A stretch of DNA of 33,504 nt from a virus. Position numbers and translations under genes: made by a program. Each line of letters begins with the position of its first letter. The first letter of the stretch is position 1. The notes under the pieces are model-generated. The model did not search any database and was not told the origin of the DNA. It worked only from the letters and a program-made list of their open reading frames with translations. Of this stretch, positions 1 through 33,504 are shown one piece after another. The stretch is from positions 1 to 33,504 of the IMG/VR virus record IMGVR_UViG_3300008448_000343. One strand, written 5' to 3'.

Positions 1-1035
1 ACCTGGTTCTCCGTTTTCCGTAATTAAATCTACATAGTCTTCGTACTTTGTTCCTACTTCTGCTGAAATAGAATTATTAGACATCCAAGCCCAACCTGGA
101 TTCTCTGGATCAAACGAGTTGCGCTCTGGGAACATCTCTGAGTTCTTTAGGTTCATAAATGTTTCATCCCCTGCATTACCCAAAGCAAGTGTTGCTGAGC
201 GACGAACGTTACCTGATACCACGCAGGTACCAATGAGGTTTACGAGGTCTACGATAGCACGAGAATCTAGTGTTTCTCCGCCTCTGGAGCCGATTACACG
301 GTCTATCTGGTCGTGCAACTTGATAAGAGGTGCAGGCCCTGATGCAACGCCTCCAAAGCCCTTAATAGGGGCTCCAAGAGGTCTGATCAAATCATAGTTA
401 AACTTCTGAATACTCTGGTTTGCTCTTAAGTAAGAGTTGATGAGAAGGCGTACTGATTCTACCCAGCCTTCACGAGTGTCTGGAATTTCGAACACCTGTT
501 CTGGCTCTGTTGGGGTATAGATTGAGAAATTCTTATCCTGTCCCACTGTATCAAATCCTACACCAATGCCAAGCATCAATGCATCCATAACCCAAGCAAA
601 TAATGCTCCTGGATCATTCTTATCAAGGTCCTTTGTTGAAACCATTGCACAGTTCTGTAGTGCTGCTGAGTTCTTCTTCTCCATAGTCATAGGAGTTCCA
701 AATGCCCACATGCCACGACCTGGTGGTGTCCACTTTAATTCAAACATTCTTTGGAATGCTTCTTGTGCAGACTTCTGTGCCTTATAGTCATTCCATGGCA
801 AACGGTTTTCTTTAGCATGATTCTTCTGAACTGAATACATACCCTCGATTACACGACGACAAACTTCGTGCCATCTTTCTTTAGTTCCATCTTCCTTCAT
901 GCGAGAATATGTACGAATAAAAGTAATCTCTCCAAGTGAATTTTCTGCTGCATCTTTGAATCCAAATGGGCTTTCTACATTTTTGTACTTTTCTACGAAG
1001 TCCTCTGGAAGTTTAAAACTAAAAAAATCTGACAT
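1..1035 (-). CDS. nrdJ: Adenosylcobalamin-dependent ribonucleotide reductase, class II (3' part outside window)
   Basis: The N-terminal 345 residues are present; the gene continues past the left edge, so the C-terminal half with the CxE active-site cysteine is not visible. The family reduces ribonucleotides to deoxyribonucleotides by a cobalamin-generated thiyl radical and supplies dNTPs for phage DNA synthesis. The protein reads like the monomeric Lactobacillus leichmannii-type enzyme: PPGRGMW near residues 104-110, LQNCAMVST with Cys129 in the position of the reducible N-terminal cysteine, and IGTCVVSGNVRRSA further on. The start ATG at 1035 follows GAAAGGA at Shine-Dalgarno distance. Class II enzymes work with or without oxygen and are common in actinobacteria and their phages. 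The identification is firm; full length cannot be judged. Confidence 0.92.
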   Translation of the reverse strand, partial: MSDFFSFKLPEDFVEKYKNVESPFGFKDAAENSLGEITFIRTYSRMKEDGTKERWHEVCRRVIEGMYSVQKNHAKENRLPWNDYKAQKSAQEAFQRMFELKWTPPGRGMWAFGTPMTMEKKNSAALQNCAMVSTKDLDKNDPGALFAWVMDALMLGIGVGFDTVGQDKNFSIYTPTEPEQVFEIPDTREGWVESVRLLINSYLRANQSIQKFNYDLIRPLGAPIKGFGGVASGPAPLIKLHDQIDRVIGSRGGETLDSRAIVDLVNLIGTCVVSGNVRRSATLALGNAGDETFMNLKNSEMFPERNSFDPENPGWAWMSNNSISAEVGTKYEDYVDLITENGEPG

Positions 1036-1061
1036 GTGTTTCGTCCTTTCTAAAACGGAAT

Positions 1062-1100
1062 AGTGTTAAGTATAGCAGAGTTTTATAAAAAGCAAAACTC
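1062..1100 (-). promoter_or_regulatory. Extended -10 promoter and palindrome upstream of nrdJ
   Basis: On the minus strand TGC-TATACT (hexamer at 1074-1069) is a good extended -10 about 34 bases before the nrdJ ATG. No clear -35 is seen. Just upstream an inverted repeat, GAGTTTT/AAAACTC (1100-1094 and 1084-1078), covers the -15 to -38 region where an operator would sit. Which factor binds is unknown. Confidence 0.45.
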
Positions 1101-1131
1101 TATACCTTTGGTTATGCTTTACTCTTGCATT

Positions 1132-1911
1132 TTATGCGTATTTATTTCCTTTTGTCCATTCTTCTTTTTGAATAGACTGCAATCTTCTAATTTCTTTTTC
1201 TTCTTCGTTCCATTTATCAATGGTTTCTTGGCTATATTCTATTTCCTCGTAGTCCCAAAAAGAAACCATCGTATACCTTGTGCCAGCAAGTATTTCGGTT
1301 ACTCCATGAATATTTTCTACTCCTCCTGGAAACACATAATAAGAATAAGCATTTGGCTTAAAAGAAAGATATGGATCTTTCCAAACTGGTACTGGCTTTC
1401 CAGACATGTCAGATCCCACTGATTCCTTGTCTGATGGCTCAACGAAAAATAACTCACCGCCTTCATAGTTATCATTTAAATATAAAATTCCAACATACTT
1501 GTTTATTTCAAAAGCATTAGGATTTCCATCAAAATCAGAGTTGTCAGAATGTGGTGAAGCATATCCTCCGACATCCCACTTTTGGGCATGAGATGTGTTT
1601 GGTCTTACCTTTCTTTCAAAAACTAACTCGACACACTCTTTAAATTTATCTCTAAGGTCATCAAAAAATGTAAGGCTTAATCCATGTTCAGCAAGTCCTG
1701 GGTCATTTGAAGCCAGACCCATTCCTAGTGAACCATAGAATGCTATGTCTCCCCAGTTCTCTCCCTTTGACTCAACATAGGCAATCATATTATCTGCTGT
1801 TTTTTGATCAATAAAATTAGGAATTTCTACAATACGGTTATGGGTTATTCCCAAAACACCTTTGTTATTTTTTTCATCTTTTAAGTAATTAAAGTTTGAT
1901 TTGTTAACCAT
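1132..1911 (-). CDS. 2OG-Fe(II) oxygenase, prolyl 4-hydroxylase-like (copy 1)
   Basis: 259 residues. The C-terminal two thirds carry the double-stranded beta-helix signature of 2-oxoglutarate/Fe(II) dioxygenases: iron ligands H121-S-D123 and H202 (in NIHGVTE) and the 2-oxoglutarate arginine R212 in GTRYTMVSFW. Between them is YLNDNYEGGELFF, typical of prolyl-4-hydroxylase-like phage enzymes. The family couples decarboxylation of 2-oxoglutarate to hydroxylation of a substrate, often a protein proline. The substrate is not known here; proline-rich fibre proteins encoded a few kilobases upstream in the same orientation are candidates. The start overlaps the preceding gene's end by 8 bases, indicating translational coupling. 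It is the last gene of the 6277-1132 block. Confidence 0.88.
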   Translation of the reverse strand: MVNKSNFNYLKDEKNNKGVLGITHNRIVEIPNFIDQKTADNMIAYVESKGENWGDIAFYGSLGMGLASNDPGLAEHGLSLTFFDDLRDKFKECVELVFERKVRPNTSHAQKWDVGGYASPHSDNSDFDGNPNAFEINKYVGILYLNDNYEGGELFFVEPSDKESVGSDMSGKPVPVWKDPYLSFKPNAYSYYVFPGGVENIHGVTEILAGTRYTMVSFWDYEEIEYSQETIDKWNEEEKEIRRLQSIQKEEWTKGNKYA

Positions 1912-2710
1912 TTCTTATGTACAACCCAGAAATTCTTTCTTCTTGCTTTCTTGTTTCTTCCATCTCGTGCCAGACTTCTTTACCATATTTCTTTTCATTT
2001 TCAAGCCACTCTTCTGATGGCCCGTCAATTACATACCAAAATGATCTAACAAAATATTTATCGCCATTTGTTGTTTCTCTTACTCCATGCCAATATGGGG
2101 GAGTAGATGGGAATATGACAACATCTCCTGCCTCTGGCTTGTAGGTTATTCTCTCATAAGATCCGTCTTCTGAAAAGACCTTAAACTCTATCTCTCCTCC
2201 ATCATAATTATCATTTAGGTACATGTTGCAGGTAACTATTTGTTTTGCTCCTGGAGAGTTTGTGCTTTCTTGTGGATAGTCGGTATGGAAGGACATTGTA
2301 TAGTTTTTCCCGATTTCATTAAAAAATGGTTTTGCATTTGGATCAGATATGCTCTTTGCATCAGGATACTTTGCTATATCTATCTTCCCAAGCATCCAGT
2401 TATTTGAAGTAAGGCCTGTCTCTTCAATGTAGTGCTTGGTGGTATTATAAAAAACATTGACTATATCTAAATCTTTGTCTTTATCTTTAATCTTGTTAGT
2501 GTAAGACTCCCACTCAGCAATGTCTGGGAAAAGGTCTGACTCAACACTACCAGGAAGAGGTATATGATGAATATCTCCAAAAGTATACCACTGATCCCAC
2601 TTTCTATCAGCAAGCGATGAGACTATTTTTTCTAAATCATTAAATGGATTTTTGTAAACAAAAATTCTATTATCTATTTTATTAAAATTTAAAACTGTGT
2701 CTTCTGGCAT
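1904..2710 (-). CDS. 2OG-Fe(II) oxygenase, prolyl 4-hydroxylase-like (copy 2)
   Basis: 268 residues with H142-T-D144, distal H208 in YWHGVRE, and CNMYLNDNYDGGEIEF in the middle. The position of the 2-oxoglutarate-binding arginine is lysine here (K218 in GDKYF); some family members use lysine, so activity is still plausible. The N-terminus has NRIFVYKNPF, which recurs in the cupin gene at 15158-15754 (NRIHVFKNPF), suggesting a shared N-terminal module. AAGGAGGGCC precedes the ATG at 2710, which touches the end of the next upstream oxygenase. The substrate is unknown. Confidence 0.87.
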   Translation of the reverse strand: MPEDTVLNFNKIDNRIFVYKNPFNDLEKIVSSLADRKWDQWYTFGDIHHIPLPGSVESDLFPDIAEWESYTNKIKDKDKDLDIVNVFYNTTKHYIEETGLTSNNWMLGKIDIAKYPDAKSISDPNAKPFFNEIGKNYTMSFHTDYPQESTNSPGAKQIVTCNMYLNDNYDGGEIEFKVFSEDGSYERITYKPEAGDVVIFPSTPPYWHGVRETTNGDKYFVRSFWYVIDGPSEEWLENEKKYGKEVWHEMEETRKQEERISGLYIRNG

Positions 2711-3384
2711 TATTGGCCCTCCTTATGAGACAAAATAGTAAAGAAAAATGGAACAACATATCTTGTTCCTTCTGTGATCTGAGTTACTCCGTGTATATAG
2801 TTTAAATCTCCTGGAAAAAAATATGCTGATCCTGCTTTAGGCTTAAACTGTATTCCTTGGTTTGGGAAATACAACTCTCCGCCTTCGTAGTCATCGTTTA
2901 AATAAAACAGTCCTGCTATATCATAATATGGGAAGTCATTTGGCTTTCCTGCATTTTCTCCTTCATGCAACTCTTTGTCTGCATGCGGTTGTTGAAACTG
3001 TCCAGGAAGCCATCTAACTATTGCTGGACTTGTTGGCCATGCATCAACATTAAAGAATAAGTCTACTTCGTTTTTAAGGCTTTCTTGAAGTTTTTCAATA
3101 ACTGGATTAATTTTTTCATCATTAAGGTTTAAAGTCCTTGATGTTGCAACCCTGTTTTCCCAATAGGATGAATCATAGATCATAACACCATCGTCATCAT
3201 AGTGACTTTCTGTTACATCCCAAATGCTTATATTTTTTGCAGCATCTGACAAAAAAGTTAGATCTTCTAAACTAATAAAGTTTTCTCTAGATTGTATATT
3301 TATTTTATCTTTTCCAAAATACCCAGAAGGAGTTATTGAAAACCTATTAGAAACTTGGCTGTTTGAGTATTCAGAGTTATTCAT
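2710..3384 (-). CDS. 2OG-Fe(II) oxygenase, prolyl 4-hydroxylase-like (copy 3)
   Basis: 224 residues. Iron ligands H134-A-D136 and H198 (YIHGVTQ), 2-oxoglutarate arginine R208 (GTRYVVPFFF), and FYLNDDYEGGELYFPNQG between them, a textbook prolyl-hydroxylase-type core. The preceding QFQQPHAD loop is like that of copy 6 (EQPPHAD at 14593-15156). It is the first gene of a three-oxygenase run. It has no Shine-Dalgarno; instead TGGTATAAT lies six bases before the ATG, so its mRNA is probably leaderless. Confidence 0.88.
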   Translation of the reverse strand: MNNSEYSNSQVSNRFSITPSGYFGKDKINIQSRENFISLEDLTFLSDAAKNISIWDVTESHYDDDGVMIYDSSYWENRVATSRTLNLNDEKINPVIEKLQESLKNEVDLFFNVDAWPTSPAIVRWLPGQFQQPHADKELHEGENAGKPNDFPYYDIAGLFYLNDDYEGGELYFPNQGIQFKPKAGSAYFFPGDLNYIHGVTQITEGTRYVVPFFFTILSHKEGQ

Positions 3385-3390
3385 AGTTAA

Positions 3391-3399
3391 ATTATACCA
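3391..3399 (-). promoter_or_regulatory. Extended -10 (TGGTATAAT), leaderless start of the oxygenase run
   Basis: On the minus strand TGG-TATAAT ends six bases before the ATG at 3384, which puts the expected +1 on the A of the start codon. There is no purine-rich Shine-Dalgarno in between. Confidence 0.6.
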
Positions 3400-3405
3400 T
3401 TTTTT

Positions 3406-4137
3406 CTATTCATATTTTCTTTGCTCCCAAACTTCGTTTTTATATATTCCGCCATCTGGCTTTCTGTAAATATTTGCATTATCCATTGCCTGTCTCATTA
3501 ACTCTGATCCGTCGTCTTGCTCAATAATTTCAGATGTCCAGTTTTCTCTTTTAAATGGAATTAGTTGTGCATATGGAGTTCCTGCTGGGATAACACCCTC
3601 AAATCCCTCAACAATAAAAAATGGAAAAGATCCAGGCATGTGGACTTTATCATTGTCCACAATTCCTGTAGTTAGCAAAAAGGGCAACTCAAATCTATTA
3701 AATGGTTGAGTGTACAAAACACTGTATCCTGGAGGAGTTTTTATTTGCCAGTCTGGAGTTAATGCAAAATGATTTTTGTAGTATCCACGCGGATGCTCAA
3801 ACTGTGGCATCTCATCTCTTACCTGTATAAAGTCTTGATATTTGTTACTTAAAACTTTGTGCTTAAGTCCAGACTCAGTCATATAAAACTCAATATCACA
3901 TGGTAGGTTTAGTGAATATCCAGTACTCATAATATCAAAAATTGCAGGACATGCTTTCCAAGTGGGAACTTTACCTTTGTCTGGACCTATCCAAAATTCT
4001 CCATCTGGTCTTTTAGCAAATCTATCTGCTTTTCTAAACCAGTCTGGAATTGTTCTTATTATTGGTTTTGGAGCAGAGTTACTTTCATTTGATAGCCATA
4101 TCTTATTTGCTATAAACTTTATATTTTCTGTATTCAC
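3406..4137 (-). CDS. DUF6065-like protein (copy 1)
   Basis: 243 residues, function unknown. It resembles a family of about 240-260 residues (tentatively DUF6065) found near oxygenases in phages and marine bacteria. Visible traits are KPIIRTIPDWFR near the N-terminus, GYSVLYTQPFNRFELPF in the middle and IPAGTPYAQLIPFKRE near the C-terminus. It shares the P-G/N-T-P-xxxxIPI/F layout with the genes at 4137-4844 and 13860-14612, so the three are probably paralogues. The beta-rich pattern suggests a jelly-roll or cupin-like fold, but this is not proven. A GTG start overlaps the upstream TAG (TAGTG). No catalytic residues can be assigned. Confidence 0.75.
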   Translation of the reverse strand: MNTENIKFIANKIWLSNESNSAPKPIIRTIPDWFRKADRFAKRPDGEFWIGPDKGKVPTWKACPAIFDIMSTGYSLNLPCDIEFYMTESGLKHKVLSNKYQDFIQVRDEMPQFEHPRGYYKNHFALTPDWQIKTPPGYSVLYTQPFNRFELPFLLTTGIVDNDKVHMPGSFPFFIVEGFEGVIPAGTPYAQLIPFKRENWTSEIIEQDDGSELMRQAMDNANIYRKPDGGIYKNEVWEQRKYE

Positions 4138-4844
4138 TAATTGCCATCTCTATGATCTATTACCCTTAATCTTAAACTCTTTAGTTCATGATTACCCTGT
4201 TGGTTTCCTTCATGGTCTACCGCATCTCTGTAGAAATTTGTCCAGGACTGTTTTTTAGATATTTCATGAGAAGCATTTGCATAATCAGAGATCTTTTTAA
4301 AATGCTCATATGGAAAATTTTCTATATAAAGATTAACTTCAGTGTTCTGAATATCTGTTAAATTTATTGGAATTATTGAAACAATAGGAGTATTTGCTGG
4401 AATAGTTATTACTTCATTTGCCTTTGTTATTTTCCAAGCATAAGGAATTGGGGTTGTTAAAACAGAAGTGCTTATCATTGTTGTAAAGCCATGCACACCA
4501 TCAATAAATTGATTTGGAACAGGCATCATCAACAAACTAACATTTTCCTCTGTCATAAAAGTTAAACCACTATTAAAACTTATTGTTGCATTTGCTCTGT
4601 TAGTAAAAACATACTCCTCTCCAGAAAGGACCTTAACATGTCCATCTTCTGAAGTTGAGATTCCGTCCCAGATAAAAGATATGTCTTTTGGAAAAGAGAA
4701 CGTCCATCCTAATGTGTTTGCAATATTTACTGGAAAACATCTGTATGCATGCTTATCAAATGTATCATCCATCCAGTCTCTTTTTGGTGGCAAAGGATAG
4801 AAGTCTGAATCAAAATCTCTTTTTCTATAAACGTCAATCTTCAA
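4137..4844 (-). CDS. DUF6065-like protein (copy 2)
   Basis: About 235 residues, function unknown. AYRCFPVNIANTLGW followed by FPKDISFIWDG matches HFYYCLPLNIGNQYGF and FEIIWDG in the gene at 13860-14612, and IPANTPIVSIIPI matches the C-terminal motif of copy 1. The start is uncertain. A TTG at 4844, one base after the upstream oxygenase's stop, avoids overlap and places the protein start at the first predicted strand. A GTG at 4892 would add 16 residues and a 47-base overlap. Neither has a convincing Shine-Dalgarno, so translation is probably coupled to the preceding oxygenase. Confidence 0.72.
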   Translation of the reverse strand: MKIDVYRKRDFDSDFYPLPPKRDWMDDTFDKHAYRCFPVNIANTLGWTFSFPKDISFIWDGISTSEDGHVKVLSGEEYVFTNRANATISFNSGLTFMTEENVSLLMMPVPNQFIDGVHGFTTMISTSVLTTPIPYAWKITKANEVITIPANTPIVSIIPINLTDIQNTEVNLYIENFPYEHFKKISDYANASHEISKKQSWTNFYRDAVDHEGNQQGNHELKSLRLRVIDHRDGN

Positions 4845-4845
4845 A

Positions 4846-5544
4846 CTAGTCGCCAGTTTCTCTATACATTTCTGGTGTATGAAACTTTGCACTATAGTCT
4901 AACATTGTAACAACAGAATACTTTGTTCCAGAATGGACTGGCATTGCTCTGTGACTATACATGTATGTTGATGGGAAAATATATAGATCTCCAGCCTTTG
5001 GACTTATAGTTAACCCTTGGTGCTGGAAAGATAATTCTCCACCCTCGTAGTCATCATTTGGATAAGCAACTAAAGATACTGTACAGTTATAAGAAAATCC
5101 ATGGTCATGGTGATACTGGAAATGCTGACCTCTATTATATTTAACAAAGTTCATTGCTTCCCAATATCTTAGTTCTCCAAGATTAAACATTTTTTGGTAA
5201 TGGTTTACTGCTGGCTTTTGTCTATCATAGCAGTCTTGCCATAATGCCTGAAGGTTTAATGATTGCTCGCTTGTGTCTAATGCAATATCTGATTTCTTAA
5301 ACTTGAAGTCTTGACAATCTCTATATTCTGGCATGCTCTGAAAGTATCCAACAAAGGCTTCCATCCATTTATACCTAGGATGATCTTCACTAAGGTTGTC
5401 TTCAAGCCTTTTGATTATTTCTAGTTCTTTTGGAAGAACATCTCTATAAACAAAAATTCCGCTTCCTAAATTCTCAAATGAAGACCATGTTGGTGTTTCA
5501 TAGTCCTTTGTTTCATCAGAACTTGTGTTAACTGCTTTATCCAT
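4846..5544 (-). CDS. 2OG-Fe(II) oxygenase, prolyl 4-hydroxylase-like (copy 4)
   Basis: 232 residues with H145-H-D147 in YHHDHGF, distal H198 and GTKYSVV, where K208 replaces the usual arginine. The core PNDDYEGGELSFQHQG and the following KAGDLYIFPSTYMYSH match copy 5 and copy 7 closely (the latter has LLLFPSTYVYNH). This HxDHG subgroup shares the N-terminal half motif V/N-YRxxxPK. A Shine-Dalgarno (AGAGAGAAGG) precedes the ATG. It lies downstream of copy 5 and upstream of a DUF6065-like gene, repeating an oxygenase/DUF6065 pairing also seen around 14.6 kb. Confidence 0.87.
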   Translation of the reverse strand: MDKAVNTSSDETKDYETPTWSSFENLGSGIFVYRDVLPKELEIIKRLEDNLSEDHPRYKWMEAFVGYFQSMPEYRDCQDFKFKKSDIALDTSEQSLNLQALWQDCYDRQKPAVNHYQKMFNLGELRYWEAMNFVKYNRGQHFQYHHDHGFSYNCTVSLVAYPNDDYEGGELSFQHQGLTISPKAGDLYIFPSTYMYSHRAMPVHSGTKYSVVTMLDYSAKFHTPEMYRETGD

Positions 5545-5581
5545 TTTTTACCTTCTCTCTATATACATTCTATCACTATTT

Positions 5582-6277
5582 TTACTTATGGTGTAAGTCG
5601 TTATAGTCTGTCATTATTACTACTGAGTACTTTGTTCCCTCAAAAATTTCACAAGAGGCATGCTCATAAACAAAGTTTGATGGGAAAACAATGATGTCTC
5701 CTGCTTCTGGCTTTATCTTAATGCCTTGTCTTGGAAACTCGATCTCTCCTCCAGTATAATCATCATTTAAATAAACAACAGCAGATACTGTGCATGTGTA
5801 ATATGGGCCATGATCTCCATGAAGTTTAAAATATTTTCCAGGTAAATACTTTACAAAGTTAAATGCTTCTTTGTACGCCATCTGGAAGTGCCACAAGGAT
5901 TCGTAATCTCTTAAGCAGTTATCTAAACAATCTTCTACCTCTTTGTGTATATCGAACATGTCTTGATCAAATGGCAAGAATTTTCCAAGATGTTCTCTTT
6001 TATATTTAATATCTAAGCAATTTCTAACATGGTCAGAATCTTCTTTGTCATTGATCTGTGCCCCTCTCCAAGAAAGGTTGGGAGAGTTCTTTTCTGAAGC
6101 ACTTTCAAGTCTGTCTATTATGCTTAAGCACTGATCTTTAGGTATAGCATTTCTGTATACATTAATGCCATACTCTAAATTTAAAACTTCAATATTATTT
6201 ACAATTGTACGCTTTTCAAGTCTAGTTTGTGTTTTTTCTAGTCTTGGGGCGTCATACCATTCATATCTTTTTTCCAT
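5582..6277 (-). CDS. 2OG-Fe(II) oxygenase, prolyl 4-hydroxylase-like (copy 5)
   Basis: 231 residues. H153-G-D155 in KLHGDHGPYY, distal H206 in YEHASCE, and GTKYSVV with K216 in place of the arginine. VVYLNDDYTGGEIEFPRQG and EAGDIIVFPSNFVY form the core. It is close to copy 4 over most of its length, so the pair probably arose by tandem duplication. It is the first gene of the left oxygenase block, just after the FN3 fibre gene. The start region has no Shine-Dalgarno but has TGGTATACT seven bases before the ATG, next to a hairpin. Confidence 0.87.
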   Translation of the reverse strand: MEKRYEWYDAPRLEKTQTRLEKRTIVNNIEVLNLEYGINVYRNAIPKDQCLSIIDRLESASEKNSPNLSWRGAQINDKEDSDHVRNCLDIKYKREHLGKFLPFDQDMFDIHKEVEDCLDNCLRDYESLWHFQMAYKEAFNFVKYLPGKYFKLHGDHGPYYTCTVSAVVYLNDDYTGGEIEFPRQGIKIKPEAGDIIVFPSNFVYEHASCEIFEGTKYSVVIMTDYNDLHHK

Positions 6278-6284
6278 AAAATAA

Positions 6285-6315
6285 AGTATACCACACCTAG
6301 TTATAAGTGTGGCAT
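6285..6315 (-). promoter_or_regulatory. Hairpin plus extended -10 (TGGTATACT) before oxygenase copy 5
   Basis: Minus strand: GCCACAC and GTGTGGT arms (plus coordinates 6288-6296 and 6307-6315) form a hairpin that overlaps an extended -10, TGG-TATACT (hexamer 6290-6285), seven bases before the ATG at 6277. The hairpin lies right after the FN3 gene, so it may terminate that transcript, act as an operator, or both. Confidence 0.5.
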
Positions 6316-6333
6316 ACCATATTTTTTATTTTA

Positions 6334-7161
6334 TTATACTGCTCCTGGTATTGTGAATGATGGGAAGAATGGAGCGAATGATGGACAGAATGCTGGACAG
6401 AATGCTGGACAGAATGCTGGACAAAATGCTGGACAAAATGCTGGACAGAAGTTCGGGAAGAATGGACAGAATGATGGACAGAAGTTCGGGAAGAATGGAC
6501 AGAATGATGGGAAGAATGGACAAAATGCTGGTGGGAAAAATGGGAACGATGGTGGGAAGAATGGTGGTGTAGTTGTAACACTGTTTGATGGTGCAGATAC
6601 AAGAGAAGATCCATTTGCATTTCTTGCTGTAACAGTATATGTCTGAGCGGTGTTTCCTTCTTGTGCGACATTAACAGATGTTGATGCTGTTGTTCCAGAT
6701 TTTCCATCAGATGATGACCAAGCATAATCAATAATTGCTTTTCCACCTGTTGATGGTGCAGTCCAACTAACTGTATCTTGGTTAACAGCAGTTGTTGCTG
6801 AAATAACAGATACAGCATTTGGAACAGTTGTTACTGTAATTGCAGATGATGCTGATGATGCAAGAGATGTTCCTGATGCATTAGTTGCTGTTACTGTAAA
6901 TGTGTAAGATGTAGCAGGGGTTAATGCTGCAACTGTTATAGGTGATCCTGCACCAGTACCAGTAAGCCCTCCTGGTGAAGAAGTTACTGTATATGATGTT
7001 GCTGCTGGAGAATCTGCTGGCAAAGAAAATGAAACAGTTGCTGCTGCGCTTGAGAACGCTCTACCTGTTCCAACATCTGTTGCTACTACGTTAGTTGGTG
7101 CTTTTGGTTCTAAGAAGTCGTTCTGCTGTTGAGACTTCGTACCTATTTCTTTCTTTGCCAT
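6334..7161 (-). CDS. Virion protein: two FN3 domains with Phe-Cys-Pro repeat tail
   Basis: 275 residues. After a short N-terminus come two fibronectin type III-like domains (about residues 19-113 and 114-198; SYTFTVTATNASG and TYTVTARNANGSS are typical F/G strand regions). The last 75 residues are almost only Pro, Phe, Cys, Ser, Asn and Ala, built on xFCP/PFFP units: five PAFC in a row and ten cysteines in all. FN3 domains in phage tails usually decorate the shaft or bind cell-surface carbohydrate. The Cys/Phe tail could oligomerise through disulfides or insert into a hydrophobic envelope; this is inference. GGAG lies nine bases before the ATG. The alternative frames through the repeat are open only because the repeat unit is 12 bases long. 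Confidence 0.82.
   Translation of the reverse strand: MAKKEIGTKSQQQNDFLEPKAPTNVVATDVGTGRAFSSAAATVSFSLPADSPAATSYTVTSSPGGLTGTGAGSPITVAALTPATSYTFTVTATNASGTSLASSASSAITVTTVPNAVSVISATTAVNQDTVSWTAPSTGGKAIIDYAWSSSDGKSGTTASTSVNVAQEGNTAQTYTVTARNANGSSLVSAPSNSVTTTPPFFPPSFPFFPPAFCPFFPSFCPFFPNFCPSFCPFFPNFCPAFCPAFCPAFCPAFCPAFCPSFAPFFPSFTIPGAV
6383..6531. repeat. 12-bp tandem repeat coding for PAFC units
   Basis: Units of GGACAGAATGCT (plus strand) repeat in phase from 6383, with A-for-G variants, then a longer unit of about 36 bases containing GAAGTTCGGGAAG occurs twice. They encode the FCP tail of the FN3 protein and make all six frames look open. Copy number is likely to vary between relatives. Confidence 0.85.
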
Positions 7162-7192
7162 TTATATTTCTCCAATTTTCTTATTTATTTTT

Positions 7193-9301
7193 TTATGCTG
7201 TTAGGTCGCCTACAACTACCCATGAATCAGTTCCTCGCTTAAGAAGAGAGGCAGATGACCACTGAGTGCGTAGTTTTAATCCTGGTGTTGCATTGACAGT
7301 TACTCCTGCTGCTCCAGCAATTGTTACCTGTCCTGTTCCAGTTTGAAGGATATCAATTGATGTTCCAATTGGCCATGCAACTGTTGCATTGGTTGGAATT
7401 GTCAAAGTTGCTGCTGATGACTTGTTGATCTCTATTAAAGAATCTCTTTCTGTCAGTGCAGCCAGTGTATAGGAGTCTGTTCTCTGGATAATTGTTGTTC
7501 TAGATGGAACACCTTCCTTTGTCTGTGTACCGTCTGAAAATGCTACTCCAGGTGCACCAACTGTTACTGTTCCAGTAAATGTTGGATCTGCAATTGGAGC
7601 CTTTAGGTCAAGTGCTGTCTGAGTTGCAGTAGAAACTGGCTTTCCTGCATCTGTTGTGTTATCAACATTTCCAAGACCAACCATTGACTTAGTAATACCA
7701 GAAACTGTTCCAGTAAATGTTGGAGCATTTAGGTTAGCCTTTAGGTCAAGCGCTGTTTGTGTAGCAGTTGAAACTGGCTTTCCTTCATCGGATGTATTAT
7801 CAACGTTTTGCAATCCGACCATAGCCTTTGTAACTCCAGAAACTGTTCCTGTGAATGTTGGGCTATTTTTTGGAGCAAGTACTCCAAGATCAGCAGAGAA
7901 TGTTGATCCAGTCAGTGTAAGTCCATTACCTGCAAGGAATGTTCCTGCACCTGAGAACTGAGTGAATTCTATAGGGTCTGTTCCAACAGTATTAACTGTT
8001 GCTGTCTGTACCCATCCAGTATTGTCATAAACGGTTCCACCCTTTACGAACACGAAGTCTCCACCATGAATTTCTTCATGTGTGTCGAAGTCTGATGCTC
8101 TAGTTGGTGCTCCAGTTGCTGCAACAATATAGATACCATTTTCAGAAGCAGTTGTCTGATTCTTTATAAGGATTCTATCTCCAGTTGCCAAAGTTACACC
8201 ATCAAGAGTGCTTCCATTTGCAACTGCTGTTGAGAGATTAATATTTGCACTAGTTGCTGCAACTACTGCTGCGTGAATATGTAGCCCTGTTGCAATTGCA
8301 TCGACATAGCGCTTATTTGCTACGTGAAGTGAGTCTGAAGGGTTTGCGTGTGTTGTCAAATATCCAACAAGAGTTCCTCCAGATAGTGCAAGTTTGTTAT
8401 CTAGTGCCACTTGTGTAGCATTTGAAACTGGCTTGTCTAGATCTGCTGTATTGTTTGCTAGATCTAACCCAACCATTGCTTTTGTAACACCGTAAACAAC
8501 ACCTGTAAACTGAGGGTTTGCTAGTGGAGCCTTTGCATCAAGGGCTGCCTGAGTAAGGGTTGAAATTGGCTTGTTTTCATCTGAAATATTGTCTACCTGT
8601 CCAAGTCCTACCATACCCTTTGTAATGCCTGCTACTGTTCCTGTGAAGGTTGGGTTGTTAACTGGTGCCTTAAGGTCAAGTGCTGTTTGGGTAGCAGTTG
8701 AAACTGGCTTTAGTGAATCTGAAACGTTGTCTACGTTTTCAAGACCAACATCTGCTTTTGTCAAGCCAGTAGGAGTACTAATAAGTGGGCTCAGCAATGT
8801 CTTATTTGCTAGTTGCTGTGTTCCTGATAGTGTTACAAGTGCTGCTGTGTCAGTAATTCCATGAACACCAGTAGAATCCTGGTTGTGGACAGTTACAGCA
8901 TTGTCTGCATAACTAGTTGTGGCAACTGTTGAGTCTATATCGAATGCGTTAGTTCCTGCATTCCATTCTATTCCTGCTCCAGCAAGGGCTGGATAATTAT
9001 CTTCGGCACCTGCAATTGCATCTGCGATCTGATCTGCAACGCTTGAGAAGAAGTTTGGATCATCGTTGATTGCTGCTGCTAGTTCATTAAGAGTATCTAA
9101 TGTTCCAGGTGCTCCTGTAAGAAGCGCTGTTAGTGCTGAAGAGTTAGCAAAGTAATCCAATGCTGTCCAAGCAGTTGCTCCGTTACCAATCTTAAATTTA
9201 TTTGTGTCGGTTTCAAAACCGATTTCACCTGCTGCTAGAATTGGGTTTGCAGCCGTCCATTGTGCTGCAGTTCCTCTGCGCTGTTGCATTCTTGTTGCCA
9301 T
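7193..9301 (-). CDS. Long tail-fibre protein with Mtd-like N-terminus
   Basis: 702 residues. Residues 1-50 (RRGTAAQWTAANPILAAGEI and the following FKIGNGATAW) match the Mtd N-terminal beta-prism domain that mounts receptor-binding proteins on phage tails. The body has five copies of a fibre repeat of about 42 residues, core VGLxNVDNTSDxxKPVS followed by TATQTALDLKAP and TFTGTVxGITK, split by an insertion around residues 320-460 containing KRYVDAIATGLHIH and GDRILIKNQT. The last 95 residues form a beta domain ending GTDSWVVVGDLTA that recurs in the VTPP-repeat protein at 19396-20991. It is probably a trimeric fibre that contacts the host. A Shine-Dalgarno (AAGGAG) precedes the ATG. Confidence 0.88.
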   Translation of the reverse strand: MATRMQQRRGTAAQWTAANPILAAGEIGFETDTNKFKIGNGATAWTALDYFANSSALTALLTGAPGTLDTLNELAAAINDDPNFFSSVADQIADAIAGAEDNYPALAGAGIEWNAGTNAFDIDSTVATTSYADNAVTVHNQDSTGVHGITDTAALVTLSGTQQLANKTLLSPLISTPTGLTKADVGLENVDNVSDSLKPVSTATQTALDLKAPVNNPTFTGTVAGITKGMVGLGQVDNISDENKPISTLTQAALDAKAPLANPQFTGVVYGVTKAMVGLDLANNTADLDKPVSNATQVALDNKLALSGGTLVGYLTTHANPSDSLHVANKRYVDAIATGLHIHAAVVAATSANINLSTAVANGSTLDGVTLATGDRILIKNQTTASENGIYIVAATGAPTRASDFDTHEEIHGGDFVFVKGGTVYDNTGWVQTATVNTVGTDPIEFTQFSGAGTFLAGNGLTLTGSTFSADLGVLAPKNSPTFTGTVSGVTKAMVGLQNVDNTSDEGKPVSTATQTALDLKANLNAPTFTGTVSGITKSMVGLGNVDNTTDAGKPVSTATQTALDLKAPIADPTFTGTVTVGAPGVAFSDGTQTKEGVPSRTTIIQRTDSYTLAALTERDSLIEINKSSAATLTIPTNATVAWPIGTSIDILQTGTGQVTIAGAAGVTVNATPGLKLRTQWSSASLLKRGTDSWVVVGDLTA

Positions 9302-9358
9302 ATTTTTATTTCTCCTTATGGGGGCTGCCCATTAACTTATCTTATTATAACCCCTGTT

Positions 9359-9808
9359 TTAATTGAAGTTATCTACTACACTACCGCCATCGAATACTAC
9401 TGTCCAAGTTGTTGTACCTGGTCCACCAGAATCCAAACCTACACCCAATGGGCTGTTGAATGATCCACCTTCATAGAACTGAGATACTATGAAACCAGTT
9501 CCATCAATTGCGGTATCGTGAATGTGCTGTGGTAAGTTATTTGTATCATCAATAGTTGCCTGGGTATACCAAGAACCTTCATAATAGAAATTAACTCTAT
9601 TTGTTGCAGTGTCTAACCACTGTGTTCCATTAGTTGGTGAAGAAGGAGCAGTAGAGCCAACGGCCATTGAACGACTATCGACATACTCCTTGGTTGCTGC
9701 ATGGGCATTAAGAGTTGGGGCTCCTACTGTTACTGCATCTCCGAATGTACCGCCGTTTGATACGACTAACCCATTCTTGACCTTAAAGTCTTTGTCGACT
9801 ATTGCCAT
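9359..9808 (-). CDS. Short tail-fibre/virion protein
   Basis: 149 residues. The N-terminus MAIVDKDFKVKNGLVV matches that of the next fibre gene (MATVNKDFKIKQGLVV), so both probably share one attachment motif. A middle section with APTLNAHAATKEYVD and GTQWLDTATNRVNFYYEGSW is typical of fibre proteins in large tailed phages. The C-terminus is Gly-rich (GVGLDSGGPG), ending DGGSVVDNFN. AAGGAG lies before the ATG. It could be a tip or adaptor; receptor and partner are unknown. Confidence 0.75.
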   Translation of the reverse strand: MAIVDKDFKVKNGLVVSNGGTFGDAVTVGAPTLNAHAATKEYVDSRSMAVGSTAPSSPTNGTQWLDTATNRVNFYYEGSWYTQATIDDTNNLPQHIHDTAIDGTGFIVSQFYEGGSFNSPLGVGLDSGGPGTTTWTVVFDGGSVVDNFN

Positions 9809-9843
9809 TTACTACTCCTTCTTCCAACTATTTTTATTTTTTA

Positions 9844-11532
9844 TTACTTAAGAAGTGTTCCCATAACAGTAACTGTTGAGTTATTGTTAACGGTTGTTAC
9901 CTGAAGTTGTACATTTGATCCTGAGATACCTGCAGAAACTGATGACGCTGAGCCATTTGTTCCAACAATTCCGTATTCAGTAATTGCAATGTTATCTGAA
10001 GAATCAAGTGTCAAAAGAACCTTTGAGATTTCAGTGTGTGTTCCGTAGGCAACCTTTACAAGGTACTCTGCAGAACGGTAGTCAGCCTTAGCAAAAGCGT
10101 GGGCTACCTGGATTCCTGCTGTAGGTGCTGAAAGTGTTGCTGCAACCTGCTTAGCAACTGAGTTTAACTCAACTGCTGTGAAGTTTGGAACAACTGCTTC
10201 AAGAGCATCAACTGCACGAGCATCTGTAAAGTACTTATTTGTACCTTCTGCAAGATCAGATGTAGTAGAGTCTGCTACACCGTTTTCTGCTGTGATGATA
10301 AGACCTGTTGTGCTGTTTCCTGTAATTGCGATGTTTGTTAATGATGCACCAAGGATAAGATCTGCTGCTGAAGCCTTTGCACGAGAATCTAAGAAGTACT
10401 GATTTGTAGTGCCCTCTTCGATGTCATCTGTATCAAGGAGGTCAATCTGATCTCCAATTGTTCCACCAACAGCGTCAATTGCTCGCTGATTTGTGAAGTA
10501 AAGACCACCATTGACTGCATCTTCAGCAATGTCTGCTGTTGTAAGTGCATTTGCATAATCTTCTGCATCTGAAAGAGCCTGTGCTGCTGCACCTGCTGTA
10601 TCGTATGCTGCAGATGTTGCAGATAGTGCTGCAGTATTAAAGTCTGAAATATCTGCTGAATCAAGACCAGTTACAGAAATTGTTGCTCCTGTAATGTCAA
10701 TGTTTGATCCTGCAGTCAGTGTATCTTGCTTTCCTGCTGCAACACTTTGAATGTTAGCAATAACATCTGGATTATCCTGAAGTGCTAATGCCAATTCGTC
10801 TAATGTGTCAAGAAGTGCTGGAGCACCGTTAACAAGGTCTGCTACTGCTTGAGTTGCAAATCCTTCTGCTGCTGCTTGTGCTGCTGCTGCAGCACCTGCT
10901 ACATCGTAGTTGCCAGCAAGACTGTCTGCATAGTTCTTTGCATCTTGCTCTGCTGTGTCAGCATAAGCCTGAGTTGCAAGAACATCAGCGCCCCACTTAA
11001 CTGAAGAACCTGCTGCAGGAGTAAGAACGATATGAGAATCAGAATTGATTGTCATTGCACCTGCGCCAGTGAAGTTAAGTGTATCTCCAATAGTCTTATT
11101 TGTTAATGTTTGTGTGTTAGTTGTTCCAACTACCGCACCAGTTGCACCGTGTGCTACTGTAGCATTTTCGTGATCTGTAAGATCTGATGCTACTGCATTA
11201 GCCTTATTTGTAGCATCTGTTGCTGCTGCAGAGATTGCATCTGCTTCTGCTGCGTTTGCTTTTGATGTTGCATCAAGGGCTGCTGCTGCCTCTGCATCTG
11301 CTGCTGCACCGTAAGCGTCAAATACGTTAGCCTTTACGGATAACTTTCCTGCTACGCTAACTTCTAGTTGAGTTGCCTCTACAGACTTTACAAGTGTTTC
11401 TCCGCCAATGAGGTCAAGGATGTATTGATCTCCTGCGTTTTCTGTAAGGATTACTTCACCGTTGATTGTACCTTGTAGGCCTTCAACGACTAACCCTTGC
11501 TTAATTTTAAAATCTTTATTTACTGTTGCCAT
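9844..11532 (-). CDS. Tail-fibre protein with Ala-rich coiled segments
   Basis: 562 residues. The attachment motif (VNKDFKIKQGLVVEG) is followed by a beta section, an Ala-rich helical stretch (about residues 75-125), fibre-type TNTQTLTNKTIGDTLNFTG, a second Ala-rich helix, and the repeated GxYFTxxRAxDAV motif (GLYFTNQRAIDAV, NKYFTDARAVDAL), which is common in cyanophage and actinophage fibres. The last 85 residues are a small beta domain (SKVLLTLDSSDNIAITEYG) homologous to the C-terminal domain of the neighbouring 148-residue protein. AAAGGAG precedes the ATG. It is likely a trimeric fibre. Confidence 0.83.
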   Translation of the reverse strand: MATVNKDFKIKQGLVVEGLQGTINGEVILTENAGDQYILDLIGGETLVKSVEATQLEVSVAGKLSVKANVFDAYGAAADAEAAAALDATSKANAAEADAISAAATDATNKANAVASDLTDHENATVAHGATGAVVGTTNTQTLTNKTIGDTLNFTGAGAMTINSDSHIVLTPAAGSSVKWGADVLATQAYADTAEQDAKNYADSLAGNYDVAGAAAAAQAAAEGFATQAVADLVNGAPALLDTLDELALALQDNPDVIANIQSVAAGKQDTLTAGSNIDITGATISVTGLDSADISDFNTAALSATSAAYDTAGAAAQALSDAEDYANALTTADIAEDAVNGGLYFTNQRAIDAVGGTIGDQIDLLDTDDIEEGTTNQYFLDSRAKASAADLILGASLTNIAITGNSTTGLIITAENGVADSTTSDLAEGTNKYFTDARAVDALEAVVPNFTAVELNSVAKQVAATLSAPTAGIQVAHAFAKADYRSAEYLVKVAYGTHTEISKVLLTLDSSDNIAITEYGIVGTNGSASSVSAGISGSNVQLQVTTVNNNSTVTVMGTLLK

Positions 11533-11550
11533 TTTTTATATCTCCTTTTA

Positions 11551-11997
11551 TTATGCCTTAAGTCCAATTCGTGCGTAACGAACTGTGACTGGCTTGATCG
11601 CAGGATCTGGAGTGACTGTAATAGCCACGGTATTTCCAGTGCGAGAGACATCAATGGTGCCAATATTCCCATCATTGTCGATAGTGCCGTACTCGCTGAC
11701 TGATACATTTGTACCGTCAACAAGAATTGTTAATTCAGTTGCATAGAACTTGTTGTCCCCTGCAGAGGTCTTTGATATTGAAATAATATACTTGACCATG
11801 CGCCAGACTGTGGCATCAAAGTTATCAATAACAGTTACGTTCTCAATACCATTGACTGTATTTTCATTGTTACCCTTTGACCCCAAATCTGTTGCCTGGG
11901 ATGCTGCGGTATCAATTAAGTCTTCATAATTTTCTTGAGTAGGTCTATCTCCAGTTTGGAATAGAGCCTTTACATCTGGAATTGATATTTTAGCCAT
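11551..11997 (-). CDS. Virion protein sharing the C-terminal domain of the adjacent fibre
   Basis: 148 residues. The N-terminus (ISIPDVKALFQTGDRPTQENYEDLID) is a known opening in small tail proteins of large phages, where FxxGDxPTxxNFxDLID-like motifs occur. The C-terminal 80 residues (TELTILVDGTNVSVSEYG, then VSRTGNTVAITVTP) align with the end of the 562-residue fibre encoded next to it. It may be a spare or alternative tip, or a capping protein for the same structure. There is no Shine-Dalgarno; TGATATAAT ends six bases before the ATG. Confidence 0.75.
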   Translation of the reverse strand: MAKISIPDVKALFQTGDRPTQENYEDLIDTAASQATDLGSKGNNENTVNGIENVTVIDNFDATVWRMVKYIISISKTSAGDNKFYATELTILVDGTNVSVSEYGTIDNDGNIGTIDVSRTGNTVAITVTPDPAIKPVTVRYARIGLKA

Positions 11998-12003
11998 GTA
12001 GTG

Positions 12004-12012
12004 ATTATATCA
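12004..12012 (-). promoter_or_regulatory. Extended -10 (TGATATAAT), leaderless start
   Basis: The minus-strand hexamer TATAAT at 12009-12004 is preceded by TGA and ends six bases before the ATG at 11997, so +1 coincides with the start codon. No Shine-Dalgarno is present. Confidence 0.6.
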
Positions 12013-12030
12013 TCCCTTTTAATAAGACTA

Positions 12031-12255
12031 TTAGAGAATGTAGTTGCTATACCCAATAACCTGTAGAGGAATTGCTGGAGTGTTTCCTAAACCAATAGCC
12101 TGAATTTGAATTGCTGTAAACTTAACTCTAAAGGGCAAAACCTCACTTATAACTGTTTTTCTTGTAAAGTCTTCTACCTGGACTATTGCATAGTCTATTG
12201 GAAAAATTCGTTCTGTTTTGTTTTTTAATTCATCAAGTATTAATGCTGTGGCCAT
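12031..12255 (-). CDS. Small virion-associated protein
   Basis: 74 residues: a short helical N-terminus, then a beta-rich section (EVLPFRVKFTAIQIQAIG, ending IPLQVIGYSNYIL). Endings of the type PIxxxIxGxxNYIL occur in small structural proteins of large tailed phages, so a tail role is likely, but the exact function is unknown. The ATG shares its A with the stop of the upstream gene (TAATG), which indicates coupling. Confidence 0.68.
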   Translation of the reverse strand: MATALILDELKNKTERIFPIDYAIVQVEDFTRKTVISEVLPFRVKFTAIQIQAIGLGNTPAIPLQVIGYSNYIL

Positions 12256-12665
12256 TAATCTGTTACATCTTCAAGAATCTTCATGCTGCCCTGAGCAACT
12301 GTCCAGACTCTTGTTGGATCTGATACCTGAATATCAAAGATGTCTCCTGTCTGCAAGACATTAGATTCTTCTGCTGTAAGCCAAACTGTAAACTCTCCAA
12401 CCAAATCATCTTCATCTGCAACTGGATGTAATGCCATAATTGTTACAGCATCGTCTGTAATTATTCCAGGTGTTGAATTTGGTCTTTTAATTTTCATTGC
12501 AATGTCCCATTCAGATCCAGGACCTTTTAAAATTAACGGGACCTTTGCATCATCTGTTACATAAACCTTAAAGCCAGAAGTATCTCCACGCACGACAGTC
12601 CAAATAACTGTTGGTGGTTTATTTCCAATATCGTATAGTGATTGAGATCCTCTTAAAGTTGCCAT
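12255..12665 (-). CDS. BppU-like baseplate/appendage protein (copy 1)
   Basis: 136 residues. VIWTVVRGDTSGFKVYV starts a beta-sandwich also found in the genes at 21595-22227 (INYYKGDTHEFKIYP) and 23070-23450 (IKWQIVRGDTSPLRVEF). The layout RGDT, then a strand with DWxxxxxI, then a stretch of F-D-x-Q-V strands and a final GxxxxxxDVT is like the N-terminal domain of baseplate upper proteins (BppU_N), which dock receptor-binding proteins. The protein ends MKILEDVTD. No Shine-Dalgarno is seen, but TGATATAAT lies six bases before the ATG. Confidence 0.72.
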   Translation of the reverse strand: MATLRGSQSLYDIGNKPPTVIWTVVRGDTSGFKVYVTDDAKVPLILKGPGSEWDIAMKIKRPNSTPGIITDDAVTIMALHPVADEDDLVGEFTVWLTAEESNVLQTGDIFDIQVSDPTRVWTVAQGSMKILEDVTD

Positions 12666-12671
12666 TTGTTT

Positions 12672-12680
12672 ATTATATCA
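12672..12680 (-). promoter_or_regulatory. Extended -10 (TGATATAAT), leaderless start
   Basis: Minus-strand TGA-TATAAT (hexamer 12677-12672) ends six bases before the ATG at 12665. No Shine-Dalgarno lies in the spacer. Confidence 0.6.
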
Positions 12681-13202
12681 CGACAAACCGTCTCTGAGTG
12701 CTCCCCAGGTACCGTTTCCTTTTGCCTCTACTATAACTATCCCATTAACATTGTCTGCAACTGCACAAATTCCAACTGCTGCTGATCCACCTTCTGGCCT
12801 TACATTTGTTAGTCCCCCAGATATTCCTACATAAAGTGTTTGTCCTGCAGCAAATCCAGAAGTGTTTAATCCCTCCATTACTCCAGCGACTACAACAATT
12901 CCATCTTCTCCATTATTTTTATTGTTTTTTAATAAACCAAGTATTGGAGCAGTTGTTGATGGAAGTGCTTTTGCTATAGTTACCTTTTCATTTACTTTTC
13001 CATTTGTTGCATAAACTGGAACTCCAGCACCAATTGGGCCACCACTATTGTTATGAACATCAATCTGAAAATATGATACACCGTATGCTGGAAGGATTGC
13101 GTCAAGGGATTCTGCTAGTTTCTTTAGGTCTCCATGTACATTTACTGGAGATGTTTCAAGGGGATATTTAATTCCCGTGGCTGAAAAATCATATGTGCTC
13201 AT
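12678..13202 (-). CDS. Virion structural protein
   Basis: 174 residues from the ATG at 13202 (MSTYDFSATG); a GTG six codons upstream is less likely because it would lie inside the -10 element. The N-terminal KKLAESLDAILPAYGVSYFQIDV is followed by a beta-rich domain with GAGVPVYATNG, PILGLLKNN and GQTLYVGISGGLTNVRPEGG, ending VIVEAKGNGTWGALRDG. Comparable domains occur in tail proteins of large phages. The function is unknown beyond probable virion location. TATAAT nine bases before the ATG suggests a leaderless or three-base-leader mRNA. Confidence 0.7.
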   Translation of the reverse strand: MSTYDFSATGIKYPLETSPVNVHGDLKKLAESLDAILPAYGVSYFQIDVHNNSGGPIGAGVPVYATNGKVNEKVTIAKALPSTTAPILGLLKNNKNNGEDGIVVVAGVMEGLNTSGFAAGQTLYVGISGGLTNVRPEGGSAAVGICAVADNVNGIVIVEAKGNGTWGALRDGLS

Positions 13203-13211
13203 AATAAAATA

Positions 13212-13217
13212 ATTATA
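13212..13217 (-). promoter_or_regulatory. -10 element (TATAAT) nine bases before ATG
   Basis: The minus-strand TATAAT at 13217-13212 lies nine bases before the ATG at 13202. There is no Shine-Dalgarno in the gap and no TGn exactly in place (TG directly abuts). Confidence 0.5.
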
Positions 13218-13226
13218 CACCCAGAT

Positions 13227-13256
13227 TTGACTTTTGGCTCAAAATTATGTTATACT
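13227..13256 (+). promoter_or_regulatory. Sigma70-type promoter for the endolysin gene
   Basis: TTGACT at 13227-13232, an 18-base spacer, then TATACT at 13251-13256. Predicted +1 is near 13263. It drives the isolated plus-strand endolysin gene. Confidence 0.75.
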
Positions 13257-13264
13257 TGGTATAG

Positions 13265-13280
13265 ACACCTACCAAGGTGT
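13265..13280 (+). promoter_or_regulatory. 5' hairpin in the endolysin leader
   Basis: ACACCT-ACCA-AGGTGT is a perfect 6-bp stem with a 4-base loop, placed right at the predicted 5' end of the transcript and before the Shine-Dalgarno. It may protect the 5' end or bind a regulator. Confidence 0.55.
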
Positions 13281-13303
13281 TATTGTTTTCTAAGGAGGAA
13301 ACT

Positions 13304-13867
13304 ATGATTAAATTTATCGAAAGAAACAAAGAGATCATTAGCACACTCAGTATCGTAGCACTAGTAACGGTTATGTCTAACTCTGCTAATGCTATTTCAG
13401 ATCTTGATACAAAGAATAACCTTAGCCTGGAACAGGCTCAGACATCGGAAACCGCCTCGAAAGAGGTTTTTTTGGTTTCTAAAGCAAAAAAACTAGAGAG
13501 TTTTGAGAATAAGGTTTCTCTTACTGATCTAGAACTAAAAGAACTGCTTTCTCTAGTAGGCTTCAAGGGCAAAGACCTTGTAGTTGCTTGGGCAGTTGCT
13601 AAAAAGGAGTCTAATGGCCGTCCATTGGCTTTTAACGGCAACCACAAGACTGGTGACTCGTCTTATGGAATGTTTCAAATAAATATGATTGACGCTCTTG
13701 GTCCTGATCGTAGAACTAAGTTTGATCTTGACTCAAATGCTGAACTATTCAATCCCGTCAAGAATGCAGAGATTGCATACTACATGACAAATGGTGGAGA
13801 AGATTGGTCTTCTTGGAAAGGCATTACGCCAAGAACTAAGTTCTGGATGACTAAATTTCCTAAGTAA
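13304..13867 (+). CDS. Secreted lysozyme/transglycosylase-like endolysin
   Basis: 187 residues from the ATG at 13304, chosen because AAGGAGGAAACT precedes it. Residues 1-30 are a signal peptide (basic start, hydrophobic IISTLSIVALVTVM, then ANA as cleavage site). The rest is a helical stretch followed by an SLT/lysozyme-like domain: catalytic glutamate E102 in AVAKKESNGRPLAFN, SYGMFQIN at 120-127 and NAEIAYYM near 154. The enzyme should cleave peptidoglycan glycan strands, either for lysis or as a virion-linked lysin. It is the only plus-strand gene between 1 and 24 kb and has its own promoter; its 3' end overlaps a convergent gene by 8 bases. Use of a Sec signal implies export without a holin, or activation after holin action. 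Confidence 0.85.
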   Translation: MIKFIERNKEIISTLSIVALVTVMSNSANAISDLDTKNNLSLEQAQTSETASKEVFLVSKAKKLESFENKVSLTDLELKELLSLVGFKGKDLVVAWAVAKKESNGRPLAFNGNHKTGDSSYGMFQINMIDALGPDRRTKFDLDSNAELFNPVKNAEIAYYMTNGGEDWSSWKGITPRTKFWMTKFPK

Positions 13868-14612
13868 GTTTTTTTTGATGATCTGGATAGGCGGTACCAT
13901 CGGTGTTTATGCCTTTAAAGTATCGCCTTCCAGATTCATGAGGCTTTTCTTTGTCGACAGTAGTTCTTTCAATGCTTAGAGCAAGTTGTTCATTTATTTC
14001 ATTTTCATGAACCTCTTTTGAGAAAAACTCACTAATAAGTTTCACATCAAACTCATCTACATAATGTCTTTGAATTGGTATAAAGGCTCCCAAGGGGTCT
14101 CCCTTTTTTACAGTTACCTTTAAGTTTGGAACTGTCATTTTAATATTAAAAGTAAAGTCTCTCTTTATGTTGTCTGTTTCAATAACAGCAGCCATAGAAA
14201 TACATCCAGGAATAAACATATTGGGTGGCTGAATAGTCATAACATTTGTTCCTATTGGAGTTTTTATAGCAAAACAATTTTGAACCGTAACAATTCCACT
14301 TCCAAAACCTCCAGTTATAAACTGCTTGTTTTCATTATCTGAGTTTAAAAAGGTTATCACTGGGTCTGCTGGTGATCCATCCCAAATAATTTCAAAATCT
14401 CTTAAAGACTGTATTAAAAATCCATACTGATTTCCAATATTTAAAGGAAGACAGTAATAGAAGTGGGGTGTAAACCAATCTCTTTTGCTCTCTCCTTTTA
14501 GTGGCAAAATAACTTCTTTATAAAACCCATCATCTTCAAGACGGTGGGGGACAATTAAAATTGTATTGTCTGGAACTTCGTATCCAGGATTATTAAGGTA
14601 CTGGCCATTCAT
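13860..14612 (-). CDS. DUF6065-like protein (copy 3)
   Basis: 250 residues from the ATG at 14612, chosen because AAGGAGAAAAGCC precedes it; an in-frame upstream start would add 12 residues with no Shine-Dalgarno. HFYYCLPLNIGNQYGF and FEIIWDGSPADP match the DUF6065-like gene at 4137-4844, and KKGDPLGAFIPIQRHY matches the C-terminal motif of both other copies. PNMFIPGCISM compares with PNQFIDGVHGF in copy 2. Function is unknown. As with the other two copies, it sits directly downstream of a 2OG-Fe(II) oxygenase and overlaps it by 20 bases, so the two are probably made together. Confidence 0.76.
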   Translation of the reverse strand: MNGQYLNNPGYEVPDNTILIVPHRLEDDGFYKEVILPLKGESKRDWFTPHFYYCLPLNIGNQYGFLIQSLRDFEIIWDGSPADPVITFLNSDNENKQFITGGFGSGIVTVQNCFAIKTPIGTNVMTIQPPNMFIPGCISMAAVIETDNIKRDFTFNIKMTVPNLKVTVKKGDPLGAFIPIQRHYVDEFDVKLISEFFSKEVHENEINEQLALSIERTTVDKEKPHESGRRYFKGINTDGTAYPDHQKKLT

Positions 14613-15156
14613 GGCTTTTCTCCTTATCAAAAGTCCAGAAGGATGCAATTGTGTACCTCATGCTGTCTTCTATTTTTGTTACTCCGTGAAGATGTTCTGG
14701 GTCCCCTGGATGAATTGCAAGAGAACCAGTTTCTGGAATTACCTCTATATCAAAATTTGGATAAAATGTATGACCACCACTATAATCATCATTTAAATAA
14801 ATTATTGATCCAAAGGCTCTGTGCTCAAATCCATGGTGCTCAGTATTACTCATGTCGTCTGCATGCGGTGGCTGTTCCATTCCTGGAAACCATCTAATTA
14901 CTTGAAGGGTATCAGAATAAACTGGCAAACTTAGATTATAATTTTCTTTAATTAGTTTTCCACAAGCATTATTTGCATCTAGCATAATTTTTCCTGCTTT
15001 TTTATCAAACTTTAAAATTGATTGATAGTTTACAACTCTTCCTTCCCAGAAACTTGATCCTCCGCCTTCCCATAAATCATAAGATGTTGCAATGTTTACT
15101 AAATATTTACAATCATCTTTAGAAATAAAATTTTTTGCAACCTTTGCATTAAACAC
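14593..15156 (-). CDS. 2OG-Fe(II) oxygenase, prolyl 4-hydroxylase-like (copy 6)
   Basis: 187 residues. H98-A-D100 in QPPHADDM, distal H157 in HLHGVTK, R167 in SMRYTIASFW, and IIYLNDDYSGGHTFYPN between them. It is shorter than the others because it lacks most of the N-terminal extension, so it is close to the minimal catalytic domain. The start is GTG at 15156, three bases after the upstream cupin gene's stop, with AGGAATTA as weak Shine-Dalgarno. It belongs to the run cupin, oxygenase, DUF6065-like. Confidence 0.87.
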   Translation of the reverse strand: MFNAKVAKNFISKDDCKYLVNIATSYDLWEGGGSSFWEGRVVNYQSILKFDKKAGKIMLDANNACGKLIKENYNLSLPVYSDTLQVIRWFPGMEQPPHADDMSNTEHHGFEHRAFGSIIYLNDDYSGGHTFYPNFDIEVIPETGSLAIHPGDPEHLHGVTKIEDSMRYTIASFWTFDKEKSHEWPVP

Positions 15157-15157
15157 A

Positions 15158-15754
15158 CTAATTCCTAATCGCTAAGTTAATACATGCACGTGGTGCTTTA
15201 AAAGTTTCGACTTCATGAACTAAAAGTTTTGGTACAAAAACAAAATCACCCTCAACAACATGGGTTTCATTTTCTAAATTTTCTCCAGTACGCCAGATCA
15301 TTTCTCCCTTTACCACCCACTGAAATTGGTCTACTAGGTCATGGTGTTTATTTCCAACGACCCCTTTATTTTTCATAAAGGTTACTAGGCCAAAGTTATT
15401 TGAATATATATGTTTTGAATATTTTGAAAGTCCCCACTCAGTTACTGGCTTTAGTTCTGGGATTATCTCCATATATGGATCCTCTGGATCATTTAACTGA
15501 AAAGCAAGTCTGGACCAAAACCTACATTTTAGATCAAAACTTAAATACTCTTCTTCTAAGTTTTTGCTGTCTAGATATGATCTATCTGGGAATCTTTCTA
15601 AATCTATATCAACATATGTGGATATAACATTTAAAATGGTGTCCCATGTTGGTAACTCTGGAAACGGATTCTTAAATACATGGATTCTATTTTCTTTTAT
15701 TGCTAGATCTATATCTGATTGATTTATTACATCAGAATAATTTAAAGTAGACAT
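15158..15754 (-). CDS. Cupin-fold protein, putative non-heme iron oxygenase
   Basis: 198 residues. The C-terminal half has a cupin/JmjC-like metal site: GNKHHDLVDQFQWVVKGE (H137, H138, D139), then GDFVFVPKLLVHEVE with H180. The N-terminal NRIHVFKNPFPELPTW resembles the start of oxygenase copy 2 (NRIFVYKNPF). The spacing agrees with a cupin domain that binds iron; peptidyl hydroxylases of the JmjC/cupin-8 type are one possibility, but a plain metal-binding cupin cannot be excluded. AAGGAGGAAAA gives a strong Shine-Dalgarno, and TGC-TATAAT lies 16 bases before the ATG. Confidence 0.75.
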   Translation of the reverse strand: MSTLNYSDVINQSDIDLAIKENRIHVFKNPFPELPTWDTILNVISTYVDIDLERFPDRSYLDSKNLEEEYLSFDLKCRFWSRLAFQLNDPEDPYMEIIPELKPVTEWGLSKYSKHIYSNNFGLVTFMKNKGVVGNKHHDLVDQFQWVVKGEMIWRTGENLENETHVVEGDFVFVPKLLVHEVETFKAPRACINLAIRN

Positions 15755-15770
15755 TTTTCCTCCTTAATAA

Positions 15771-15779
15771 ATTATAGCA
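15771..15779 (-). promoter_or_regulatory. Extended -10 (TGCTATAAT) before the cupin gene
   Basis: Minus-strand TGC-TATAAT lies 16 bases before the ATG at 15754. Unlike the leaderless cases, the gap holds AAGGAGG, so this transcript has a short leader with a Shine-Dalgarno. Confidence 0.55.
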
Positions 15780-15797
15780 CAATTGGGATTTTAAATC

Positions 15798-16790
15798 CTA
15801 GAACAAGGATTTTTCAAGTAGAAGCATGTCTTGATCTATCGCCAAGATCTGCCTATGACCTGCACCTATGTGTTCTGCAAACTCTTTGTAGTGGTACCTA
15901 TACCCTGGAACAGCAAGAATTTCAGTAATAGAAGATTCGTTGTTGCACCACAAAACATTAAACAAACTTGCACCAGATATAGAAGCAATATCTTTTGCTT
16001 GGCTAAAAAATTTTATTTGATCAAATAGTCCATAGTCCTCTGGATAAATAACCTCATAGCCATTTTTTACAAATATGTCTTGTATATCTTTTTCTTTTTC
16101 ACAATATCTTATTTTTGCTCTATAAAATTGAGATTCTTCTTCTGCAGATAAAACAGTCTTTGCTGAAAAATAATCTATGTCATTTTTATACTGAGCGTTA
16201 TATCTTTCTCTAGATATAAAATATTTTTTTTCTTTATTTTTATAAAACATATATGAAAAACTTTCTATAACCAAATCAATTGCTAAGTAGTTGTACTTAA
16301 AGTACTCACTTTGTCCACAAATATCAGTTCCCATGTAGCAAGAACAAAATGGGAAATAGTTTAGACTTCTTGTAATTCCATGATCTTGATAAAAATTTTG
16401 AGGAAATGTATTATTCATATCAAAGAACATCACAACTTCCTCAAATAGATAATTGTTTTTTGATATATCAAAGACTGTGTTGGGAATATCGATAAATGTG
16501 CTCATCAAGTCTTTTGTAATTTTATTATTATTAAACAAATAACCTTTTTCTCCATTTTCAAAAAAGAATGGCTGTATATCTGGATACTTTAACTTTAAAA
16601 CTTTATACTGTCCATAAATATCTATCAATGAGTGTCCATATGGAGAAAATGTTGAAAAAAGATATGTTTTACCAGGAACAAAAAGCACTTCTGTATTGTC
16701 ATTGACTATTGAAAAATTTTTAATATTAACAGAATCAAACTCATAATTTAAAAACTTTTCTTGATATATATAATCACATTTTAAAATCAT
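15798..16790 (-). CDS. GT61-family glycosyltransferase (copy 1)
   Basis: 330 residues. The C-terminal half matches GT61 (DUF563) enzymes: KKYFISRERYNAQ, then GYEVIYPEDYGLFDQIKFFS, then AKDIASISGASLFNVLWC with the conserved G-A-x-L-x-N, and ITEIL. The family transfers sugars such as xylose, arabinose or GlcNAc from nucleotide sugars; it is known from capsule loci and from plant and animal glycoprotein pathways. The N-terminal half (YLFSTFSPYGHSLIDIYG) is also typical, with the H-x-L-x-D helix. GGAG precedes the ATG, and the gene follows another GT61 gene by 3 bases. Acceptor unknown: host envelope or phage fibres. Confidence 0.83.
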   Translation of the reverse strand: MILKCDYIYQEKFLNYEFDSVNIKNFSIVNDNTEVLFVPGKTYLFSTFSPYGHSLIDIYGQYKVLKLKYPDIQPFFFENGEKGYLFNNNKITKDLMSTFIDIPNTVFDISKNNYLFEEVVMFFDMNNTFPQNFYQDHGITRSLNYFPFCSCYMGTDICGQSEYFKYNYLAIDLVIESFSYMFYKNKEKKYFISRERYNAQYKNDIDYFSAKTVLSAEEESQFYRAKIRYCEKEKDIQDIFVKNGYEVIYPEDYGLFDQIKFFSQAKDIASISGASLFNVLWCNNESSITEILAVPGYRYHYKEFAEHIGAGHRQILAIDQDMLLLEKSLF

Positions 16791-16793
16791 TTT

Positions 16794-17792
16794 TTATTTA
16801 ACTCCTAAATCATATTTTTTTAAAAATTCATCGTACTCTTTCAATAAAGCATTTTCGACTGTTTCAGCAGATATGTCTTCATATAAATGAAGATCCATAT
16901 AGTTCAAACCTACAACACTGTCAAACTCTTTTTCCCATGGGTAAGAGTAAAGTTTATTAATATTTATCTGCATTAATGCTGTTCCGTCTTTTGAACAAAT
17001 AGTATTACAAAGATTTCCTCCACGAACCCCAGCAATTACATCTGCATTATAAAAATAAGAAATCTGATCTTTAATTGACATTCCCGAAAGTGTTACTATC
17101 TCAAAACCACGACTAGAAAAGAAGTTTTCTAAAGTGTCATCTAACCACTCATCCATATATCTGTTGTCAAAATCTTTTAACCTGTTGTTTTTTCTAATTG
17201 CATTGTTTGCATCTCTTCTTGTTATAAAAATCTTTTTTGGTTTTCTTATATCTTCATGCATATACATTTCAAAAAATTTTCTAAGTTCTTTATTCACTTC
17301 TGGAAAATGGTAATATCCTAAATTATTAAATGTATAATTTTTTATAAAAAGATTTGGACTTTCTAAAGAAAAGAAATATCTGGTGTTGCAAGAAAAAATA
17401 ATTAACTTTTCTATTTTTATATTTTTAGTAACAATATCGGAAATCTGTATTTTATGAATTTTATCTGGCTTTATTGAAGAAGACAATTCATTATTAACAA
17501 GTTCTAAATTGTGACCTGTAGGAGAGTCAATAGGTTGCTCAACCCACAAAACATTAATATCTCTATCTACATTATTTTTATAGTATAAGTAAGTACCAAA
17601 AATTTCTTTTAAAAAATGATGGTACTGATATCCTTTTGGAATTAAAATCCAAGAACCTTTTAAGTCAATTTGAACATCACTTGCATTGTCAAGATAAAAA
17701 TTATTAAAAGTGTAAAATGGTCCACCATCAGTTTTAATATATGACATAGAGTCATAGTTAGGATACTCTTCTCCTGGTAATACAAGCACCAT
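16794..17792 (-). CDS. GT61-family glycosyltransferase (copy 2)
   Basis: 332 residues with KKIFITRRDANNAIRKN, GFEIVTLSGMSIKDQISYF and ADVIAGVRGGNLCNTIC, the GT61 signature order. The N-terminal YQYHHFLKEIFGTYLYY corresponds to the usual H-x-x-x-E helix. It is divergent from copy 1 (the G-A-S-L segment is replaced by R-G-G-N-L), so the two probably transfer different sugars or use different acceptors. AGAAGG is a weak Shine-Dalgarno. It lies between the radical SAM gene and GT61 copy 1 with tiny gaps, so the three form one operon. Confidence 0.82.
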   Translation of the reverse strand: MVLVLPGEEYPNYDSMSYIKTDGGPFYTFNNFYLDNASDVQIDLKGSWILIPKGYQYHHFLKEIFGTYLYYKNNVDRDINVLWVEQPIDSPTGHNLELVNNELSSSIKPDKIHKIQISDIVTKNIKIEKLIIFSCNTRYFFSLESPNLFIKNYTFNNLGYYHFPEVNKELRKFFEMYMHEDIRKPKKIFITRRDANNAIRKNNRLKDFDNRYMDEWLDDTLENFFSSRGFEIVTLSGMSIKDQISYFYNADVIAGVRGGNLCNTICSKDGTALMQININKLYSYPWEKEFDSVVGLNYMDLHLYEDISAETVENALLKEYDEFLKKYDLGVK

Positions 17793-17798
17793 AACCTT

Positions 17799-18653
17799 CT
17801 AAATCATTTCCTTAAAGTTAATATCAATTTTACAACCCTTGCAAATACCAGACTTAGGGCCATCTTTCTCAAGGTGGTCTCTCCAAGGCTTATATTTTTC
17901 ATTTCTGTAGATTTCCCACAAAGGAGCGTCGTTTACATGAGCCATAATTCCATTATTATGCTCAGGCACATCTGATCTTGTATTGCAACACACCATTACG
18001 CTACCATTGTAGTCTATGTACATGTTTTTAAATGGCTGTGTGCATGCCTTAGTTCTTACATATTCTTCGTTAAATCCCGCAACCTTTTCAGTTCTAGCAG
18101 TTCCCTCTACAGCAAAGTTTCTTGCTCTTAGGTGTACAACTATTCCATCTATTGCTAGGTCATATTCTATTCTGTGATTTTCTACATCAGAAATAACTGT
18201 GTACTCAACACCAAAACCTTTGATCTTTTCAAGCATACGTTTCTTCATCTTGGCATGATTGTATTGCTCATTATTTGCCAGGTATTGTTGAATAAACAAC
18301 TCATTAAGTCCTGCGTTTCTAAGAGCATGAATATAGTCAAGTGTAACATAGTCGCCATTGGTATTGGTTCTTAGTTTGGCCTTTGGCAATATCTCTCTGG
18401 CTTGAGAAATACGCTTTAGTATTATCTCTCTATAGGCTAGTGGCTCGTTATATCTGCTGTACGTAATTTCTTTATCATAGTCTATTTCTGATAACTGATT
18501 AAGTATAGACAAATACATTTCTTCTGGCATAACATTGTTATCAGAGTGTCTGTCTATAAAAGAGTTAGGACAAAACCAGCACTTCCTATTGCAGTAAGAA
18601 TATACCTCTATCTCTATAAGGCCTAGTTGCTTCTTAAACCAATCTTTTATCAT
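17799..18653 (-). CDS. Radical SAM/SPASM-like enzyme
   Basis: 284 residues. The N-terminal YCNRKCWFCPN gives the [4Fe-4S] ligands C21, C25 and C28 (CxxxCxxC). EITYSRYNEPL takes the place of the GGEP motif, and NTNGDYV follows. The C-terminal part has a SPASM-like auxiliary cluster: KACTQPFKNMYIDYNGSVMVCC (C204, C222, C223) and CKGCK (C271, C274). SPASM enzymes usually modify peptides or proteins or act on sugars. In this phage it lies in one operon with two GT61 transferases, a cupin and an oxygenase, suggesting surface or fibre modification; the substrate is not known. No clear Shine-Dalgarno before the ATG. Confidence 0.86.
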   Translation of the reverse strand: MIKDWFKKQLGLIEIEVYSYCNRKCWFCPNSFIDRHSDNNVMPEEMYLSILNQLSEIDYDKEITYSRYNEPLAYREIILKRISQAREILPKAKLRTNTNGDYVTLDYIHALRNAGLNELFIQQYLANNEQYNHAKMKKRMLEKIKGFGVEYTVISDVENHRIEYDLAIDGIVVHLRARNFAVEGTARTEKVAGFNEEYVRTKACTQPFKNMYIDYNGSVMVCCNTRSDVPEHNNGIMAHVNDAPLWEIYRNEKYKPWRDHLEKDGPKSGICKGCKIDINFKEMI

Positions 18654-18700
18654 AATTGCACAATTAAAGAGATTCTATTATGGTATTGCCTAATCATTTT

Positions 18701-18928
18701 TTACCACTTCCCTATTGGGCAGGCTGCCCCTTCTAGTTTTGTTTTTGCTACCATAAAACACCCACATTTTTTACATGTTGTTGTAAGTTTGATCAACTCT
18801 GGACATGTTTTACATATGCTTAGTCTAGAATCAGATATAGATTCATCATCTACCAACTTGTTGTGATCTAATAAATGCCAAGGCCTTGCTTCTCCTTGAG
18901 CCTTTTTCCACTCTTCCCATTTTGACAT
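18701..18928 (-). CDS. Zinc-ribbon protein (DUF6171-like)
   Basis: 75 residues. The C-terminal half has CKTCPEL, then CKKCGCFMVAKTKLEGAACP, giving six or seven cysteines that can bind one or two zinc ions. Proteins with CxxCGCxxxxKxxxxxxxCP occur in many large phages next to tail and structural genes, with unknown role. The N-terminal MSKWEEWKKAQGEARPWHLLD is a recognisable family opening. GGGGCAAAC before the ATG is a poor Shine-Dalgarno. Confidence 0.78.
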   Translation of the reverse strand: MSKWEEWKKAQGEARPWHLLDHNKLVDDESISDSRLSICKTCPELIKLTTTCKKCGCFMVAKTKLEGAACPIGKW

Positions 18929-18946
18929 GTTTGCCCCATTTTTATT

Positions 18947-19363
18947 TTATATAGTAATTATATTTTCGCCATCCCAGATATCTCCAATTTTAGCAGTTTG
19001 GCCTTCTGGAACTTTAATCATGCTATTATCGCTTTCAAAAATTGCTGCCATCTGTATATCAGAAGCACTGTTTGGTGAAGATATGTGTATAAGGATAATT
19101 GTATTATTACAAATATATGCAAACAAGTTTAATGCCATTTCTTGTGACACTGACATAGAATCTCCACCAGACCATTGCGTTCCATCCCAGATAGCACCAT
19201 TTTTAACTGATTCTTTATGTTCCGTTACATTTTTTCCAGTAATAGGAAGACCACTTGCTATGGCAGACTCAACTCTTTCTTTTCTTTCAATAATTGGAAT
19301 ATCTAAAAGCGTAGACCAAACATCCCAAGTACCTGCATTATTTTTTACTATAAAAGCATACAT
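18947..19363 (-). CDS. Possible tail-fibre accessory protein with two GxIWDG motifs
   Basis: 138 residues from the ATG at 19363, which has AAGGAGAAATT before it; an in-frame upstream start has none. The protein starts MYAFIVKNNAGTWDVW and contains NGAIWDGTQW and IGDIWDGENI. Such G-x-x-W/Y-D-G elements occur in tail-fibre assembly chaperones and small fibre proteins. It lies right after the VTPP-repeat protein, the usual place for a dedicated chaperone or tip. Function is inferred from context only. Confidence 0.6.
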   Translation of the reverse strand: MYAFIVKNNAGTWDVWSTLLDIPIIERKERVESAIASGLPITGKNVTEHKESVKNGAIWDGTQWSGGDSMSVSQEMALNLFAYICNNTIILIHISSPNSASDIQMAAIFESDNSMIKVPEGQTAKIGDIWDGENIITI

Positions 19364-19395
19364 AATTTCTCCTTGTTTATATTTAATTGTATCAT

Positions 19396-20991
19396 TTATG
19401 CAAAGCACCCTCCGCAAGAACCAAAGTCTCCTTGGCATCCTACTGTGTCTGGATTACAACCGCCTGCTGGTGGTGTAACTGGTGGAGTTACAGGTGGAGT
19501 TACAGGTGGAGTTACAGGTGGAGTTACAGGTGGAGTTACAGGTGGAGTTACAGGCGGAGTTACAGGTGGAGTTACAGGTGGTGTCACTACTACTGGTGGA
19601 GTAACTGGTGGTGTCACTGGTGGTGGTGGAGTAACTGGTGGAGTCACTGGTGGTGGTGGAGTAACTGGTGGAGTTACAGGCGGAGTAACTGGTGGAGTAA
19701 CTGCTGGTGTACAATTTGGTAATGCTGGTGCGGACCCTTCTTGAGTAGTAAGATTGTTTACATTAGGATAATTGCCATTTACCCATGCTTGAATGGCTCC
19801 TGCAGATGAGTACTGAGGTCCTCCATCTGACATAGCAATTCCATTAGAACAGAATGAAGCAAAGAATCCACCTGTTGGTGGCGTTACTGGTGGAGTAACT
19901 ACTGGGGGTGTTACTGGTGGAGTAACTACTGGGGGTGTAACTGGTGGTGTCACTGGTGCTGCTGGACAGTTAGTTGGTGCTGCTGGCATTGAACTTATTG
20001 AAACAGAAATGCTTGTTGCTGGAGGATTTAAACCTTGAAGAAGTGAAGTGTAAGCAGCAACTGCTTGGTTAATATCTTGTACAACTACATTTTCAGAATT
20101 AACGGGGAATGATTCTTGTGTAGGAGTTCCATTAAAGCAGTATGAGAGATAGGCTGTTCCTGTTGTTACTGGTGGTGTTACAGGTGGTGTCACTACTACT
20201 GGTGGAGTTACAGGTGGTGTCACTACTACTGGTGGAGTAACTGGTGGTGTCACTGGTGGTGGCGGTGGAGTAACTGGTGGTGTCACTGGTGGTGTCACTG
20301 GCGGTGTCACTGGTGGTGTCACTGGTGGTGTCACTGGTGGTGTCACTGGGACAGCATTTTCAGAAATATCTCCATAGGCAATCCATGAATCAGTTCCAAC
20401 CTTTAAAAGCGTTGCTCTACCATATTGATTATCAATATACATTTGTGAATTTTTGCTATTAATTGTTACACCTGATGCTGGTGTAAAAGTTGTTCTTCCT
20501 GATCCTGCTTCTATAACAAAATACTGATATCCAACAGGTATTTCAACTGATGAATTTGTAGGGACTGTCAATGTCATTGGTGATGCAGTATCAAGTAAAA
20601 TTGTTTTTCCAGCATCCAAAAGAGCCAGGGTAAAGTTAGAAGTTTTTGTAGTTAAAGTGGTTTGCAACCCTATGGTTGCTGAAAGGTTATTTATCTGTGT
20701 TTGAAGACCTGTATCTGCAGTTGTTCTATCTGTTATCTCTTGTGCAAGAGCATTTGCTGCCAATAATGCATTGGCTATGTCTGTATTTGATAAGGTTTTT
20801 AGGTGCCCTGCTATAGATTTTGGACTTATTCCATTTGCCGTTCCAAGTGAATCAACAGTTGGGATACTTAGTGATCCATAATGATAAAGTCTTAAAGCCT
20901 CCTGAATATCTGCTGCATCTTCATAGCCAGGAACCCTGGTTGAGTATAACCCAGTGCCAGTTTCCGTTTCATCAATATAGTTATCAGCCAT
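19396..20991 (-). CDS. (VTPP)n proline-rich fibre protein with Cys modules
   Basis: 531 residues. Residues 1-115 are a helical attachment region (DIQEALRLYHYGS). 115-210 are a beta domain ending GTDSWIAYGDIS, shared with the C-terminus of the fibre at 7193-9301. The rest is about 36 VTPP units in three blocks, separated by two related modules of 55-65 residues, each with a C...C pair (AYLSYCFNGT...NCP and FFASFCSNGI...NCT). The C-terminus is Cys-rich (CNPDTVGCQG...CGGC). Proline tracts of this kind make rigid polyproline II rods and are good prolyl-hydroxylase and O-glycosylation targets. Start: ATG 20991, 18 bases after TGGTATAAT. Probably an extended tail appendage. Confidence 0.83.
   Translation of the reverse strand: MADNYIDETETGTGLYSTRVPGYEDAADIQEALRLYHYGSLSIPTVDSLGTANGISPKSIAGHLKTLSNTDIANALLAANALAQEITDRTTADTGLQTQINNLSATIGLQTTLTTKTSNFTLALLDAGKTILLDTASPMTLTVPTNSSVEIPVGYQYFVIEAGSGRTTFTPASGVTINSKNSQMYIDNQYGRATLLKVGTDSWIAYGDISENAVPVTPPVTPPVTPPVTPPVTPPVTPPVTPPPPPVTPPVTPPVVVTPPVTPPVVVTPPVTPPVTTGTAYLSYCFNGTPTQESFPVNSENVVVQDINQAVAAYTSLLQGLNPPATSISVSISSMPAAPTNCPAAPVTPPVTPPVVTPPVTPPVVTPPVTPPTGGFFASFCSNGIAMSDGGPQYSSAGAIQAWVNGNYPNVNNLTTQEGSAPALPNCTPAVTPPVTPPVTPPVTPPPPVTPPVTPPPPVTPPVTPPVVVTPPVTPPVTPPVTPPVTPPVTPPVTPPVTPPVTPPVTPPAGGCNPDTVGCQGDFGSCGGCFA
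19469..19702. repeat. 12-bp tandem repeat coding for VTPP, C-terminal block
   Basis: The plus-strand unit is GGTGGAGTTACA with GTAACT, GTCACT and GGCGGA variants. It encodes VTPP on the minus strand. Like the PAFC repeat at 6.4 kb, the unit is four codons long. Confidence 0.88.
20170..20349. repeat. 12-bp tandem repeat coding for VTPP, N-terminal block
   Basis: A second block of the same four-codon unit, mostly as GGTGGTGTCACT. A third short block lies at about 19877-19952. The codon variants differ between blocks, so each block probably expanded separately. Confidence 0.85.
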
Positions 20992-21009
20992 TACATATCA
21001 CCATCTTAG

Positions 21010-21018
21010 ATTATACCA
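21010..21018 (-). promoter_or_regulatory. Extended -10 (TGGTATAAT) before the VTPP gene
   Basis: Minus-strand TGG-TATAAT lies 18 bases before the ATG at 20991, leaving a leader of about 12 bases without a clear Shine-Dalgarno. It overlaps the end of the upstream gene. Confidence 0.5.
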
Positions 21019-21598
21019 CCGTAATTAGGAAATGCACTTTGTGGGTTCCGTTTAGTGCAGACCAACTACTTCCTGAAAATTCAGCAGCATTTATGCTTAC
21101 TGGCAATACAATGTCTCCACTTACTGGCTCTGTGGTTATTGGCTTAACAACTATAGAGTTGGCAACTGGCTTTGTGGGATTTGAAAATGTGCACTGAATG
21201 TTGAATCTTGATTCAGATATAGTGCTAAAAAGACTTGCGGGTATTATATTTGAAACCTTGAAATCTTCACTATCTACAGACACTCCGTTTAAAAAAGCAA
21301 CATCTCTTGTTGTGCTATATTTATCTGTAGTTAACTTAGACACTTCTTCCCATTGAGTTGTATCATTAACATTTTGTAGTTGATAGATCATCAAATATTT
21401 TTCATCTGTTGTGTCTATATTTATATATATATCTAAAGCCTGTACTTCTGTAGAATGATTTATTGCATTTGGATCTCCATAGCCCACTAAAAACAAATTT
21501 CCTCTATCTCCTTGCGGACCAAAATCAACTTCAACATTTACATTGGCTGTACCACCAATAACTTTTACATCGTCAGTTGATACAAATACTTCTGTCAT
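21011..21598 (-). CDS. Virion/tail appendage protein
   Basis: 195 residues from the ATG at 21598, which overlaps the upstream stop as ATGA; an ATG four codons earlier is also possible. VEVDFGPQGDRGNLFLVGYGDPN near the N-terminus, with one collagen-like GPQGDRG, is a motif seen at the start of fibre proteins in large phages. The rest is beta-rich (DIYINIDTTDEKYLMIYQLQ) with a C-terminal sandwich-like region. Exact role unknown; the coupling and context put it in the tail-appendage operon. Confidence 0.7.
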   Translation of the reverse strand: MTEVFVSTDDVKVIGGTANVNVEVDFGPQGDRGNLFLVGYGDPNAINHSTEVQALDIYINIDTTDEKYLMIYQLQNVNDTTQWEEVSKLTTDKYSTTRDVAFLNGVSVDSEDFKVSNIIPASLFSTISESRFNIQCTFSNPTKPVANSIVVKPITTEPVSGDIVLPVSINAAEFSGSSWSALNGTHKVHFLITVV

Positions 21599-22227
21599 AC
21601 TGCTGTCCATTTAGGATAAAGTTTTATATCTAAGGAAGCAACTGGAATTGAAGATCCTGCAGTATATAGTGTTCCAGTTCCATCAGAGAACTTTGTCCAG
21701 CCAGAAAAAGTATATCCAATTCTTGCAAGCGTTCCGTTATTTGCAACAATTGCATTTTGTCCTGGAAGATATCCATTTGTGTCTACTGGAACAACTCCGC
21801 TTGTTGCATTGCTATTGTTGTAAATAATTCTATATGTTGGAATTGCTCTGTTAGGAGTTCCAATATCTTGTGTTACATCGTCTGTTACTGAAATAGATCC
21901 AGTTAAAATAGTAAAGATTTTGTCGTAGGTGTCTGGTCCTTGAGCATATACCTGAACATCATATACATATGTTTTTTCAGGGTCCATCAATTTTCCATTT
22001 TCAGGAGTGATTGCACAAGTTATGTTTGTTCCGTCTAGTGAAATTTTTGCGCTTCCAACTATTTGTCCAGAAACTCCCGCTGAACCTCTAATCTCTGCAA
22101 TAGTAAAAGTCGCATTACTATAGTCATCTAGATAAAATATTGATCCGTCAGTTTTTTGAGGGTATATCTTAAACTCATGGGTGTCACCCTTGTAGTAATT
22201 TATATTAAGTTCTCCTGGAAATGCCAT
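21595..22227 (-). CDS. BppU-like protein fused to an InlB/Flg_new-type repeat (copy 2)
   Basis: 210 residues from the ATG at 22227. Residues 1-125 are a BppU_N-like beta sandwich (INYYKGDTHEFKIYP ... GSISVTDDVTQD) paralogous to the proteins at 12255-12665 and 23070-23450. The C-terminal 75 residues have YRIIYNNSNATSG, then RIGYTFSGWTKFSDGTGTLY and IKLYPKWTAV: this is the Listeria-Bacteroides (Flg_new/InlB B) repeat, a surface-adhesin module. The fusion would place an adhesive domain on a baseplate-docking domain. No Shine-Dalgarno; TGGTATAAT lies six bases before the ATG. Confidence 0.78.
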   Translation of the reverse strand: MAFPGELNINYYKGDTHEFKIYPQKTDGSIFYLDDYSNATFTIAEIRGSAGVSGQIVGSAKISLDGTNITCAITPENGKLMDPEKTYVYDVQVYAQGPDTYDKIFTILTGSISVTDDVTQDIGTPNRAIPTYRIIYNNSNATSGVVPVDTNGYLPGQNAIVANNGTLARIGYTFSGWTKFSDGTGTLYTAGSSIPVASLDIKLYPKWTAV

Positions 22228-22233
22228 AGTTTT

Positions 22234-22242
22234 ATTATACCA
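22234..22242 (-). promoter_or_regulatory. Extended -10 (TGGTATAAT), leaderless start
   Basis: Minus-strand TGG-TATAAT (hexamer 22239-22234) ends six bases before the ATG at 22227. The TAA in this element is also the stop codon of the collagen-like gene, so the promoter is packed into the end of a coding region. Confidence 0.6.
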
Positions 22243-22963
22243 CGCTGACATATATAGATTTGAGAATTACTGATGCGTCATAGTCAGTTCTAATTTGAGG
22301 TACTGCTCCGTTACCCCAAATTTGCTGGTTTTCAATAAATACCTGCTGTGTTACAGTTATTGGATATGTATGCTGGTATTTCATTGATCCTATAAATTGG
22401 GCAATGTCTAAACCACTACTAGGTGAATAGGTTCTAATCCATGCCTCTGTATTGCTGCTATAAGTTGTTAGTTCAAAACTATACGTTATGAATACTTGGG
22501 CTCCTTCTTTAAGTCCTCTAAAACTAAATGCTCGGGCGTGATCATTCCATAGTGGAGTGCATCCTTTTGGAAGATATTTTTCGTTTGATAGACCTTCAGA
22601 TAAAACAAATGTTGTGACCCAACCATCTTCTCCTTCAGAAATACCAAGTTTAAAAGGTTTTTCTATTTTGTTGTGGTATGAGGCCCAACCTGCTTGCTGG
22701 CCTGAAGAAGACAAAGAACTTAAACCTTCTTTGCCTGTCTTTCCTGTTTGCCCTGCTGGTCCTGGAATTCCTACTGGTCCTTGAGGTCCTTCTTTTCCAT
22801 CTTTGCCATCTTTGCCTGCAGGTCCTTGTGGTCCTTGTGGCCCAGGGACTGGAAGAAATGACAGAGCATTTTCTTGATATGGAGAGGCTTGGCTTTGTTC
22901 TACCTGTGCAGCATAACTAGATTTTTTTGCACCAGGAAAGTCCATAGATTTAGAAGCAGCCAT
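22235..22963 (-). CDS. Collagen-like tail-fibre protein
   Basis: 242 residues. About 13 Gly-X-Y triplets at residues 41-79 (GPQGPQGPAGKDGKDG and onwards) form a short collagen-like triple helix. A C-terminal domain of about 150 residues follows, beta-rich, with WASYHNKIEKPFKLG, RAFSFRGLKEGAQVFITYSFEL and IRTYSPSSGLD, probably a trimeric head. Collagen-like stalks are common in phage fibres. Proline in the Y position (GPA, GIPGPA) is where animal prolyl hydroxylases act. No Shine-Dalgarno; TGAGATAAT ends six bases before the ATG. Confidence 0.83.
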   Translation of the reverse strand: MAASKSMDFPGAKKSSYAAQVEQSQASPYQENALSFLPVPGPQGPQGPAGKDGKDGKEGPQGPVGIPGPAGQTGKTGKEGLSSLSSSGQQAGWASYHNKIEKPFKLGISEGEDGWVTTFVLSEGLSNEKYLPKGCTPLWNDHARAFSFRGLKEGAQVFITYSFELTTYSSNTEAWIRTYSPSSGLDIAQFIGSMKYQHTYPITVTQQVFIENQQIWGNGAVPQIRTDYDASVILKSIYVSVV

Positions 22964-22969
22964 AAAGAT

Positions 22970-22978
22970 ATTATCTCA
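22970..22978 (-). promoter_or_regulatory. Extended -10 (TGAGATAAT), leaderless start
   Basis: Minus-strand TGA-GATAAT (hexamer 22975-22970) ends six bases before the ATG at 22963. No Shine-Dalgarno is present. Confidence 0.5.
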
Positions 22979-22983
22979 CGGTA

Positions 22984-23070
22984 TTATTTGCTTACTTTAA
23001 AGATTTTATTCTTAATTCTAACTACTGGTGGCAACTCAGGTCTAGGAATTGTAACTTTTACTACTGCCAT
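22984..23070 (-). CDS. 28-residue basic protein
   Basis: A short reading frame, MAVVKVTIPRPELPP then VVRIKNKIFKVSK, fills the gap between two appendage genes. Its ATG shares the A of the upstream TAA stop (TAATG), the same junction used elsewhere in this operon. It is basic (predicted strongly positive) and proline-containing. Function unknown. Without homologues it stays tentative, but the coupling and gap-filling support it. Confidence 0.5.
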   Translation of the reverse strand: MAVVKVTIPRPELPPVVRIKNKIFKVSK

Positions 23071-23450
23071 TATAGACTACCTGTAATATCTCCAAGTACA
23101 GAGATAGTTCCAATCAAGGGTGTCCAAATTGTTTCTCCATCAATAGTTACCTGTAGATCAAATGTTAATTCTGTTACAACTGATTTAAAACCCTTACCCC
23201 ATAGTTCAGTAATTGATGCTGGAGCCATAATGTCAACATAACCTGCTCCAGGGGTAATTTCCAGGGAATCTAGAACATCAGACTGAGGATCATAAGTAGT
23301 AGCCTCATAAGTCCAATCAGATGTATCAAAATATGTTAGTTCATCATCCTGTAAAAATTCAACACGTAGGGGAGAAGTATCTCCTCTTACAATCTGCCAT
23401 TTAATTCTGGCTGGATCTGCTCCAAATATCTCAGGTGAACATAAATTCAT
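23070..23450 (-). CDS. BppU-like baseplate/appendage protein (copy 3)
   Basis: 126 residues from the ATG at 23450; a longer frame upstream has no supporting signal and would run through a terminator. IKWQIVRGDTSPLRVEF, SDWTYEATTY and FDLQVTIDGETIWTPLIG followed by ISVLGDITGSL match the layout of the gene at 12255-12665. It is the first gene of the right appendage operon. TGGTATAAT lies nine bases before the ATG with no Shine-Dalgarno. Confidence 0.75.
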   Translation of the reverse strand: MNLCSPEIFGADPARIKWQIVRGDTSPLRVEFLQDDELTYFDTSDWTYEATTYDPQSDVLDSLEITPGAGYVDIMAPASITELWGKGFKSVVTELTFDLQVTIDGETIWTPLIGTISVLGDITGSL

Positions 23451-23459
23451 AATATCTAG

Positions 23460-23468
23460 ATTATACCA
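23460..23468 (-). promoter_or_regulatory. Extended -10 (TGGTATAAT) starting the right appendage operon
   Basis: Minus-strand TGG-TATAAT (hexamer 23465-23460) is nine bases before the ATG at 23450 and directly follows the U-tract of a terminator. The terminator and promoter together isolate this operon from the holin-like gene. Confidence 0.6.
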
Positions 23469-23469
23469 T

Positions 23470-23525
23470 AAAAAAAGACTAGTACTCAGGCTGGTGGGTA
23501 TGAGAGACAAACCAGAGTACTAGTC
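23470..23525 (-). terminator. Rho-independent terminator (minus strand)
   Basis: The arms GAGTACTAGTC (23515-23525, plus strand) and GACTAGTACTC (23477-23487) form an 11-bp stem, longer with one mismatch, followed on the minus strand by seven Ts (23476-23470). It ends transcription from the holin-like gene. Confidence 0.8.
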
Positions 23526-23726
23526 AACTTAAAGTATATCATATAGGTACAATTCGGACAGTGATATTTAAAGTTATCAAATTGTTATAATAGGTAATGT
23601 CCGTTTTGTCATAATAAGTCTTAATAGTCAGGATGTCGGATAGTGTATACTTAAAATATATAAGAAAGAAGAACTATCTTTAAGGTTTGTATTTACAAGA
23701 TATCTTATATATAGTATATAGGAGAA
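23526..23726. other. Gene-free AT-rich stretch downstream of the holin-like gene
   Basis: No reading frame with a start and Shine-Dalgarno is seen on either strand. It contains two related segments (TTGTTATAATAGG and TTGTCATAATAAG, about 30 bases apart) and two TGTCNG-type words, and would be the 3' untranslated region of the holin-like transcript before the terminator. A small RNA cannot be excluded. Confidence 0.4.
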
Positions 23727-23996
23727 TTACTTCTTATCAACTTTGGCAATATGCTCAATTAAAATTCTATACATTTCGTCGAGTTTCTTTTCTTGTCTAT
23801 CTCTTGATCTTTCAGAATCTATTCTCTGTTCGTCTAATGCATTCTCTAATCTTGAAACCTGGTCTTTTAATGATGATCCAGAATTTGGCTTAAGTTCGCT
23901 TAAATAATGTTTTACCATCCACTTGATAGATAGACCGATTGATGATACAATTGTAAGTATTGCGACGATTAACGAAGCCCAGTCTTGGATTGTCAT
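23727..23996 (-). CDS. Holin-like membrane protein (DUF2746-like)
   Basis: 89 residues. One transmembrane segment (about residues 5-30, DWASLIVAILTIVSSIGLSIKW) is followed by ELKPNSGSSLKDQVSRLEN, a near copy of the LxPNGGSSLxDxVxRLE motif of the DUF2746 family in actinobacteriophages, then a charged coiled coil rich in Glu, Arg and Lys. Such proteins are often annotated as holins or lysis accessories. TATAAT lies nine bases before the ATG. It is divergent from the DHH-like gene at 24029, and followed by a gene-free stretch and a strong terminator. The lysis role is inferred. Confidence 0.75.
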   Translation of the reverse strand: MTIQDWASLIVAILTIVSSIGLSIKWMVKHYLSELKPNSGSSLKDQVSRLENALDEQRIDSERSRDRQEKKLDEMYRILIEHIAKVDKK

Positions 23997-24005
23997 AACT
24001 AGATT

Positions 24006-24011
24006 ATTATA
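24006..24011 (-). promoter_or_regulatory. -10 element (TATAAT) before the holin-like gene
   Basis: The minus-strand TATAAT at 24011-24006 lies nine bases before the ATG at 23996. The 32-base divergent gap must also hold the start signals of the plus-strand gene at 24029. Confidence 0.5.
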
Positions 24012-24028
24012 AGGGGTATTTTACAAAA

Positions 24029-24799
24029 ATGAAAACAGCCATACTCGAAACACTTGAGTATTCTAAGAATCTAATTATATCCCCCGACATGGATGGTTTT
24101 ATGACCGCAAAATTATTAGAGCGTTTTAACGGTTCGAAAATAGTCGGTTCATATGATAAAAATATTTTATGTCTCGCCGACGGTATCAATGCAGAAGATT
24201 GTTTATTCGTCGACTGCGATATGAATCGACAAGAGTTTGTTTCTCTCGGAAATCATATGCGCTTACTTGAGGACAATATGTCAGTCGAGTCGTTTAATCC
24301 AAATGTGCACTTTGGCGTTTCGACATATAGCGACAAGTTTCCTTTCGCAACCGCTTTTTTGGTAAGTTTCGCAACAGAGGTTCAAACCTCCGATATAGAC
24401 CTTATACGCATGGCTTTCGCTGATTCAACTCTAAAGAACATGGAGAAGTACAGCGATAACATGCGAAACTGGTCTACACGGATGGATCATCCTGCAGTAA
24501 AGTACATAACAGACAATTCGGACATTGCAAAAAGAAATGATGCACAAGCAAGGTTTGATTATGTTGACCAATCTTTTACATCCAAAAGATACGGCAAGGA
24601 AAGATACCTGGATACCCTAAACAATGCCCTAGCAGGCCAGGAGATGGCTTTTGAGCCACTAGTCCAGGGTATGAAGTACATGTGCGATAAAGTAGGTATC
24701 AACACCGTTATAAGGTATAATAGAGATATCATTTCGTATGCTGAGATATTCGGTGGAGAGTATTCTGTTACATATGATCAAGAAATAGAATGGAAGTAA
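24029..24799 (+). CDS. DHH-like phosphoesterase domain protein
   Basis: 256 residues. The N-terminal IISPDMDGFMTAKLLERF resembles the DxDG motif of DHH/RecJ-like phosphoesterases (D20, D22). DCLFVDCDMN (D62, D64) and LGNHM (N75, H76) stand where the second Asp motif and the DHH motif would be. The metal-binding set is incomplete (NH instead of DHH), so it may be a divergent or non-catalytic member. The remaining 180 residues are unassigned. AAGGGG gives a modest Shine-Dalgarno. With two small downstream genes it forms a plus-strand operon inside a minus-strand region. Function uncertain: nucleotide or oligonucleotide metabolism is the first guess. Confidence 0.6.
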   Translation: MKTAILETLEYSKNLIISPDMDGFMTAKLLERFNGSKIVGSYDKNILCLADGINAEDCLFVDCDMNRQEFVSLGNHMRLLEDNMSVESFNPNVHFGVSTYSDKFPFATAFLVSFATEVQTSDIDLIRMAFADSTLKNMEKYSDNMRNWSTRMDHPAVKYITDNSDIAKRNDAQARFDYVDQSFTSKRYGKERYLDTLNNALAGQEMAFEPLVQGMKYMCDKVGINTVIRYNRDIISYAEIFGGEYSVTYDQEIEWK

Positions 24800-24819
24800 G
24801 TGGTTTATATAAATCACTT
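24798..24819 (+). repeat. 22-bp inverted repeat after the DHH-like gene
   Basis: AAGTGGTTTA-TA-TAAATCACTT pairs along its length with two G-U pairs and directly follows the DHH-like coding region. No T-run follows, so it is a possible attenuator or processing site rather than a clear terminator. Confidence 0.4.
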
Positions 24820-24848
24820 TAAAATATCAAAGAGAGAGACGGTAGAAA

Positions 24849-25034
24849 ATGAATAAAGAAGAAATTATCGATTTCATGCTAGATAGCATCAATTCAGATA
24901 ACAGGGAAATGTGTAAGAATAATGGCCTAAGTGAAGAAGATACTCAAAAGCAGATCGATCAGAGTCAGCCAGCACTTACTTTTATTACAGCAAACCTATA
25001 CAAGAAACTAAAGGAGGCTGGCGTAATTGTCTAA
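24849..25034 (+). CDS. Small acidic helical protein
   Basis: 61 residues, predicted mostly helical (MNKEEIIDFMLDSINSD ... NLYKKLKEAGVIV). GAGAGAGA lies before the ATG. It is the middle gene of the plus-strand operon. No function can be assigned. Confidence 0.65.
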   Translation: MNKEEIIDFMLDSINSDNREMCKNNGLSEEDTQKQIDQSQPALTFITANLYKKLKEAGVIV

Positions 25035-25236
25035 GTATATATATAAGGTTGTCTTGCAGCCAATGGAAGATCTATATCTTCAAAATGCAGGAAAAGTATT
25101 TTTTAATACAGAAGAAGAGCGCCAAGCGTTTAATGCAGAACTAACTATTGAGGCTGACAGTCCAGAACAGTCACTTGCTATTAGAGTTGGAATTACTGAT
25201 ATCCGTATGTGGGAATTAGACCGTATCGAAGATTAA
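25027..25236 (+). CDS. Small protein with TTG start
   Basis: 69 residues. The frame starts with TTG at 25027, inside the upstream stop region, with AAGGAGG about 9 bases before it; no other start with a Shine-Dalgarno is available. The sequence is alpha/beta (YIYKVVLQPMEDLYL ... SLAIRVGITDIRMWELD). Function unknown. The overlap with the upstream gene indicates coupling. Confidence 0.62.
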   Translation: MSKYIYKVVLQPMEDLYLQNAGKVFFNTEEERQAFNAELTIEADSPEQSLAIRVGITDIRMWELDRIED

Positions 25237-25245
25237 TAGGTTAAG

Positions 25246-25299
25246 ACAAGGATTGGTTGATCGATCAAGAATATAGGGTCGATCACCAAACCAACTTGT
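25246..25299. terminator. Long stem-loop between convergent genes
   Basis: Arms ACAAGGATTGGTTGATCGA and TCGATCACCAAACCAACTTGT pair over most of their length (five-, six- and six-base perfect blocks with small bulges). Placed between a plus-strand and a minus-strand gene end, it probably terminates both. Confidence 0.65.
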
Positions 25300-25300
25300 T

Positions 25301-25897
25301 CTATAACTTTTCGTAATATCTTTTGTATAGTGTGTCTATAGATTTTTGCAAACCATCTATTTCTGATTTATATTCTGAAAGAAATAAATTTTCTACATCT
25401 TTATATTCTTTTGCACGTTCTCTCGGAAAGTTTCCAGTATATGGGTTATCAAACTTTGGGTTTTCACCTATTTTTTTGATGATTTCCTCTGCTGTGTATA
25501 TTTGATTTATGGGCAAGTCATTTTCTTTAGCAATAACATCAATTACAGCGTTGTGGTCTTTTGTAAATTCTGAAAATGGAGCAATAAACAGGCTTTTATC
25601 ATTTAGCAGATATTCTATATAAGATGAATATCTTTCAATAAGTTCTTCTGGATCACCAGTTCTTTTGTTAGTCTGAATGTTGTTTTCCACCACATAGTCT
25701 CTATACAACTTTGCAGATGTCATGGATGGCAATGCATCTCTTAGAGGAACTACGAATGGATAGTCTTTATCTCTGTTCTCTAGTGTTTCAACTTTATGTG
25801 ACCATAGTGGTACTGCTTCTATACCAAGTGTGTAGCCTATTGATCCCGCCAAAAATGTGTTACCAGATCTTTCGAAACCATCAACATATATTTTCAT
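25301..25897 (-). CDS. Sulfotransferase-like protein (copy 1)
   Basis: 198 residues. DGFERSGNTFLAGSIGY resembles the PAPS 5'-phosphate loop of sulfotransferases, and PLRDALPSMTSAKLYRDY the 3'-phosphate motif (R...S). FIAPFSEFTKDHNAVIDVIA matches the typical helix where the family has a loop of the form YExL. If active it would move sulfate from PAPS to a glycan or protein. It is clearly paralogous to the protein at 26680-27324 (RDALPS, SAKxYRDY, FTKDHN and FPRE/LPRE are shared). TGGTAAAAT lies six bases before the ATG. Kinases share the P-loop, so the assignment is moderate. Confidence 0.65.
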   Translation of the reverse strand: MKIYVDGFERSGNTFLAGSIGYTLGIEAVPLWSHKVETLENRDKDYPFVVPLRDALPSMTSAKLYRDYVVENNIQTNKRTGDPEELIERYSSYIEYLLNDKSLFIAPFSEFTKDHNAVIDVIAKENDLPINQIYTAEEIIKKIGENPKFDNPYTGNFPRERAKEYKDVENLFLSEYKSEIDGLQKSIDTLYKRYYEKL

Positions 25898-25903
25898 ATT
25901 ACC

Positions 25904-25912
25904 ATTTTACCA
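25904..25912 (-). promoter_or_regulatory. Extended -10 (TGGTAAAAT), leaderless start
   Basis: Minus-strand TGG-TAAAAT ends six bases before the ATG at 25897. There is no Shine-Dalgarno in the spacer. Confidence 0.45.
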
Positions 25913-25917
25913 TCAAT

Positions 25918-26466
25918 TTAGTTTATCCAAGAGACAACAGAATAGCGAGTTCCTTCCTCTACTGGGCTTATAGAGTGATTATATACGTATGTAGATGGAA
26001 ATAGAAGCAACTCGTTTGCTACTGGCTGGTAAGATATGCCAAATCTTGGAAATGAGATTATTCCTCCAGTAAAGTTATCGTTCAAATAGTATACCGAAGA
26101 TATGCGTCTATTCATACCGTGAAAATCATCAATGTGGTCTGTAAAAAATTGTCCTTGTCCATATCTTAATATGGCATAGTTTGTGTGATCTGGACAATAG
26201 GTCTTATAGGAAGCCATGTATTCTTTTTCTATTCTTTCAAAAGAATCAGAAAATGTTCTAGACATGTCTTTAGCAAAATCGTTGCTATTTTCTGAAATTT
26301 TATATTTAACGACAGATAGGTCTGTATCTCTATATTTCTTCTCTTCACCAGCCATTGTTTTTGCTGCTTCCCAGATTGGCTCAGAAGATTGTATTCTATT
26401 TGTTATTTCAGAATAATTTTTAATTACATCCTTGTATAGCATTATTCCTGGAGCGAGTTCTTGCAT
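25918..26466 (-). CDS. 2OG-Fe(II) oxygenase, prolyl 4-hydroxylase-like (copy 7)
   Basis: 182 residues. H111-I-D113 in FFTDHIDDFHG, distal H164 in VYNHSISP, R173 in GTRYSVVSWIN, and VYYLNDNFTGGIISFPRFG between. It resembles copies 4 and 5 in the FPSTYVYNH segment but keeps the arginine. It lies between two sulfotransferase-like genes, 11-13 kb from the other oxygenases, with a 3-base gap to the upstream small gene. Substrate unknown. Confidence 0.85.
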   Translation of the reverse strand: MQELAPGIMLYKDVIKNYSEITNRIQSSEPIWEAAKTMAGEEKKYRDTDLSVVKYKISENSNDFAKDMSRTFSDSFERIEKEYMASYKTYCPDHTNYAILRYGQGQFFTDHIDDFHGMNRRISSVYYLNDNFTGGIISFPRFGISYQPVANELLLFPSTYVYNHSISPVEEGTRYSVVSWIN

Positions 26467-26469
26467 GAC

Positions 26470-26679
26470 TTAGTCTTTGCAAGAGCAGTTTGAGCAGATA
26501 TTATCTGAAAATAATTTTACAGACAGGGATGTCTCTTCTGGTCTTCCTGCATCTTCCCAAAAAGATTCTCTTCCCATGTTATCTGTTATTGGCATAGGCT
26601 TAGATTCAAACTCAGGTGCCTTTGGCTCTTCCTGGAAATCTAAGTCCCAGGCGTTTTCAAAATTTTCTAATATTCCCAT
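26470..26679 (-). CDS. Small acidic protein with C-terminal Cys cluster
   Basis: 69 residues: acidic, Pro/Glu-rich and probably disordered, ending DNICSNCSCKD. The three cysteines at the very C-terminus could bind metal or be modified. GGGAG precedes the ATG. It is encoded between a sulfotransferase-like gene and oxygenase copy 7, so it could be a small substrate or carrier for these enzymes, like the leader peptide of a modification pathway. That is speculative. Confidence 0.6.
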   Translation of the reverse strand: MGILENFENAWDLDFQEEPKAPEFESKPMPITDNMGRESFWEDAGRPEETSLSVKLFSDNICSNCSCKD

Positions 26680-27324
26680 TTATTTTCTATCTCCCGTCGT
26701 ATTTTTGTTATACTCTAACTCTAGAGCATAATATCTATTATATAGTTTGTTTATATTAGACTGAATATGATCTATGTCATCTGAATAATCTTTTAATATG
26801 AGTTCTTCTATTTCGTCTTTTAGTTCATACTTTTCTCTTGGAAGGTTTCCAATTTCAGGCTCATAGATTGTTTTAATTATAGATGATGCTCTCTCAGAAA
26901 TCTCTTCATAGGTTACTGGCCTTACATTTTCTAGGACTGGATATGTGTAGGCTATCAGATCTATAACCTTGTTGTGATCTTTTGTAAATTCCTGAAATGG
27001 GGCTATAAAGAATTTTGGATTGTCTATTAGGTATTGGGTGTACTCTTTATACCTGGCGATTATGTTCTCTAGTAGCGTATTTTCTATGTCATACGAATTG
27101 GAAAGTTTGTTATTGTAAAAATAGTCTCTATATATTTTTGCAGACACTATAGATGGGAGAGCATCTCTCAGTGTGATTATAAAAGGCTCTACACCGTCAT
27201 ATACTTGTAGTGGGTATAGTTTGTGATCTGGGCTTGATATAACATCTATTCCCGTTGCTAAAGAAATTGCATAGGCAAAGAATGTGCTTCCACTTCTTTC
27301 CAGCGATTCTATATGTATGTACAC
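26680..27324 (-). CDS. Sulfotransferase-like protein (copy 2)
   Basis: 214 residues from a GTG at 27324, with AGGAG about 11 bases before it. ESLERSGSTFFAYAISLATG is the 5'-phosphate loop equivalent, TLRDALPSIVSAKIYRDY the 3'-phosphate motif, and FIAPFQEFTKDHNKVIDLIA follows. It is paralogous to copy 1 over its whole length. First gene of a four-gene minus-strand operon. TGATATAAT lies 35 bases before the start, giving a leader with Shine-Dalgarno. Confidence 0.66.
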   Translation of the reverse strand: MYIHIESLERSGSTFFAYAISLATGIDVISSPDHKLYPLQVYDGVEPFIITLRDALPSIVSAKIYRDYFYNNKLSNSYDIENTLLENIIARYKEYTQYLIDNPKFFIAPFQEFTKDHNKVIDLIAYTYPVLENVRPVTYEEISERASSIIKTIYEPEIGNLPREKYELKDEIEELILKDYSDDIDHIQSNINKLYNRYYALELEYNKNTTGDRK

Positions 27325-27545
27325 TTCAGGAGACTCCTAAGCAGCCTTGGTTATTTATCAATTATATCACTATTCTGAAAAAATTTAAAAATCCAAATAC
27401 CCCAAAATCTGAATATTTTTACCAGATGTATGATGCAGGTTTTTAAAGGATGTGGGGTAAAAATATAGTGAGCACATACACGTCCCAAAATTTTGATGTT
27501 TTTTATTTTAATTTATTTTTAATTTAAATTATTTTAATTTAATTT
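27325..27545. other. Intergenic AT-rich stretch
   Basis: No gene is seen. It holds the promoter of the sulfotransferase operon (minus-strand TGATATAAT near 27360-27370) and an extreme A/T tract from about 27496 to 27548, almost pure AATTTA/TTTTAA words. This could be a terminator tail of the 28.5-27.6 kb operon, or an easily melted region. Confidence 0.45.
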
Positions 27546-27597
27546 ACTAGGAGGCACCAATAGTTTTTTTATTTAACTACTGGTACCTACCTAATAA
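27546..27597 (-). terminator. Imperfect long hairpin after the small-gene operon
   Basis: Arms TACTAGGAGGCACCAATAGT and ACTACTGGTACCTACCTAATA can pair with a few mismatches around a T-rich loop, about 20 bases after the stop of the gene at 27614. On the minus strand a long A/T tract follows. Probable terminator; the stem is not perfect. Confidence 0.5.
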
Positions 27598-27613
27598 ATA
27601 TTAGTGGGTGGTG

Positions 27614-27904
27614 CTAACTAGATTTACTTAGTATGGGCACCACTTTTCTATCAACCCACGCCTTCATTTTTTCAGTGTCTTTGGCTTGCTTTAGGTCAAT
27701 GCTAGTGATACCTAAATCTCTAACTACTTTGCTAGTTTCTACTACAATAGTTTTAGCGAAAGCAACACCTAAAAGTTTTAACCCTAAAGGAATTGCGACC
27801 ACCGCACCGATTGTTAGCACTAGCATCATAACCGCCATGAAGATAAGTGAGTACTGAACTACATTAGCAAACCACTCGAATGGTGCAGAAATAAAATCGA
27901 ACAT
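27614..27904 (-). CDS. Small membrane protein
   Basis: 96 residues. A long hydrophobic region (about residues 18-50, YSLIFMAVMMLVLTIGAVV then IPLGLKLLGVAFA) should form one or two transmembrane helices; the C-terminal half is charged (VDRKVVPILSKSS). AAGGAG precedes the ATG. It is the last gene of a minus-strand operon of small genes. It could be a holin-like or superinfection-related membrane protein; the sequence does not decide. Confidence 0.68.
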   Translation of the reverse strand: MFDFISAPFEWFANVVQYSLIFMAVMMLVLTIGAVVAIPLGLKLLGVAFAKTIVVETSKVVRDLGITSIDLKQAKDTEKMKAWVDRKVVPILSKSS

Positions 27905-27913
27905 TTATTCTCC

Positions 27914-28123
27914 TTAGTCTGATGTAGTGAGTGTTGATACAGGAGTGAGTGAGTCTAGGTAATCTTGTCTTACCTTAGACATAACTCTATCTATTTGTGC
28001 GTAAGCATTAGCGCACTTATAGCAATAGGTTTCTGTGTTGATTCCTAGCATAAAGGCATCTGTACCGCTATAAACCAACTCTGTTGAGTCGCAGTTAATT
28101 ACCTTGCATGTATTTGTGTTCAT
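27914..28123 (-). CDS. Small zinc-ribbon-like protein
   Basis: 69 residues. CKVINC near the N-terminus and CYKC near residue 33 could make a four-cysteine zinc site (CxxxxC ... CxxC). A helical C-terminal half follows (AQIDRVMSKVRQDYLDS). AAAGAGA is a weak Shine-Dalgarno. Similar tiny cysteine proteins occur in the plus-strand operons. Function unknown. Confidence 0.66.
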   Translation of the reverse strand: MNTNTCKVINCDSTELVYSGTDAFMLGINTETYCYKCANAYAQIDRVMSKVRQDYLDSLTPVSTLTTSD

Positions 28124-28127
28124 TTAT

Positions 28128-28232
28128 TTATCTCTTTTCTTTAGTGCATGAGCAGGGGTTGATTGTTATTTGTTTTCCTTTTTGCGTAACTATTGCTAGG
28201 GTATTGCATGAGGAGCATAAGTATAAGTGCAT
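28128..28232 (-). CDS. 34-residue Cys-rich peptide
   Basis: MHLYLCSSCNTLAIV then TQKGKQITINPCSCTKEKR: a CxxC and a CxC pair suggest a miniature zinc ribbon. The ATG shares an A with the upstream TAA (TAATG), and the frame fills the gap to the next gene, so it is likely a real coupled gene in the operon. Function unknown. Confidence 0.55.
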   Translation of the reverse strand: MHLYLCSSCNTLAIVTQKGKQITINPCSCTKEKR

Positions 28233-28324
28233 TAGTATTCACTATCCTTATCTAGTACTGTTGGGATAAGTACAATTATAGTGCATAGCACTGACAAGGC
28301 TAGGATGATCATAGGTAGGCTCAT
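28232..28324 (-). CDS. 30-residue single-pass membrane peptide
   Basis: MSLPMIILALSVLCT then IIVLIPTVLDKDSEY: one transmembrane helix and a short acidic tail. It starts within the upstream stop (TAATGA) and ends within the next start. The chain of overlapping start and stop codons supports translation. Function unknown. Confidence 0.55.
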   Translation of the reverse strand: MSLPMIILALSVLCTIIVLIPTVLDKDSEY

Positions 28325-28530
28325 TAGTTATTTTCCTCTCTAGTTAGGATAAAGTCGCGCTTATGGCGATTTAACTCAAAAATAGCACCATTGGTACAGA
28401 TAACACGCATAGCGCTACCATTCCATTTTCTAATCTTTAACACTACCCCCGACTTAACAAGGTTCATGCAATTAGGTAGGGTAATGGTATCGCCTACCTC
28501 GATGTTATCGTAGTTACTTAATGTAGTCAT
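28324..28530 (-). CDS. Small beta-rich protein
   Basis: 68 residues, with IEVGDTITLPNC, GVVLKIRKWNG and GAIFELNRHKRDFIL, a pattern like a small SH3/KOW barrel. AAAGGTGGTC precedes the ATG, the same Shine-Dalgarno form as in the plus-strand small-gene operons. First gene of the minus-strand operon. Function unknown; nucleic-acid binding is a guess from the fold. Confidence 0.66.
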   Translation of the reverse strand: MTTLSNYDNIEVGDTITLPNCMNLVKSGVVLKIRKWNGSAMRVICTNGAIFELNRHKRDFILTREENN

Positions 28531-28557
28531 TTAATGACCACCTTTCTTTTTTTCTAT

Positions 28558-28580
28558 GGTATCTATTTGATACCCTTTTT
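28558..28580. promoter_or_regulatory. Hairpin in the leader of the minus-strand small-gene operon
   Basis: GGTATC-TATTT-GATACC followed by C and five Ts on the plus strand. On that strand it looks like a terminator, but no plus-strand gene lies upstream. On the minus strand it is a leader hairpin 28 bases before the first ATG. Confidence 0.4.
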
Positions 28581-28602
28581 CCTTGCCTAGGTTATTTGCT
28601 TT

Positions 28603-28648
28603 TTATTTGCTACGCTCACCCTATTGCTAGGTTTATTTGGTAGGCTCA
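28603..28648 (-). repeat. Leader element pair 1 (TGAGCCTAGCAAATAA type)
   Basis: Two copies read on the minus strand: TGAGCCTACCAAATAA (28648-28633) and TGAGCGTAGCAAATAA (28618-28603). They lie downstream of the promoter at 28694-28722, so they would be transcribed in this sense. Same element at 28778-28826 and 29913-29964. Confidence 0.6.
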
Positions 28649-28693
28649 AAGGCTCACTAGGATTTATCTTTATTTAATTTTTCTTACTATGTA

Positions 28694-28722
28694 AGTGTAA
28701 CAGATAAATGTCATACTGTCTA
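28694..28722 (-). promoter_or_regulatory. Sigma70-type promoter 2 of the minus-strand small-gene operon
   Basis: Minus strand: TAGACA (28722-28717), 17-base spacer, TACACT (28699-28694), with TGT before the -10. A CRP-like dyad (28763-28778) is centred at about -83.5. Confidence 0.55.
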
Positions 28723-28762
28723 GTATACTCACCAGTAGTCTCACTATGTGGAGCGTGTACTA

Positions 28763-28778
28763 TGTGATTTAGGTCACT
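28763..28778. promoter_or_regulatory. CRP-like dyad 1 (variant)
   Basis: TGTGA-TTTAGG-TCACT, one mismatch from TGTGA-N6-TCACA. It abuts a leader element copy (28778-28793). Confidence 0.5.
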
Positions 28779-28826
28779 TATTCGCTAGGCTCATATAACA
28801 ATTCGTTATCTTATTTGCTAGGCTCA
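28778..28826 (-). repeat. Leader element pair 2
   Basis: Minus strand: TGAGCCTAGCAAATAA (28826-28811) and TGAGCCTAGCGAATAA (28793-28778), 33 bases apart, separated by a small palindrome (ATAACGAATTGTTAT). They lie just downstream of the promoter at 28864-28892. Confidence 0.65.
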
Positions 28827-28863
28827 TAACCTTTTATCTCTATTTAATTTTTCTTATACTAGT

Positions 28864-28892
28864 ATAATAACACATCTACCACTAAAAGTCAA
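28864..28892 (-). promoter_or_regulatory. Sigma70-type promoter 1 of the minus-strand small-gene operon
   Basis: Minus strand: TTGACT (28892-28887), 17-base spacer, TATTAT (28869-28864). The CRP-like dyad at 28914-28929 is centred at about -64.5. Confidence 0.6.
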
Positions 28893-28913
28893 GTTATAAC
28901 ACGGCGTGTCGCA

Positions 28914-28929
28914 TGTGATATGCATCACA
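28914..28929. promoter_or_regulatory. CRP-like dyad 2
   Basis: TGTGA-TATGCA-TCACA, a perfect match to the CRP-family half sites and nearly palindromic across the centre. Followed at once by GGGACGTC (28931-28938). Confidence 0.65.
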
Positions 28930-28941
28930 CGGGACGTCTAA

Positions 28942-29019
28942 ATGACCAGTCTTGGGTGCATAGGTACATGACTGATCTTAGGTGCATATGCACATGACCA
29001 GTCTTAGGCGTATACGCCC
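28942..29019. repeat. Three 26-bp iterons with internal dyads
   Basis: Contiguous units start at 28942, 28968 and 28994, each opening ATGAC(C/T)(A/G)(G/A)TCTT. The second ends with the perfect palindrome GTGCATATGCAC, the third with a different perfect palindrome, GGCGTATACGCC, and the first with an imperfect one. Iterons beside DnaA-type boxes are typical of replication origins or repressor clusters. Confidence 0.8.
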
Positions 29020-29024
29020 ATATA

Positions 29025-29075
29025 GGGGGGTGTATATAGGGGGGGTATATATAGGGGGTATATGGGGACGTCCCC
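29025..29075. repeat. Four G-tracts ending in a GGGGACGTCCCC palindrome
   Basis: G-runs of 6, 7, 5 and 4 (29025, 29039, 29054, 29064) are separated by TATA-rich linkers of 6-8 bases. The last run belongs to the 12-base palindrome GGGGACGTCCCC. A G-quadruplex on the plus strand is possible. Confidence 0.6.
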
Positions 29076-29095
29076 TGTGGATAACCTGTGTATAA
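29076..29095. promoter_or_regulatory. Two DnaA-box-like sites, 11 bp apart
   Basis: TGTGGATAA (29076-29084), the complement of the DnaA box TTATCCACA, is followed 11 bases on by TGTGTATAA (29087-29095). The pair recurs at 33139-33158. Confidence 0.6.
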
Positions 29096-29099
29096 CTAA

Positions 29100-29115
29100 T
29101 GTGATGCTTATCACA
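29100..29115. promoter_or_regulatory. CRP-like dyad 3
   Basis: TGTGA-TGCTTA-TCACA, centred at about -74.5 from the promoter at 29153-29175. Confidence 0.65.
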
Positions 29116-29152
29116 AAAATACTTTTCCGACACGCCCGAAAAACACCCCAAA

Positions 29153-29175
29153 ATGTCAGACCCCCCTGTTATACT
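29153..29175 (+). promoter_or_regulatory. RecA-NDp/PafBC-like promoter 1
   Basis: ATGTCAGAC, 8 bases, TATACT. It fits tTGTCRgtg-N8-TAnnnT, the actinobacterial LexA-independent DNA-damage promoter, with extended TGT before the -10. No -35 hexamer is seen. A leader hairpin (GTTAAAGA-AGG-TCTTTAAC) follows before the Shine-Dalgarno of the gene at 29228. Confidence 0.75.
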
Positions 29176-29227
29176 TACTAGTATAAAGAAAGTTAAAGAA
29201 GGTCTTTAACAAGAAAGGAGATAGTCA

Positions 29228-29410
29228 ATGACTAACTCACTATTTGGACAAGGGTTCGCTACACTTAGCGACTACCCTAAAGGCATGATGAACTTATGCC
29301 AATGCGGTCAGGTAATACTCGCCCCCGCTACAATTCATGACATTTGTACAACAAATGGCGACTCTTATGGTCGTACTTGCTACCACTCACAATGTGGTCG
29401 CTCTCTCTAA
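29228..29410 (+). CDS. Small Cys-rich protein
   Basis: 60 residues. CQCG (residues 24-27) and CYHSQCG near the C-terminus, with one more Cys between, suggest a zinc ribbon. AAAGGAG precedes the ATG. It is the first gene of operon 1, behind a RecA-NDp-like promoter. Function unknown. Confidence 0.68.
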   Translation: MTNSLFGQGFATLSDYPKGMMNLCQCGQVILAPATIHDICTTNGDSYGRTCYHSQCGRSL

Positions 29411-29458
29411 GTAATTAGAGAAAAACAAAACTAACTAAAAAGAAAGGTCGTTAAATAA

Positions 29459-29554
29459 ATGACACTAGATGAATACAAGGCGCTTGTAGAAGCGCAACGC
29501 AAGGAAAGCCTTGCAATTGCCCTATCCTTACTAAAGAAAGAAACAAATAAATGA
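29459..29554 (+). CDS. 31-residue helical peptide
   Basis: MTLDEYKALVEAQRK then ESLAIALSLLKKETNK should be one amphipathic helix. AGAAAGG lies 12 bases before the ATG, as in other small genes here, and the TGA overlaps the next ATG (ATGA). Function unknown. Confidence 0.6.
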   Translation: MTLDEYKALVEAQRKESLAIALSLLKKETNK

Positions 29555-29736
29555 AAACTGACTATGAATTAGAACAAGAATTGCAAGAGCAATTTAACGA
29601 ATACCTAAATGATTCGCATGACCCAGTAATGATTGCAGGAATTTTATTTTATCCTGCCGACATTCTAAAAGAATGCGACCCAATTGCTTATCGTGTTTTC
29701 TTAAATGATTTTGAATCTTATTTAGAAAACGAATAA
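29551..29736 (+). CDS. Small conserved phage-type protein
   Basis: 61 residues, acidic: a helical N-terminus, then VMIAGILFYPADILKECDPIAY followed by RVFLNDFESYL. The core FxPxDILKExDPIAYxxxxxDF is a motif I recognise from small hypothetical proteins in many actinophages and cyanophages. Function unknown. Last gene of operon 1, followed by a terminator. Confidence 0.72.
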   Translation: MKTDYELEQELQEQFNEYLNDSHDPVMIAGILFYPADILKECDPIAYRVFLNDFESYLENE

Positions 29737-29741
29737 AAACC

Positions 29742-29773
29742 AAGATCGCAGAAATAAAAAATCTGCGATTTTT
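29742..29773 (+). terminator. Rho-independent terminator of operon 1
   Basis: Stem ATCGCAGA (29745-29752) with TCTGCGAT (29762-29769), extendable by A-T pairs, then four to five Ts. It directly follows the last gene of operon 1. Confidence 0.8.
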
Positions 29774-29785
29774 GGGACGTCGTTT

Positions 29786-29799
29786 CGAACAGATGTTCG
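29786..29799. promoter_or_regulatory. LexA-type SOS box
   Basis: CGAAC-AGAT-GTTCG, with T on both outer sides, fits the Gram-positive/actinobacterial LexA box (TCGAAC-N4-GTTCGA; CGAACRNRYGTTYG-like). It lies 1 base before CRP-like dyad 4 and upstream of the promoter at 29847-29875. Confidence 0.65.
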
Positions 29800-29815
29800 T
29801 ATGATGTAAATCACA
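29800..29815. promoter_or_regulatory. CRP-like dyad 4 (variant)
   Basis: TATGA-TGTAAA-TCACA: right half exact, left half with mismatches. Centred at about -74.5 from the promoter at 29847-29875. Confidence 0.5.
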
Positions 29816-29846
29816 TCAAAAATGTCCGTTTTGTGCGTGTCTAAAC

Positions 29847-29875
29847 TTGACTTTTTGACTTTTATCTGCTAGTAT
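29847..29875 (+). promoter_or_regulatory. Sigma70-type promoter of operon 2
   Basis: TTGACT (29847-29852), 17-base spacer, TAGTAT (29870-29875) with TGC before it. Two leader elements (29913-29964) lie downstream in the transcribed sense, then a second, RecA-NDp-like promoter. Confidence 0.65.
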
Positions 29876-29912
29876 TACTACTATAACAATTAAATAATGA
29901 CAGTTTAGCCAA

Positions 29913-29964
29913 TGAGCCTAAGCAAATAAATGTGACCAGTATCACAGTGAGCCTTAGCAAATAA
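29913..29964 (+). repeat. Leader element pair 3 around a CRP-like dyad
   Basis: TGAGCCTAAGCAAATAA (29913-29929) and TGAGCCTTAGCAAATAA (29948-29964) are direct repeats 35 bases apart, with CRP-like dyad 5 filling the gap exactly. Same element as the two minus-strand pairs but in plus orientation, like the promoter upstream of it. Confidence 0.7.
29931..29946. promoter_or_regulatory. CRP-like dyad 5
   Basis: TGTGA-CCAGTA-TCACA, centred at about -64.5 from RecA-NDp-like promoter 2. Confidence 0.65.
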
Positions 29965-29973
29965 GTGGCAAAA

Positions 29974-29996
29974 ATGTCAGCCCCCCATGATAAGAT
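29974..29996 (+). promoter_or_regulatory. RecA-NDp/PafBC-like promoter 2
   Basis: ATGTCAGCC, 8 bases, TAAGAT, with TGA before the -10. A palindrome (GATAAGA-TAG-TCTTATC) overlaps the -10 and the predicted start. GAAAGGAAG then precedes the ATG at 30030. Confidence 0.72.
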
Positions 29997-30029
29997 AGTC
30001 TTATCAACTTAACGAAAGGAAGTCTATAA

Positions 30030-30227
30030 ATGACTTACACTATAACACTAGAAACCTTTAATGGTTCTACCAAAAAAATCAACCTTGCCTCAAAAGGTGC
30101 GGTTGCTCAATTCATCTCAACTTATCCAACACAGTTACCTGTTGGCGTTGCAGTAAAGGTTGCTTGCGACACTCTCGGAATTAGTGGCACACTTCGTGGC
30201 ACTCTTACACCCTCAAAATCAAACTAA
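30030..30227 (+). CDS. Small protein, first gene of operon 2
   Basis: 65 residues, beta then helix (YTITLETFNGSTKKINL ... GVAVKVACDTLGISG), ending TLTPSKSN. Strong Shine-Dalgarno (GAAAGGAAG). Function unknown. Confidence 0.65.
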   Translation: MTYTITLETFNGSTKKINLASKGAVAQFISTYPTQLPVGVAVKVACDTLGISGTLRGTLTPSKSN

Positions 30228-30246
30228 AGAATAGGAAATAAAATAA

Positions 30247-30453
30247 ATGACTAAAGTAGAACACTCACTAAAGTTCGTAACAGAGTTCGATGAAACTCAC
30301 CCAGTAGCACAACAGGCCCTCGCTATCCCTCATGCAGATTTGGTTGCCATGCTTGAGGGAATGCTAAAAGATTTTCTTGTGCCTGCAATCGGTCCTGTCC
30401 TTGATGAAATAAATGAGCGAGGCACTTATGCAATTCTAAAGGTGGTCGAATAA
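30247..30453 (+). CDS. Small helical protein
   Basis: 68 residues, with HPVAQQALAIPHADLVAMLEG then LKDFLVPAIGPVLDEIN; two amphipathic helices. ATAGGAAATAAA lies before the ATG, and the TAA overlaps the next start. Function unknown. Confidence 0.65.
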   Translation: MTKVEHSLKFVTEFDETHPVAQQALAIPHADLVAMLEGMLKDFLVPAIGPVLDEINERGTYAILKVVE

Positions 30454-30644
30454 TGATGACTCGTAAAGACTATGTAGCAACTGCTGAAATTCTAAAAAGT
30501 TATTCAGAGTTAATTGACCAATTTACTTTTGAAGATTTAATCTATGATTTTTCAGACATGTTTTTATCAGATAACCCACGCTTTAACCCAATGACTTTTA
30601 AAATTGCGTGTGGTGTAAATGATTTAGCAAATAGTAATTCATAA
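30453..30644 (+). CDS. Small conserved phage-type protein
   Basis: 63 residues; a second ATG one codon later is equally possible. TRKDYVATAEILKSY, then LIYDFSDMFLSDNPRFNP and FKIACG. Proteins beginning with the RKDYxxIAxxL motif and ending in DNPRFxxxxFxxACG are common hypothetical proteins in phages of actinobacteria and cyanobacteria. Function unknown. Last gene of operon 2. Confidence 0.72.
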   Translation: MMTRKDYVATAEILKSYSELIDQFTFEDLIYDFSDMFLSDNPRFNPMTFKIACGVNDLANSNS

Positions 30645-30720
30645 TAAAAAAATCCTGAGCATGATTTAAAACTGCTCCACACTCAAAATTTTGGGACGTC
30701 GCTGTCGGGCGTGTCGTCCA

Positions 30721-30736
30721 CATGACGCAGATCACA
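30721..30736. promoter_or_regulatory. CRP-like dyad 6 (variant)
   Basis: CATGA-CGCAGA-TCACA: right half exact, left half CATGA. It lies 41 bases before dyad 7, about four helical turns. Confidence 0.45.
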
Positions 30737-30761
30737 CTCAAAATTGAGCGTAAGTTATCCA

Positions 30762-30777
30762 CATGACCTGTATCACA
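30762..30777. promoter_or_regulatory. CRP-like dyad 7 (variant)
   Basis: CATGA-CCTGTA-TCACA, centred at about -75.5 from RecA-NDp-like promoter 3. It overlaps the end of a DnaA box. Confidence 0.5.
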
Positions 30778-30815
30778 TTTCAAAATGTCCGATTTGTGGC
30801 ATTACTGGTCAGTAG

Positions 30816-30838
30816 ATGTCAGACCCCCATGCTACACT
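30816..30838 (+). promoter_or_regulatory. RecA-NDp/PafBC-like promoter 3
   Basis: ATGTCAGAC, 8 bases, TACACT, with TGC before the -10. A leader hairpin (TAAGGG ... CCCTTA) lies between it and the Shine-Dalgarno AAAGGTGG of the gene at 30894. Confidence 0.75.
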
Positions 30839-30893
30839 TACAGTATAAAGAAAAATAAGGGTAAAGAAATCCCTTAAAGAAAGGTGGTCTAAA

Positions 30894-31067
30894 ATGACTA
30901 CATTAACAAAATGCGTTGAGCATAACCCTATGAAATCTGCTATCTCCGAAATCGGTGATGAGCAATTTACCTTCTGCCAAAATTGTGAGCAGAACATTGA
31001 GCGTTGGTATAACGATACCGACCCAGAACGACTACCTATGTGGTCAGATTGGAAGGTATCTCAATGA
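30894..31067 (+). CDS. 57-residue protein with possible zinc site
   Basis: TKCVEHNP near the N-terminus, then FTFCQNCEQNIERWY: Cys7, His10, Cys28 and Cys31 could bind zinc. AAAGGTGG precedes the ATG, and the TGA overlaps the next ATG. First gene of operon 3. Function unknown. Confidence 0.62.
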   Translation: MTTLTKCVEHNPMKSAISEIGDEQFTFCQNCEQNIERWYNDTDPERLPMWSDWKVSQ

Positions 31068-31174
31068 TAGACTTCGTAAAACAATTAGAATTAAATAACT
31101 ATCTTGCAGACGAGCAGATAGACCCACTAGCAAAAATGCTAGATGAACTAATAAAAAAAGGAGAATACAAATGA
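31064..31174 (+). CDS. 36-residue helical peptide
   Basis: MIDFVKQLELNNYLADEQ then IDPLAKMLDELIKKGEYK: two short helices, acidic. The ATG overlaps the upstream stop (ATGA), and its own TGA overlaps the next ATG. The AAAGGAG inside its 3' end is the Shine-Dalgarno of the next gene. Confidence 0.58.
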   Translation: MIDFVKQLELNNYLADEQIDPLAKMLDELIKKGEYK

Positions 31175-31335
31175 GCACATTTGTACCAATCAAATCAGTA
31201 TGCGGTGCGGTTAGCACTAGCATAGACATCTATGACCTTGACCTAAACCCTCATGGTGTTATCTGTTGCGATAACTGCAAGTCAATTATTCTATGCCGTA
31301 AGGCTTGGGATTTTCTATACAAGAAAGGAGAATAA
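31171..31335 (+). CDS. 54-residue Cys-rich protein
   Basis: VCGAV, then VICCDNCKSIILC: five cysteines, four of them within about 11 residues, a compact zinc-ribbon-like knuckle. AAAGGAG lies 8 bases before the ATG. Function unknown; one of several Cys-rich small proteins in this region. Confidence 0.62.
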   Translation: MSTFVPIKSVCGAVSTSIDIYDLDLNPHGVICCDNCKSIILCRKAWDFLYKKGE

Positions 31336-31339
31336 CTAA

Positions 31340-31492
31340 ATGGCTATTTTTAATTTTGAGTTATTCGTTGATGTCGAAGCAGATGATTTTGAGTCTGCAC
31401 TATCATGGCTAAAGGCTATGCCACTTGAGAGACAATTAGACTTTCATGTTATTGACTATAGAGAAATGAAAGGAGAAATAGATGAAAACTAA
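31340..31492 (+). CDS. 50-residue protein
   Basis: MAIFNFELFVDVEADDF then ESALSWLKAMPLERQ: a strand, an acidic helix and a second strand (LDFHVIDY). AAAGGAG precedes the ATG. It overlaps the next gene by 11 bases. Function unknown. Confidence 0.6.
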   Translation: MAIFNFELFVDVEADDFESALSWLKAMPLERQLDFHVIDYREMKGEIDEN

Positions 31493-31643
31493 CTTTGAGA
31501 TAGCGCAAGAAATTAACACTCTTGCAAAAAAACACTATGGTGAAATGGATTTAGCATTTTCTTGGGGTTGCGCTCAAGGATTGCTAACTGCAAAACAATT
31601 AGAGTTAATTCTTGGAATACTAAAAGAAAAAGAGGAAAACTAA
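31482..31643 (+). CDS. 53-residue helical protein
   Basis: MKTNFEIAQEINTLAKKH, then MDLAFSWGCAQGLLTAKQLE and ILGILKEKEEN, all helical. GAAAGGAG lies just before the ATG, inside the upstream gene. Function unknown. Confidence 0.6.
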   Translation: MKTNFEIAQEINTLAKKHYGEMDLAFSWGCAQGLLTAKQLELILGILKEKEEN

Positions 31644-31733
31644 ATGATTGACTTTTTTGTAAATGGAAATGCACTCTTTTGGTTTTCAATGATCTGTTTA
31701 GCAAGCGGATTTTATTTATTTGTAAAAGAGTAG
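31644..31733 (+). CDS. 29-residue membrane peptide
   Basis: MIDFFVNGNALFW then FSMICLASGFYLFVKE: a single transmembrane helix. It begins immediately after the upstream TAA, with AAAGAGG as Shine-Dalgarno. Last gene of operon 3. Function unknown; comparable to the 30-residue membrane peptide at 28232-28324. Confidence 0.55.
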   Translation: MIDFFVNGNALFWFSMICLASGFYLFVKE

Positions 31734-31826
31734 AAAAACGGGACGTCGCGTTCGGGCGTGTCGCCACGCTGTGAGATTTATCACATAGGCTGAGCGTCTC
31801 ACTATTTGGATTTACTCGCTAGTAAC
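31734..31826. other. Control region between operons 3 and 4, upstream part
   Basis: No gene. GGGACGTCG (31740-31748) and TTCGGGCGTGTCG (31751-31763) repeat the arrangement at 30693-30716 almost exactly, before CRP-like dyad 8. No terminator hairpin is seen after the last gene of operon 3. Confidence 0.55.
31770..31785. promoter_or_regulatory. CRP-like dyad 8
   Basis: TGTGA-GATTTA-TCACA, centred at about -84.5 from the promoter at 31827-31855. Confidence 0.65.
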
Positions 31827-31855
31827 TTGATAATTTATGGTTAATAGGCTAAACT
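31827..31855 (+). promoter_or_regulatory. Sigma70-type promoter of operon 4
   Basis: TTGATA (31827-31832), 17-base spacer, TAAACT (31850-31855). A RecA-NDp-like promoter follows 31 bases downstream, the same tandem order as in front of operon 2. Confidence 0.6.
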
Positions 31856-31885
31856 TACATAGTAAGAAAAATAAATAACAAAGAT

Positions 31886-31908
31886 TTGTCAGACCCTAAT
31901 GGTAGGAT
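31886..31908 (+). promoter_or_regulatory. RecA-NDp/PafBC-like promoter 4
   Basis: TTGTCAGAC, 8 bases, TAGGAT, with TGG before the -10. The first T of the consensus is present here. No leader hairpin is seen in this one. Confidence 0.72.
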
Positions 31909-31940
31909 AGATTTAATAACAAAAAGAAAGAGGTTGGCAA

Positions 31941-32153
31941 ATGTCAGCAAATGTCTATACAATAGAAAACCTACTTGTAGGAAAAACTTATAAGTCACGC
32001 ACTTTAACAGGCGAAATTATAGATGCAGAAAAGTCTGATGTCTTTTATGGCGCAGGTTTAGAAAGTTATCGTGTTCAGGTTCGCCCACACTATCCTTCAG
32101 TATTTAATCTAAAGGATACTTATCGTATTCTATCAGTAAGAATTGGAGAATAA
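31941..32153 (+). CDS. Small beta-rich protein, first gene of operon 4
   Basis: 70 residues with VYTIENLLVGKTYKSRTLTG, ESYRVQVRPHYP and TYRILSVRIGE, the pattern of a small beta barrel (SH3-like). AAAGAGG precedes the ATG. Function unknown. Confidence 0.66.
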   Translation: MSANVYTIENLLVGKTYKSRTLTGEIIDAEKSDVFYGAGLESYRVQVRPHYPSVFNLKDTYRILSVRIGE

Positions 32154-32157
32154 ATAA

Positions 32158-32349
32158 ATGGGAAACTTAATCGAATTTTTGGTTGATTGTGTTGATTGCC
32201 ATGATGAAGGCGTAATTTTTTGGGGAAACTCATCGGGTGAGTATGACTCAGAATTTTGCGATTGCAATAAAGGCGTGTCGCTTGAAAATGAATACTGTGC
32301 ATGGTATGCTGAAAGTATCATGAACGAAAACTATAAGGAGAATAACTAA
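32158..32349 (+). CDS. Small Cys-rich zinc-ribbon-like protein
   Basis: 63 residues. DCVDCHDEGVIFWG and FCDCNKGVSL form a DnaJ-like CxxC ... CxC pair with a GxxFWG turn between, likely one zinc site. AATTGGAG lies before the ATG. Its TAA overlaps the next ATG. Function unknown. Confidence 0.68.
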   Translation: MGNLIEFLVDCVDCHDEGVIFWGNSSGEYDSEFCDCNKGVSLENEYCAWYAESIMNENYKENN

Positions 32350-32567
32350 TGAACGAATACCTATACTCAGTAACTACTACTAATGACGGAGAGGCTAAGC
32401 CTAATTGGATTGGTCGCTACTCAGATGCTTTATCTGCCGTTGAAGTTTATCAGAGATTTATTGACCACGGATTTGCTAATGAATTCCGTACAATAAATTT
32501 ATCAGAGCCTAGTGGCAAAATGCATACAAAGATTTTGTATCGCAGTGGAATTGTAGGAGGTAAGTAA
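32349..32567 (+). CDS. Small alpha/beta protein
   Basis: 72 residues with EYLYSVTTTNDGEAKPNWIG, then a helix (DALSAVEVYQRFIDHG) and a final strand (KMHTKILYRSGI). AAGGAG precedes the ATG. Function unknown. Confidence 0.66.
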   Translation: MNEYLYSVTTTNDGEAKPNWIGRYSDALSAVEVYQRFIDHGFANEFRTINLSEPSGKMHTKILYRSGIVGGK

Positions 32568-32855
32568 ATGGGAAGTGTTACAGCAATTGGATTAGCAGAC
32601 TCAGTATTAGATTTAGAAACGCAATTAGCGTATCACTTACAGGGTAATCACTATCCTCCAGTACCGCTAAGCATGGTGCAACCTTGCATCGAAGCAATTG
32701 ATGCATACTATGATGAGGACTATGACCGATTTATTGCTATGCCCGAAGGCGTATTCTATAAGGGCATGAGTCATGCACCAGCACACGCAATTGTAGACCA
32801 ACACCACCTATCTTGGTTTATTGACCCAGTAAATGAATTTGAAGATGAGGAATAA
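32568..32855 (+). CDS. Small acidic protein
   Basis: 95 residues, the longest gene in the plus-strand small-gene region. Helical N-terminus, then HYPPVPLSMVQPCIEAIDAYY, EGVFYKGMSHAPAHAIVDQHH and LSWFIDPVNEFEDEE. The section PPVPxxMVxPCIEAIDAYxxxDxxxxI is a pattern seen in small hypothetical proteins of actinophages. GGAGG precedes the ATG. Function unknown. Confidence 0.7.
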   Translation: MGSVTAIGLADSVLDLETQLAYHLQGNHYPPVPLSMVQPCIEAIDAYYDEDYDRFIAMPEGVFYKGMSHAPAHAIVDQHHLSWFIDPVNEFEDEE

Positions 32856-32856
32856 A

Positions 32857-33099
32857 ATGTCTGATACAATGATTGCTATGGATTTAATACACGCTGATAA
32901 CTTGCAGCCAGATCAACTAATGCTAGGCGATTTAATAAAAATTGGAGATGACATTGTTGAAATTCTTTTTATTGAAAGTGATTCCACTGGCGATAACTAT
33001 GATGTACAAACAGAAAATGAATTTGGAGAAAAAGAAGTAACGCAGTATAGTTACACTGATACAATTCCTCTTTATGTTTTTATAGAGCAAGAGGAATAA
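32857..33099 (+). CDS. Small acidic beta-rich protein
   Basis: 80 residues from the ATG at 32857, chosen over an ATG eight codons earlier because it has GATGAGGA at the right distance and starts just after the upstream stop. LGDLIKIGDDIVEILFIES, then NYDVQTENEFGEKEV: a small barrel, broadly like the 68-residue protein at 28324-28530. Last gene of operon 4. Function unknown. Confidence 0.67.
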   Translation: MSDTMIAMDLIHADNLQPDQLMLGDLIKIGDDIVEILFIESDSTGDNYDVQTENEFGEKEVTQYSYTDTIPLYVFIEQEE

Positions 33100-33136
33100 T
33101 TTTTATGCACTTCCCCGCATAAAAAAATCGACGTCG
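33100..33136. other. Stem-loop and CGACGTCG palindrome after operon 4
   Basis: TTTTTATGC (33101-33109) and GCATAAAAA pair around an 8-base loop; all outer pairs are A-T, so it could end transcription in either direction. CGACGTCG (33129-33136) follows. Confidence 0.45.
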
Positions 33137-33138
33137 CC

Positions 33139-33158
33139 TGTGGATAACCTGTGGATAA
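33139..33158. promoter_or_regulatory. Two perfect DnaA boxes, 11 bp apart
   Basis: TGTGGATAA occurs at 33139-33147 and 33150-33158 within an 11-base tandem unit (CCTGTGGATAA); a third, decayed unit starts at 33159 and runs into CRP-like dyad 9. Confidence 0.65.
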
Positions 33159-33162
33159 CCTG

Positions 33163-33178
33163 TGTGACGCTTATCACA
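33163..33178. promoter_or_regulatory. CRP-like dyad 9
   Basis: TGTGA-CGCTTA-TCACA, centred at about -75.5 from RecA-NDp-like promoter 5. Confidence 0.65.
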
Positions 33179-33216
33179 ATTCTTTGACTAGTCAGACCAT
33201 GCGACACGCTGGCTAT

Positions 33217-33239
33217 TTGTCAGTCCCCCATGCTAGACT
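33217..33239 (+). promoter_or_regulatory. RecA-NDp/PafBC-like promoter 5
   Basis: TTGTCAGTC, 8 bases, TAGACT, with TGC before the -10. This is the closest of the five to tTGTCRgtg-N8-TAnnnT. A leader hairpin (TCAGAAA-AGG-TTTCTGA) follows before AGAAAGGG. Confidence 0.78.
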
Positions 33240-33289
33240 TACAGTATAAAGAAAGTCAGAAAAGGTTTCTGAACTAGAAAGGGTCAAAA

Positions 33290-33370
33290 ATGACTAACAA
33301 TGAATTAAAAGATTTTGATGGTATTGAGCAACGCTCATGCGATTGCGATAACGAATACTGCTATTGCTAA
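33290..33370 (+). CDS. 26-residue peptide with CDCDNEYCYC tail
   Basis: MTNNELKDFDGIEQRS then CDCDNEYCYC: an acidic start and four cysteines in the last ten residues. AGAAAGGG lies before the ATG, directly behind promoter 5. The tail looks like a metal-binding or disulfide-forming module. Function unknown. Confidence 0.58.
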   Translation: MTNNELKDFDGIEQRSCDCDNEYCYC

Positions 33371-33391
33371 TAAAAGAAAGGTAATGAATAA

Positions 33392-33504
33392 ATGGATACT
33401 TATAACAGAATACTAAAAGAGCAACAAGAAAAAAGAATTGCTCAATCAATAAAAGATAAAGCGGTTATTGAAGCCATGTTCTCCAATAACAATCGCCCCC
33501 TTAA
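33392..33504 (+). CDS. Small charged protein, cut by the window end
   Basis: 37 codons are visible (MDTYNRILKEQQEKRI, AQSIKDKAVIEAMFS...), helical and charged, still open at 33504. AAAGG lies 13 bases before the ATG, the spacing seen at 29459. Function unknown. Confidence 0.5.
   Translation, partial: MDTYNRILKEQQEKRIAQSIKDKAVIEAMFSNNNRPL

Follow-up and report, generated by a model that had tools for sequence, protein, structure and literature searches.

A TGTCRG box at the small-gene promoters of a lineage of large uncultured phages resembles the motif of the actinobacterial damage activator PafBC

Results

Towards the right end of the window, by which I mean the whole 33,504-nt stretch of viral DNA analysed here, runs of small open reading frames extend on the plus strand from 29228 to 33502, their operon limits being estimated from spacing and the last run reaching the end of the record. 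Five promoters serve these runs, and in each of them (A/T)TGTCAG(A/C/T)C is followed by exactly 8 bases and then by TAnnnT. Box promoter 1 (ATGTCAGACCCCCCTGTTATACT, 29153..29175, +) lies before the frame 29228-29410, box promoter 2 (ATGTCAGCCCCCCATGATAAGAT, 29974..29996, +) before 30030-30227, box promoter 3 (ATGTCAGACCCCCATGCTACACT, 30816..30838, +) before 30894-31067, box promoter 4 (TTGTCAGACCCTAATGGTAGGAT, 31886..31908, +) before 31941-32153, and box promoter 5 (TTGTCAGTCCCCCATGCTAGACT, 33217..33239, +) before an ATG at 33290 that opens a frame of 26 codons, below the size limit of the ORF list. From the -10 to the next in-frame ATG (29228, 30030, 30894, 31941 and 33290, respectively) the distances are 52, 33, 55, 32 and 50 nt. 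The initial annotation had the start positions of all five sites and their 8-base spacing correct, as well as the TG one base ahead of the -10 in each; by eye, none of the five has a -35 element.

The strict pattern is found five times on the plus strand of the window and not on the minus strand, and it did not occur in any of 100 dinucleotide shuffles. The hexamer TGTCAG by itself is about as frequent in the window as expected (19 vs. 18.45); it is the geometry that is special. A chance origin of the five sites is ruled out by the shuffles, together with the fixed spacing, the gene-start context and the hexamer ranking given below.

This geometry had been equated with that of the PafBC, or RecA-NDp, DNA-damage promoter, for which the consensus tTGTCRgtg-N8-TAnnnT is given (PMC5656591). 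Box and spacing do agree with the published motif, but positions 8 and 9 are [ACT]C instead of tg in all five sites. The M. tuberculosis PafBC motif is described more loosely, as TGTCGG, TGTCAG or TGTCAC followed by N10-TA-N3-T (PMC8151990). The PafBC motif is located at -26 and works with sigma-A (PMC11804915). The looser form TGTCRG-N10-TAnnnT has nine matches in the window against 0.6 expected, among them all five sites and a sixth one that the initial annotation did not contain. This sixth promoter (TTGTCAGTGCTATGCACTATAAT, 28275..28297, minus strand, the match itself being 28296-28275) is followed 42 nt further on by an ATG on the same strand, at 28232, and has no TG-extended -10; reading TTGTCAGTG-CTATGCAC-TATAAT, it fits the full consensus, as does the TGTCRGTG subtype discussed below. 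A further match (31942..31963, +) falls within the beginning of the reading frame 31941-32153, where equivalent matches are also present in the phage genomes G006, G018 and G038, and its function is doubtful, while the matches at 24068 and 29641, both on the minus strand, look like chance.

Several of the promoters in this region are accompanied by a CRP-type palindrome, TGTGA-N6-TCACA (coordinates given without strand), a feature that the initial annotation did not contain. Exact copies are centred 46.5 nt upstream of box promoter 1 (29100..29115), 36.5 nt upstream of box promoter 2 (29931..29946), 109.5 nt upstream of box promoter 4 (31770..31785) and 47.5 nt upstream of box promoter 5 (33163..33178); upstream of box promoter 3 there is only a degenerate copy with two mismatches (30762-30777). 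Ordinary promoter sequences also have palindromes in phase: the copy at 31770..31785 with a promoter-like pair at 31827-31855 (56.5), and a further exact copy (28914..28929) with the minus-strand promoter TTGACT-N17-TATTAT at 28892-28864 (36.5). As ordinary promoter-like pairs are no commoner in the window than in shuffles (18 vs. 21.8), their combination with CRP-type sites is no more than suggestive. With two mismatches allowed, palindromes are not enriched over the whole window (15 found, 22 expected).

Box promoters of this type are the mark of an extensive lineage of uncultured phages, kin of the Streptomyces phages Yaboi and Karimac; the large terminase of G018 is about 51-55% identical to those of Stanwilliamsviridae such as these two, and core genes and a WhiB gene are common to the lineage and these relatives. 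The host group of these large viruses is probably actinobacterial. Of all hexamers standing 10 nt ahead of TATAMT in nine phages of the lineage and the window taken together, TGTCAG is the most frequent (49 occurrences vs. 8 for the next, 104-fold over background), and it ranks first among 180 permutations of its letters (115 vs. 32). The nine phages have 4 to 23 matches to the box pattern per genome, and a ribosome-site-like stretch with an ATG follows 94 of their 114 box sites, compared with 353 of 1952 controls. Coverage extended to base 100000 of 100390 in G002, to 80000 of 82596 in G070 and to 20000 of 30445 in G059. In 120 of the listed loci, which had themselves been fetched by pattern (loci L006-L125, L164-L259 and L331-L368 were obtained in this way), TGTCAG-N7-TGnTA occurs 422 times, whereas 13 other spacings give 0 to 13; because of this selection, the invariant columns in the tables of 449 and 1122 promoter contexts are so by construction. 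To enter the set of 1122 contexts, all of them distinct 82-mers, a site had to have enough flanking sequence as well as a ribosome-site-like stretch and an ATG within 140 nt; the others were dropped.

The canonical TGTCRGTG form is used within the lineage as well. Genome G049 has 25 matches, with canonical TGTCAGTGG sites dominating, and shares 29 of its 93 ORFs, several structural genes among them, with the same lineage. In another group, with a G+C content of about 43% (L331, L333, L334, L340, L354, L355 and L364), one conserved site of the canonical type precedes a gene of unknown function. Unrelated phage families carrying the box, which would have favoured a host reader, were looked for; G049 has the ORFs just mentioned in common with the lineage, and the group of about 43% G+C offers too little to conclude from.

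These contexts bear on the possibility that the sites are plain constitutive sigma-A promoters with an extended -10, the box being a spacer element or a repressor operator. A TG precedes the -10 in 772 of the 1122 contexts, a TTGACA-like -35 is present at a spacing of 16-19 in 191 (and absent from 931), and ordinary promoters with CRP-type sites occur in the same region. However, the box is the dominant signal, is fixed at N10, is not palindromic, and is kept in the 350 contexts that have no TG; moreover, TGTCRG comes mostly paired with a -10 in the clusters (16 of 21 occurrences in G040, 9 of 13 in G018), so that I regard this possibility as quite improbable. A repressor or stoperator-like operator is not favoured, given the non-palindromic box and this pairing, and TGTCA as an ordinary -35 with the -10 some 17 nt further on is ruled out, as the -10 is locked at N10. 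The TTGACA-like elements also count against a reading by PafBC only, since PafBC is said to bypass the -35.

CRP-type palindromes lie upstream of the box in 425 of the 1122 contexts, the majority sharing the same helical face, with box-to-palindrome distances peaking at 36.5, 46.5 and 56.5 and a smaller peak at 41.5; the Rayleigh values for this phase treat the contexts as independent and, the contexts being related, overstate that independence. Phased sites accompany 38 of 123 box promoters, against none for each of 29 permuted palindromes. None of the 11 box promoters in G023 and none of the 4 in G028 has a CRP-type site. Yaboi and Wakanda contain no exact palindrome.

Eleven named actinophage relatives, with other hosts, show the box pattern at chance level only, and this together with gene content bears on readers that the phages could supply themselves. 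WhiB proteins bind sigma-A region 4, and a WhiB is present in 14 of 23 records, its gene cluster in all nine genomes read; yet Karimac, BillNye and Wakanda carry a homologous WhiB and have 0, 0 and 1 box matches, respectively, and a phage WhiB reading the box on sigma-A was therefore rejected as highly improbable. A small phage-encoded activator acting on the host sigma-A polymerase, in the manner of MotA/AsiA at the T4 middle promoters, is a rather unlikely reader too, and would make these middle promoters. It would be consistent with the similar geometry of the T4 promoters, with the strict box form being confined to phages among the matches listed, and with three small protein families (one of 54-100 residues in the early region, one zinc-ribbon-like and one acidic) that all nine freshwater genomes encode but Yaboi, Wakanda and Trina lack. 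Against it, WhiB was the only DNA-binding family above the cut-off among 30 G018 proteins scanned, sigma region 2 was found in 0 of 16 phage records, and the acidic proteins of winged-helix appearance near the G018 cluster, considered as readers, are conserved in only some of the nine genomes; such a search could nevertheless overlook a novel small activator. The same 16 records yielded no cNMP-binding domain and 48 records no WYL protein, and no DNA-repair family was recognised among the 30 G018 proteins.

Discussion

In mycobacteria, PafBC replaces the missing -35 contact on the sigma-A polymerase once it is bound by single-stranded DNA. I give about an even chance to the explanation that, at the small-gene promoters of these phages, the -26 box is read on sigma-A polymerase by an activator of the host, most probably PafBC. 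The five sites, and the sixth on the opposite strand, are taken as promoters of a small-gene region, probably an early one, in a large uncultured actinophage. Their core consists of a TGTCRG box near -26 with exactly 10 nt between it and the -10; in most cases the -10 is extended and a -35 is lacking. A PafBC-type activator supplied by the host would hold the polymerase at the box in place of the absent -35 contact, and, as PafBC acts with single-stranded DNA bound, the operons would turn on or rise whenever damage or phage replication produces such DNA. That neither a WYL protein nor sigma region 2 nor a cNMP-binding domain was recognised in the phages searched favours a reader of host origin. 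Streptomyces and Rhodococcus are hosts that have PafBC, and the absence of the box from named relatives infecting them argues against this explanation, as do the departure of the five sites from the consensus, the lack of a recognised repair family in the G018 scan, and the distribution of the strict form, which has only two matches in 84,980 genomes, neither of them actinobacterial.

Another host regulator, for instance ClgR or an activator special to the host group, may read the box instead, although I consider this unlikely. ClgR was earlier cited as recognising the P1 motif, and the passages concerned leave open how it is shared between ClgR and PafBC (PMC5656591); according to later work referred to in PMC8223512 and PMC6789036, in vivo binding identifies the motif as that of PafBC.

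Returning to PafBC, the CRP-type sites in over a third of the contexts, most of them sharing one helical face, suggest that host cyclic-nucleotide signalling is probably added to the control, as in class I activation of the CRP/GlxR type. Only tentatively, and with less than an even chance, I propose a single promoter design through which this widespread low-GC actinophage lineage would respond to two host sensors, PafBC at the -26 box in place of the -35 and Crp at the phased upstream site. If so, expression of these genes would be boosted during infection whenever single-stranded DNA is set free by phage replication or host damage, and their output would be scaled to the nutrient state of the host, that is, to cyclic nucleotide and carbon state; the phased sites themselves would link phage expression to that state.

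That these phages begin their small-gene operons with a promoter copying a bacterial damage switch, often together with a CRP-type site, suggests, short of proof, that they listen to the stress sensors of their hosts. If the PafBC explanation is true, this would be the first described use by phages of the LexA-independent actinobacterial damage activator, as far as literature searches show, and one that recurs at promoter after promoter of a small-gene region in the nine phages. The sensing of phage infection by PafBC would also become directly testable, its signal, single-stranded DNA, being abundant from phages.

Among known systems, the small-gene regions of Stanwilliamsviridae such as Yaboi and Karimac differ from those of the present lineage in that their box count does not exceed chance. 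T4 middle promoters, at which the -35 contact is likewise replaced by a box that immediately precedes an extended -10, have another box, and here no phage reader was recognised. Class I CRP promoters of the E. coli type share the TGTGA-N6-TCACA palindrome at 10-nt steps upstream of the core, and in the phages palindrome and core promoter are helically phased; the phage core, however, has a -26 box where a -35 would be. Compared with mycobacterial PafBC promoters, the present ones are in phages, have [ACT]CC after TGTCAG in the five sites, often combine a TG-extended -10 with a phased CRP-type site, and accompany no recognised repair genes, but both have TGTCRG, the 10 nt to TAnnnT, the position at -26 and, in most cases, no -35.

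Results and Discussion

The window, an IMG/VR virus record of 33,504 bases with 36.9% G+C, has most of its long open reading frames, among them genes for tail and other phage proteins, on the minus strand up to about 27 kb; between 29.2 kb and its end, runs of small ORFs occupy the plus strand. Two 2OG-Fe(II) oxygenase-like genes and one for a DUF6065 protein lie on the minus strand (1132-1911, 25918-26466 and 13860-14648). The five plus-strand promoters with a TGTCAG box 10 nt before a -10 TAnnnT (29153, 29974, 30816, 31886 and 33217) are exactly as the initial annotation described them, and none occurred in 100 dinucleotide shuffles. That annotation had also matched them to the PafBC (RecA-NDp) promoter: the published looser motif, TGTCRG-N10-TAnnnT, is present (9 matches in the window against 0.6 expected), but all five sites depart at positions 8-9 from the full consensus tTGTCRgtg-N8-TAnnnT, as excerpted from PMC5656591. 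Among the added looser matches the most telling is a sixth promoter, TTGTCAGTG-CTATGCAC-TATAAT on the minus strand at 28296-28275, which agrees with the full consensus. The coding start ATGTCAGC[AC]AATGTCTATACAAT at 31942-31963, shared with the phage genomes G006, G018 and G038, likewise matches TGTCAG-N10-TAnnnT, perhaps through codon usage alone.

The box defines a promoter class found throughout a phage lineage. At least 120 stretches of IMG/VR match the pattern TGTCAGNCCCNNNTGNTANNNT, with between 2 and 9 copies in 48 of the matches listed, and the canonical form TGTCAGTGG gives at least 120 matches. The 120 TGTCAGNCCCNNNTGNTANNNT loci listed contain 422 copies of TGTCAG-N7-TGnTA, compared with between 0 and 13 copies for any one of 13 alternative spacings. 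In a stretch of about 15 kb in phage record G049 (14533-29621), also found as locus L182, where 24 matches, mostly TGTCAGTGG, lie on one strand, the boxes often lack a TG-extended -10. Two main subtypes, TGTCAG[ATC]CC and TGTCRGTGG/TGC, are seen among 449 distinct pattern-fetched contexts, in which the three bases 5' of the box are A/T-rich and no column farther upstream is strongly conserved. A separate phage group with about 43% G+C (L331, L333, L334, L340, L354, L355 and L364) has a single conserved TTGTCAGTGGCGTG[AC]TATAGGAT ahead of a gene with no known function, and in L331 this site is kept although the upstream sequence differs.

As these loci had been fetched by the pattern itself, I repeated the analysis without that requirement in the window and nine phage records of 97-116 kb, which were picked for holding the box. 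TGTCAG ranks first of 1369 hexamers located 10 nt before TATAMT (49 occurrences, the next having 8; 104-fold over background), and first among 180 letter permutations followed by N10-TAnnnT (115, runner-up 32). The nine genomes hold 4 to 23 matches each, 114 in total, against 12 for the reversed control pattern, and 94 of the 114 sites have a ribosome-site-like stretch and an ATG within 140 nt downstream, compared to 353 of 1952 box-less TATAMT hexamers. The sites cluster mostly in one small-gene region and on one strand, in G038 near both record ends, with divergent sites at the cluster boundary in G002, G006, G010 and G018. The observation made in the window is right, and larger in extent than had been claimed.

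The phage genome G010 has 25 of the 46 window ORFs in common. The G018 large terminase shares 55% identity with its counterparts in Yaboi and Genie2, two Streptomyces phages, and about 51-55% with those in other Streptomyces phages of the same family. Fourteen named phages, including 11 actinophages of Streptomyces, Rhodococcus, Microbacterium, Gordonia and Tsukamurella, were searched over their full length; they have neither a box cluster nor either main subtype, and between 0 and 4 matches apiece (14 in total; the reversed control gives 11). A box stands directly 5' of the predicted start of the DUF932 gene in G006, G010, G028, G035 and G040, and at or within a predicted start that is over-extended in G002, G018 and G038; in G023, Yaboi and Trina the corresponding position has none. 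From this distribution, the box was gained or retained in the lineage of the window, or is linked to its hosts.

A phage-encoded protein may read the box. A WhiB gene, taken as an actinophage mark in PMC10202952 and in an excerpt of PMC6802176, is present in 14 of 23 phage records. When 30 G018 proteins, selected for being conserved or for lying within or near the clustered region, were scanned with Pfam, WhiB was the sole DNA-binding family above cut-off. It is nevertheless unlikely to be the reader: the phages Karimac, BillNye and Wakanda carry a homologous WhiB but no box. A WYL protein was found in none of 48 phage records, and sigma region 2 and a cNMP-binding domain in none of 16 each, many of the records being fragmentary. 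With no phage reader recognised and WhiB unlikely, a host factor is the simplest reading. Low G+C, together with PMC10202952 and the excerpt of PMC6802176, makes 'Ca. Nanopelagicales' a plausible candidate host. One G018 protein (L143:3074-3598) matches Pfam Proteasome PF00227 above cut-off (E 1.4e-6); its family occurs in eight of the nine freshwater genomes and is absent from Yaboi, Wakanda and Trina.

Among the readings considered, PafBC is the best, with about an even chance of being correct. The PafBC motif excerpted from PMC8151990 is identical to the phage box in letters and N10 spacing, the TGTCAG variant included, and PafBC is reported in PMC11804915 to be inserted between sigma-A domain 4 and promoter DNA, with PafB on a -26 motif, and to be activated by single-stranded DNA. 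A host regulator other than PafBC may read the box instead, or the sites may be simple extended -10 promoters. Several results speak against PafBC, the departure of the five sites from the full consensus at positions 8-9 being one. A TTGACA-like hexamer (at most one mismatch, spacing 16-19, mostly 17 (97) or 18 (79)) is present in 191 of 1122 distinct contexts; as PafBC is described as substituting the -35 contact, these are either hybrids or the box acts differently. The strict phage form WWTGTCAGWCCCNNNTGNTATAMT has 2 matches in 84,980 bacterial and archaeal genomes (Saprospiraceae and Ruminococcus assemblies), against a rough chance expectation of about 7, and therefore this exact form, the TGTCRGTG form apart, is no common host promoter. 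None of the 30 scanned G018 proteins was recognised as belonging to a DNA-repair family, and in titles and abstracts of one open literature library I found no description of PafBC-type promoters in phages, nor of Crp at actinobacteriophage promoters.

The regions upstream of the boxes hold further motifs. In the gap before the promoter at 29974, TCGAACAGATGTTCGT (29785-29800) is one mismatch from the LexA-type consensus TCGAAC-N4-GTTCGA; the window has 3 such sites at up to two mismatches against 0.43 expected, and among the nine genomes only G006 also has the exact core CGAAC-N4-GTTCG (2 sites). The four exact window copies of the DnaA-box-like TTATCCACA all lie in gaps before small-gene operons (29076, 30755, 33139 and 33150), and the word is found in 18 of 99 upstream regions of the lineage in one orientation and in 5 of 99 in the other. 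In the nine genomes and the window, repeated words such as CGACACGCC (28 of 99), CACGCCCGA (19) and AAATCGGAC (14) are nearly exclusive to these regions.

Many boxes also have a palindrome upstream, the CRP-type consensus TGTGA-N6-TCACA. An exact copy lies about 20-100 nt 5' of the box in 38 of 123 box promoters from the nine genomes and the window, with no upstream match there for any of 29 permuted palindromes, although G023 (0 of 11) and G028 (0 of 4) have none within 160 nt, and palindromes with up to two mismatches are not enriched over the whole window (15 against 22.1 expected). Three of the window's boxes, at 29153, 29974 and 33217, have an exact palindrome 46.5, 36.5 and 47.5 nt upstream, respectively; the box at 30816 has a palindrome with two mismatches only, and that at 31886 has an exact one 109.5 nt upstream. 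The Rhodococcus phage Trina has exact palindromes without the box, each upstream of an ATG, at 861 (repeated at 137263), 129621 and 131233.

Of 1122 distinct contexts, 425 have a palindrome within 170 nt upstream. The distance from its centre to the box peaks at 36.5 (81), 46.5 (102) and 56.5 (49; 57.5: 28), and a smaller group lies out of step at 41.5 (33). Some palindromes could serve ordinary promoters, candidate pairs being 28914, at 36.5 from TTGACT-N17-TATTAT on the minus strand, and 31770, at 56.5 from TTGATA-N17-TAAACT. By my own arithmetic the one-mismatch palindromes at 28763 and 29800 are in step with promoter-like pairs (55.5 and 46.5), such pairs not being in excess in the region (18 against 21.8 in shuffles). 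At a given distance from the CRP-type site, either a -35 element or a box could then be placed, which fits a box that replaces the -35 contact. What is new is that a -26 box promoter and a phased CRP-type site occur together across a widespread phage lineage. If transcription is assumed to start 7 nt past the -10, the main palindrome peaks fall near -64, -74 and -84, close to the position series of class I CRP promoters.
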